This document shows, one piece after another, positions 1 to 64,000 of a stretch of 64,000 bases of DNA. The position numbers were made by a program, and so were the translations under genes. Positions within the stretch are counted from its first letter, which is position 1. Each line of letters starts with the position of its first letter. This DNA is from Ipomoea triloba (taxonomy: Eukaryota; Streptophyta; Magnoliopsida; Solanales; Convolvulaceae), in contig NC_044916.1 of the NCBI RefSeq assembly GCF_003576645.1, positions 5,208,071-5,272,070 of the forward strand, in the 5' to 3' direction. The notes under the pieces are model-generated. The model was given only the letters and a program-made list of their open reading frames with translations, had not been told where the DNA came from and made no database searches.

Positions 1-3000
1 TTTAATGTTAAAGCATGATTTGGCAGGCCTGAAGCTCTAATAGTGTTTAAGAATTCAGGTGTATGGACATTTGCAAGTACAGTAGAAGAACCATCAGCTT
101 TGCAAGCTGTGTCAGAACTGAAATATGTCTTCCCTTCACCTATAGTCAAGTCGGACATATATTCATTTACTTCATTGACAACTTGTAATGTTGGTGCTAA
201 AATAGCACTGCTATGAAAGCAGCTATCATCAATTATACCACTGTTGAACTGAGGGAAAGTACTATTAACAATAGTTGCAATAGGATCACCATTACATTTC
301 AACAACATTTGAGAAGGGATATCAACCTCAGCGTAACCATCGTTATCTTCGCCAATAGTACCATCACCTATTGAAGAAAGCCAGTTTGCAAATTCTTCCA
401 TTCGTTGTTGATCCAAACCAGGTTGCATACTATTTAACCTCAAATTCTTTGTTAGGCGCATAACTTTGCAATGCTTCCAAAGGTATGATGAATTGATAGC
501 TGAAGAAACAATGTCTTGTCTTGATCCTTTTGGCACAATAGGTAAAATTTGCCTAAAGTCACCTCCGAATACCACTGTTTTACCTCCAAATGTCCTATGA
601 CAACTGTCTTGATTAACAAATCTTAATATATCTCGCATTGTTCGACTGTCTTGATTAACAAATCTTAATATATCTCGCATTGTTCGATCCAAAGCCTCAA
701 AACAGTGCAATATATCTCGCATTGTTCGATCCAAAGCCTCAAAACAGTGCTTGTGCATCAGCATTGTTCGATCCAAAGCCTCAAAACAGTGCTTGTGCAT
801 CATTGGTGCTTCATCCCAAATTATCAACTTCGCTGCAACAATGAGATCTGCCAACTGGCTAATTATCAACTTCGCTGCAACAATGAGATCTGCCAACTGG
901 CTACCTTGATGAATATTGCAAGTTGACTCTTCATTGATAGAAATAGGTATTGCAAATCTAGAGTGTGCTGTCCGTCCTCCCGGCAAAAGCAAAGATGCTA
1001 TACCACTGAATGCCACATTGATAGCTATTTGACCTTTAGCTCTAATATAAGCTGATAATGCCCTCCAAAGAAATGTTTTGCCAGTACCACCATACCCGTA
1101 AACAAAGTACAATCCACCCTTGTTAGAATAAACATCAGAAATAACAGCATCATAAATTGACCTTTGTTCATCTATAAGTTGAGCATGAAGTAACTGACTT
1201 TCTTTAGCAAGCAACTCACGATCGTATGATAACTCTTCCAAGATCAACCTATTGTTAGTCGTAAGAGACAATTCTTCTGAGACTAAAGGCACGTCTGGAA
1301 AATCCTTCAAACTCTTATTGTAAAGTAATAGCAGTTTTTCCAACTGTATCAGTGCAAACTCCTTTTTTTCTTGGTCGTTTAGAAACAAATCTGAGGAATT
1401 AAAATTATAAATTTGTTAGTTAAAAGAAAGGCTAATTTACAATGTAATTAAGATAATATACATCATTTGATGTTAAGAAAGTATGGACAAATGAATACCT
1501 TGATCATTTAATACTTTTCGTCGATTGTATTGAGCATCTTCTGCCAGATATGTCCAAACCTCGTTCCAAACATATTCAGGCCTCCCCATTGTGTTTGCCA
1601 TTAAAAGTGTGACAAACAACTTTCTTAGTGAATGTGCAGTAGACCATTCGCTAGCTTCCTTAATTGCATCAATGTACTCAAGATCATCATCTAGTAACCC
1701 ACGGGCATAACATGCATCCTTAAAAGTGTTGTACTCTTTTCCATTATATGTTTTGATGTCTTCAAAACTCTGAGGTCCTCGAACTATGTTCAATAGGCAA
1801 CGAAGATAATAAAGCTCCCCAGTACCAGGTGGTACGTAAAAAATACGACCAATTGAAAAACCACGTTGCCTTGGCTGCCATTGCCGCACATTTTTTTTCC
1901 AAACAAATTTATTCGGCATTTCAATATAACATAGCAATCTCGCTTCAGAGTATTTCTTGTTAGCTTCAAACCATTCAGTAAACATGCTTTCGCCCAAGGT
2001 CTGTCGATTCAAAATGGTTTCCACATCTTCATCGTTTTCAAAGTATACTGTTTGGCTATCTGGCAAGTGGAAACTAAGTCGCTCCACAGCTGGAGTTCTG
2101 CATTGTATGTCATAGCTAAGTAACCGACAAGTAGCCTCTGAAGCTGAAACATACCTACAGTCATAGTACATGTTTATCTCATCAACAACCTCAACACCAT
2201 TACCTTCTGTGGAACTTCTATAGAATTCGGCAGTGACTCGATCATTGCCTTTGTTGATATACTTGAATAAGTACTTGATAGATCTGGACTGGTTGCACCA
2301 TTCAACATTCAAATGTGCCCTGTACCTCAACAACAAATATCTGTATGAGGCACCACATACCTATTGTCCATTTGAATACCATTCTTTGTTATTGTTCTTC
2401 CATCATCACGTCTTCTATATATAGAGTATCCATCTTGATCAAAACTTGATGAATCAACAAATCTTTTGGGGAAGTATTTGGTACATCGTCCATTGACCAT
2501 GCAAGGTGAGTTAGATCTAGCAACACCGCAAGGACCATGCACCATGAATTCTTCGACAGCCTTATAGTAATCTTTATCAATCTCTATATCAGGAATTTCC
2601 GCTGAAATGAATTTATCAATGGAATAAGGAGATGATTCAATCCTGTTGGATCCAAGAAACAACAGGATATGTGCGTGTGGTAGTCCTCTTTTTTGAAATT
2701 CAATTGTGTATATTACTGTTCAATACAAAAAAAAATATTAAATTAATATCAAAACAATTGAAAAATGGCATACTACAATGATAAGTAAACAATGAATTAG
2801 TGACTTACATGCTTTGACGAGACCAAAGAGTTCTCCTGATTTTAATTCTTTAACCAAACTATCAAGCTTCATTTTGAAGACGCGACTAACAATATCGGGT
2901 CTATCTTCTGTCCGCAAACCTCTAACTTCAATAAACCGTTGGATTTCATGCCACTTTGGGTTACATGTAAATGTAATGAATAAGTTTGGATAGCCTATCC

Positions 3001-5405
3001 AACGACATATAGCCATGGCATTTTGGTAGTTTTGTATCATATACCTTGCACCTCCTGTAAAGCTTGATGGTAAGATAATTCTCTTCCCTTGGGTTGAAGG
3101 GTCTATATCTCCCCTAAATAATGCATCTGACAACCCTTTGTATTGTTCACAACGCAATGCCTTCTGATTGTTTCTTATAAACATAAGTCTACCAGATTCA
3201 ACCATTATATTGTATAAGCATCGACCAAGAATTGTTGAAACAATCTCTTTGAATGCAACAATGTAGAAAGTTCACTTCTCCTTTCTTGTAACCTAAAAGC
3301 AAAATACTCCCGTGGTGTTAAACGTTGCCTTGATCCAAGTAGTTGACTACGATTAGCTGCAAATTGGATGTCATCCCTATACCCATCCTCTCCATATGGA
3401 AACAAAATTGGATATTGCATAGGTAAGTAAGCAGGGTTGTGTTCACTGATTCTTTTGAGTTTCCCTGATTTTGACTCCACCAAAATATCGCGAAAACCCA
3501 TATCTGGATCTAGGTCACCAACTATCAATGCAGCCACCTCAGATACTGTAGGTAAATTATAGGTCCTAGCATCCTTGCTCATCTTCCCTAGCAGTCTCAT
3601 TTTTACCTCAGTTCGTGAGTTGTTATGAATCTCAGACCTAGCCATTCTAAATGACTTAACCAGTACATTGTTGTCATCCAGTGCTTTTTTTATGTCGTTT
3701 ATCACCTCTAGGTGTAAAGAAGTTGTACCGCTTTCATGCCTACATAGAAAAAAAATGAATTAAATTCTTTTATTTGATACAATAACAAAATAAGATGATG
3801 AAATAAGAATAGGTGTAAGAGTATATGTGCATACCTTATTGAATCAACACGATTGTTAATCTCATTCTCGGTGTCGTGAATGTACAATTGGGCAAATTTT
3901 GGTTGAGCACCATCCATGGGCAGCAAACTACCTATCAAATGGAAGTTCTGGTCGTTTATACGGTAGACAGGTGGACCACCACCATTGTTCACTGTCCTGT
4001 CTACTTTCCCACCCATTGAAGTAAAACAGAACATATTGTTGTAAGACCTAATATTTTGCAAGAAGTGGCTTCTCTTCGGACCATCCGTAAAAAATAGATC
4101 ATATAATTCTTTTGGTGGTTTTGTGAGAGGTGGTAGTTTTATCTTTCCATGTCCACAACACAATGAATATTTAGTAATACCATTAAGATATAACTTGTTC
4201 AACTGTTCCTCGTACCAACAAAGTGCCCCACAATGTAAGCATGAATCACAAGCATCACCAAAGTCGGCATAATCAACTATAATAAAATGAACAAAGTTTA
4301 AGTTGTAACCCAAAAAAAAAACAATTATTTGTAGCTAGCATATATTTAAAAAATGAGAAAAAACAAATACCAGGTAAAACATCTGGGATGATATATTCCT
4401 GTTCGCTACATTCATTGAAGTCGCTGTGGAGGTTACGGCCATCAGAAGCAGACCGATTGTTTGCATTGATTAATCGACTACTTGGTTTTTTGATTAAGTT
4501 AGTGATAGATTCACTATAACCTGAACAGAGTAACCACATGTTTAGGGTAACAATTAAAATTTCCAATAAAATTTGTATACTATAACTATATTTGACTAAC
4601 AAAAAAAAAGAGTAAAGATTATTAAATTATATACCAATACCGGCATGTGTTGTAGAAGGCCCAACTTGACCGTCTATATGTGGTTGGTTAATTGCAACAT
4701 TTTCTAAAAGAATTGAAGACATCCATAATACAAACCATCAGTCAAGCAACCAAGTTTTTAAAAACTATGAAATACAATTTCTAATAATCTATTATATTTT
4801 GATAAGTAAGTTTTTTTAAAAAAATACATACCATTAGTCAAGACACTATTTGGAGTACGGAGACTTGGTTGGAGTACACGTCCTACTCTTTGATGAGTGT
4901 GACTACCAGTAAGGGATTCCATTGTTAAATCTGTAGCCATAAGCTCCGAACCGTTAAAATAATAAGTTTACTAACTGTTAACAACATATTTATTAGTTTT
5001 CGGCAAGATTTCTCATTAATAATTTAATGAAACAATTCTAACAAATTCACTTTGTAACTTTAATTAAAAAGCATATTAAAGACAAAGATTTCATTAACTA
5101 TACCTGTAGCCTGGTTTACTGGCGGGGTGCTCGAAATTGCAGATAAGGGTGTGCGATTATGAACGTTACGAACACTAACTTCTTTTGAGCATACTAATAA
5201 GACATTACATAAGTGTTATTCGAATTACAATGTAATAGTACAGTTAAAAGAAAATGAAGTGAGTACTAACCATTAGTTAATACGCTCAACGGCGTAGATA
5301 AGGATGCTTGAAAAACTCCACAGAAAGGTCTAGGAGTCTTATAAGATGATAACTGGCTTTGTTGTGGTGGATTGCTATTCTCATGACCCAACGAATTTTC
5401 ATTTT
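1..5405 (-). pseudogene. Helitron RepHel (Rep/PIF1-like helicase), 5' exons to helicase core, cut off by window edge
   Basis: This encodes the rolling-circle transposase-helicase of a Helitron. Read on the minus strand it has small N-terminal exons (about 5405-4370), a Cys-rich start (CLHCGALCWYEE, near 4240), the Helitron-like N domain (3705-2815), the Rep HUH motif GLPHAHILLF near 2680, the SRSIKYLFKYINKG block near 2270, and a PIF1-type helicase from about 1390 leftwards with Walker A GYGGTGKT near 1090 and Walker B IIWDEAPMM near 810. The reading is broken twice. Near 3205 there are five extra bases (ATATA) between DAYT and MVES, and near 2350 one base is missing before RYLLLRY. Four 14-codon duplications at 603-902 are probably assembly artefacts. 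The C-terminal helicase part lies beyond base 1. Family assignment is secure; decay is inferred from the frameshifts, which could partly be sequencing errors. Confidence 0.88.
603..902. repeat. Four exact 42-bp tandem duplications in the RepHel helicase
   Basis: Pairs 603-644/645-686, 667-708/709-750, 719-760/761-802 and 819-860/861-902 are each perfect and exactly 42 bp. They overlap one another as a walk along the gene. Removing one copy of each restores the conserved helicase protein (WDEAPMMHKHCFEALDRTMRD). Identical length and identity point to joined contigs with unmerged overlaps. Confidence 0.9.
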
Positions 5406-5698
5406 CTATAAACACAAAAAAGAAAAGAATTATTTAACTGTAATTATTATAATATTTTACTATAACAAATAACTTATATATAGCTAGTAATGATCTATAA
5501 TGTATTTCCATAATGATTGAATACATGTTTTTTATGATTTAACAAATATAAAAACACAAAAAATATTATTAATGTTAGAGAGTACTAATAACCTTAAATT
5601 TAAAATGTTATTATAAGGCCACAAAGTATCTATATATCTATATATATAATAATAATCTATATAATATATATCTACAACAATATCTATAATCTATAATC

Positions 5699-5733
<35 letters not shown>

Positions 5734-6530
5734 TATAAGGAAAGCGTCTGTGATTGTTGGCCTAACCCTCTACCACTTTCCCCTTTCTGCGATTTCTATC
5801 TTTGAGCGATAGAAATCTGGAAACATCACTGATCCAAACGCCGTACTTTAGCTCTGTTTGTGGTAAAACTCTCGATCGGTTAGCCTGCAATTGCAGCAGT
5901 TCTAGCCTTTCGATGTTTGTTAACCTAGAAAGTGGGAATCAGAATTTTGTGTTGACGCCGGTGATGTAATCCGGCGCGGTTGGTTGCAGAGCTATGCTAG
6001 AGCATACATTTCGGAGATTTTGGGTATATTTTTGTTCTTTAAAATGTTTACCTGCTAATTTTAAGATTATAGTACCGATTTCTCCATTTCATTTACGAAT
6101 TCTGTTCCTTGGTATCAATTCTTACAATATCCTAGTTGTATTAGTAATCTTAACCTTAGATTTGGTCCAAATGTTCATAAATATATACCTTAGTAGTAAA
6201 GTCCACCGTAGGACTTCAGTTTAGTACCTTTAGGGTTTATTTGGGATTGCATGGTGATGAAATCCTAAAATTGAAATGGTTATAGTCGATTTGTGAATTT
6301 CTAAACTGCAAGAACAGTCCTAAATTGCCAAAAATGCAATTTAGTTAGGTCCTTGGGGATAATTTTGCTAAACTAAAGCTGTGTAAGTTAATGTGTATGT
6401 ATTCTTTATTTTGCTATAAAATTTGATTTTCTACTATTCTTAACAGTGGATTATAAAGATCTATAGACGTGATAGAGTGCTGGTTCATCAAAATGAATCC
6501 GAAAAAAGATAAGTTATTGTTTGCTAGGTT
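5406..6530. other. Helitron-internal non-coding DNA
   Basis: AT-rich sequence between the RepHel 5' exons and a MITE. It holds an (AAT)n microsatellite at about 5700-5736 and TA-rich runs at 5620-5700. No conserved coding sequence is seen. The true start of RepHel may lie here, because the exon at 5270-5405 begins at a splice acceptor rather than an ATG. Confidence 0.5.
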
Positions 6531-7005
6531 CATGGTTGAAAAAATCGCCCGAGCGCCTAGCCGGGGATTAATCGGCGCCTAGGTGTCCGTGTATTTTTTT
6601 ATTTTATTTTTTATTTTTTAAAAATTTGTTTAAGTATTTTTAATTTTTTAAAGTCTAATAATTATAAATTATATAATACTTTAATAGTTAATACTAAAAT
6701 ATTAAATATTAACCTAAAAAATATCTAAAGTTTGTACAATTTAAGATTATTTCGCTTAAAATGATGTTGTTTTGAGTGAAATAACCCATTAAAAAAAAAG
6801 AGCAATAGTTAATCGACCGACTAGAAGGCCTAGTCGGTGCCTAGTCGGTCTAGTCGACGCCTAGGCGGAGCTTAGGCGGCCTAGGCGGTCGCCTAGCCGG
6901 CCAGCCGCCTAGACCACCATTTAATGTGATACGCTAGGCGGTCGACCAGGGCCTAGCATCTAGGCGGGGATTAATCGACGCCTAGGCGGGATTTTTGCAA
7001 CACTG
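6531..7005. mobile_element. hAT-type MITE with 8-bp target-site duplication
   Basis: A 475-bp non-coding element flanked on both sides by the identical 8-mer GCTAGGTT (6523-6530 and 7006-7013). Its ends are inverted: CATGGTTGAAAAAATC on the left and GATTTTTGCAACACTG on the right, the latter reading CAGTGTTGCAAAAATC on the opposite strand. The interior has an AT-rich core and many copies of the motif CCTAGGCG. An 8-bp TSD with CAGTG-type ends is the hAT signature. Two more copies occur in the window (36621-38392 and 46854-47259). It carries no transposase. Confidence 0.88.
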
Positions 7006-7013
7006 GCTAGGTT

Positions 7014-8723
7014 ACAAAAATTCTACATCCTACTATGTTTATGTAGCACCAACTAATTTGTGCTACTCTGTACAGATATTCCAGGTTTTTAGAGTATAGA
7101 GAAGTTACATCAAATTGCAGATAAGCTGCAATACAGGTCTTGTACAGATGCAGTTTTGGTTCATGTAATGAGTACGAAAAAAGATAAGTGTTTTTTTCCT
7201 AGTTTTGCATACTTTTCACCAGCATAATAATTTTTTTTGGTACTAATTACTAAGCCTTTGTACAGATATTAAAGATTCCTAGAGTACAAAAGACTATGCA
7301 GCAAAGATAAGATACCAAACTTTATTCCTAAGCTCTAGCACATAGATGTAATCAGATGTAATAGTTGAGAAGTACAGACTTAGTAAATTGAAACTTAATA
7401 TACATACCTTTGTTGTCTGCTCCTTGCTTGCGTTTAGTTCCTATGACTGTAGATTTTGTCAACCTCTTCATTCCTTAATTGTGTTTGTTTAGAGAGTATG
7501 TTGTAATGTGTTTGCGATTGTAAAGTGAAATGAAGCTGGACTTACATTGAGGCATTTATAAAGTGAAATGAAGCTGGGCATCCATTGATCATGTAATCAT
7601 TAAATGATATTGCCATGGGAAGGCCAATAGTTGAAATCATTATGAATAAATATTTGTGTGCTATTTAATGTTAGTTTTCTTAATAATTGGGACAGTTGTG
7701 TGTGCTGCTTTGCAGAACACTTATAAGTTTTTAATAATCAATCATGTTTTCAAAAAATAGAATTAAAATATCATAAGATCATATTTGAATGGTACATTGC
7801 TGTTTTCACAGATACTATAGCTTATCTTACCTTCCCAAATTTAATACTCTAGTCATGGTTGAATAAATTTTTTTATATTAATTGTTTTAAGTTCATTAGA
7901 ATAATAAATAAATTTTGATTAAGCTATAGTTCAACATTTGTACAGGTCCCAAAAAATGGAAATTGAGAAGAAGACATTAATGTAAGAGCTGACAGACATT
8001 GATGTGAAGGACTTAAGGTGATTTTCTTGGTTTTTTAATTCTTAATATACACAGTGCAATGTCTACATGTGTTTATCTGCTTGTTGTAACTTTTTATTTA
8101 GTGGGTGTATTATATATAGAGTACTTAGTTGTGTAATTGGCCTTAGTGAATGCATTTTAGGTTGTAACTTTACGCTCAAGTTGGTGTAATATTGTATAAA
8201 GAAAAAGAATGGTCTTTTTTATAAAAACCGTTAGTACATTTCTAATAAGTAAGTACAGTATTGCTTATTTAAAAGATCTTAGATGTAAAAAAAAAACAAA
8301 AACAAAAAAATTTTTTTAAAAAGTATCTAAAATGGCACTAAAATGGCCTTTCTAAATAGAGTAAAGAAATTGGTTAACTATATCTAAAACTGGATTTTGT
8401 TGCTTTGTCTTCTTTTCACTTGGTGGTTCACAGTACATCCTTGCAAAATGTATATTGCTTCGAACTGCTTTGTCTTGTATTTCTTGCTGCCATATTCGTA
8501 GTTGTAGGTGCTTTTAAACTGCCTAACTTAGACCTGCAAAACTTTACAAACAGCAATAACAAAATAGGAGAAGGGTAACTTAATAATAAAGTAGTTCTAA
8601 GATTAAAAAAAAAAAACAGATATCAAAAGTTACAACCCAATCGAATGTCTGCAAATGTCATCACACAACACATTTAGAACGAATGCCTACAATCACAAGT
8701 TACAACCCCTCCACATTCAGAGC
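7014..8723. other. Non-coding DNA between MITE and RPA-like gene
   Basis: AT-rich DNA with no ORF of recognisable family and no clear repeat boundary. It probably belongs to the Helitron body, lying between its two same-strand genes. Confidence 0.4.
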
Positions 8724-11162
8724 TCAGTTTTTTGAGTTTTGGTCAAATCCTAATTCACTATCCTTTTCCAGCTTGATAATAGCAGTGTGTGTCTTCTTCT
8801 TTGGACACTGGGTGGATGAAAACTCATCCAAAAGCCTTCTTTTAACTGCTTCACTATCATTGCCACCACCTTTAGCCATTTGAGTTAATGCATTTGGCAG
8901 AGGACTTTCAACCTCTTCATCTGGAAAAAAAAAAAGCCCTAACACATAATAAATAGCAAGAGTTAGACGACCTTGAAATTTGTAAAAAATGTGAAGTTTG
9001 TGAACTCAAAATTTAAAAAAGTAATTACCGCATCAGAATCTAAGTCATCATCCAATGGCTCAACAGAATTAGTTGCCTTCTGCTTAGTATCATTCACCAG
9101 CCCAGGACAATACTGGTTCAAAACCGCACTGTCATCTTTGATTTGCATGATTGGAAAAGCAAGGTTGCGTTTCTCTAATCGATCCCTCTCAACATTAATC
9201 TTGAATAGCATTCCTCTACCAACCAATGATTCAATTTCTTTAGGAATTTTGGTTGGAACCTGCATTTTAAGCCAAAGTTACTCTGTAATTTTCCTATTTT
9301 CAATAGGAAAAGCTTGTGCTAGAGCTTAGAAAGGAAGTAATAAAATGCTTACCTTTGGCTGCATAGCCTTAAGCTCTTCAGCTGTGATGCCCCCCAATAG
9401 CTCAAGTGCCTCACGATCCCAAAGTAAGAATGGTGCATTACCTTTGGCATCATACACTCTAATTTTTATCTTATATCTTAACTTAGGTTTATCGCAGTGA
9501 GTTCCACACTTACCACATACATACATCCCACCCCTTAGATCTACCTTTTTATTACACCTAGCTCCTATGCAAGAAAGATAATACCAGTCAATCAAATTAC
9601 AATCTAGCTCCAGAATAATACATGGCACCCAATATTCCCTAGTCTGCAAATGAATCCAATCATTGTGTTAAAAAAGTTTTTAATGAAACTTGAAAATAAT
9701 ATACCAATAAAGACTCTAAAGAAATGTACCTCACTCCTTTCAAAGAGTTCAGAAATGGTACTTAAAACCATATTAGAACTGCTTTGATCACCCAAAGTGT
9801 AAGTTGAATAACTGAGGCTGGAATTTGATGTGATGCTCTTCAAAGGAGTTGGTTGATTACATAGTCTAATAAAAAGCATGTTGACAATTATAAAAAGAAA
9901 CACTGCAAATTTTATAGACAGGAAAGCACTACAGTTGTATAAAAAAGTGTAACTATTAAGATAGAAGATTACCTGTCTTTGAAATCAGTAAACTCATCGC
10001 AGTCCTGGTTAAACAACAGTTGGGTTGCATCATAGGAGCTACAAATTTTGACTTCTCCACCTGCATTTTAACGAAGTTTATATTTTCAGGTACCACGTGG
10101 TTGAAAGGTACTCCATGTAACAGAAAAATCAAATGGCTCACAGAAAACAAATGGCTCACAGAAAAGGTAATTCAATCTACTTACTGTTTTCTGGCACTTT
10201 AACCCTACACATTTGAATAAGCACAATGACTGGTTCTTTTAAGTCAGATTGGCAAAAGGGCATGACCTTTTCCACATGCTGATCCCATACTGTACATTTC
10301 AGTTGAATGCCCCTGATAATGCAAGTGGGATAAGTTGAGTTGAGTGTAGAAGGTATAGTAAATGCTATATTTATAACTGTAGACTTATTTTAAATCCTCG
10401 ATTACAAAATCGATCAGTTTAGAAGGCCTCCCATTGATAAGCTTATCCAATGGTGAGAAGATTTGCACCACACGACCAATGACATCTGCCATTAAACAAA
10501 GTATAGTCAATAAGATATATGATTAGAGAGTAATATGACTATTTAAGTAGAAAAAAATAACAAAACAGTATAACATACCAATCAAAACCTTTGGATCAAT
10601 TCCTTCTAGACTCTTGATTGAGTCAAAAGTCTGCAAACGAAACATTTTTCTAGGAAAATCTACACCTTTGTATTCTTTGACCAGGGTTTTATGATAGTAC
10701 TGCAACATGAACGCACTACTACAGGTCCTATAGGTATAGATAGGACTGATTACCAGGAAATTTTTGATGCAATAGGCATGTCCTTCTATGAATGAGTTAG
10801 TAACAGAAACATTGTTCCCTGGAATATTCAAATGCACATAGGAACCCTATAACAGCAAAAAAAATTTATTTACAGTCAGAAGAACTTACTGTTAGTGAAG
10901 GAAGTATTTATTTACAGTCAGAAGAACTTACTGTTAGTGAAGGAAGTTTAAGAAAAACTAATACTGTTACCTCTTCATCATGGAATACACATTCCCTAGA
11001 TCTGACTTTGTCATCTTCATCATGGAATACACATTCCCTAGATCTGACTTTGTCACTGTATCTGCTTTGTACAATATCGTAGGTACGTATCAGGCGCAAT
11101 CTCATGGCAGCAATAGTCTTCCTATCATCAATATCACGCGCAAGGATGTACATTGGAGCCAT
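8724..11162 (-). CDS. Helitron-associated RPA70-like single-stranded DNA-binding protein
   Basis: A replication protein A large-subunit homologue of the kind carried by plant Helitrons; it would bind single-stranded DNA. It starts at ATG 11162 (MAPMYILARDIDDRKTIAAM). Likely exons are 11162-10971, 10846-10579, about 10485-10390, about 10318-10190, 10070-9970, 9885-9731, 9645-9352, 9262-9030 and 8920-8724. The first exons form an OB-fold (RECVFHDE, then YCIKNFLVISPIYTYR). The 9645-9352 exon is the C-terminal RPA domain with zinc-ribbon cysteines (CIGARC then CGKCGTHC). The exon 3 donor reads AA-ATAAGT instead of AG-GTAAGT, so that intron may not splice and the gene may be inactive. Two 42-bp duplications (10864-10947 in intron 1, 10972-11055 in exon 1) are likely artefacts. 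Same strand as RepHel, upstream of it. Middle exon ends are approximate. Confidence 0.8.
10864..11055. repeat. Two exact 42-bp tandem duplications in the RPA-like gene
   Basis: 10864-10905/10906-10947 and 10972-11013/11014-11055 are perfect 42-bp pairs of the same kind as at 603-902. The second doubles the peptide DKVRSRECVFHDE. They are interpreted as assembly duplicates. Confidence 0.9.
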
Positions 11163-14100
11163 ATCTTCTCGTCACAAAGTTTTTCTCTCAGAAATCACAG
11201 TGTTTATTTTATGTATTCGAATTGATTGTAGTCCTAGAAAATGTATATATACTTGTAGCCAGGTCCATGAACCGGTATTATTTCTCCGTCGATAGATGCG
11301 AAAAGGTATTGTGAATCGAGGAGTCCAGCCGCATTCGAAATGCCAAACGACGTTGTAAATAATTATTGCAAAACCAATTAACCGGCCGTAATTAATTGCC
11401 CTAATCTAAACGACACAGTTTGTAATCCAAAGTATTGAAACGACATCGTTTTCACTAGGCGGAAAAACGAAATGTTTTTTATTTTCCAGAAATGTGTGGC
11501 TTTTATATATATATAGATAAATTCCTTGGTTGTTAGAGTCTCAAATCTATGCTTAAATCTGTATCTTAGTTTGAAATTGACCATGTTTGTGTGTGTGTGA
11601 GAGAGAGAGATATAACACTGTCATGTATTTGTATTTTATTTTCTGTGCAGTGATTTTTTTGCCATGTAATTATACATATGCTTTGTAGTTCATATAATAA
11701 AAGTGTTGTGATCCATGTAATTATGCATATGCTTTCAGTTCATATGCTACTGAGGCTCAGAGTTATACTGCTGGCAGGTTCATTTTTTGTTCCAATTGGT
11801 TTGAATCCACTGGTTTTCCCTTTTCACTTGGTTTGTAATAACTTTTTCTCACTTTTAAAAAAGATTATTGAATAATGAATTGTATGCATTCTACATTTTA
11901 ATAGAGTTTAACAACATATATATTATGTGTATACAATTTATGTTGTCTGGAACTTGCCTTATAATAATATAAATAGTTGTACCCAAAAGTCCAAAAATAT
12001 GAATATTAAAAAATGAAGAAGAAAAAAAACAGTAAAAGACAAGTCTTTGATAGCCACAAAACATATCTGACTTCTAGAGAGAACTTCCCTGCAAAAAAAA
12101 AAAAAAAAAAAAAACATAAATTAAATGGCCAAGGTTTTTGTTTGCTTATATTGTTTTGGGGGTGTATTGTTTTTGTGTCGGGCAGCAAAAAAGTTCAAAC
12201 TCATTAATATTTTAGTTTTTTTTTCTCTGGAAAAATTGGAAACTGTCAGTGTTTTACAGAAAATAGACTACATTAAAGTAGTAATAATATATTCAGATAG
12301 ATAATTATTATTAAAAAATAATAATGATAACACTGAGCAATAAATTTGGAAATCATAATTGCATACTTTATTAAATACTTGCAGCCAAGAACATACTTTT
12401 GCACTTTAAAATTCTAAGATTTTTCAATGGTTTGAATTTCTTTGAATTGCATAATATCTTCTAGAATTAACAATACTTTTCTTGTAAAAAAAGGATCCAC
12501 ATTTCACACACATATATAAAGCAACTTAGGAACACATACCAAATGACACTGTATTTCATAGAAGTTGAATGTAGTACATCAACTGAGCTTCGATTTGTAC
12601 CTTTATCTTCAAAATTATGCCTTCTTTTTCCAAGTATGGTAGATGACTCTGTCTATTTCTTCATTGCTCTTACAATTCTTAACTCTGTTCTTTCAAAACT
12701 TTTCATTCCAAATGAAGAAAGAGTGTACATCTTTTTCCTTAAATGCCTTGTATATATAGGTACCGCATGAAAGAAAATTGAAATGTCACTATCAAATATT
12801 AATCTTTGCAAGTCAACACTTACCATCAACATTTAATATTGTGTGTATTGGGTTTTGTGTAACTTGTACTGTACTCAAGTAAGATTTGATGTTATTTTTC
12901 AACTTTAAAAAAGAATATATTCATTTTTTATTATGTCATATTGGAATACTCTCTTATACTCTTAAATATTAAGCAATATACAGTAAACATATCAATTTTA
13001 GATTTCACTTTATGGTCCTGTTATCTGTGAATATACTTGCCATATGAAAATTGTAGATTGATAAAGATGAACATAAATATATATGTACAACTAACTGCAA
13101 ACTGTTACAACTTCTATTTGTAAATTGTTTGTTAATTACCATTCCTTTAATAATATGTCTATGTGTTATACCTATCTTAGGGATAGCTTTTTCGGTATTT
13201 GCATAGGAAAACCAGCTTAAATCCATTAAGAACTTAGTTCAAATTAATAGAAACCTTACACAGTAATTTTAAGTACTTACTGACTGCATACCGAAACACC
13301 AAAAAAAAAAATTAGACAATGATAGGAAGACAAAACACCAAAAAAATAAGACAATGATAAGAAGAGTAAAATATAAAAAATTACAAACACATCATGATAT
13401 TGTATGAATGGCAAACCTCTTGATGATGGAACACACATGTATATATAATAGTGGAAGTGAGATAGAACTCTACAACTGTCAGTGGTCAGAAAGAATATAA
13501 AGAATATATAATCTGTACACTTCACAACACTCCCATACCTTTTAGACTACACTCACACGCTACCCAAGTATATTAGAATACCAACTCTATAAATAGCCCA
13601 CTCCCCTAATTTCAGACCTAAAAACTAAAGAGGCGGGGGAAGGACAAATTTGATTTGCAAAACAGTAAAAAAAACAAAAAAAAACGGTGTTTTTTATGGG
13701 CGGGAAAATGGAGGCTTTTAATTGGCTGAATCCCTATGACTTTTATATATATATATATATATATTAAAAGATCACTCCCCAATGAAACCCACAACTTATG
13801 CGGACGCTAAAAAAAATCTTTTAGCAATACATTTCTAATTCTTTTAAAAAATGTGACGCGTATACATTGCTGTCAAATATTCCTTATTTTATCAATGCAG
13901 GACAAATATCCCTTAAAGCCTTCCTATTTCATTTTTTTCTCGTAAAAATAGAGAATTTTTCTATTTAATAAATATAGATGTATTAGAAATGACAATAGGA
14001 GGAATGAACCAACTTGTAAAAAAATCAGATTGAAAAAATATAACTTCCTCTATGCCATTTTATATTATTTATTATTAGTCAAATTAATTTTTTAATTATT

Positions 14101-14423
14101 TTTTATAATTTTCAAATTAAAGAACTTTTTATAAGCACTTTAAATAAAAATAAATTTTATTTTTATGGAGTACATATACATTTTATTTTTTTTTGAGTAC
14201 ATATAAATTTTATTTATTAACACTAAATTAAATATATAGAGGATTAGTGACTATTGTCTATTGTCTATTGTCACAACGTGAATTAATCTTCTATCTTTGT
14301 CGGGTTAAAACCGATACTATCCGATCCGGAATCATACAGACCCGAATACTTCTCTGAAAGCCCTAATTTCCCCATCGTTCCCCTAAATTCTCTCCCATTG
14401 GAGCTCCGACAACCGCCGTCGAG
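11163..14423. other. Intergenic region between Helitron and INO80C
   Basis: No gene found. Contents: a (TG)n(AG)n run near 11590-11611, a 20-base poly-A near 12092, a diverged local duplication at 13295-13370, a consensus-looking TATA box (CTCTATAAATAG, about 13589-13600) with no ORF behind it, an (AT)n run at 13744-13765, and a trace of a Stowaway-like repeat near 14045-14130. The last 150 bp should hold the INO80C promoter. The right end of the Helitron may lie here but no boundary could be recognised. Confidence 0.5.
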
Positions 14424-16471
14424 ATGGAGCCCGAAGTGGTGGAAGCAGAGATAGTGCTGCCGACTCGAATGAAATTTAAGAAAATTCAGATGGCGGACAA
14501 GTACCCCAAAGGACAAGCAAGAGGCCGGCACTGGAAACACCTCAAGCAGATTATCCAAGCTGAGAATTACCAAAATTACGATCCTAATGATCCTACTTGT
14601 GAGTTTCATTATCATTGGTGTAACTTTCTGTTAATTTTGAAAGCGAAAGTATTCATTTTTATGTTATTATGTTTTTTAATTCAATACCGATTTAGTTTTT
14701 CATTGATTTGGTATTCTTAGATTATATACAATTCAATGTGTTTATTGGTACTTCCGAAATGCGTGTATGAATTAGCATGAATTTAATGTTAGTCTTTAAA
14801 AAGCCTTTTCTGCAGGCCCAAAATTTTTTTGCTTGAGGTGTGGCATTGTTTTTGTTGGTGTGTTCATAAAATTTGGCTCATTTTGATATTATTCTGTTTT
14901 TGTGGCTATTTTTTACAGTTAGTCTGTTTATCATTTTATCTTCTCTGCAGTGCATTCTTTGTTTAGTGAACATCTAGGTTGTTGGTTACACAAGGGGTTT
15001 ATGGCATAAATTTCGTTGTCCATTTAAGAAAAAAATTGTTGCATTTGATTGTTAGTATTTCATAAGCTGCTCTGCATCAAAAAGTGATTGAGCACCTTTG
15101 GAATATGATTCTTGTGTGGAAGCTTTAAGGTGTGATATAATTTGGAATGGTCTGAATCTTTGTCTTGGGACTTATCTAAAATGTTCTTGGGTTTTTGAAC
15201 TTTCACCCTTTCTTTTATTTGCAGACGTCAGTATTGAATCGCCACCTTCTATGCACCCCTGCAAAAAGATTTGTGATATAACGGGGTTTGAGGTATCTAT
15301 CTCAATTTTTTGTTTCTTAATTATCATGACTCGGCTTTTCCTTTGTCACTAATTTTATTTGCAAGTAGATTACAGAGTGCTAAGTATTGGCTACATTAGC
15401 TGGGTTTGATTTCTGATCCTTACTCTTTTGACATTGTTTGAAAATACTTGTTTGTTATGAATTATGATCTTTAAATTCAAAGCCTACTGAACCCCTTGAC
15501 AGTTGAGTGTTGACATCCGAATAAACATAAAGAAATAGAATACCTTCCTCTTATTGGTCCTTTGTTTGTGTGTGCCTCGAACTAATGAACTAATCTGATA
15601 AAAAAAGAAAAGAAAAGAAGAAAAAAAGGCCACTCATTTTCTTGTTTAGGACCCCCGTGCACCTGTACTGGAATAACCAAGTGAAGGCTATTCTTAGTCT
15701 TTGCTCGGAGCACCACTCCACTACAACCCAGTGAATTCTTGGGCCTCTTGGCATCTGAAATCTTTCTTCAGAAGTGCTAACATAGTAATTCAATTTTCAC
15801 GGTTGATGTTAGCACGGTTCTCACTTTTTATGTACTAGCTTGAGCTGTGCATTGAAATTCATGCCCCTCAATAGAGACGAGTCCGTCTTCTACTTGCCAT
15901 CCTCCTCACTCTGCCCTTCATGGCATGCTTCTAGCATTGATGTTTTTCTCTCTTGGCATAAGTTTCATTATCATTACTGTTTGAATGAAAACAACAAAGT
16001 TTCTGGCTTTGTCTTAAAGCGTTGCTAGGGATTCTTAAATTCTTTACTGTTATCGTTCTCTATCTATCAATTTACGAGCATGTGAAGGCACAAAATTATC
16101 TGAAGCAGCTAATTTTGGGTTGGGAATTGAGACCACAATTCAACAAGTGATGAACCTATGAACCTTGAGATAACAACTCTGTTTTGCTTAGTTTGGAACG
16201 ATGTAATTAGGCCAGATAAGAAAGTCCAATGCATGCCCACATTTATTGTTAAAATACATGATAATCGAAGCATCAGATGCAGAACTATCTACTTCCTAAC
16301 GATTTAGGATAATTGTTGGCGTCTATTTTTCGTGTGCAGGCTCCTTACTCTGATCCTAGGACCAATCTCCGATACGCGAATACAGAAGTCTTCAAGATGA
16401 TAAGATCACTTCCCAATGATTATGTTCAGAGATACCTGGCTCTCAGAAATGCTGCAGTAGTTCTTAAATAG
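14424..16471 (+). CDS. INO80C: INO80 complex subunit C (IES6 homologue, YL1 C-terminal domain)
   Basis: A small subunit of the nuclear INO80 chromatin-remodelling complex. Exons 14424-14598, 15225-15292 and 16340-16471 join in phase to a 124-aa protein, the usual size for the plant family. Exon 1 gives a basic N-terminus ([20 protein letters not shown] then HWKHLKQI). Exons 2 and 3 give the YL1-C domain: [20 protein letters not shown] followed by [20 protein letters not shown]. It ends [12 protein letters not shown]. All junctions are GT-AG. The start is the first ATG of the frame, with Glu-rich residues as in homologues. Intron 2 is about 1 kb without other features. It stands alone, 3.3 kb right of the Helitron. 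Confidence 0.93.
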
Positions 16472-16680
16472 TTGTTGCCAAACACAGGACTCTTTACACC
16501 ATATCCTGTCTTGTGGAAATTAGCTCTGACTGCTATATTAGAGAGTGGACTCAGTTTTTGTGTATATAAACCCTTCTGTTCTACTCATATTGTCCCCATC
16601 TCCTTTATCAACTTAGTGAAATAGATACCATTATCATTATCAGTATAAATTTATAAAGTATTATTTTTTTTCTTGGAAAA
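16472..16680 (+). other. INO80C 3' flank
   Basis: Presumed 3'UTR and immediate downstream sequence, AT-rich, ending at the TIR of the element that starts at about 16681. Confidence 0.4.
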
Positions 16681-17462
16681 GGGGTCAGATAGGCTCCTGA
16701 ATTTTACTCAAAAAGTTAATTAGACTCATTAAACCCTTAAACTTTTCAAAGTTGCAATTAAACTCATAAACATGTTATTTTGAAACATTGAAGCCGAGAA
16801 ACTTATTGGTGACCTGTAATTACAAGTCAATAGGATTTCGACAAGCCTCCAACCAATTTTTGGTGACCATCAAACGGTTGCATTTCGAGAAAGTAGACCA
16901 AACTAGTTGTCTTCTCCTTCTCCTTCACCGGAGAAGGAGACCGAGTTAGTCGCCTTCTCCAGCGACTGGAGAAAGTGACCAACTTGGTCTCCTTCTCCGG
17001 TGAAGGAGAAGGGGAATGTGACCAATTTGGTCTGCCTTCTCCTTCGCTAGAGAAGGCGACCAAATTGGTCGCCAGTGTTTGTCGCTGAAAATTGGTTGAA
17101 GGCTCGCCGGAGTTAGGTGGAGGGTCGCCAGAACCCTATTGGCATGTAATTATAGGTCACAAACGGTTTCTTGGTTTTAATGTTCCAAAATAACATGTTT
17201 ATGAATTTAATTGCAATCTGGTCTGCCTTTTCCTTCGCCAGAGAAGGTCGCCAGTGTTTGTTGCTGAAAATTGGTCGGAGGCTCACCGGAGTTAGGAGGA
17301 GGGTTGCCAAAACCTTAGTGGCATGTAATTATAGGTCACTAACCGGTTTCTTAGTTTTAATGTTTCAAAATAACATGTTTACGAATTTAATTACAACTTT
17401 TAAAAATTTAAGGAACTAATTGACTTTTTGAATAAAGTTCAGAACTATTTTACCCTTTTTAA
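16681..17462. mobile_element. Long-TIR (MULE-like) non-autonomous element
   Basis: The first about 125 bp, starting GGGGTCAGATAGGCTCCTGA, are the diverged reverse complement of the last about 125 bp, ending CTATTTTACCC. Both arms contain AACATGTTATTTTGAAACAT. The interior has GC-rich palindromic CTTCTCC/GGAGAAGG minisatellite-like motifs (16905-17060). A partial tandem duplication repeats ATGTAATTATAGGTCAC at about 17143 and 17322. Long TIRs without coding capacity suit a Mutator-type MITE. I could not define a 9-bp target duplication, so the superfamily is tentative. Confidence 0.65.
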
Positions 17463-18019
17463 AAATGTTGATTTAAGAGGTTGCACCTCTTCATCGAGAT
17501 CTAGAGAGGAGGCAGCCAGATCAGCATAAACAAGAACCATAGTTTGATTGGCTCTTACATGAAGTTTGGTGTTTGATGTTTTACTTATGATATTTTTTGT
17601 TTAGTAATCTAATTACAGGAATTGTAAAAAAATCTAATGGTCTATTTAATCGTTTTTCTTTTTCTTTTTCTTTTTTTTATATATAAATTTTGAAGGAAAG
17701 CTTAGCTTGTTGGGTCAGCTCTGCCAGGCGGCTTAATATATGCACCTGATGTCTTCTTGTGGGTACGGTTCAACTTGTCGGGTTAAAAAGGCATATCTAA
17801 CAATTACTTTAATCAATTCATGGCCCTACAAAACTAAATAAATTTGAATTCAGTAGATAATTTCTTTGTTTTTAACAATTTTGAACTGGTCTTGAACGAT
17901 AAAACAAACTTTTATTGATTTTAGTAACGAAAGAAGTTAATATAAAAATCCATTTTATTGTCATTAAACATTTATACATATCGTTCCTTACAAGTGTGTT
18001 TGTACAAGTTGTGAGTGTC

Positions 18020-19200
18020 ATAACCCAACACGTCCTTGTTAGCTTTACCTCATAACGTAATTATCAATGCAATAAGTAGTGTTAATTAATTATTAAGAAA
18101 ATGACAGTTATTTTCATTTCCAAATTCGTTATGACTGAACCAAATACAGTTAAATAGGGCGGCTACAAGTACTACGTTAGTGTGGTGCTGCAATGGTTAA
18201 GGTGACATTGAATTAGATACTTTTGTACTTTAATATCATATTTAATTTCAAACATTTAGCTTTTGGATATATACTAATATTAATCGGATTTATATAGCTA
18301 TCTTGTATGGTGAAGCAATAAATAATTATTTAATTATGTTGTATACCTGGCTAGCGCATATAGGTAATTAATGGGGTTTATTCAATCAAAATTTTTGTAA
18401 ATTTTTTAAATAATAGGGTTTTATAGATTTTAAATAAATGTATATAGAATAATATCAAATATTATCTAGAAGTTGGCCCGAAAATATGGATGATTAGGCC
18501 AACGATAATGACGAGTATTAGTATATAAGTTTTTTATAACATTAACTTCTTTCACTAACCCAACACTTCATTGTTAGCTTTACCTCATAACGTAATTCTC
18601 AATGCAATCATAAATTAATGTTAATTAATAAGAAGAAAATGAGCTAGAGTTATTGTCATTTCCAAATTTATTTTCGATCAATTCGTTATGATTGAACCAA
18701 ATATAGTTAATTAGGGCGGCTATAAGTACTAGTGTACTACATTAGTGTGGTGCTACAATGATTAAGGCGCTGTTTGGTTTATAACTTCTATACCTTATTA
18801 TCATATTTAATTTCAAACATTTAGCCAACTAGGTTTTGGATATATACTAATATTAATTGGATTTGCATGCTATTTATATATAACTAGCATGTATGATGAA
18901 GCAATACAAAATATTTAATTATTATGTTGTATACATGGCTACATGCATATCGCTAATTAATTGGGTTTATTCAATCAAAATTTTATAAACTTTTTAAATA
19001 ATTGAATTCTATATATCGGTTTTAAATAGAATGACAATTAATTCAATTTATTATAATCTCAATGAGAAATTGTGATTGAAAAACGAGGGTTGGTGAACAA
19101 AAATAGTTTTTCTTGCCACTTATGAAAATCGAAAAAATATCTAAAGTAATATCAACTATCTAGAAAGGTGGTTAGAAAATATGGATGGCTAAGCCAACTA
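18020..19200. repeat. Diverged tandem duplication, period about 535 bp
   Basis: Blocks at 18020-18500 and 18555-19200 share the same order of motifs: GTTAGCTTTACCTCATAACG at 18039 and 18574, then TATATACTAATATTAAT and TTATGTTGTATAC. Many indels separate them, so the duplication is old. Confidence 0.7.
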
Positions 19201-19302
19201 CAATGACATGTGGTTGCCAGCATTTTTGACCATTTGAAAAATTTTAACCACCGTTGTCAACAAAAAATCTCTCTCTCTCTCACTCACACACACATATATA
19301 CT

Positions 19303-19440
19303 GGATTAAATGTGGACTGACCTTCTCGTGCGAACATGCAGATCTGCGAATGCATCACACGTTGGTGAGTTTTTGAATAGGCGATGGTGCAGATCCACTC
19401 ATCCACATGCATGTCCGCATGGGAAGGTTAGTCCGCATGT
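19303..19440. mobile_element. Small foldback/MITE-like inverted repeat
   Basis: Left arm AATGTGGACTGACCTTCTCG matches, inverted, the right arm TGGGAAGGTTAGTCCGCATG. The arms are about 33 bp and the total length about 140 bp. No coding capacity and no clear TSD. Confidence 0.5.
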
Positions 19441-20683
19441 GAACCAGGCCATGTGTGTGTTACTATGTTAGAAATTATGGGTTCTATTGTGATAGTGTTT
19501 TCTAGCCACCTATGACCGATAGTTGAAAAAGTAAAAAATTTCCTCGGCTTCAACCTCTAAGGTGATAAAAGGACGTTAAAAAAAATATATGCACTTTATT
19601 TCCCCAGATTTGGAAGATATACAAACTATGATATAAATATAAATATGCATGTGAACATATTTAATATGTGTGTAAATTTATAAAATATTTTCAACATCAA
19701 TTTAATTGTTAATTCTTCCGTGGTATTATAGGTAAGTATATATAAAATTGAATCTTGGTTGTCGCGATGTTAGAGTTTTACCCTCGTGTGAGGGTGGCTA
19801 ATTGTGGACACTGAACGTGAACACCACCTAACTTGCCACCTAATGGGCTACCAAATTAACATGATGTATCTATCCACAATTATGTTAGGTCAGAATGTAC
19901 AAGATCTTTAAGGTTAAAAATATCACCTTTCGTGGGTAATTAAGTAGCATGGTTGTAATTAAATCTCTTGGAGTCATGCGTATATACTAGACCTGATAGA
20001 ACAAAAATACAAAACAAAACAACTCCGGTCACTCAAGAGATAGAAATCTCCGATCCATACAAGAAGATATATACACTAAAGAGAAACAAAAATCAAATAT
20101 CCTTTTAAAATATGATAAAGTTCGTCACCTTGCAATTCCAAACTATACGGTTGATTGAATACATACGGGAGGGGCAATATATGTATCGTTTTAAAAATTG
20201 AGCAACATTTACACCACTAATAATTCAGGGTGACATTGATAATTGACATAATATAGAAGTATAAATTACAATTTTCCCTAAAAATTATTGACTTTCTTGG
20301 TTTGATCTGGTCAGTTCTTCATATATATGCTCCTTTAATTTGTCTGTCCAGACACAAAGCGGGATTTATCCCGTGCACACCAGTAATTACAGATTTCCCT
20401 CGTCTCCCAAAAAAAATTGAGTTTGGCGAGTTTCTTGGATTTTTTTTTTTTTAACTTTTTGCGATCACTCCAGGGTAGTATCTCACTATCTCCTCTCAGA
20501 CGGCAAACCAGTTCAACATGACTGACGTTTGAGTGGGGTTGACGATTTGTCATCATCACTCACTGCTCCTTTAGTCACTCCATCTCTACCTCTTCAAATA
20601 CACCTTAGCTTATTCACTTCCCTCTTCTTCAAATCACATGCATACACCCTTCAATTCACAACTAGGTTTATCTCAAAATAATC

Positions 20684-23600
20684 ATGGTATGTAGTACTTC
20701 AATTAACAGTTTTTTTTTCTTTTACAAATTTTATTCTAATAGTTTGTTCATCAATATATTCTTTTGCATATTTTATGTGCAGGAAAATGAAGAGCTTATT
20801 AAAGGGAAAGTGGATTGGCGAGGAAGAACAGCTAGGAAGGGCAAGCATGGAGGAATCCGAGCATCTCTCTTCATATTAGGTAACAAGCACTATTCGATGG
20901 TGTGCATATGGTAATTCCCGCCTTGTAACCCTAGTTAGTTAGTAAAAGACCACAAGAGATAAATTAACTTAATTAATTAGGTTGTTTATAGCTGATCGAC
21001 GTTCGATTCCCCTTGGGCCAGTTCCCATGCCTCCCAGAGCGAACGTGGGTAGACCTGGACCATTAAACGGACAAAGAAAGACCCCGTGAACTTACCAAAA
21101 AAAATAGCTGACTGACTCAAGTTTTTTTTTTTTTTTAGTACTACTGACTCTACTATTGACCGACTCAAGTTAAAAAGCTAATAGACTGCACTCGCTGAGA
21201 GTAATTTATAATGTTGTGATGATTGCTAAGTTAAAGAGTTTGATTAATTTGAATGGGATTGCTCTAAATTTAGATGTTTTGTGCACTAATAATAAGATGA
21301 GATTACTATATATGTTGAACAGGAACATTTGCATTTGAGAACATGGCTACAATAGTGTTGGGGTTGACCTTTTTGACATACTTCAATGGAGTGATGCACT
21401 TCAACCTTGCTGACGCAGCCAACCACGTCACCAACTTCCTTGGGACTAATTACATTCTTACCGTTCTTATTGCCGTCTTAGCTGATACTTATACTGGCAG
21501 ATTCCTTGCTGTCCTCCTTTCTGCGTGGATCGAGTTCTTGGTATATATTCATCATATATATCTATCTTTGCTTATATGTTATATATAAATCATTATAAAC
21601 AGTACTCTTGTATGCGTTCATAATGTTAGGACTCCTATTAGTCTCCTATTAGTTAGCCAATTCTATAGCTAAGTATACTTCTATCATTTACATATAGTTA
21701 CTGCATGTAATTCCCAAGGGTTTTAGAACTGCTAATACAAGACTCAATCCATAATATATCTACAAATTATATAAAAGTCAATAATCCTAAGATTCTAAAA
21801 AAAAATATATGTTTCTGTAATCAATTGTAATAATAATGTGTTAATTATACATTGGACTTATTGTCTTATACACTTACAAATTCTTTCCTATTTTACCCTT
21901 TTATCTACTATCTTATACATTAATTTCATTTTTTATTAGAATTTTTTTTAATACAACTGACTCTATTATATTGTAGTATCTGTTCACCTCTACTTTTCTT
22001 AACCTATTGAAGCACAAAGAGTCAATTCGCATCCACTGAGGCTTGATCTCATGACCTCCATATGAAGGAGTTACTACATGCCATCTGAGCATAAGATGCT
22101 TAGCACATCACTAAGATCTTGTGGTCTAGTGACACCCAGTTGTACTCTCATGGGTTCAGCTCCAGTGAATACGATATTGACTCTTTGTACTTAGTAGGTT
22201 GAAAGTAGTTATGAACAATATTGCACTGTAACAGAGTCAATAGTACTAAACACATCCTATCATAACCTGCAGGGGCTTGGACTGTTGGCATTCCAGGCTC
22301 ACCACCGCAAGCTGAAACCTCCACCATGCATCCCAAACCCTAGCGATCCATCCGTGCAATGCGAGGAAGTTAGCGGCCGCAACGCCGCCATACTCTTCCT
22401 GGCAGTTTACTTGATTGCCCTGGGCTCCGCCGGGGTGAAGTCGGCGGTGCCGTCGCACGGCGCCGACCAGTTCGACGAGAAGGAGCCGAAGGAGGCGGCG
22501 CAGATGTCCAGTTTTTTTAACTGGCTTTTGCTGGGACTGTGCGTGGGAGCCGCGGCTAGTCTAACGCTGATCGTGTGGATTATCCAGGATAAAGGATGGG
22601 ATAAGGGGTTTGGTGTGTGTACCTTGGCTATGTTCCTTGGTGGGATAACTTTTTCTGCGGGATTGCCGTTCTACCGTATATATGTCATTCAAGGGAGTAG
22701 TGCCATCACTCGTGTTGTGCAGGTATATTATCAGGGCTCTAAGGGATGGTTAAATCTCTAGAAAGCTAGCATTTTTTTTTTACTGGTTAGAGGATGGAAT
22801 TAGGAGATAAAAATTGTAATTGGGTATGAAAAAAATAAGGTTGAAATAAATTAGAAATTTAAATTATAAATTGTTTGGTAAAGAAGAATAGAATTATGAG
22901 AAATGGGAGGAAAAATGTGATATAAAGACAAAAATACCATTTTATAATAATAATAATACTCATCATCAAGGGCAAAAGGGTCATTTATTTATTCCCCTAT
23001 CTCCACTACTCCGAATTACAAATCCTATGGGGGTTCAAGAATTCCAATTTCACAAATGGAGAGAATTGTAATTCGAGTGACTAAAGAATTGTGTTGTAAT
23101 TGAATTGTAACTACATTCAACCAAACAATACATTTAAACTTTTGGTTAGAACTTATAGAAATGGTATTTTTAACCACTTGGGGCTGAATTTATTAGAAAT
23201 GGTTTTTTTCTTTATATATTTTTAAAAAATTAAATAATTAATGGTCTCATAGGGCTAACCATTTTTCACTGCACTTTCTTTAACCTGCAGGTCTATGTTG
23301 CAGCCATGAGGAACAGAAATCTTCAGCTTCCTGCAGACTCCAGTGTGCTATATGAGATCAGCAAGGACAGAGAAGCTGCAAATGAAACTGATTTTCTACC
23401 TCACACTAGCAAATACAGGTATGATACCTCCCATCTATCTATCTTGCTCTACATGCATAGTTTTAAGTAACAAGGAAAACCCCAATCAGTAGGTGTACAT
23501 TGAGAAAACTCACTTTATGATCCTAGTCACTAGTCAGAAGAACTACATGAAAATAAGTCAGCCTAGTTTGCTTGTAGTTAATCGATTGAAACTTGAAACC

Positions 23601-24844
23601 AAGAAGCAAATAGGCTACTCTTGCTAAGAGGAAAACTTGTAAATTTATGGTTCTCCAAGTGGTCGAAAATGTGGTCGGAGCTAGGATTTTCGACCAAAAC
23701 TCAGGGAATTCCGACCACTTTTTGATGGTTGGAAAATTACAAATTTTCCCCAGTGCAAGGAAACAACATGACCAACTTGTGTGGATTGCACCCTCTACAT
23801 GCATAATTTGACATAACTTGTTAGGGTCAAGTGCTGCGAAGACGTAGTTAACTTTATTCTTTATATACCGTCATCCCTTTACTAGCTTCGGCCAAACAAT
23901 TCCCCTAGCCACTAATTGTTGGATTTGGCCCGTTACTGACTTCTGTTGTGTTTTCACCCACTTTTTGCAGGTTCTTGGATAAAGCAGCCATCCAGACATC
24001 ACCAGAACAGTCCCAAAACCCAAATCCATGGAAGCTATGCACAGTCACACAAGTGGAGAACGCCAAAATCCTGCTAAGCATGATCCCAGTTTTCTTATGC
24101 ACAGTAATAATGACCCTCTGCTTAGCCCAACTCCAAACATTCTCAATCCAGCAAGGCACCACAATGGACATAACCATCACCAAATCCTTCAGCATCCCAG
24201 TCCCATCCCTCCCCATCCTCCCCATCACTTTCCTCATCATCCTAATCCCCGTCTACGACCAAATCCTCGTCCCCTTCCTCCGCAAACTCACCGGAATCCC
24301 CACCGGAATCACCTACCTCCAGCGCATCGGCGTCGGCCTCGTCCTCTCCTGCCTCTCCATGGCCACGGCCTCAATCCTCGAAGTCAAGCGCAAGAAACTC
24401 GCCCGAGAACACAACATGGTCGACGCTATCCCTATTCTCCAGCCGCTCCCGATTAGCGTGTTCTGGCTTTCCATCCAGTACTTCATATTCGGGATTGCTG
24501 ACATGTTCACTTACGTGGGATTGCTCGAGTTTTTCTACTCGCAGGCGCCCAGGGAGCTGAAATCCGTGTCGTCTTGCTTTCTTTGGAGCTCCATGTCGCT
24601 TGGGTACTTCTTGAGCTCGATTATGGTGAGGGTGGTTAACGCGGCCACGAAGGGGGGGACCGCGAGTGGGGGGTGGTTGGCTGGGAATAATATTAATAGG
24701 AACCATTTGGACCTGTTTTATGGTTTGTTGTCCGCTATGAGCTTCGTGAATTTCTTGGTTTATTTGGTGGTTGCTACCAGGTATAAGTATAGGCAGCAAA
24801 AGGTGCAGCCGGCGGATGATGAGGGTGATGGTGAAATGCAGTAA
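20684..24844 (+). CDS. NRT1/PTR family (NPF) transporter
   Basis: A 12-TM major-facilitator transporter of the plant NPF family, whose members move nitrate, peptides, hormones or glucosides across membranes. Six coding exons: 20684-20686 (ATG only), 20783-20879, 21323-21540, 22273-22722, 23291-23418, 23971-24844. They join in phase to 589 aa, normal for the family. Visible family features are [15 protein letters not shown] and [13 protein letters not shown] at the N-terminus, [68 protein letters not shown] and the C-terminal block [22 protein letters not shown]1 reads FENMA, without the ExxER motif typical of proton-coupled members. Subfamily and substrate cannot be set by eye. Exons 4 and 6 are much GC-richer than the introns. 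Intron 3 holds two SINEs. Confidence 0.93.
20687..20782 (+). other. NPF intron 1 after a one-codon exon
   Basis: The 96-bp intron follows the ATG directly (ATG-GTATGT ... TTATGTGCAG-GAAAAT). Its length is a multiple of three and it has no in-frame stop. Retention would add a hydrophobic 32-residue segment before ENEELIKG. Splicing gives the family-like start M-ENEELIKG, so splicing is preferred. Confidence 0.7.
20996..21110 (+). mobile_element. Truncated tRNA-derived SINE, 3' part (NPF intron 2)
   Basis: It starts at a pol III B-box-like GTTCGATTCC (about 21002) and continues with CCCATGCCTCCCAGAGCGAA and an A-rich tail. The complete copy is on the minus strand at 31020-31195. The A-box half is missing here. 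Confidence 0.6.
21945..22115 (-). mobile_element. tRNA-derived SINE (NPF intron 3)
   Basis: Minus-strand SINE: A-box-like GCTCAGATGG near 22080-22090, B-box region near 22041-22056 (GGTCATGAGATCAAGCC on the minus strand), the family tail with TTGACTCTTTGTGCTTC, and an A-rich 3' end at 21945. It sits head to head with the next SINE. Confidence 0.7.
22117..22258 (+). mobile_element. tRNA-derived SINE (NPF intron 3)
   Basis: Plus-strand SINE: A box TGGTCTAGTGA at 22122, B box GGTTCAGCTCC at 22153, then the same tail family (GACTCTTTGTACTTAGTAGG to AACAGAGTCAATAG). It ends 15 bp before exon 4. Confidence 0.7.
22790..23135. mobile_element. Probable MITE in NPF intron 4
   Basis: Intron 4 carries a block with loosely inverted ends (GGAATTAGGAG..TTGTAATTGG against TTGTAATTGAATTGTAACTACA) and phrases such as TTGTTTGGTA and CCAAACAATA, common in hAT/Tourist MITEs. 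Ends and TSD are unclear. Confidence 0.35.
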
Positions 24845-25835
24845 TTGAAGCTAGGATTGATAATGTCTGGAAGTCATTAAGAATGAAAGTTTGTGATTCT
24901 GTTTCGTCAATTCCTAAATGTCAAATGTAGTTATTGCAGGGGAATCGTCAGTTTTTGTTCCTTTTGTTATTCTTGAGTTATAGATTTAGTTTCTGGTTTT
25001 TAAATTTTTATAAATGTAGCTCTGTTTTTCTTTTTTATACTCTAGCCAGAAAAGGATAAAAAAAAAATTAATTTAGTTTAAGATGTTCATAGTCATCAGT
25101 TTAGACCATAAAGTTAATAGGTCACTCTCATTTGGAATCAAATTTAGAATCTTGTGATTACAAAGTCACAAATTGAATACTGCTGACTCAGTTACAATGT
25201 AGTATATTGTGGTTACAAAGTCTTTAATAGGTCGTTCTCATTTGGAATCAAATTTAGAATCTTGTGGTTACAAAGTCACAAATTGAGTACTATTGACTCG
25301 GTCGGTTACAATGTAGTATCTTGTGGTTACAAAGTCGCAAATTAAGTACTACTGACTCGGTTACAATGTATCCATGTGGGAGTGTTAATTGGGACACCGG
25401 GTACCACTAGACCACAAGGACTTTTGACAGTTCTTAAATGAGTTGTAAATGTTAATAGGGAATATACCCAGTATGTCAACCTATATGCACCAAGGATCTG
25501 ATCATATCCGACTGTGGATCCTTTTCCCGACCCGGTCCGACCTCGTGAAAAATAAAATTTAGAGAACATATATAGATGTAATTTTGGACGACCCAAAACT
25601 TGATCGATAAAGTCGTGTACCCTACGTTTCCCATGAGCTATACATGCCAGCTTCTTAGCTCCACAACGCTAAGTGGCATCTCAAGAATCCCCCACGTAGC
25701 ACCCTCCACCGGACCACCGCTATGCCTACCGCCTGCATCTCTCTGTATTTATCATCTTCTCCTCCATCACTGTGTTACAAACATAGATAGATACACACTA
25801 CTAGTGTAATTGGATCAATTATTGTAATTAAGGGA
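24845..25835. other. Intergenic: NPF 3' flank, SINE-derived repeats, OBAP promoter
   Basis: 24845-25080 is a probable NPF 3'UTR. 25085-25425 is a triplicated SINE-derived repeat. 25430-25835 should hold the promoter and 5'UTR of the next gene. Confidence 0.5.
25085..25425 (-). repeat. SINE-derived repeat, tail triplicated
   Basis: The phrase CTTGTGGTTACAAAGTC and its diverged versions recur at about 25153, 25210, 25262 and 25320, with TGACTCGGTTACAATGTAGT between. The block ends with the SINE head (on the minus strand TGGTCTAGTGGTACCCGGTG) at about 25395-25422. This is one minus-strand SINE with local tandem expansion of its body. Confidence 0.6.
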
Positions 25836-27122
25836 ATGGCGTCGAGCGATGAAACGCCGGGACAAATGCCACCGGGAGACGGGTCAGTGCCGCCGGGGAA
25901 GGCGATGTCGGTGGCGCAGAAAGCGGTGGACAAGGGAGTTCAGTTGATCCAGTCGCTGAAACCCATGAAGCAGATGGGGCAACACGTCTGCACCTTCGCT
26001 CTCTACAGCCATGACTTGAGCCGCCAGATCGAGACTCACCACTACGTCGCTCGCCTTAACCACGACTTCCTCCAGTGCGCCGTCTACGATTCCGATGCTC
26101 CTAACGCCCGTCTTATTGGTATAATTAATACTAATTCATGCATTTTATTTTTTTTTGACTGTAAGTCTAGTATAGTGCTGAGATCATCAATTATATTGTG
26201 TGGGTAAAAATTGGGAGTCTCTATAATATCTTTCAAAAACAAAATTATACTAAGAAGACCACCTCATGTGTGATGAATTTGATGACATGGGTGTTTTTAC
26301 TGTTCATTAGTATATGATAAAATATACTCAGTAATTTTTTTTTTTTTTTTTTTTTTTGGTTTGTACAGGCGTTGAATATATAGTCTCGGAGAAGATCTTT
26401 GATACCCTCCCGCCTGAAGAGCAGAAACTTTGGCACTCCCATGCCTATGAGGTTTTAATTTCTTCATTCAAAAAAAAAACAACATATTTGCATACAAAAT
26501 AGTTAATTTTATTTCCTTCCATTCCTAAAGTTAACGTTAGGACTAATATCACTTTTCATTTTCTCTCTTTAATTCTGTTATCAGTTTTAGTCCTCAACCT
26601 ATGATTATTTCTTCTTCGTCACTTTTGGTACTCTAATAATTTTCAACAATTTTTCATTAGGAAGGACAAAATAATCGAAATTAAAAGTTAATTATTAATG
26701 GTTCTTTATTATATTAAAATTAAAATTATTAATTTGGGTTTGGTTCACAGATAATCTCGGGGCTTTGGGTGAACCCAGGAGTCCCAGAAATGGTGCAAAA
26801 ACAAGAACTGCAACAACTTTCTCCGACGTACGGCAAGTTCTGGTGCACGTGGCAAGTGGACAGAGGCGACAGGCTCCCGCTGGGGGCGCCGGCGTTGATG
26901 GTGTCGCCGCAAGGGGAGAGCATGGGGACGGTTAAGCCGGAGCTGATCAGAAAGAGAGACGAGAAGTACAAGATCTCGTCGGAGGAGCTCGGGAAAAGCA
27001 GGGTGGATGTTTTGGTGCCGGAAAATATAAACCCCAACGCCGACTACTGGGTGCAGACCGGAAAAGGGTTCGCCGTCGACGTAGAGCAAGTTGAAATGAA
27101 GAAACATTCGCCTTTCCCTTGA
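25836..27122 (+). CDS. Oil-body-associated protein (OBAP, DUF1264)
   Basis: Member of the DUF1264/OBAP family, found on seed lipid droplets where it has been linked to oil-body size and stability. Exons 25836-26118, 26369-26451 and 26751-27122 give a 245-aa protein, normal length. Family blocks: [77 protein letters not shown], and [19 protein letters not shown]. It ends at TGA after KKHSPFP. Splice junctions are GT-AG and in phase; the intron 1 acceptor is preceded by a 20-plus base T run. No signal peptide. The start agrees with family N-termini. The OBAP1/OBAP2 class was not settled. Confidence 0.92.
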
Positions 27123-27368
27123 TCAAACGCTATGCATTATACTAGATCAGATCAGCAACCTAGTATTAGTATTTTAGTATTACATCCCATCGTCGTTGTC
27201 TTGTCTACTACTCTACTAGATTTTGAAGGATTGCCGGTTTTGTTGTTCTATATAATATTTTGAATGGATAAACAAATTAAGATGTGATTTGAGAGGGGGG
27301 AGAATACCTTAGAGAAAATTTATTATTTTATTACCCACAGAAAATCCATATTATAGTAACAATTAATT

Positions 27369-27399
<31 letters not shown>

Positions 27400-27595
27400 N
27401 TTTTTTTTTTTTTTTTTTTTTTTTTTTTGGCAATTGGACCGTTGATATTCCATCAGCATATTCCAGAGGCCATGTCTCCTTCCCCAAACAATTCTTCCCC
27501 TTTCGATCATATTCCTCAGCCAAAATCATCGTACTGGAAAACCCACTAAATTCCCAACCTTCACAACTTCTCCCTCTTCTCAAATTTCCATTTCC
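27123..27595. other. OBAP 3' flank and CPDase promoter with 59-bp poly-T run
   Basis: 27370-27428 is almost pure T with an N at 27400, so its true length is unknown. The remaining sequence is the OBAP 3'UTR and the short promoter/5'UTR of the next gene. Confidence 0.7.
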
Positions 27596-29588
27596 ATGGC
27601 GGCGCAAGAGGGCAAGAAGGATGTGTACTCCGTGTGGGGCGTTCCGCCGGAGGACGTGACGGCGAGGGTCAAGAAGATCATGGAGGGTCTCCGATCCGAG
27701 TTCGGCGCGCCCCAGTTCGAGCCGCACGTGACCGTCGTCGGAGCTATCAGCCTGACGGAGAGCGAGGCACGTGACAAGTTCCGGAAGGCCTGCGAGGGCC
27801 TCAAGACGTACGATGCCACGGTTTTGAAGGTGGACACTGGGACACACTTTTATCAGTGTGTTTTTCTTCTACTTGATCCGACCACTCAGGTAAATTGTAT
27901 TACATTGTTTTCTTGTTTGACCCAAAATAATTGGTTTCTTGTTCGTTTTCATTTACAAATATTTTAGTGCTTTTAAATCCATGAAATAGGCTGAATTTCT
28001 TGAGTGAACTTTTTGTTCTTGTGAACCTTCTGTATGTCAAACACCTATCCTCTGTAAAGTTTTGGAGGAGACTGTCTTTTGCCTTAAGGGGCTGATCTTG
28101 TGATGTTACCAAGAATTGATCATGAGGCATATAGAACAAAAGGCCTATGCCAAGGGCAATCCTAGTTATTTTGGTCAAGTTGTTGACTTTATAATCATAG
28201 AATTACAAGTTTGATTCTCAACTTGAGCGGTTTATTAGCGTTCTTAGTTTGAGCCTGCTATAGACAACTTAGGCAGGTTTGCCGGCTAGGGTTACAAGGT
28301 GGGGTTTGCCCGTACATAAAACTAGAGATTTTCCCAACCTTCTACTCAATGAGAAAGAAGAAGGGGTTGAGGAGTCAAGCACTGGGCTCTTCGACCTACT
28401 GACTTCTAGACAATTATATCAAATTGCAAGAAGGGAAAACATGTTTCAAAGTAATAACTATCAAAAGGGGTGTTTTAGACTATCTTGACCCCTTATTGCA
28501 AGAATGAGTTATATTTTGATTAAGAATAGCTAGCATAAATGATTAGCAGATGCCTCAAGTTGAAGGCTAGACCAATTGAGGTGGCTCATCACATTTGCTA
28601 ACTCAATCTGGGCCATTGATATGGATGGACAAGCATGAGTTTTTTTATGAGAGTCTTTTAATTGGAACCATATTCATTTTGGAATGATTTTTTAGAGTTT
28701 AAGGCTTTATGTACTGTTCCTGTTTTAGGTAGTACTGTGTATAATATGAGGCCAAGGCTCTTGACCTGAAATGATCTAGGGTTTGAACCTCACCAAGAGT
28801 GACCCTGGTGAAGTATTTTAGTCCCTCCCTTCCCCCTTCAATTTGTAATTGAGCATAGTGAACACTTAGCATATAATTGGGTAGTGGCCTTTTAAAGGAT
28901 CATTAATATGCTTGTCCTGAAGACTTATGTTTGGTGATAGGAGAAAAGAAAAAGCTTTGTATGCTACATGTTACCTGGTAGTCTTTTGGCTTAAGCATAT
29001 TTGGTTAGTGTGTTTGCATTTGCAGGAATGAATACAACAGTAACTTATAGTTGTGCCTTTCAGGTTGTGGAGACTAGTGACCACTGCTGCAAACACTTTG
29101 GTTATGAGAGACCATCAGGTAAGACTGGTTAGTTTTGAGTCCTATATTGGAGTTTGGGCGCGTTTGCCACATCCATTCTCCCCTCCCTCCTCTCAGTACT
29201 ATTTACTTCGCGTCTATATTTCAGCTTAATGCTCTAAACAACTTCTTAGCTTGACTCTTTGTGCTTCAATAGGTTGAAAAAGTATAGATGAACAGATACT
29301 ACAATGTAATAGGGTCAGTTGAATTCAAAAACAAAAAAAAAAAAACTTGATTTGCCGCTTCTTTCTGATCTCCTTGCAGCGGCATACATGCCACACTTGA
29401 GCCTCCTTTATGCCGATATCACGGATGAGGAAAAGAAGAGAGCTCAAGAAAAAGCGTATGCTCTTGACGAGAGCATTGGCAGCTTGCGCTTCCCCATAAC
29501 TCGCCTGCTTCTGTACAAAACAGACACAGAAGACAAAAGCCTCAAGTCCTGGGAGAAGGTTGATGAGTACAACCTCAACTCTTGCTAA
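27596..29588 (+). CDS. Cyclic phosphodiesterase (2H phosphoesterase, CPDase)
   Basis: Plant cytosolic 2H-family enzyme that opens ADP-ribose 1'',2''-cyclic phosphate, a by-product of tRNA splicing, and nucleoside 2',3'-cyclic phosphates. Exons 27596-27889, 29064-29118 and 29380-29588 give 185 aa, the expected size. The two catalytic HxT/S motifs are seen: HVTVVG at about residue 44 and HLSLLY near 123. The N-terminus (KKDVYSVWGVPPEDV) and the block THFYQCVFLLL also fit. The C-terminus is WEKVDEYNLNSC. Intron 1 is about 1.2 kb with weak repeat traces near 28740-28810. Intron 2 ends with a SINE tail just before the acceptor. The ATG lies within a GC-rich stretch and is the first in frame. Confidence 0.94.
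29250..29345 (+). mobile_element. SINE 3' tail in CPDase intron 2
   Basis: Carries TTGACTCTTTGTGCTTCAAT, the shared SINE tail also seen at 22170-22258 and 40680-40760, and ends in an A-rich stretch about 35 bp before exon 3. The 5' half is not recognisable. Confidence 0.6.
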
Positions 29589-31518
29589 GTTTGACAGAAT
29601 TGCATGTACTGTTTCTACCAACCAGAGTAAAAACATTAGCAGCTGCCATGTTTGCCTATGTTAAGCCTAAATCCCTGTTTTACTTTTGTTCCTTTTCTTT
29701 TGGATGCTTTGATGATCAGGGGTTCTTGTCTTCTTGATAGAGCCTTTTGGCCTTGTTTTGTGAAGGAGCAAATGATATATATATATTTATCTTAAATCTC
29801 CAAATTTACCATGAACACAAAAGGAGTAAACCACCAAAATGGTCCCAAGACTAAAATAGATAAAGGTCTAGACAAGATGTACCTTAATTACAAATTTTTG
29901 ATAGTCCAAAGTATTAAAGACATACTATTTTGGGAACTTTTGAGCGCTCAGAAAAATTTGTAATCACTATCTGAAAGTGTCTACTAGGTAGATCTTGTCT
30001 TGTGATCTTAATCGGTAAAAAAGATCATAAAGAAGTAAACCAACTTAATTTACTCAATTGATCAAATCAAATCAAGACTTTTAAGTGCTAATGAAAACTT
30101 ACGGTCACAATCCAAGAGTGTGTACTGGGTAAATCTCGCCGTGTGACCTTAACCGGCAAAGATCACAAAGAGATAGACCAACTTAAGTTCCCCAAAGCTG
30201 ATCGGCTCAAACCAAGAAGATTAATAAGCTACTCCCGCTAAGAGTCAAACTCGTAACATTGTTGTTACCAAATCAACACTAACCAGTAATGCAACAAGGT
30301 GTGACAGAAACCAAGAAATTCTGAGTGATTCAGTATTCTTCTAATAATGGTACTAAGGTTGTATTCAAAAGCACAGAAAAGTTCACAACTTCAAGCTTCC
30401 AGTTCCAGACAACCAAAAAAATTAACACTCCATGTAGATACATCACACCAATAAACACAGAAATTCTTAATAAAAAGCTAACTGGCTGCAAAATACCTAG
30501 AAAGCAGCACAGAAGCAAGTAGTTCCAAGCTGCTTTTCAAGAAAAAAACACTGTAACATTACTTAACCTGGCTATATAGTTTCTATAACACACTGCCTTA
30601 CTATTTATTCTTCCAACAGTATTCTAGACATTAACAACAAGAATCAAGCTTACGATTTACGAAGAGAACCATCAAATCCCTGCATGCTTCTCCGGCACAT
30701 CTACTTGGCTCGTTCCATGTTCTCCTGCATTACAAATTAAAGATTCATTGGCTCTTGAATCTTGGTGAATTAACACAAGCGAAAATATGTGGCATGGAAG
30801 GAGAAAGTTATTAACGATAGTCATAAAGTTTATATTCTAAACCGAGGCATGTTGCCGTGATTTTGGGGCAGAAAGAGGTTGAAAACAAAACTCATTAAGA
30901 TTTTAAGTTTACTAGTAGCTTAATAGACGTCACATTCTATTTCCGAACATAAAAATCCGGTTAACTGAAATTTCAACATCATATGGATCAGGAGAATGAT
31001 TAGAAGATTAATCATTTTTTGTGCGTTTTTTTTTCGTCCGTTGAACAGTCCGGGGTCCACCCACGTTCGCTCCGGGAGGCACGAGAGCTGGCCCAGGGGG
31101 AATCGTCACTTGTGGGAATTGAACCCGGGTTCTCCCCGAAATTCCTCCCCACAAAGAGAGCTCACTTGCCACTTGAGCTACCCCACTGGGTTAGTTATTC
31201 AATATCTCTGAGTTGGCAGATGAGCAGATCATGAACAGACAGTAATGGGGCAGGAAAATGTTAATATCCAACATGAATCAACACATTAAATTGCAAACGT
31301 AAATCGAAGAACTTACATAAGTAAGCAACTATTAGGTAATTTTAACAGGAAAAAGAAAGCATATGCAAGTACAAAGAAAACAAATACTACGTAAAATAAA
31401 AGGAATGATATCTTTCAAATTGCAAAAGAGGTTTTAGACCTGAGTTCTTTCTGATCTCAACTTTGACATGTAGGAAAAATACTACAATTTCATAAATATA
31501 GGCGACTCTAACCTGAAG
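29589..31518. other. Intergenic region between convergent genes
   Basis: CPDase 3' flank, then a diverged duplicated repeat (29950-30270, two blocks with GTGTGACCTTAACCGGCAAA-like text), possible downstream UTR sequence of the minus-strand gene (a splice-acceptor-like GCAG near 30730 on the minus strand), and a SINE at 31020-31195. No coding gene seen. Confidence 0.5.
31020..31195 (-). mobile_element. Complete tRNA-derived SINE
   Basis: Minus-strand unit: A box TAGCTCAAGTGG (rc of 31169-31180), B box GGGTTCAATTC (rc of 31116-31126), body with GCTCTCGTGCCTCCCGGAGC and a 3' A-run at about 31020-31035. The A-to-B spacing of about 50 bp suits a tRNA-derived promoter. A truncated relative is at 20996. 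Confidence 0.8.
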
Positions 31519-33482
31519 TTATCTATTGGATCCTGTGAATAACTCAAACAGGCCACAGCAACCCTTCCAAGATGTTGTTTGCACTGATCGTAGAGCTGAA
31601 CCAGCTTGATGCTGCAGAGTTTCAAAAAGAAAGAAATTTTACCAAACATAAAAAGTAAAACATAAACTTCAATATGCAAATTAGAGCAACCTTAGGAAAA
31701 AGTTAATCACGAAGCAATTTGTCAAAATAAAGGACCTGATTATAAGAGCACTCAGAAAGCTCAGAATCTTTAACAGGGTCATCTCCAATGCTTTCATCAA
31801 TTATGGGGGCATTGTAAGATAGAGTAAGCGTATCGCTCTTTTCCATAGTAGCATAGTCCTTTGGTTCTGATGCTTTCACATCATTATCACGGGATATCTG
31901 AATAGCTTCATCCGCTTTTTCCCCTACTCCCTCGTCTCCAATACTAGCACAAACTTTGGGAACATCATGTAACTGAGTTACTTTCTCTCCATTTACTCGA
32001 GTTGCAAAGTGTGCTGCATCTAATGCTTCTGCATCATTGTCATGGGATGTCTGAACAGCTTCATCCTCCATTTTCCCCAAGTCCATTTTCGCTACACCTT
32101 CTGATACAGAAGCATTCTCCTCAACTACGCCCATTTTTTTATCCTCGTTTTCCTTCAGTCCTGATCCATCAAAAACACACTTTTCAACTTGCACTTCGTT
32201 CTCAGACATTGCAGCCTTGTCCAAGTCGGAAGTAAATACTGTTCCCACATCATTGACTTTACCGGCAGATAAAGAATCAACTTCTTTCACTAAATCAACA
32301 GCAGGAGTGTCATCTACAACAATTTTATTCTTACGGGCAGCAGTGGATCCATCTTCTGAGTCGCTGCTGCTACTCAAGCTGCTGAATAAGCTTCCTTCGT
32401 TAGATTCTTTTGGGGCTTCAGTGCACTCGATGCTTATATCCTTGCTCTGGGGTACATCCTCGACCTCGAATTCCCTTTCGAGGTGAAGAGCACTCTCCTC
32501 TTCTATAGTTCCTTTCTCCATTTCTTCACCTCCATTTGTCATCCCGTCAGATTTGTGCTCGTGAATTGATGACTGATCAAGCGACCCATCCTCCTGCTTA
32601 TCAACCTCTTCAACGTGAATACCACTCTCCTCTTCCATAGTTCCCTTCTCCATTTCTCCGCCTCCATTTGTCATCTCATCAGATTTGTGCTCGTGAATTA
32701 ATGACTGATCAAGTGAACCATCCTCCTTGTCAACCTCTTCCTCCTCCCGATCGATTAATTCATGGAAGTTATGGTTATCTTGAGATGCAGGGGAACTAAC
32801 ATCCCCTCCATCACTGTCCTTGTCATTGTGATGCTCCAAATCCTCTTCCCCTGCCATAGTTTAATCAGCCAGAGAGCAATTCAACACAGAATCAACCAAA
32901 AAGAACCAAAAATCATTAACCAAACAACATCCACTTCAAATCAAAATCAAACCAAAGTCAGCATTAACACCAATCAATTGAAAACTTATGACATCAAAAT
33001 GCAACAAGATTAACCTAACAACTCCTATTTTCCAGCAAAACCATAATTTCCAGTCAAGAAAGATGAATGTAGAAAAATAAACTATAAAATAAAGTGGTAC
33101 AACCCATAGCTACTTTTAAAACTTAATTGGGGGTCAGATGGGGCAACCCTTTGAGAAAACGACGCTAAATCGAATCCAAATAAGAGAAAACAAGCGATAC
33201 CCACAAAGCCAAACTCTGAGGGACAGACAAACTGTAAAGGTCTTCAACAAAAGAAAATGATTGAATCCAAACCCATATGGGTCTGGTCTCAACACTCTCA
33301 AAACCCATAAAAATCAAGTCTTTACACATAGAGACACCCACATGTGCCATTGTACTTAACTACAGAGAGCGTAGAGTACCATTGGAGTGAGGAAGCGTAG
33401 AGTTGGGTAGGTGGGGCGCCCCCTGAACTTGCAATCCCTTCTTTTTCTTGGCAGCTTTTCGCTTCTTAGCACCTGAAGGCAT
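31519..33482 (-). CDS. Acidic plant protein of unknown function with lysine-rich start and GLFE tail
   Basis: I know of no function. Three exons (33482-33380, 32850-31736, 31611-31519) join in phase to 436 aa. The N-terminus MPSGAKKRKAAKKKK is a strong basic cluster, probably a nuclear or nucleolar signal. The long exon 2 product is very acidic, Ser/Glu/Asp-rich and likely disordered. It includes a tandem repeat of about 43 residues (HEHKSDEMTNGGGEMEKG then HEHKSDGMTNGGEEMEKG) and a SLFSSLSSSSDSEDGS patch. The last exon ends TTSWKGCCGLFELFTGSNR, which resembles the ending of other uncharacterised plant proteins as I recall them. ATG 33482 is supported because the in-frame MAG at 32857 is just the CAG of the exon 2 acceptor. 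Confidence 0.75.
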
Positions 33483-33836
33483 GATGCCTGAGCTTCAAGA
33501 TTGATTCTTTGCACTAGATTTTGATTATTCTACTGGCAAGGAGTCGTGGGTTGTCTCCCCCTTTCCCTCTCTTGTAGATTCAAGAATTTTTTTAGGTTCT
33601 CTGTCTGTCTGAATTTTCTTTGCGCTTCAAAAATTCGAAAACGGGGACTAGACGTGTACAGCGTAAGGAAAATACTGGCCACTTCGTGTGTACACTGCCG
33701 GGTCCACAAAATCATATATAAACCGAGTAAATATTAATTCGCATTCAATTTCAACCTCATAAATTTAATAATTTGATATAAATATATGATGACAAAAATT
33801 GATTTTTATTTAATGTTCTGTAAAATTGGAAAAAGT

Positions 33837-34381
33837 TACTATATTTGTCTCATTTTTTTCTGTCATATTTACTATTTATTAATGAAATCAACTCTTTTTT
33901 CATTGTTTATTTACTTTAGTATTCCTTCCATCCCATTTTATTTGTCTAATTCAGTTAATGAGACTTCACTTTTGGTTCAATTTTTTTATAATATTAGTAT
34001 ATAAATTTTATATATTTAGAAATTACATTAGAAGTACTATTAAACAAAAAAAGAAATAATTAAAAATTACAAAAGAAAGTAAGCAATTAAGAAAAAAATG
34101 GTTTAACCAATAAACAATAAACATGACAGACAAAATGGGATAGAGAAAAAAAATTACTAAGCAATTACTAAAGAAAGTAAGCAATTAAAAAAATGGTTTA
34201 ACCAATTTAATTATTTTTAAATTTGATTTGTTGTGTTTAATAGTATTTTAATGTAGTGTCTAAGTATATAAATTTTATATAGTAATACTAAACTTAATGT
34301 AATGAAAATTGAATTAAAAATAACTTTAGGCAAGTCTCGTTAACCGAACTAGACAAGCAAAATGAGGTTGAGAGAGTACAT
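33837..34381. mobile_element. Nested Stowaway-like MITEs
   Basis: The outer element starts near 33837 (TTTGTCTCATTTTT) and ends near 34381 (AAAATGAGGTTGAGAGAGTA). Inside it, an inner element runs from about 33922 (TTCCTTCCATCCCATTTTAT) to about 34147 (GACAAAATGGGATAGAGAA). The CCTCCRTCCCATTTTAT-type ends are Stowaway signatures. The inner copy splits the outer one after TTTACTTTAGTA. Confidence 0.6.
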
Positions 34382-34724
34382 TTTTAATCTCCGTGTTGTC
34401 TATAATTAGATATGTTAGTCGCTACTTATCTACTCGTGTTATAAGTGTAGTGAATAAGTTGATTTTTCAATTAAAAAAATAATAGGATTTATAATTTTAG
34501 AAAATAATCCTAAAGCACAAGAGAACGAAATTAAGGAAAATCTAAACCGTGTATAAACACACTTTCCTTAAAATTGATTTGCTACCTTTCACGGATGTTA
34601 GTAAGTAGTAACATTATAACGTCAGTCTCCCAAGATAAAATGAATTATAGTACTATAGTTTGAGTACCTCAAACTATAATACTATCAGTGAACATGAACT
34701 AACAAGATTTTTGGGATAGAGCCA

Positions 34725-34855
34725 AAGTAGTTTATAACTCAATGATACCTTTGTGACTCTTTAAATGAGAGGTTACAGGTTCAAATCCAGTGGGAGTATT
34801 GACTCTTTCTACTTGTTGATGAGAAAATATGTATGGACAAATACTAATAATAAGA
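34725..34855 (+). mobile_element. tRNA-derived SINE
   Basis: B box GGTTCAAATCC at 34778 matches the pol III consensus. A weak A box lies near 34734. The tail contains GTATTGACTCTTTCTACTTG, as in the other SINEs here. Confidence 0.6.
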
Positions 34856-35159
34856 TTTTTGAGATAGAGAATGATAACATTAAGAGTGAGAACAAATGTT
34901 TGAATGTTTAAACTTTCTGCCCAACACTATGATATATATAACTATATAAGAGATGAGAGAAATCATAACATTCAAATGGAACGAATGGAGTACTATTATA
35001 TAGTAAATCATCATAATTTTTCCTTTTCTAGATGTACATTTTTTACTATATTGGGAAGGCTTGAAGTCGCTAATTTACATTAACCTCATTGGATTGCCAA
35101 GCATATATGCAATTAGCTTTTTAATTTTCCCCTTTATTACCTTGCACTCGAAAAAATAA

Positions 35160-35425
35160 AATACTCTATCTGTCTTATTTTATCTGTCCTATTTACTATT
35201 CATTAGTCAAATCAATTCTTTCCTTTTTACTTATTTTTATTAGCATTTTCATATAATTTTTAAATTTGATTTTTTATATTTAATAATACTTTTAATGTAA
35301 TTTCTAAATATATAAATTTTATATAGAAATATTAAACTTAATATTGAAAAAATAAAATTATAAATAACTTCGGTCAAGTCTCGTTAACCGAACTTAACAC
35401 ATAAAATGAGATGGAGAAAGTAATA
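35160..35425. mobile_element. Stowaway-like MITE
   Basis: Left end CTCTATCTGTCTTATTTTAT and right end ACATAAAATGAGATGGAGAA are inverted copies. About 265 bp, AT-rich, no ORF. Confidence 0.65.
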
Positions 35426-35917
35426 TTTACAAATGTGGACAACTATAAATTAAAATACTTCTCTTATAAATTTAAGGTGGGAACGCATATCTAGATTTTC
35501 AATTATTCGTCGTTAGTCGTTTTGGTCTTTTACTATCAAAAGTTGCAACATATATCGTGAACTTTGCAAGACGTACTATTGTAGCAGCTCTGGTCATACA
35601 TCAGACCAAAGAAAAATGTAAGGTGTTAATGTTCAATATTTTAAATATTCAGTTTTAGTTCAAATGGCTAAGTTTGAGAGAAATATATTTTGTACATTTT
35701 CATTCATCGAATGATAAAAAATGTCACAATCTTGTAACACGGATCGATGATATGTTTAGCAACTTTTGACAATGAGATATCAAAATGATTAATCATGAAT
35801 ACTTAATGGACAAATAGATTTTTTTTTTCCGTAAATGCAAATATATATATATTCCATATTTGAATGTGGAGTATATCTATATATGATTTTCATAACAATT
35901 TCTTAATCCATTTTTGG

Positions 35918-36252
35918 GTAATGTCATATGAGGTCCTCCGAGTATAGTGATTTTGCTACGTTTAGTCCTAAATTTTCAAATTAATCACTTGTAGTCCTTC
36001 GACTTCCAAATTGTTATTATCCGTGATCCAAGTAACCATCCATTGTCCTTTAACTTTCAAAATTTAATCAACACTGGTCCTCCTAGAAAGACCACAACTG
36101 ATTAAAATTTGATAGTTAAAGGATTATGAATGGTTAACTTGGACCACGAATGGTAACAATTTAAAAGTCGAAATATCACATATGGTCAATTTGAAAATTT
36201 AGGACTAAACGTGGCATAATCATTATATTCGAAGAACCCAAATGATATTAAC
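35918..36252. mobile_element. Foldback element with about 150-bp arms
   Basis: The left half (35918-36070) and right half (36100-36252) are inverted copies. GCTACGTTTAGTCCTAAATT on the left matches AATTTAGGACTAAACGTGGC on the right, and TTAACTTTCAAAATTTAATC matches GATTAAAATTTGATAGTTAA. The loop is only about 30 bp. No ORF. Confidence 0.82.
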
Positions 36253-36827
36253 TCTTTCCTTTTTTTTTTGAAATCATATTAACTCTTTCCTAATTGTATA
36301 CCATTTCAATTTTAGCAATTGTACTGTTTCAATGGGACAACCTACCTAATTACATAAATTCATTAAATTTTATACTCAATTCGATATAATTGTGAATATT
36401 GTTTATTATTTTCTTAATTAACCTTCTGTTTTTGATATCTACAGATTTGTTTTCACCATTTTTATAATTTATTTTCATATTGTACTAATATGTACCAAAT
36501 GGAGTGGTTCACGTTTTCTAAGTTTTCATTGTCATACTACTTTCCATGTTTTTTTGGGCCAAAGATAAAATATTTTAGGATTCATATAATAATAATAATA
36601 ATAATAATCATCATCATCATCATGGTACGTTGAAACAAGCGCAAGGCGCGGGCGCCTAGGCAGCGATTAATCGATGCATAGGCGTCCGTGTATTTTTTTA
36701 TTTTATTTTTTATTATTTTTTTATTTTTTAAGATTAATAATTATAAATTATTTAATACTTTAATAATTAAACTAAAATATTAAATATTAACTTAAAGAAT
36801 CTATAGTTTGAACAATTTAGGGTTATT

Positions 36828-38201
36828 TGTTGGAAAAATAGCACTAAAATGACATTTAAGTGGCCATTTTGTGGTACAATTAAAGTGGGGTCCACAACCT
36901 ATTTGGGTTGGGTCAAAGTGGATTCGGGTTCTTCATAGTGAGACGAAGAGATCCATATATTGTACGCTCAAAATAGATAATGGGTGAATGAGAAATTGAT
37001 TCTCAAAGTAAACCCATTTGAGATGGAATTTGAGGTGAGGAAAAGCTTATATAGCTTTGTCCCACATTGGTTGGGAATGAAGATTTGCCCCACTATAAAT
37101 ACAAGAGGCTTTTTAAGGCTAACTGACTTGTATGGCATAGAGGCTCTCTCTCGTGCGCACGTGGGCACGAATGTCGTTCGGAAAATTGGCGGGCCGGCCG
37201 ATCTGACCTCTCAAAATGGTAGTTCCTCTTGGTATTACGTTAGTGGGTGTTAATGTTGTTACGTGGGCCCGAATGTCGTTCGGAAAATTGGCGGGCCGGC
37301 CTTGTGGGCTAAATTAAGTGATCTGACCTCTCAAAATGGTAGTTCCATCGAATGTCGTTCGAAAAATTGGCGGGCCGGCCTTGTGGGCTACGAATGTCGT
37401 TCGAAAAATTGGCGGGCCGGCCTTGTGGGCTAAATTAAGTGATCTGACCTCTCACGGGCCGGCCTTGTGGGCTAAATTAAGTGATCTGACCTCTCAAAAT
37501 GGTAGTTCCTCTTGGTATTACGTTAGTGGGTGTTAATGTTGTTACGTGGGCCCGAATGTCGTTCGAAAAATTGGCGGGCCGGCCTTGTGGGCTACGAATG
37601 TCGTTCGAAAAATTGGCGGGCCGGCCTTGTGGGCTAAATTAAGTGATCTGACCTCTCACGGGCCGGCCTTGTGGGCTAAATTAAGTGATCTGACCTCTCA
37701 AAATGGTAGTTCCTCTTGGTATTACGTTAGTGGGTGTTAATGTTGTTACGTGGGCACGAATGTCGTTCGGAAAATTGGCGGGCCGGCCTTGTGGGCTAAA
37801 TTAAGTGATCTGACGTCTCAAAATGGTAGTTCCTCTTGGTATTATGTTAGTGGGTGTTAATGTTGTTACGTGGGCCCGAATATCGTTCGAAAAATTGGCG
37901 GGCCGGCCTTGTGGGCTAAATTAAGTGATCTGACGTCTCAAAATGGTAGTTCCTCTTGGTATTATGTTAGTGGGTGTTAATGTTGGGGCACGAATGTCGT
38001 TCGGAAAATTGGCGGGCCAGCCTTGTGGGCTAAGTTAAGTGATCTGACCTCTCAAAATGGTAGTTCCTCTTGGTATTACGTTAGTGGTGTTAATGTTGGT
38101 TGCCTTTGTGGTTTATTTTCCTGGTGTTTTTATCCTTCGTGGATATTTATTTATTTGTGTTTTCCATTTTCTAGTGATTTTCGAGAATCAAACTACTTAC
38201 A
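36828..38201. mobile_element. Probable solo LTR inserted in the hAT MITE
   Basis: A 1374-bp insert beginning TGTTGG and ending TTACA (the TGT...ACA ends of LTRs). It is flanked by TTATT (36823-36827) and CTATT (38202-38206), a 5-bp duplication with one mismatch. Excising it rebuilds the uninterrupted MITE sequence. It has a promoter-like TATA (CCACTATAAATACAAG, about 37091) on the plus strand and then a tandem array. No gag-pol is present, so it is read as a solo LTR. The internal ORFs are not genes. Confidence 0.72.
37168..38095. repeat. 120-bp tandem repeat array within the LTR
   Basis: The motif CGAATGTCGTTCG (or a one-base variant) starts at 37168, 37270, 37349, 37391, 37553, 37595, 37757, 37877 and 37991. 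The clean period is about 120 bp. The 204-bp spacing from 37349 to 37553 and from 37553 to 37757 equals 120 plus two 42-bp duplications. Units contain GGCGGGCCGGCC and are far GC-richer than the surroundings. Confidence 0.85.
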
Positions 38202-38392
38202 CTATTATGCTCAAAATGATGTCGTTTTGAGTGAAATAACCTATTTAAAAAAATAGCTAATCGACCGACTAGGCGGCCGAACTTGTCGGCCTCCTAGACC
38301 ACCGTTTATGGTAATACGGTAGGCGGTCAACCGGTGCCTAGTGCATAGGCACCGATTAATCAGTCTTAGGCGAGATTTTTGCAATACTACTG

Positions 38393-39689
38393 ATAATAAT
38401 ATGGGTAACCCAATCAAGTTGATAATCAAAGTATTGACTTATTGATATTGTGAATACAAAAGATTTTATATAATTCCAACAGTTTTTTTAAAAAATGTCA
38501 AATAAGCCATTGAAGTCATTAGACTTAAAACGTGTGATATTAAATAATCAAAATATGAGCAATTGAATTTATTTTTCTTCCATTAAAATCGAGATGCATT
38601 GCTTATGTAATAAGAGTATTCCTTTCCTCTATTGTGCTGGTTAGAGGGAAGATTGAAATGCTTTCAACTCAAATATAATTGTACTATAATGAATCGGATA
38701 AATGTTTCAACTGTATATATTTTACTTATTTAATGATTCAATTACACACATTTTAAGTTTAATTACTTATTTGACACTTTTTTTTTTAACTAATTAAAAT
38801 TTTAATTAGAGATTTAATAAAATCATTTCACTCACTTATTATTAGTGAGTGCCACTCCACAAATGTATAATAGTGAAAATATCGTTTATATTATGAATAA
38901 AAACGAATAAAGATATTTTGTGAATAAAATAATAGTTTGTTTCGATAGAAAGGGATTTTATGTGAAGGTTAATTGCTTTCAATGAATTCTTTTTCTTTTT
39001 CTTTTTTTCTTTTTATGAATTTGAAAAATCAATATATTGTGGATGACGTTTTAATAATTTAATATAATATGTTTTTTTTTTTTTTTGAAAAAAGGGCTCT
39101 TTAATGTTTAAATTCAAGTGTCAAAGAAGGGATCCCATTTCCATCTTTTGAAGGGATATGTGAGCCCATGCATAGGGAGAATGGGACAACATACGTTTAA
39201 CATATTTATAGAGATATTAAAATGTGTATGGACACGCAATAATAAATGATGGTACACAAAGTTTTATGCTGTTATAAGTCGACATTCTTTAGCTCAATCT
39301 TCTGAAACAATCTTAACTAATGTAATTGTACACATGAAGAATACAGAGAGCATAGAGAAGGGTAAAGGAAATAGAAAACTAAAGAAAAAATGTATGTATA
39401 CGAAGTAGCAACCATACACTACTAGCGTTAAAGAGAGGTGGAATTCTTACTGGTTTGGATTGGGCCTGGAACAAAGGAGGTAAACCATAAACCAGGGTCT
39501 ACTTTGCATTGTAGACCTTGGTTAAAAAATAATCTTCAAATTCTGTATTTGTAATTGACACATTCTGTACTTGCAGTTACAGTTTATGTAGCTATATAGC
39601 TATCATATTGTGTGTTAGAAATTATCAAGTTATTTATTTATATGCACTCAAACGGTTAACTGTAAGTACAAAATGTGTTAACGGAAGGT
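38393..39689. other. Gene-free AT-rich DNA
   Basis: No gene or bounded element recognised. It contains poly-T/poly-pyrimidine runs (38990-39010, 39071-39086). Confidence 0.4.
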
Positions 39690-40111
39690 ACAAAATTTTG
39701 TATCAACGTTCATAATGCAATATGAACATGGTCCATGGTATAACAATTGCTGGTGATTTAGAGCGACTCGCAAGAAGCTATAGACCAGATCAATGGCACC
39801 TCTATCCCCATGGGACATATTCGGGCTAGCATTGATAAATGCCAGAGATGGAAAGACAAAAGATTGGGATATCAAATTATCCATATTTTAAGGGAACAAA
39901 ATATCGTTGCGGATGACATTGCCATAATGGCAAGGAATACTGTGTCCACATGCAGAGATATCAAAGACCCTCCGAAAAAAATAAGGAGCATTCTTGAAGA
40001 TGATAGAGTACTGAACCGTACTGGCTGAGAAGAATTAACGAGAGGAACCTTTAGTAAGGCTCCTGGGGTTTACCCCCTCCACTTTGATCCAAAAAAAAAA
40101 AAAAAAAAGAA
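39690..40111 (+). mobile_element. LINE 3' end (RNase H-like fragment plus poly-A)
   Basis: A plus-strand reading frame ending at 40028 contains the C-terminal RNase H-like segment of plant LINE reverse transcriptases (GYQIIHILREQNIVADDIA), followed by a short 3'UTR and a poly-A tail at 40091-40108 that runs into the assembly gap. It is 5'-truncated, as usual for LINEs. Confidence 0.7.
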
Positions 40112-40561
40112 NNNNNNNNNNNNNNNNNNNNNNNNNNNNNNNNNNNNNNNNNNNNNNNNNNNNNNNNNNNNNNNNNNNNNNNNNNNNNNNNNNNNNNNNN
40201 NNNNNNNNNNNNNNNNNNNNNNNNNNNNNNNNNNNNNNNNNNNNNNNNNNNNNNNNNNNNNNNNNNNNNNNNNNNNNNNNNNNNNNNNNNNNNNNNNNNN
40301 NNNNNNNNNNNNNNNNNNNNNNNNNNNNNNNNNNNNNNNNNNNNNNNNNNNNNNNNNNNNNNNNNNNNNNNNNNNNNNNNNNNNNNNNNNNNNNNNNNNN
40401 NNNNNNNNNNNNNNNNNNNNNNNNNNNNNNNNNNNNNNNNNNNNNNNNNNNNNNNNNNNNNNNNNNNNNNNNNNNNNNNNNNNNNNNNNNNNNNNNNNNN
40501 NNNNNNNNNNNNNNNNNNNNNNNNNNNNNNNNNNNNNNNNNNNNNNNNNNNNNNNNNNNNN
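40112..40561. other. Assembly gap (450 N)
   Basis: A run of 450 Ns flanked on both sides by poly-A, so the gap probably reflects an A-tailed repeat that could not be assembled. Confidence 0.99.
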
Positions 40562-40673
40562 CACTTTTACCAAAAAAAAAAAAAAAAAAGAAAGAGTAAG
40601 AAATGTGGAATAATTATGATAGGATTAATAATAATTAAAGTAAGAATTTTAGATAAGAAAATGATTAAATATT

Positions 40674-40802
40674 TTTTTGAGTACTATTGATTCTGTTACA
40701 AAGTAGTATCTGTTCATAGCTACTTTCTCAACCTACTGAAGCACAATCATCCATGTGGGAGTGTAAACAGGGACACCGGGTGCCACTAGACCACAAAGTT
40801 TT
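40674..40802 (-). mobile_element. tRNA-derived SINE
   Basis: On the minus strand it begins TGTGGTCTAGTGGCACCCGG (A box) and ends with the shared tail TAACAGAATCAATAGTACTC. Same family as 22117-22258. Confidence 0.65.
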
Positions 40803-41015
40803 TGACAAAAATGATTAAATATAATTATGGTAACATTTAATATATACTAAAGGAAGTTTAATTGTGAAAAATAATTGTGTTTGAAAAAAATAATAGTATA
40901 ATATTTGTGGAGCAATGTACAATAAGCATAGAATTACAAACACTAATCACTAGTAATAATATTGGTTTACTCTTATGAGTTTTTTTAATTTAGATTTTAG
41001 ATATTAATGTTATTG

Positions 41016-41016
<1 letters not shown>

Positions 41017-41082
<66 letters not shown>
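41017..41082. repeat. (AAT)n microsatellite
   Basis: About 22 uninterrupted AAT repeats. Confidence 0.95.
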
Positions 41083-41339
41083 TAAACTATTTTTTATAAA
41101 TTTGATATTTATATTTTAAGAAATAACTAATTAATTCTTACTAATTAAATTCTAAATGAAATCAAATTTATTTATTATATTACTCCAATATATAATGTCT
41201 ACATGTATTATTAGTTTATTACCATTCAAGAATATAAGAAAAGATATGTTTCATGCATTGGTAATAATAATGGGAAAAGATAATTACCATAGTACAACAC
41301 TTATAATATAATGTAGGGAAAAGAGTAACAGAAAAACAA

Positions 41340-41600
41340 ATACTACTTCTGTCTCATTTTATGTGTCTGATTCGGTTAAGGAGGCTTGACTGAAGTTATT
41401 TTTAATTTAATTTTTAATAATGTTAAGTTTAGTATTAGTATATAAAATTTATATATTAAGAAACTACATTAAAGGTATCATTAAACACAAAAAATTAAAT
41501 TTAAAAATAATTAAAAAATAATAAAGAAAATAAGCAAACAAGAAGTAGTTGGTTTGATCAATGAATAATAAATATAACAGGTAAAATGGAACAGAGAAAA
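41340..41600. mobile_element. Stowaway-like MITE
   Basis: Left end CTACTTCTGTCTCATTTTAT and right end GTAAAATGGAACAGAGAAAA are inverted. The left part has GTGTCTGATTCGGTTAAGGA, as in the other Stowaway copies in this window. Confidence 0.65.
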
Positions 41601-43931
41601 AGTATAAATGAAGATCGGGTACCAACCTCCATTCATTTTTATTAGTTTTTAGATTTTAAATTTAGATGTTTATAAGAAAAAAGGATTTTAAAAATAATAA
41701 TTTAAGAGAGAGAAAGATTGATTAGGTGGATTCATGGGAGATATTAAGAAAAGAAAAGTCAGCAATTCTCGCTTGTTAAACAACCCTACTCTTTTTCAAT
41801 TCATTAATTGCATTAAGTCGGCCATGTTTGATTTTAGATTTCTTCATATCAAGTTAAATCATTGGTTTTATCAATTTTAATTTAATTTAAATTTTTAATC
41901 TAATTAAATTAATTTTTTTAATAATGAGAACATAATAATTTTTATTTTTTTTAAAACAACATCATAATTTCTTTGCAAATTAAAGAACCATAAGATCTCA
42001 TCATTAGACATTGAACATGTTTGGTAAATGATAGATTCGACACTTTAGCATTTTGACTTTGGTCATTAAAACGCTAAAAAAAGTGTTTGGTTATTCAACA
42101 GTTTGCTCCAAACCGCTGAAAATGCATTTGCAGCGTTTGCACATAGCGCTTTAGGGAAAAGTTTTTCATTTTCCAAACCACCCCTATATTCAAAAAAAAA
42201 TGTTTGATCCCGTATCATTCTCAAAGCACCTCTGAAAATATATAATAGTCATATGAACCATGATTGAGTTTTCCTTGAATAAAAAACATCCCAAGTTTAA
42301 AAGGGAACATTGAAGGAAACTTGACTGATTATCTGGTCTGACTTCAACTGAATATTCGAGCACCTTACCATTCAAATATGAGAATGATTTCTTTTAGAAA
42401 GATGAAGTCACATGAGTTACCTTTCCAGTAACATTTTACTCAACTCAATCAAATCTATGTAGAAAGAGTTATGCCCAAAATACTACATAGTGGTCAAACC
42501 TGCGAGAAAAGGAAAACTTCTCAAGTTTTCTTTCCTTTTCAATGAAGATCATAAAAGAGAAATATCTTCAAGATCTTCTCCTTCATGAGTGAATAGGAAA
42601 CCTCCATGATCTTCTTGGATTTCTACAATTCTTGAATCTTCAATCTTCCTTGATTTTCATACTTGTTGAATCTCCTTGATTTGACAATGTTTAATACCTT
42701 CCAAGATTATGGAACTACAAAATAACACACCAACAATCTTTCCTAATCTAAGTTAATTTTGACTAAAAATACGCCAATACAATATTATACTTACAGAACT
42801 AAATATAATTATTGCTAAAAGACAAAAGGAAAATACTTCTTTTCTTATATTTTCACTGTCGAGCATCTCTCTTTGATGTTACTAAGTTAAAGGGTCCACT
42901 AAATGAAGAAGGTTAAATAGTTAATGCATCTCCCAAAAAAGCATGATTTAGTATTTTTTAAGTCAAGAATATATATATTGAAAAGAATAAGGAAGTCGCT
43001 AGTGGGATTCAAAGCAAAAAAAAAGTTAAGAATGGTTATAATTGTATAAGACTTTAGTTCCAAGAACAATAACAAACTAATTACATTATAGACTTGACAT
43101 GATTTTGTTGGGCGAGTTACTTTAATTTTAATTAGTATGTCATGTTTACTTGTATAAATATTGTTTATTGCTATATCATTTGAGAGTGAGTTCTAACTTC
43201 AATTGTGGCTCAAGCATACCACTCCAGCTTTAATTATTGCTTCATGGCTCTTGAACCTAAACATCAACATAAAAACATGCATTTTAATTTAATTTGTTTA
43301 TTGTTTAACATACAAATATTGATTCCCGACCCAGAATCTTAAATATTCTTAGTGATGAGTTTTCGAACACAAGAGTTTTAGGATTAAGCACATTTAGCCC
43401 TAATTTTGTTTAGATAATAATATATTTAAACAAATCAAGAGAACACAATATTCGATCTTTAAATAAAAATCTAATAAGGAAAAATTACAAGGCTTTTTGG
43501 ACTAAATCGAACTAAAGCGATCTTATTATTTTGTAGTAGATGTGTACTAGTACATGCATGATTAGGCTTCTTTAATTTGAAGTCATTGATGAGGCACCAA
43601 ACCTCTTGAGTGAGAGAGATGGAGAGTCTCTGAGAAGGAAGGGAAACGGAGAGATAAGTGAAGAAATTAATTGATTCATATTCGAATTAACTAATTCTGA
43701 ATAATAAGTAATACTCCGTATAAGAACAAGATAATGGATATAGTAAAGAATTAAGACAATGATTTTGCTAGGATATTTATTGTATTATTTGTATGTGTTT
43801 ATGTATTACTAGGATTGTTATGAGAGAACACAATGATGATGTCTTAAGACAATACTTAATTATATAAATTAAATCTCTAACCAATTACAACCCTCTACTA
43901 GCCCTACAAATAGGGTGACCTTTGAGACTAG

Positions 43932-44584
43932 GGCTGTGTTTGGCAAAGCTTATTTAGGAGCTTATAGCTTATTTTAAACTACTAATAAGCTATAAGCTTT
44001 GTTTGGTAATGTTCTCAAAATAAGCTAGTAGCTTAAAATAAGAGCTTATTTTGAAACGCTACTTCAGGTAGCTTTTCAAAAATAAGCTAGTAGCTTCTGA
44101 ACTTTTTTCCATATTTATCCTTATTATTTTATATAAATGACATCATTTATCCCTCCCAATTAAAACTCTTTTGGCATTTTTTCTTCAATATGTTTCATTG
44201 TAATTTTAATTTGATATTTGTGTTTGAACATTAAATTTTGTATAAACTAATTTTATGAATTATAAACATCTTGTTTTACTATATATATTTTCAAATATAT
44301 GTTCTTACTTTATATTTTATGAAATTATATTGATTTCATTATTTTATATTTTAATATGTAAACAAACCTATTTAAATTTAAAACTATTTAACTTTTATGA
44401 AGATGTCCTTTTTAGTCTTTTTACCTTTATCAACTTATCAAAAAGCTAATTTTACCAAACACTTTTAAGCATAACAACTAGCTTAACAGCTCTTCAGATT
44501 TCAGCTTCGAGCTTATAGCTTTTCAGCTTTCAGCTACTTTTCAGCTTTCAGCTACCGTTTCAGCTAGGTTTGCCAAACATAGCC
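43932..44584. mobile_element. Tourist-like MITE
   Basis: Ends GGCTGTGTTTGGCAAA and TTTGCCAAACATAGCC are inverted 16-mers with one mismatch. TAG lies directly outside both ends (43929-43931, 44585-44587), a possible 3-bp TSD. 653 bp, with many AGCTTATAGCTT/CAGCTTTCAGCT repeats near the ends. Fits PIF/Harbinger-type MITEs, though TAG is not the usual TWA target. Confidence 0.65.
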
Positions 44585-46853
44585 TAGGTCTTCACCTAAC
44601 CGACTCTCCCCGAACTTGGAGACTGGCCTCGCAGGTGGACATCGTGCCCTACTCGGGCAACCACCTCTCCTGAACCTTGCTCACCGGATCATTCTAGTTA
44701 GGCTTTTTTTTTTTTTTTTTTTTTTTTTTTTGAGTCAAATTCAATATATCATTAATAAGATATTGAATGTCTAGCCATTATTAACTTTAAATTCAAATCT
44801 TTAAATAATATCTGCCTTGTTCTAAAAAAAATAATATCTGCCTCGTACATGAGTAATCAAATAAAACAACGGAACTGGGTGAGGTGTCTTCAGTTCTCGG
44901 CTACTCCAACACTTAGAATTGTAATGGGAAACTTGGAACAAGAATATAGGTTTGCATATCACAAGTTCACAACTGCCAAACCCATCTGGTCCAACCGTCC
45001 AATTTGTTGGAATTCAACTTAGGATAAATAGCACGTGGCAATCGGAGAGGAGATTAATGTTTGGAAATATCGATGATTGCTTTTGATGAATTTTAGGAAA
45101 ATGAGAAGATCGATTAAGTATTGAGGTGGCAAAAGGGTGTGGCACGACATAGGGTTGGTAAGTTTTATGCTCTAAAATTTGCCTTAAAACAAGTTTTATG
45201 CTCTAAAATCACTCAAATCACTTTTTTTTTTTTTTTTTCTAACGGAATGATTAAGTGGATGAAATGCTGTTCACTTAGTTAAAAATTATAGGTTGAATTC
45301 TTATTTAACACTTTTTCGATTGAGCTTGTAGCATATAATTATTATTGTAATATATATGTGTTAATTTTATGATAACCTGAAATTGAAGTACGAGGAACAA
45401 TGAGAACTCCAATTACGCGTATATTATAGTATTCTATGAAAAATAGAACCTTTTTCACTTTCTTCTGCTGAATTTTATACAATCTAAGCATTAATTTACA
45501 TATTACAATTTTTTTCTTGCAAATTAACGACCTAATTCAAATATATCAACTCCTAACCATGACAACATCATAATTGTTTATACGCTCCAAAAATAAAAAT
45601 ACATATCATGTCTAGGAGCTCCAAAAATAAAAATACATGTCATGCCTAAGAATTTTCCGTTAACGAAGACAAGGACCCCTTTCGAAGATCTTGGATGAAG
45701 ATGTCTACCCTTCCCATTATAAGATTGATGTATCACCTGCATCAAGAATCTGACCTGTCTCACGAATTAAGACTCATGAGGTGATCTCACACAAGTGTTA
45801 CTTATCTTTATTACGTTAATTACCAAGTGTATGAAGCAATATAATCCAAGGCTCTTTAATTACCTTAATTTTGGGACTATGAACGTTAGTTAACCGTTTT
45901 TATACGCATTGATTTGTTGTACTAATTAAGGTCATTTTCTAGATGTATCAGAGAGTTAAGTAGAGTGACCACTTGTCAAACGACTATTCTTTTGAAAATC
46001 ATCATCACGTACATGAAGTCGGTCGGCCATGTATAAATGGACAATTATTACTTTGACCCGTACTTAGTTTTGACCCGATCCGGTGACTACCAAAAAAAAT
46101 TGTAGTACACAATTCAAATGTTGGATGATTGTTTTTAGCTTAATGATTAAACTTACAATATGTTTAGTTCATGAAATATTTTTGAAATATAATTAACACT
46201 TTTAAAAGTAAATTTATTTTACTGTTTGATAAATCTCTTTATTCTCAAAAATAATATTCCCTCATATAAGTTCTAAAATAACTATTCAAAAGAAGAGACC
46301 AAAGTTTGAATTTCGATAGCGACAGTGTGAAAATCATATCCACTGGCATTTGACATTGTCTATTGACTACTGAGCCATTAGGTCACCGTGATTTACATCC
46401 TCCCACATACTTTGTCAGACCGGGATGTGGAAAGCCTTGTGGTCTAGAATTCAACCTTTTGAGAGAAGAATAAAACCTGGCCACTAGGGCCCCAATCAAA
46501 TATAAGGCCAGGCTGGCCCAACTTGAAATTCCAGTTTTGGGCGTTGGGCTTGGGCAGGGCCTGCCTTGTTGAAAACAGGGGGGTCAGCCCGACCCGACAA
46601 ACAATACGAATTACAATTAGTTTCGGTGGTTAACCTCGTGATTCACGAGTTTAACAGCCAAAAGTCATGACCATACTTTTAGAGATCCTGAACGTGATCA
46701 AATCCCACACGAGAAACTTCACATTTCTCTTTTGGAGCAGGCAGCCTATACTGCCTTGCTACATGCACTCAAATTGTTACACTTATATATTTATATTATA
46801 TTCATGGATAAAATTTTGTCCATTAATTGTTGTGATATCAGACGTCTCTTATT
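44585..46853. other. Gene-free DNA with retroelement traces
   Basis: A 29-base poly-T at 44705 followed by GAGTCAAATTCAATATATCA may be the reversed tail of a retroelement. An imperfect 34-bp tandem repeat lies at 45585-45645. SINE-like sequence (TAGGTCACCGTGATTTAC) at 46310-46450 is related to the repeats at 51435-51895. No gene. Confidence 0.4.
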
Positions 46854-47259
46854 CACTGTTGCAAAAATCTTTCGTTTAGGCCGCCTCGGCACCGTCTAGG
46901 CGCTAGGCCCCCTATATCGAGGCGAATTGCCCCCTAGATATCCGCCTAGCGCCTAACTCGGCGAGTGGACTGAGTAGATGGCTGACTCGATCGAATTTGA
47001 TTGAGTTAACTCGTTCAACGCAGCAGAGTTAGTCGAGTTAACTCGAGCAAATTGGCCTTGTTAATTATTTATTTATTTATATATATTTAAATTTATTTAT
47101 TTATATAAGTAAGAGAAGTGTGTGTGTGTGTGTCTGACATACACCCACACGCATGCATTTTTTTTATAGATAGCCGCCTAGGTACTGCCTAGGCGTCGCC
47201 TAAACCGCTTAGGCGCTAGGTGCTAGTCTACTACCCGACTAGCGCCTACTGCAGCCATG
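46854..47259. mobile_element. hAT-type MITE copy 3
   Basis: Starts CACTGTTGCAAAAATC and ends GCAGCCATG, the hAT MITE ends in the opposite orientation to 6531-7005. It has the same CCTAGGCG-rich interior. Flanks CTCTTATT and CTCCTATG match at 6 of 8 positions, a worn TSD. Internal (TG)n at about 47117-47132. Confidence 0.7.
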
Positions 47260-48290
47260 CTCCTATGTAATTAATAATAAATATAAAATGTTACGGAGTT
47301 CCAAAAGTTTAAATCTCCAACCCCAGCCCTCTACGCCCCGGTCTAACACAGCATTTGGAATGATGTAAATCACGATAACTCAATTTAACACATACACAAT
47401 ATCTTTGCTTATTGTGCACTAAGAGGCCTCACTTTGAGGAGTTGTTTTTCTTTAATGATAACGTACATTTAAAAGAATATAATTCCCAGATTCTCTAATA
47501 TAATTCTCTTTTGATTTCGATGGGTTCCGTTTGCGCATGCCAAAAATGAAAAAAAGTGACGTTTGTGGCTTTAGGATTTGTACAATTGTTGAAGAATTTG
47601 AAGCACAAAAAAAGAAAAGGCATCAATGGGGTGTTCAGAATTAAACACATGCATGCACACAGGGTGTACATGTACTTAATTGGACAAGAGCAGCAGACCT
47701 TAGCTTCAACAAAACCAATTTGGAATTGGTAACATTTGATTCTCATGGAAGCTTCGCTTAAACTAGCTTAATTTGGATGGATTTCAAGATACTAATATCA
47801 AATTGAACGATGCTTGTATTTCGTCTCAACTAAAATCCTATACTAATAGTTGGAATGCACATGCAGCTATCTATGTTTATATGTTGTATGTTTAACACGA
47901 GAGGCTCTATAATATAATGGTCGGGACGCATACTAAATTAAAATATAGGGAATTAGATCCATTAGCTAGCTGGAGAAGCATTCCATTTATACTGTCAGAG
48001 GAGCTAGGGAACATGTCGGATTCTTGTCAATAGGTATGACGTGGTGACATGTGGTTAGTATGTAGCTTAGGTCAGTCCCGATATGTGTTAAGCCTTGATG
48101 TGACGTTTGTAATAATGGCAGCAAAGGTGACTATTTTGATTTTTTTTTTATTATGATTTTTTTTTATTAAAATTAATAGAGTGAGAAATAAAGTAAATAA
48201 GCGAACAAAAACTAAACAAAATGTGTTTGCGCATCCATATTCACTAGATCCTCAATTGCATCCCTTAGCATGTGGTGCTATCCAATCTAT
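47260..48290. other. Non-coding DNA
   Basis: No gene or bounded repeat recognised. Confidence 0.4.
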
Positions 48291-48490
48291 ATTTTTTTTT
48301 TTTTAGAAAGAAAGTTGTCTCTCAATGAATATATCGCAAATGACAATTCCAATCCCGTCTTACCACGTTACAAAATTGCTTTACCAATATTTAGATACGA
48401 GTTCATCTCACTTACTCCTCATGAGATATTCTCAAAAGCTACCAAAGAATCACATTCCAATATAACTTTTATTCCAACACACTAATGATC
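48291..48490 (-). mobile_element. Possible LINE 3' fragment
   Basis: Plus-strand T-run at 48291-48304 is the reversed tail. Read on the minus strand, the adjacent 170 bp contain a short block resembling LINE RNase H text (ECDSLVAFENIS), interrupted by stops. Weak. Confidence 0.4.
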
Positions 48491-49131
48491 CAGGATAAAT
48501 AGTCATCCAAAACTCAACTAACAAACACTAATCATATTGAAATTGATTATTATCTTTTCATGAATCCCTCACTATGAAATCAACTAATAATTCTCAAACA
48601 CACCATAAAACGAGGTAATTGATTTTTTACTGTGAACACATGTTTTCCGAAATCTTGTCAAGAACTCAATTATGGGTTCCATCCATCCATCCGTTAATCC
48701 GAAAATTGTGTCGTCAAATAACATATCCTTTTTTATATGCTTAAATTTAGGAATTTGCTAGCCAAGTAGGATGATGAATCCATGTACAAAACAAACAAAC
48801 ATTACAAACGTGTGTATAATTGTTTCACAAGACAGTCAAAATTTCTAGAAGAAACCCAAACCCATGTATACCCCTATTAAAACTCGGATCTGCAAGTAAA
48901 CAGGACAACATGGAAAGTGATCGAGAGGTGAAATAAACTCTGACGCAACAAATTCGGTATCTCTCTTTCTACCATATATTATGTTCCTAAAAATCCACAT
49001 ATTTCCCCATAAAATTCTGTAATTTTCCCCTAAAAAATAGCCCTATATATATTTCACTTTAGTTTCTTCTCCATTCATTCATACACTTCATAACCCATTT
49101 TCTGAGTGAAAGAAGGATTGTTGAAGAAGAA
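48491..49131 (+). promoter_or_regulatory. ABCB upstream region with TATA box
   Basis: A TATA box CCTATATATATTT at about 49041-49053 lies 80 bp before the ATG at 49132, suitable for a start site near 49075. The rest is AT-rich without further recognisable motifs. Confidence 0.6.
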
Positions 49132-52100
49132 ATGGGTTTTGTGGAAGAACAAAAAGAGGAGAAAAGTAAGAAGAAGAAAAATGAAGAACAGAAAGTCCCA
49201 TTCTACAAGCTGTTTACGTTCGCCGATGAGCTGGACTTGTGTCTGATGATCGGTGGCACGTTGGGGGCCATCGGCAACGGGCTAGCGCAGCCGATGATGA
49301 CCGTCATCTTCGGACAGCTCATAAATTCTTTCGGCACTACGGATCCCTCGCATGCTGTTCATGAAGTCTCGAAGGTACTACGTTTGTTTGTTTGTTTGTC
49401 TGTCACATGCATCTGGGCTGTCTTTATCTTGGATCATAAACTTTCATTTATGGTGGTTTACCAAGCAAAGATGTGTACTGTGAATCATGTTAACGACAGA
49501 TCAGTTCTACTTTAACTAGAATCTTGCCCCAATAGGAGTGATCCAGTGGTGATAATTCTGTTATGAGTTTGATTCTTGTCAATACTTTTCTGGTCCAGTT
49601 TTTCAAGGCTATTATTACACATTAGTAGGGTTTACGTAGGATCATACACCCTTTTAGGTAGTGAGGGCAGGTTTTCCTAACACCCTCTTAGTCGACCCTG
49701 TTTACTTCCTTTATATGGTTTCATGCAATTACACAAGAGTATATTTACCTCTTAATTGTGGTTTGTAAGCTATTACACAGGACTAGGTTTACTCTGGACA
49801 CATCCTTTGAATAATTGCTATAGATTTCTCAAGATTAGGGTTTACTCTGGAAACATCATTGAATAATTGTTGTAGGTTTCTAAAAACAAATTGGTTGATC
49901 AAACTTGGATTATTAATTATTTTGGAGTTTTTATTAGTGTTATGAAGAGAAAGCTAGAAACATATTCTTACATAGTATTATTCTAGGTAGGATTATATTA
50001 GGGTTCATAATCTGTGGTGGTATTATGAGATTAAGGTATATAATTTAAAGTGGTGCTATCTAGGATATTTTCATCCTTTCTTTGTACTAAAGCAACACTT
50101 TTTTAGTTGTGTTAACAGATGACCTTAGAAGCATCGGATACTATTCTCTTTACAATCTTTTGTAAGCAAAGCAAAAGAAAGAAACAAATAAAATAAAATA
50201 TCCAACAAACAATACCCGAACTCACAAGAGGCTAAAAATGGAAAAACAAATACTGTATTATTAACTTTTCTTCAACAATTTTTCTTAATATTTGCTTTTT
50301 TAGTTTTAAAATTTGATATTAAAATTGTACTTTTAGTATCTCAATTGTTTCTAATTTATAAATCTAGTCTTTCTCTCAAGACTAAAAATTCTTAGTTTTC
50401 GTTGGACCGGGTTTAGATTTTACTACTTGAATCACAAAGAGTCTATGCCTAAAGAGTCTATGCCTCCATTAAGGTTCAAACATGTAACCCTCGTTTGAGA
50501 GAATTAAAATTATGTCGCTTTACCACAAAGTCTTCAGCTATAATTTTCTTTTTTAATATTAATGAATTAAAAAATGAATTTTTTTTTTCCAATAGTGGGA
50601 GACATAATTATGCTGCGCATGTAATATAAGCTTGTTGGAGAAACTGCTTATGCAACTACAACCATTTCCATTTTCCAAGAAGTATCAACGCAAAGTGGCA
50701 CTATCACATCTGACATGTGACATGAAACATTTCTGTTCCATTCCCAATTCTATTTTTGTCCCCTACTTTAATAGTATTAATAAATTTCAGAATCATTCCA
50801 TAAGATAATTTAACATCCCTGATTCCATGGCATCATTTTTATTATTTATATAATTTCCTAAGTACATGCATATCACTGTATATAATATACTTAAGTGCGA
50901 CTGTGGGGTCGATCGAACACTAAATTTATGACTAAAGGAATTTTTATTCTGCTGATTAAATGTTTGACATAAAATTATAGTTGACTCAATAATGAAACTG
51001 TTTATTGTGTGACTTCTAGATATGTGTCAAGTACGTGTATCTTGCCATTGGCTCGGGCATAGCTTCGTATTTGCGTAAGTGAATTGGATATATAAGAATG
51101 TTTTTTTGAGAATTAGTGTATGTTGTCAACATTTAAGGGAAAATAAAATGTGTTTTTTTAATCCTGTGATTTATAGAGATGTCTTGTTGGATGGTTACTG
51201 GAGAGCGACAGGCTGCTCGTATAAGGACACTGTACTTGCAGACAATTCTAAGACAGGACATTGCATTCTTTGACACTGAAACTACAACCGGAGAGGTTAT
51301 AGGTCGAATGTCTGGTGATACAATTCTCATTCAAGAAGCCATGGGCGAAAAGGTATCTATAAGTTTAAACTTTATTCAATTCTCTTGCCCACAAAAGACG
51401 AAATTCCCTCGCCCTCAAGGTTCCACATGCCAACACGACATAATATAGAGGTAAATCACGGTGACTAAGCGGCCTTTTAGGTGGGAGAACCAGGACATGG
51501 TGCCCACAAAGTACCCACTATATTGGATGTAACTTCCACACTGCTAGGGCTTGATTCTCGATCCTAACTAGCTATATCTTTGCTCACAATCTACTACCTA
51601 AGAACCAAATGAGCTGCCCGTGAAGGCAACATTGTATTGTTCAATTCCCTTAATTGTTTAATTGCCTCGCCTCCAACCCAACATAATAGAGGGGTAAATC
51701 ACGGTGACTAAGCGGCCCTTTATGTGGGAAAATCCGAGCATTATGCCCACATAGTATCCACCACATTGACTGTAACTTCCACACTAGTAGGACTCGATCA
51801 CCGATCCTATATCTTTGCTTACCATCTATCACCCAAGAACCAAATAAGCTGCCCGTGAAGGCAACCCTATATTGTTCAATTCCCTTAATCCTAACTGTTG
51901 TTTGATTATTTCCAGGTTGGGAAGTTCATACAGTTCACTTCAACATTCCTGGGAGGATTCACCATTGCCTTCATAAAAGGATGGCGCCTCGCATTGGTTT
52001 TGTCTTCGTGCATACCCGCCCTGGTTATAGCCGGAGGATTCATGGCGCTGTTAATGTCGAAAATGTCAAGCCGCGGCCAAGTTGCTTATGCACAGGCTGG

Positions 52101-55100
52101 AAATGTAGTGGAGCAGACAATTGGAGGGATTAGAACTGTAATTACAATCTCACTATCTCATCTATATATATACACTGCAGATTTAATTTAAACGCTCTCA
52201 ACTAAAAGTCTAAGCTGATAGGTTGCTTCTTTCACCGGAGAGAAACGCGCGATCGACCAATATGATAGCAAGCTGAAAATTGCTTATAAATCTACAGTCC
52301 AGCAAGGGATGGCTTCTGGCATAGGATTGGGAGTTATATTGCTAATTGTGTTTAGCACTTATGGGCTAGCGGTTTGGTATGGTGGGAAGCTGATATTGCA
52401 CAATGGGTACACAGGAGGAGAGGTGATTAATGTTCTTATGGCCATCATGAATGGAGGAATGTAAGCAACCATTTACAATCATTTTTTAATTCCATTATAT
52501 ATATATACGTGTTAGCGAATTCTGAACTACTGAAAAATTGCACTGCAACTACTATAGCTATAAGTCCTATACAGTGCATTCATGTAGTAGTTGCAGTGCA
52601 ATCCTTCAGCAGTTTGCAGGATTTCAACAATTTTTGTGTTTACTGATTCAGGATTGAAATGACAATGCTAGTGCATTGGGGCAGACAAGCAACTGCTACA
52701 TGAATGCACTACAGCTAGAAGTCCTATGCAGTACATTCATGTAGTAATTGCAGTGCAATCCTTCAGTAGTTTGCAGGATTTCAACAATTTTTGTGTTTAC
52801 TGATTCATGATTGAAATGACAATGTTAGTGCACTGGGGCAGACGAGTCCATCCCTGAACGCATTTTCGTCGGGGCAAGCTGCAGCGTACAAGATGTTTCA
52901 AACGATACATCGAAAACCAGTGATCGATGTGTACGACATGAGTGGCATGGAGCTGGAAGACATGAGGGGCGAAATCGAGCTGAAAGATGTGTATTTCAAG
53001 TACCCAGCTCGAAAAGATGTGCAGATTTTTGCAGGGTTTTCGATATACATCCCCAGTGGGAAAACCGCGGCTCTTGTTGGCCAAAGTGGGAGTGGCAAGT
53101 CTACCATCATCAGTATGCTGGAAAGGTTCTATGATCCTGATTCTGGAGAAGTGCTTTTAGATGGTGTTAATTTGAAGAAATTTAAGGTGAGATGGTTGAG
53201 GCAACAAATGGGGTTAGTGAGCCAAGAGCCAATATTGTTTGCCACTAGCATAAAAGAGAACATAAGCTATGGCAAGGAAAATGCTACAGATGCAGAGATT
53301 AGAACTGCAATAGAGCTTGCAAATGCTGCCAAATTCCTTGACAAGCTCCCTCAGGTAATAATAAATGTGCCCGCAGTCTGGCCTTTCTGTTCTTTTAGTT
53401 GAGACGAAACACATACTTCAGGTTACTGTAATGTCGTGTTTTTGTGTAGGGGCTCGATACAATGGTTGGTGAGCACGGAACACAGTTATCAGGTGGACAA
53501 AAACAAAGGATTGCCATAGCCCGGGCCATTCTAAAGAACCCGAAAATCCTCCTCCTCGACGAAGCTACCAGTGCCTTGGATGCAGAATCGGAACGAATTG
53601 TGCAAGATGCACTCGACAAGGTCATGGCCAATAGGACCACTGTCGTTGTCGCTCATCGTCTGACTACAATCCGAAATGCTGACCTAATAGCAGTCGTGCA
53701 AACGGGCAAACTCGTGGAACAAGGTATGAATCTTGGAGAATACAACTTAGCCTGCAATAAAACAGGACTACTTATCATTTTATTTGATATTTTTTTTGGT
53801 TGAATGTTAGGAACTCATGATGAGTTGATTAAAGACCCTAATGGAGCATATACACAGCTAGTGAAAATGCAGCAAGGAAGCAAGAAAGAAGAGAAGAAAG
53901 AATTGGAAACAAGTATGGTGGATCAATCAAGTGTAGAAGATCAGTTAACTAGATCATCAAGCCTCATGTTATCTGTGCTGAAAAGATCTATGAGCCATGG
54001 ATCATCACGACACTCTTTCACGCATAGTTATCCGATTCCAGGGCTGATTGACATCAACGAATCCGAAATTGCAGATCAACAAGAAGATGCAGAACCAGAT
54101 GCCAAAACACTGAAGCAAAGGAAGAATGTGTCTATTGGAAGGCTTGCCTCCCTGAACAAGCCCGAGATTCCAATTTTGTTTCTCGGAGTTTTGGCTGCGT
54201 GCTTTCACGGAGTAATCTTCCCCATATTCGGCCTCCTGCTCTCCACCGTCATCAAGATTTTCTTCGAGCCCCCGCCACAGCTGAAAAAGGATTCCAAGTT
54301 CTGGGCACTCATGTATGTTCTCCTTGGTATAGCTACTTTGCTGGCTGTCCCCATCCAGAATTTCTTCTTTGGAATCGCGGGGGGGAAACTTATCCAGAGA
54401 ATCCGTTCTTTAACATTCAGGAAAGTCGTCTACCAAGAAATTAGCTGGTTTGATGATCCTGCAAACTCAAGGTACCAATAATACACATATATTAAATGTA
54501 TGTGTAGTTTTGTTATTAGCTTAAACTTTTAGTTGAGATGGAACACATCTTCGATCAATTCCCTCGTGCTGAGTTTAGTTTCTCGTTTCAGTGGTGCAGT
54601 TGGGGCGAGATTATCCACTGATGCATCCACTGTCAGGAGCCTTGTAGGTGATGCTTTGGCTCTAATTGTCCAAAACATAGCAACGGTTGTGGCAGGCGTC
54701 ATAATTGCCTTCACGGCTAATTGGATCCTAGCATTAGTCGTCCTCGTTGTGGTTCCACTACTAGGCTTGCAAGGCTTTATGCAGATGAGGTTGTATGCAG
54801 GATTTAGCGCTGACGCGAAGGTAAATTTACTCCTAACATTAACACTGACCCGAGTCCTTTAATAGTACGTGTTTTGATTGTAACAACAATATATATATAT
54901 AGGTGATGTATGAAGAAGCAAGTCAAGTTGCAAATGATGCGGTTGGGAGCATAAGAACGGTGGCGTCGTTTTGTGCAGAAGAGAAGGTGATGGCCATGTA
55001 TCAGAAGAAATGTGAAGAGCCTGTGAAGCAAGGGGTTAAAGTAGGGCTTATAAGTGGAGGGGGTTTAGGCCTTGGTTCTTTGGTGCTCTATCTTACAAAC

Positions 55101-56246
55101 TCATTTTGTTTCTACATAGGAGCCGTTCTTATCGAACATGACTTAGCAACCTTTCCCGAGGTCTTCAAGGTCAGAATTCAAGAAACAACATAACATGTTG
55201 GATTTTAAATTCTAAAAGTTTAGATGTAAAAAGTAAGTTTTGTTTTTGAATTGTCTGGCAGGTTTTCTTTGCACTGGCAATGACTGCTACTGGGGTTTCT
55301 CAAGCCTCTGCAATGGCACCAGACCTTAACAAGGCTAAGGATTCAGCAACCTCTATATTTGACATTCTTGATAGGAAGCCTAGGATTGATAGTAGCAGTG
55401 AACAAGGTACAACATTAACTACAGTCCGAGGAGATATCGAGCTGGAACACGTAGCATTCAAGTATCCAACTCGTCCCGATATCCAAATTTTCAAGGACAT
55501 GTGCCTCACTATGCCTGCTGGGAAGGTATTTCTAAATTCATTCACAATTTCTTGCCATAGAGTGCTTGAATTTAACTTGTTTTAATTTTCTTTGTTGAAA
55601 GACATGTGCTCTAGTTGGGGAGAGTGGAAGTGGGAAATCGACGGTGATTGGGCTCGTGGAGAGATTCTATGATCCCGATTCTGGAGAAGTGTTTTTAGAT
55701 GGTGTTCCAATTAGGAAACTAAAGCTCAGTTGGTTAAGGCAACAAATGGGGCTAGTGAGCCAAGAACCAGTTTTATTCAACGAGACGATTCGAAACAACA
55801 TAGCCTATGGCAAACATGGGAATGTGACAGAGGAGGAGATAATTGAGGCTGCAAAATCATCCAATGCTCATAACTTCATCTCCTCATTGCCTCAGGGCTA
55901 TAGTACTCCAGTGGGAGAGAGAGGGACACAGCTATCAGGAGGCCAAAAACAGCGAATAGCCATTGCCAGGGCGATACTTAAAGACCCGAGAATTCTTCTG
56001 CTAGACGAGGCTACAAGCGCGTTGGACACACAGTCAGAGCACATCGTGCAGGAGGCGTTGGACCGGGTGATGGTGAACCGGACCACTGTCGTGGTGGCTC
56101 ACCGGTTAGCAACGATTAAAGGGGCTGACTTGATCGCGGTGGTGAAGAATGGGGTGATTGCAGAGAAGGGGAAACACGACGAGCTTTTGAACATCAAGGA
56201 CGGAGTTTATGCTTCCCTTGTAGCACTTCACAACAGTTCGACATGA
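49132..56246 (+). CDS. ABC transporter subfamily B (P-glycoprotein/MDR type), probably ABCB4/11/21-like
   Basis: Full-size membrane ATPase exporter. Twelve exons: 49132-49374, 51020-51074, 51177-51352, 51916-52137, 52222-52460, 52829-53354, 53450-53723, 53811-54471, 54592-54820, 54903-55169, 55262-55525, 55602-56246. They join in phase to 1266 aa, normal length. Layout is TMD1-NBD1-linker-TMD2-NBD2. NBD1 has Walker [10 protein letters not shown], signature LSGGQ and Walker [16 protein letters not shown]2 has [14 protein letters not shown] and [12 protein letters not shown]. Both H-loops read VVAHRL, so both sites look competent. The linker (about 620-690) is Ser/Lys-rich. The clade suggests auxin or alkaloid transport at the plasma membrane, but substrate cannot be read from sequence. 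Introns 3 and 5 hold tandem duplications. A relic second copy lies downstream. Confidence 0.95.
49375..51019 (+). other. ABCB intron 1 (1.6 kb) with SINE traces
   Basis: Large first intron. A plus-strand SINE-like stretch lies at about 49530-49700 (GATCCAGTGGTG then GAGTTTGATTCTTG) and a minus-strand one at 50400-50545 (GTTTGAACCT on the minus strand). No other coding sequence. Confidence 0.4.
51435..51895. repeat. SINE-like repeat in tandem, period 243 bp (ABCB intron 3)
   Basis: GTAAATCACGGTGACTAAGC occurs at 51451 and 51694. The following 190 bp are similar, through CAAATGAGCTGCCCGTGAAG/CAAATAAGCTGCCCGTGAAG to TTGTTCAATTCCCTTAAT. Related text occurs at 46370. Confidence 0.8.
52521..52846. 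repeat. 157-bp tandem duplication including a decoy 3' splice site (ABCB intron 5)
   Basis: Copy 1 ends with AATGCTAG-TGCATTGGGGCAGACAAG (junction 52671/52672). Copy 2 is the real acceptor AATGTTAG-TGCACTGGGGCAGACGAG (52828/52829), exactly 157 bp later. The duplicated block contains a palindrome and the first 18 bp of exon 6. Confidence 0.85.
52522..52617. mobile_element. Tiny palindromic MITE-like element
   Basis: TTGCACTGCAACTACTA and its inverse TAGTAGTTGCAGTGCAA flank a 30-bp centre. The pairing continues outward through AACTACTGAA and TTCAGCAGTT. About 96 bp in all; it lies inside the duplicated block. Confidence 0.6.
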
Positions 56247-57026
56247 AAATGTTTCTCGTTTCGCTGGAATAAACTGTGATTTCTACGCGAATAACGAATC
56301 CATTCTTGCTGGGATTGAAGATGCATTTCCACAGGCCAGACAGCCCCCCAAATGAATACAAACATGCATGTAACATTGTAATGTAATCTTAACATTCTCA
56401 CTTTAACATGTTTGTTTGTAGATAATGCAGTCTGATCTGCAGATTCTCTGAATATCATGTTGATTTATGTTGTACACCAGAGATTTGTCATTGATATTCT
56501 CATATTTTCTACACCCAATCTCAGTATCTTCAGATTATAGTTTAATTTAACTGTCTTTTTCCATCTGCTCATCTATCAAAGTAGCAGTTTTCTAGTGCTA
56601 GTATATGCTCAAAAATCTTAAGGACAAGTTAGACTTCATGTTACTCTAGAGCATTTGATGAACTCAAACCATTTATCTCCATGTTAGAGATAGGACTAAG
56701 GTTGTTCGATTGTTAAAATGTTTGAATTTTTAATGTATCTCTAAAAAGTTTTAGTTTGTTTAGGAGTCTTGTTAAGTCCTTGAGAATCAAGAAAGAACTT
56801 TAACTAAGGCACTCTACTATTGGGATTAATAGAGGTTTTGATGTCTACATTATTATGTTATGGATGAGTCTCAAGTGTAACCGTTTCACAGATCCATTAT
56901 CCGTAAAATGAATCGAATTTATATTGTACTCCGTAATAAATATGAAAATGTAATACTTATGTTGAAAAATACTTGTAAATATTTGAATATGCAGACAAAA
57001 TAGCTAGTATTATTCTAACCAAGGAT
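56247..57026. other. ABCB 3'UTR and flank
   Basis: AT-rich sequence after the ABCB stop; no separate gene. Confidence 0.5.
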
Positions 57027-57165
57027 TGAAACCGTCGTCTCACAAATCTTCATCGCATCTAAAACACTATGGAAAAGAATGGAGTTATTACAGAGAAGGG
57101 AAGACATGAGGATTTTATGGAGTTTATGCTTCCTCAGCAGCACTTCACAGTTCACATGAATACAA
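57027..57165 (+). pseudogene. Relic of a second ABCB last exon
   Basis: AAAGAATGGAGTTATTACAG, then AGAAGGGAAGACATGAGG, then GGAGTTTATGCTTCCTCAGC and AGCACTTCACA follow, in order, the last exon of the ABCB gene at 56145-56235 ([25 protein letters not shown]). Short deletions break the frame. It is the only surviving piece of an upstream-oriented tandem copy. Confidence 0.75.
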
Positions 57166-57573
57166 GTTGAAGATGCCATGATCAGTATTAGATGTATGAT
57201 CTGATTTATGAATGTCATGTCTAATAAAAAAGATGGCTCTATGTTGGACAATAGACATCTATCATTGATATTTTTACATAATGCAATTTACAAATTTTTC
57301 TACTCCTAAAACTCATTCCAATCCTTATACAATCTATCTTTCAACTCCTAAGTCATTTCAATCCATCCCAACCAGCATTTTTAGAAAAGCAGGAATACAC
57401 TATTGTAGCAATTTCAGAGTTGGAATTCCCACAAAATATTATATCCCACTTTTCCCCAAATAAACTATATAACCCCATTTACATATTTCTTTTCACATCT
57501 CAAGTCTCAACATCAGAGTTGTTAACTAGCAGAGAGGTTTGAGGAGAGAACAAAACAAGATATGACTGCAATC

Positions 57574-60573
57574 CTATTGGAGGATCTCCCCATCTTCGCC
57601 ATCCCCATTCAAAACTGCTTCATCATCGTCTTCTTCGAGAAAGTCCTCCTTTATGTACAAACCAAGCCTTTCTAGCGGGGTTCTTCCGAAAGAAAAATTG
57701 ACCCCATATCCACTGCCAAGTAGGTCATCAGGGTATGGACATCGACATAGCCTCTCCAGATCTTTAAGTATCTTCAGATTATCCTCGAATTCAACAGTCT
57801 TTTCCATCTATTCAAAGGAGTTGAGGAAAATTTAGAATTCTAAAGCACGAATTAGACTTTTTTTTTTCCTTGTCCAATGCATTTCCATCTCTTTTGGCAT
57901 CGTATAATGACACTCATATATAATGAGACCACGTAGAATTGATTAGCAGATACCTTCTCCAATGCAATTCTGGCAGCTTCCCTTTCTTTCACCCTTCGGA
58001 TTTTCAACTCAGCTTCTGCCCTCATACGTGCTGCTTCAGCAACTCTAATTTGTTCGTCAATCCTGGCTTTCTCTGCAAAACACAATTTCATTCGAAGAGA
58101 TGAGATTCGAAAGGAAACAACACAGTAGTGTAGTTGATATTGTAGTATGTCCCACACCGATGCACCTACTATAGTATATTTTTGTATCTTAGAAACACAA
58201 ACAAAAAATGCAGAAAGCATTCAATTACTCATATTATAGAAACAAGTATATGCTCCTGTCATTTGAATAAAAAAAAATGTACATAAAAATCAAAAGTTTA
58301 AACTTAGTATTACTTTTGAACATGTTTAATGTGAATTCAAACCACAACTTCGATATAAACATTGTCTCTCCACAAGATAGTAGTTGTTGGCCAAATATGA
58401 AAATCTTGTACACACATATGTTGTACCTGCGAGCTGCTGCTTTTGAAGTCTCTCTCTCTCTTGCTGCAGCTTCAGTGTGTTAGCTTTATCACCCTGAGCA
58501 ACACAAACAAAAAACATTATGCAGTGTCCTTCCTACCCCCCAAAAAATAAAAAAGAATATATAAACAATGCATATGAACAGAGATAAAACAAGTGCCCTA
58601 CTTGTGGCACAAGCACTTGATGTTTTGCTTTGAAAATAGTCTCTGCAAAACGGCTCTTCAGCATGGCAGCACGTCGAGCCTTAGTTGGGGAAAGTTGAGC
58701 ATCACCAAGTGAAGTGCAACCTATTTACCAGGAGTTATCATCAGCATTAAAACAAAAAAATTAAATTAAATTCCATAGGAAGAAGCAAGTTCTTCATGTC
58801 TTTGAAAGAAAAAAATAATAAACCAACCTTCACCGATGGTGGTAGTTGTGGCACATGATGAATGATCAGAGCTAGGACTTTCTATTTCCTTTTGCGAACC
58901 AGACCCTTTATTGATAGAGATTTTATGTTAATATTCACATCATCTGAAATATCTCAGGGCATATAAAAAATGTGTCAATGAGGTGTCCTCACCATTCGAA
59001 TCCAAAATTAGTTGGCTCCCTGTTGATGAAGACTTCATTTCCCCATCCTAAAAGTAGGTAAAAATCTGACAATCATAACTTAAAAAAATGCAAATTCAAT
59101 AAATAATTAAGAAGGTAAATACTAACCAACTTCAAGGAAGTGCACTGTACTTCTTCCAATACTCTTTTGGATGATAGATCTGGACCAACAAAGGGTATAT
59201 GAGCCAAAATGGGGAGAAAAGTCTGAACATAGACAGATGAAGCAAAGAAAGAAAAGCAACCATACCCCTAGAAGATGCTGCAGAACAGACACTTTGTTTG
59301 TGGCATCTACGCAGACTGTTACCGCTAGAGGCATACTGGGAATCAACCAAGCTCACTGGAGGTTTGGTATTTGCAGAGCCAATAGAATTCCAGTTACCAA
59401 TGTCTTCCAAGTAAATGGAGTTGCGTGTTGGAGTACAAAACAAAAACTCAATAGCATCATACCTTTGTGGTTAGTTTTCGCAGAAAAAACATGCATCCCT
59501 TCTGCAGATTCTGCCTGCATAACAGAACATTAACGACAAATGTTGTGAAACCAAAAATTTCAGCTCAAATATTTTGAGCATCAAAGTGAACTGGAATGAT
59601 ATGATGGACAGAAAAAGATATCAAAGATGAGAATTTTGAAAAAGGTGGAACAAGTTGAAACAACCAGTAGGTCAAAGTTTACCTTTGCTGCCACGGCATC
59701 CAAAGCTGCCACCAATACCCTCTTTAACTCCAATAAAGTTTCATCATCCAATGTGTCAATCTCAACATTCAATTTTTCTTTTCCCAATCCAAACTTTTGG
59801 AGTGTGCTCTGCATATTATCAATCACCTTTCCTCTTAATAGCTCAAGAAGCTCCTTCTTTAGCTTCTCTTTGTCCTCAATCCGCATCAACCTCTTTGTCA
59901 TCGGGTTAACATGCAGTGGTCCTTTCTTTAAGCAAGATTTATTCATATCTTGAAAATCTTTTCCACTCCTATTTGGCAGACACCCCTGTTCAGCACTTCC
60001 ACTCTTACTCTTCCACTTCGCCTCCATTAATTTCCACCGTTTATTGAAAAGACTATCTAATTCCTTTGCCATAGTATGAAATGCATTGTCGGGAGGGTTA
60101 TATCTCATACTATTAGCAAAGGTCAAGCGCACATCTGCAGCAAATTCCTCAACACCGAAGTACATATTGCCTTGTAACTTTGATTTGACCGTCCCCAGAT
60201 CCATAGGTTTAGTGATTATCACAAAATAGTCAGGAATGTTGAAAGCATCAGGATCTACAGGTTTTAGGAATGCCCACCCATGTTTGTGACTCATCAGCAC
60301 TTGGAGAATGTTTCCACACTGTTGCTTTATACTCCAGTCCATTTTTTGCCGCTTCCCTTTTTCACCATCTAGTGTGCCTTGAGGTCCACGCTTATTCGAG
60401 TTGGCTGGTACAGGAAGTTTGAACTTTATACTCACAGGCTTCTTGACAGCATCCACAGAATTCTGTAGATTTTGTACATCACTTTCCTGAGAATCTCTTT
60501 CACAATGAGTTCGAACTCCTTTACTGGAGATTTTGATCTTCAACCTCTTCACTACAGCCCCGGTTACAGTCAT
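57574..60573 (-). CDS. GTE-family bromodomain/NET (BET) transcription factor
   Basis: Plant BET-type nuclear factor that reads acetylated histones. Ten coding exons: 60573-59683, 59514-59463, 59403-59266, 59179-59127, 59047-58993, 58905-58828, 58720-58602, 58493-58427, 58072-57954, 57807-57574, in phase, 601 aa. The bromodomain (about 85-170) shows IPDYFVIITKPMDLGTVKSK and the acetyl-lysine-binding MRYNPPDN. The NET domain (about 225-290) shows MTKRLMRIEDKEKLKKELLE. A C-terminal coiled coil (RIDEQIRVAEAARMRAEAEL) and a conserved tail with PLERLGLYIKEDF place it among the GTE8-GTE12 group. ATG 60573 is preferred over the in-frame ATG at 60645, which falls inside the 5'UTR intron (acceptor at 60639). 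Confidence 0.93.
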
Positions 60574-61290
60574 TGTTGGGGAATTAAAGCTTAAAAAATA
60601 CCCTTTAATTTCCAGACTGGTACTTAGCCACAATAAACCTGCCATTTAAGGACATCAAAAGGCAATCACAGTTAGTTGTTTGGATGAAAAATATAATCAT
60701 ATGCATGCATAAGAAATCAATACCACGAAACTTAATAAAAACAAAAACAAGAATTCATTAAAACCCTAAGCAAAATTCAGACAACGGTCTCCAAATTCCG
60801 GAAACAATAAAACACAAAATTACCGATTATTTTAGAAGAAAATCAAATACCTAAATCTCAGACAACAGAAATTTCGAATATTTAAGCCGGAAACAGAAAA
60901 TTCGATAGACATAAGGATTGAAAAGCCCAGGACATAAACTAAAACCAAGACAGGCAAATTAGTGCAAAATTGAAATCATAAATTACAAATCTTGATTAGC
61001 TCAGAGCTTAATTTACAGTAAATTAAACGCGGAGGAGACGGGATTACACTTACATGCAAGGAGCTCAATCAAATCGCCACAGGTTCTTGAGAAGAGAACC
61101 GATCGCTAAAGAGAGAGAGATGCATAGATGCATGAAGGCAAACCAAAAAAGGAAAAAAAGAATGAATAGAGACGCGAAAGGAGAGGAGAGCGAGGGGCTA
61201 ACGAGGCCCCTCGTCGGAGAAGTCCAAGGCGACGGAGAGCCGGCACGGGAGCAGTGGCGAAAGAGAGTGTGTAAGCAAAAAGGTGAAGAG
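60574..61290 (-). promoter_or_regulatory. GTE 5'UTR with intron
   Basis: A donor GCAT-GTAAGTG at 61053 and acceptor GGCAG at 60639 define a 415-bp 5'UTR intron. The upstream UTR exon, from about 61290 to 61054, is purine/GA-rich. No ATG lies between the acceptor and 60573. Confidence 0.7.
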
Positions 61291-63808
61291 AGGTTTTAGG
61301 GTTTTTGCTGCGCTTCGTTTCATCTTTTAATTTTTTTCCTTTTTTCTTTTTCTTTTATTTTTTCAGTCTCTTTCCTTGACGCGTTTAGTCTCGTGTGCGT
61401 AAGCCGACTTAGTTAAATGACATTTGTGCCCTTGGATTGGCCGTTGTTCTTTCGGTAGCCTGCGGGGTGATTCCGTATTTTGCTAATCCTTAATTTGGAA
61501 ACCTGCCTTTCATGAAATCAATTATTTGGTCGTCCGTACGTGGTATTGAATACAAGGATCTATCAATCAATGTAATAGCAAGATTCTCGCTGAGTCACTC
61601 TATTTTTTTATTTTTTTTGGAAACTAGTCACTCTAATTTAAATTATACACTATCTCAGCTATCTATTAGATAGGATGACTTTTATGCCTTCAATAAATAC
61701 ATCACATTGAGTATAACTCTTATAATGCGATTACTAAAGCTTAATCATGTGTCATTATCCACTATTTACTATCTAAGAACTAACTGACCTACTTATGTCG
61801 ACTACCTTTACAAATTTTGTCGAGTCGAGATATGAGGATATATAGGAGGCGAGGAATTTTACCTTTTATGAACAAAAATTCTTATTTATTTAGGAAATAT
61901 TACGATTTTGTCAAACACATTTAATATAAATGAATTTTATATAAAATAATGTTATTATCTTTTCTTGATTTTACCTCCTAACTGATATTTAACTCGTACA
62001 ATATATTGAATAGATGTTACTAAAAAAGTGTTAATTTATAATTTTATATGTATATTTCGATATATTTCCTTATATGTAAAATCATTATTTGTTTTTTTCT
62101 TTTGGTTTGAAGGTAAACGTAGTTATTCCATTAATTCATAACATAAAACGTTTACATCAATGATCAATGAAATGGTAAATCATTCCTTACAGTCAGACAT
62201 AGAAACAACTTTTCTAACTATGCTATAGAAAACTTGAATCACAGACTGTTTCATAACTATGAAGCTATGTTCCTTCAGGGAGCTTAAAGCTTCATCAAAG
62301 ATCTGGGTCTTCGTTATTATTCTTTTTTGCTCGCCCAGGATAAGATCAACACTTGTCGAAACCAAGTTAAACGATTTTATGCTAATGAAAATGAAAAGCT
62401 CGTGAAAGTAACGAGAGGAAAAATGCTCGTGAAACTAACGAGAGGAAAACACAATAATAGAGAAAATAAAAAGTGGGTAATTAAAGTCAAAGTAGGGTTG
62501 GGAGTTCAAGACTACCAACACAAACCCCAATACCTATCTACTATTATTTTATTCAAAGGGAGAGAAAACGGAAGAAGAAGATCTGTGGCAGTGGTCGGAG
62601 GCGAACGGAGTTGCGACGGTGGTCGGGGCGGAAGAAGAGCGAGAGCAAACATAGAAGGTGACCAAAACCGCCGGCTCAAAGCTCCATTAGAGCTCCGGCC
62701 GGAGGCCGACGGTGGAAGCCGAAGTTGAGCAGCAGAGAAAGACGTTTGGTTTTAGAGAGAAAAGGGAGGCAGCATTAGGGTTTTCAATTAAAATCATTAT
62801 TTGTTTGACATCGTAATTTTAATTTTATCGTAATATTACCATATTAAAATTATTTTTAGTGATTTGGGAAAAAAATTTAAATGCATAAAATACCATATAA
62901 AATATCATATTTTTCAGTTTTGAGCAGGAATGATACAATCGGATAGAGTTTATGAGTTTCATATAATTATTAGGGGTAAACATCAATCCATTATGACTAA
63001 TAACCGATTAATAACCGAATAATTGATAGTGATTTTTAATTTACGTAATCGATTGAAATCGGCCGAAAATACTCATATAACCGATACTTAATTCAATAAA
63101 CTTAATTACTTAAACATATTCTGGAATAAACTAACATATTCGTATGAATTAGTGTGTACTTAATTCAATAACATATTCGTATGAAGTTATGAACTAACAC
63201 CGTAGCATTAACATAGAGTCACAAACAACCCAGCTTATTTCAATAAACTAACACACTTAAAAGTTAAAATCAATAATTCATATGAATTTTTTAATATAAC
63301 ATTTAAAGTGAACAAATAGAATTATAGAAAATTAGAAATTACCTTGAATATTGGATTTTTGGATTATTGAAATTTTGGAGCCTTGGATTTATGGACTCTG
63401 GAGAAACATCGAGCAATTCTGTAAATTTTTAAAAATAAAATTATGTGTGATTTTTTTTTAAATATAAATCAAATTATCAAAGTGAACAAATACTCAAATA
63501 GAAATTATAAAATTAGTATGCAAGTTAGTAACTTACCCTTGCCCTTAGAGAATTGGAACTTGGAAGAATCCAGAATCGGGACAAGTTTGAGATGGACGAG
63601 GCAGTGAGCGACGATTGGCGACACCGGCCGAAGGTATGAGGCCGTGAGTCTAAAAAAGACGAGCCAACGAGAGATTGAGACTTTGACTCTTTGAGAGAGT
63701 CCCGGAGACGAGATTTGAGAGGTTAGGCTTCAAGAGAGACAGTGAGGATTGAGGGTGTGAGAGTGCAGTGGCTGTCTAGCTGAGTTGTATTTTCTCTTTT
63801 GGCCCTTT
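61291..63808. other. Gene-free right end
   Basis: Probable GTE promoter (61291-61550), then SINE-like traces (61640-61830), an imperfect 27-bp tandem repeat (62398-62450) and GC-richer stretches (62560-62750, 63580-63660) without a recognisable family. ORFs here have no convincing protein features. Confidence 0.4.
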
Positions 63809-63843
<35 letters not shown>

Positions 63844-63917
63844 TAGTCGTCGTTAGACATCGCATTTCGTGCAAAGCGTGTGCCGACGACTAGTGTGTGT
63901 GTGTATATATATATATA
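63809..63917. repeat. Hairpin with microsatellite arms
   Basis: (TA)n(CA)n CTAGTCGTCG on the left and its inverse CGACGACTAG (TG)n(TA)n on the right enclose a 31-base centre (63853-63883) that itself pairs partly (CATCGCATTT against AAAGCGTGTG). Confidence 0.85.
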
Positions 63918-64000
63918 ATTATTATATGAGAAAATAAAAGCATTCATAAATACATTATTTAAGTAGCAACATAATACAATTATAACTCCAAACATAATCA

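Follow-up and report, generated by a model that had tools for sequence, protein, structure and literature searches.

Genes and repeats of the window

The window, i.e. the whole 64-kb stretch of Ipomoea triloba DNA that was analysed, opens within a Helitron PIF1-like helicase reading frame of 462 amino acids on the minus strand (3..1388), which runs off the window start and is cut by that edge. This frame matches the Pfam family PF05970 (PIF1) with an E value of 9.6e-93, the match being split in three stretches, and a Helitron_like_N domain (Pfam PF14214) lies at 2738-3205, also on the minus strand. Because the PIF1-like helicase stands near a Helitron_like_N domain on the same strand, the element is, by its predicted domains, a Helitron. 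Helitrons have the terminal sequences TC...CTRR with a hairpin. Further along, a gene resembling replication protein A (RPA) is encoded on the minus strand, with a PF08646 domain in its later part (9326-9667) and relatives named replication protein A. It appears to contain an intron at about 10847-10970, running from GTAACAG to TTATAG, as judged from the GT...AG borders and from relatives in which ...HDEE runs directly into GSYV.

The remaining features include fragments of ordinary plant genes, namely those for a POT-family (PTR2) transporter (22285-24844, with the Pfam match in 23948-24844), an ABC transporter (49132-56246, with Pfam matches in 52893-53402 and 55644-56246), a DUF1264 protein (26769-27122) and a bromodomain protein (59581-60645). 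An uncharacterised protein is encoded at 31703-32857, and a non-coding tandem array of 114-120-bp units, to which no strand is assigned, occupies 37166..38099, its start having been read by eye. A gap of 450 Ns at 40112-40561 and a single N at 27400 within a poly(T) run are signs of a gapped draft.

Exact 42-bp tandem pairs and the lengths of other duplications

A preliminary description of this DNA had pointed to four perfect 42-bp tandem pairs in the helicase gene, at 603/645, 667/709, 719/761 and 819/861, and at each of these positions the two copies are indeed identical letter by letter. Pair 1 covers 603..686 (603-644/645-686, junction 645), pair 2 covers 667..750 (667-708/709-750, junction 709, 64 bp past that of pair 1), pair 3 covers 719..802 (719-760/761-802, junction 761, 52 bp past that of pair 2) and pair 4 covers 819..902 (819-860/861-902, junction 861, 100 bp past that of pair 3). 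At lag 42 the matches extend over 43, 42, 42 and 43 bases, which is one complete unit and, at most, a single base matched by chance, and the pairs starting at 603, 667 and 719 overlap in series. An all-lag scan (15-200) of the 64-kb window revealed six further exact pairs at lag 42, none of the ten being assigned to a strand. Two of the six lie in the RPA-like gene, with pair 5 (10864..10947) inside the inferred intron and pair 6 (10972..11055) in the exon that precedes it, where it adds 14 extra residues in frame. The other four belong to the non-coding array and comprise pair 7 (37349..37432), pair 8 (37413..37496), pair 9 (37553..37636), whose 42 bases are those of pair 7 with C instead of T as the left neighbour, and pair 10 (37617..37700), whose 42 bases are those of pair 8.

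All ten pairs in the window are perfect, with a lag of exactly 42, and their junctions form three tight clusters (645-861, 10906-11014 and 37391-37659). These clusters are hosted by three unrelated sequences, i.e. a Helitron PIF1-type helicase, an RPA-like gene and a non-coding array; transposon-type, RPA-like and array sequences of this kind are presumably multi-copy. A chance origin was rejected, given that 20 shuffled versions of the window (first-order Markov) gave longest runs of 10-14 bases at lags 20-200.

It had also been proposed that an artefact would appear as a spike at 42 in the genome-wide spectrum of duplication lengths, and within the window this spike is present, as the ten pairs make up all (10/10) of the non-microsatellite exact tandem duplications of 25-200 bp; no other non-microsatellite unit in this size range is exactly duplicated in the 64-kb window. 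Apart from the ten pairs, complete exact duplications with periods of 15-200 are limited to ATA microsatellites, a poly(T) run and a handful of units of 15 or 18 bp, and above 24 bp the only other exact periods are 27 and 30, both at the ATA microsatellite at 41017. Under an illustrative model with lengths spread evenly between 20 and 100 bp, the probability that all ten coincide by chance is about 7e-18. Near-identical pairs were sought at lags 36, 38, 40, 41, 42, 43, 44, 45 and 48. The ten pairs of 80-99.99% identity detected at lag 42 are the edges of the exact ten, every lag-42 pair of 75-99% identity falls within 42 bases of them, and away from these edges the window holds no 42-bp-unit pair of 75-99% identity, so that no aged ones were seen. 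In the same identity range, lags 40, 41, 43, 44, 45 and 48 gave no pairs in the window, and lags 36 and 38 gave some weak ones elsewhere in it.

Real duplications had been expected to vary in length and to have diverged, and this holds for the longer tandem repeats found elsewhere in the window, whose lengths include 114, 120, 132 and 157 bp and which are diverged. One is a 132-bp (44-residue) tandem duplication at 32483-32727, with 90% matches, in the uncharacterised protein frame. Of 12 relatives of this protein, 3 (from I. batatas and I. nil) also have a repeat with a lag of 44 residues, and because of this counterpart the 132-bp duplication is likely to be real and old. The best relative of the protein among the matches listed is from I. 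batatas (95% identity), and no I. triloba relative is among them, though one could hide in a 90% cluster. Another diverged repeat, a 157-bp tandem duplication at 52551-52843 with 93% matches, lies just before the ABC-transporter frame.

The presence of such real-looking duplications, e.g. the 132-bp pair, together with the fact that the letters of the 42-bp pairs stand in the given sequence, could be taken to mean that the latter are likewise real and recent, the outcome of repair or replication in which 42-bp units happened to be produced. This is very improbable, considering that the other duplications vary in length and are diverged whereas the 42-bp ones are all equal and perfect, that several of the pairs are serial and overlapping (603/667/719), and that neither the 14 aligned helicase relatives nor the 12 RPA-like relatives in the count share any of them at the same place.

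Relatives of the affected proteins

With regard to the helicase, the pairs had been described as in-frame insertions of 14 residues at the Walker B region, in agreement with which the reading frame stays open through all four; the Walker B motif LIIWDEAP is flanked by pair 4 just before it and by pairs 1-3 after it. The nearest relatives among the 120 of 5091 matches listed are Ipomoea proteins, and all relatives were compared as proteins. The excess of 168 bp (56 residues, or 4 x 14) that had been predicted for the window is missing in all 14 aligned relatives, which were chosen from the 120 listed and do not include the proteins P0016 and P0052 discussed below. In their alignment to the helicase frame the missing residues form a gap of 14 and a second gap of 42, and the two nearest aligned relatives are 96% and 92% identical to the frame, the I. 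triloba protein P0003 being 96% identical and without the extra residues. The spacing between Walker A and FGGK, as measured by pattern, is 161 residues in the window and 98-105 in 82 of the 120 listed relatives (105 residues in 79, 100 in two and 98 in one, with 38 unmeasurable by pattern), so that the window exceeds the common value of 105 by 56. The codon that includes base 602, which adjoins pair 1, encodes Cys in the window, in place of the Gly of P0001 and P0003, the two nearest copies from I. triloba; this difference would be expected if a piece of assembled sequence had ended at a variant between copies, and with eight flanking bases examined it could be due to chance.

The open frame through the four helicase pairs might also suggest a selected coding domain of 14-residue tandem repeats. 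Against this, the repeated 14-residue units differ from one helicase pair to another and the 14 aligned relatives have none. The idea is refuted by the equal unit length found in the intron and the non-coding array; because pairs also lie in these sequences, selection on the protein cannot explain the number 42, and a repeat domain of this kind is so improbable that it can practically be dismissed.

In the RPA-like gene, where pair 6 is in an exon and pair 5 would fall within the next intron, the motif of pair 6 occurs singly in all 12 relatives that fit the search pattern and is doubled in none, these being 12 of 27 relatives, with the 15 outside the motif pattern left out of the count. P0143, the one I. 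triloba RPA-like protein among the matches listed, differs by eye from the window frames at several residues, and among the relatives listed for the RPA-like gene and for the protein at 31703-32857 no I. triloba protein identical to the window frames came up.

Exact tandem duplications of the same length occur in other proteins of this species. Complete exact tandem duplications of 6-149 residues are present in two of the 159 proteins fetched, P0016 and P0052, which contain four in all, two per protein and each of 14 residues; those of P0052 overlap in series, as do pairs in the window. Among the 120 listed helicase relatives, exact 14-residue pairs are found in 2 of 21 from I. triloba, in none of 33 from I. 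nil and in none of the 66 others, the species being read from the protein names. Inspection by eye places three of the four pairs elsewhere in the protein than those of the window, and the first pair of P0016 lies next to the position of pair 4, with which it has four residues in common, and is built of a different unit. Because the 14-residue pairs differ in place or in unit, those of P0016 and P0052 and those of the window are not, on a comparison of their sequences, one inherited insertion. The database models of P0016 and P0052 probably contain false insertions, and their pairs lend indirect support to a length spike that would extend over the whole assembly. The excess of 14-residue pairs in I. 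triloba (2/21) is small.

Unmerged overlaps as a probable origin of the pairs

The pairs share one fixed length and are perfect, they occur in three unrelated contexts, and the residues they add are missing from the relatives examined. The preliminary description had interpreted the helicase pairs as artefacts, and this view is supported by the spike at 42 in the window and by the relatives that lack the 56 residues. Judged on the sequence evidence, we hold with very high confidence that the ten exact 42-bp tandem pairs are, as a class, assembly errors. The four in the helicase are almost certainly not a biological feature and would have added false residues to the protein.

In the proposed mechanism, pieces with common 42-base ends would have been written in series inside repeats with their overlap unmerged, leaving the 42 bases in the sequence twice. 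The pieces would most likely be paths that adjoin one another in a de Bruijn graph with k = 43, for which the overlap is k-1, and each such error in the helicase would add 14 residues without breaking the frame, 42 bases being 14 codons. We infer the graph origin, the value of k = 43 and the program step alike, and regard the graph-path form of the error as the somewhat better bet. On this view the inner pieces bounded by the junctions would measure 64, 52, 100, 108, 64, 140 and 64 bp, all of them longer than 43.

The non-coding array allows a closer look at these pieces and serves as an internal control. Its core-word spacings are 120, 163, 204, 120, 120 and 114, of which 204 equals 120 + 84, the native unit with 42 added twice. 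With two pairs discounted, the array unit around 37338-37501 measures about 79 bp (163 - 84), some 41 bp less than 120. A 64-bp piece is present twice and identical in the array, and both of its neighbours overlap it by 42 each time; its first 42-mer (37349/37553) has T and C as left neighbours, which is the kind of branching expected of a putative piece end. The 140-bp piece at 37455-37594 passes a C/A divergence that is seen in the window after a shared 97-base prefix, and a single, undoubled copy of the 42-mer at 37413 stands at 37292. Strict unresolved unitigs with k = 43 fit the array only in part, because the 140-bp piece crosses a branch and one 42-mer stands undoubled. It must therefore be assumed that the pieces were read-threaded graph paths or the product of local gap filling. 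SOAPdenovo2 uses odd values of k and leaves adjacent contigs with k bases in common, i.e. an odd overlap. Because its overlap would be odd, the error may have been made at a step other than SOAPdenovo2.

Fixed-length overlaps might instead have come from gap closing, long-read gap filling or polishing, and not from graph traversal. The three tight clusters are as filled gaps would give, the undoubled 42-mer at 37292 also favours such a step, and the published I. triloba pipeline had three gap-filling steps (PMC6214957). Since the simplest reading of a constant 42 is an overlap set by k, this variant is the less probable of the two, and we consider it a tenable but doubtful source. According to the published accounts, the genome of I. 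triloba NCNSP0323, to which the window probably belongs, was produced with SOAPdenovo2, GapCloser, PBJelly and Pilon (PMC6214957), and SOAPdenovo2 with PacBio gap filling is also given in PMC6797701.

Related errors have been described in other assemblies. In the chloroplast genome of the oak Quercus lobata, for which SOAPdenovo2 was also used, contig ends were concatenated without being merged and gave an artificial tandem repeat in two places (PMC5100847), a likeness to the pairs described here. On the other hand, these two chloroplast cases were recognised by low read coverage and followed GapFiller and a scaffold arrangement by the authors (PMC5100847), whereas the window holds ten exact 42-bp cases in 64 kb of nuclear DNA that were found from the letters alone. 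It has been shown more generally that false duplications in genome assemblies, in which duplicated sequence lacks proper read support, lead to wrong gene models, and that a SOAPdenovo assembly had a k-mer duplication of 5.2% (PMC9516828). The units in the window differ from the false duplications of that account in being directly adjacent and of one fixed short length. As for the length itself, work on COBRA has demonstrated that, wherever a repeat interrupts the graph, the ends of de Bruijn contigs have exactly maxK or maxK-1 bases in common, the assemblers tested being metaSPAdes, MEGAHIT and IDBA_UD (PMC10914622). COBRA uses this overlap for joining contigs, whereas in the window it would have been left in twice, and its three assemblers differ from those named in the I. 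triloba paper. Nothing on overlap merging was found in the consulted part of PMC3626529, and the titles and abstract openings in partial match lists contained no report of 42-bp pairs in an Ipomoea assembly.

The idea that some genuine process in this lineage of Ipomoea makes exact, serial 42-bp tandem duplications in multi-copy DNA, both coding and non-coding, has in our judgement a very slim chance of being correct. The pairs, as assembly errors, are a warning and not a discovery. Errors whose length is a multiple of three pass frame checks and can enter protein databases as believable insertions. The quality of short-read assemblies can be checked at little cost by searching them for exact tandem pairs that all have one length.
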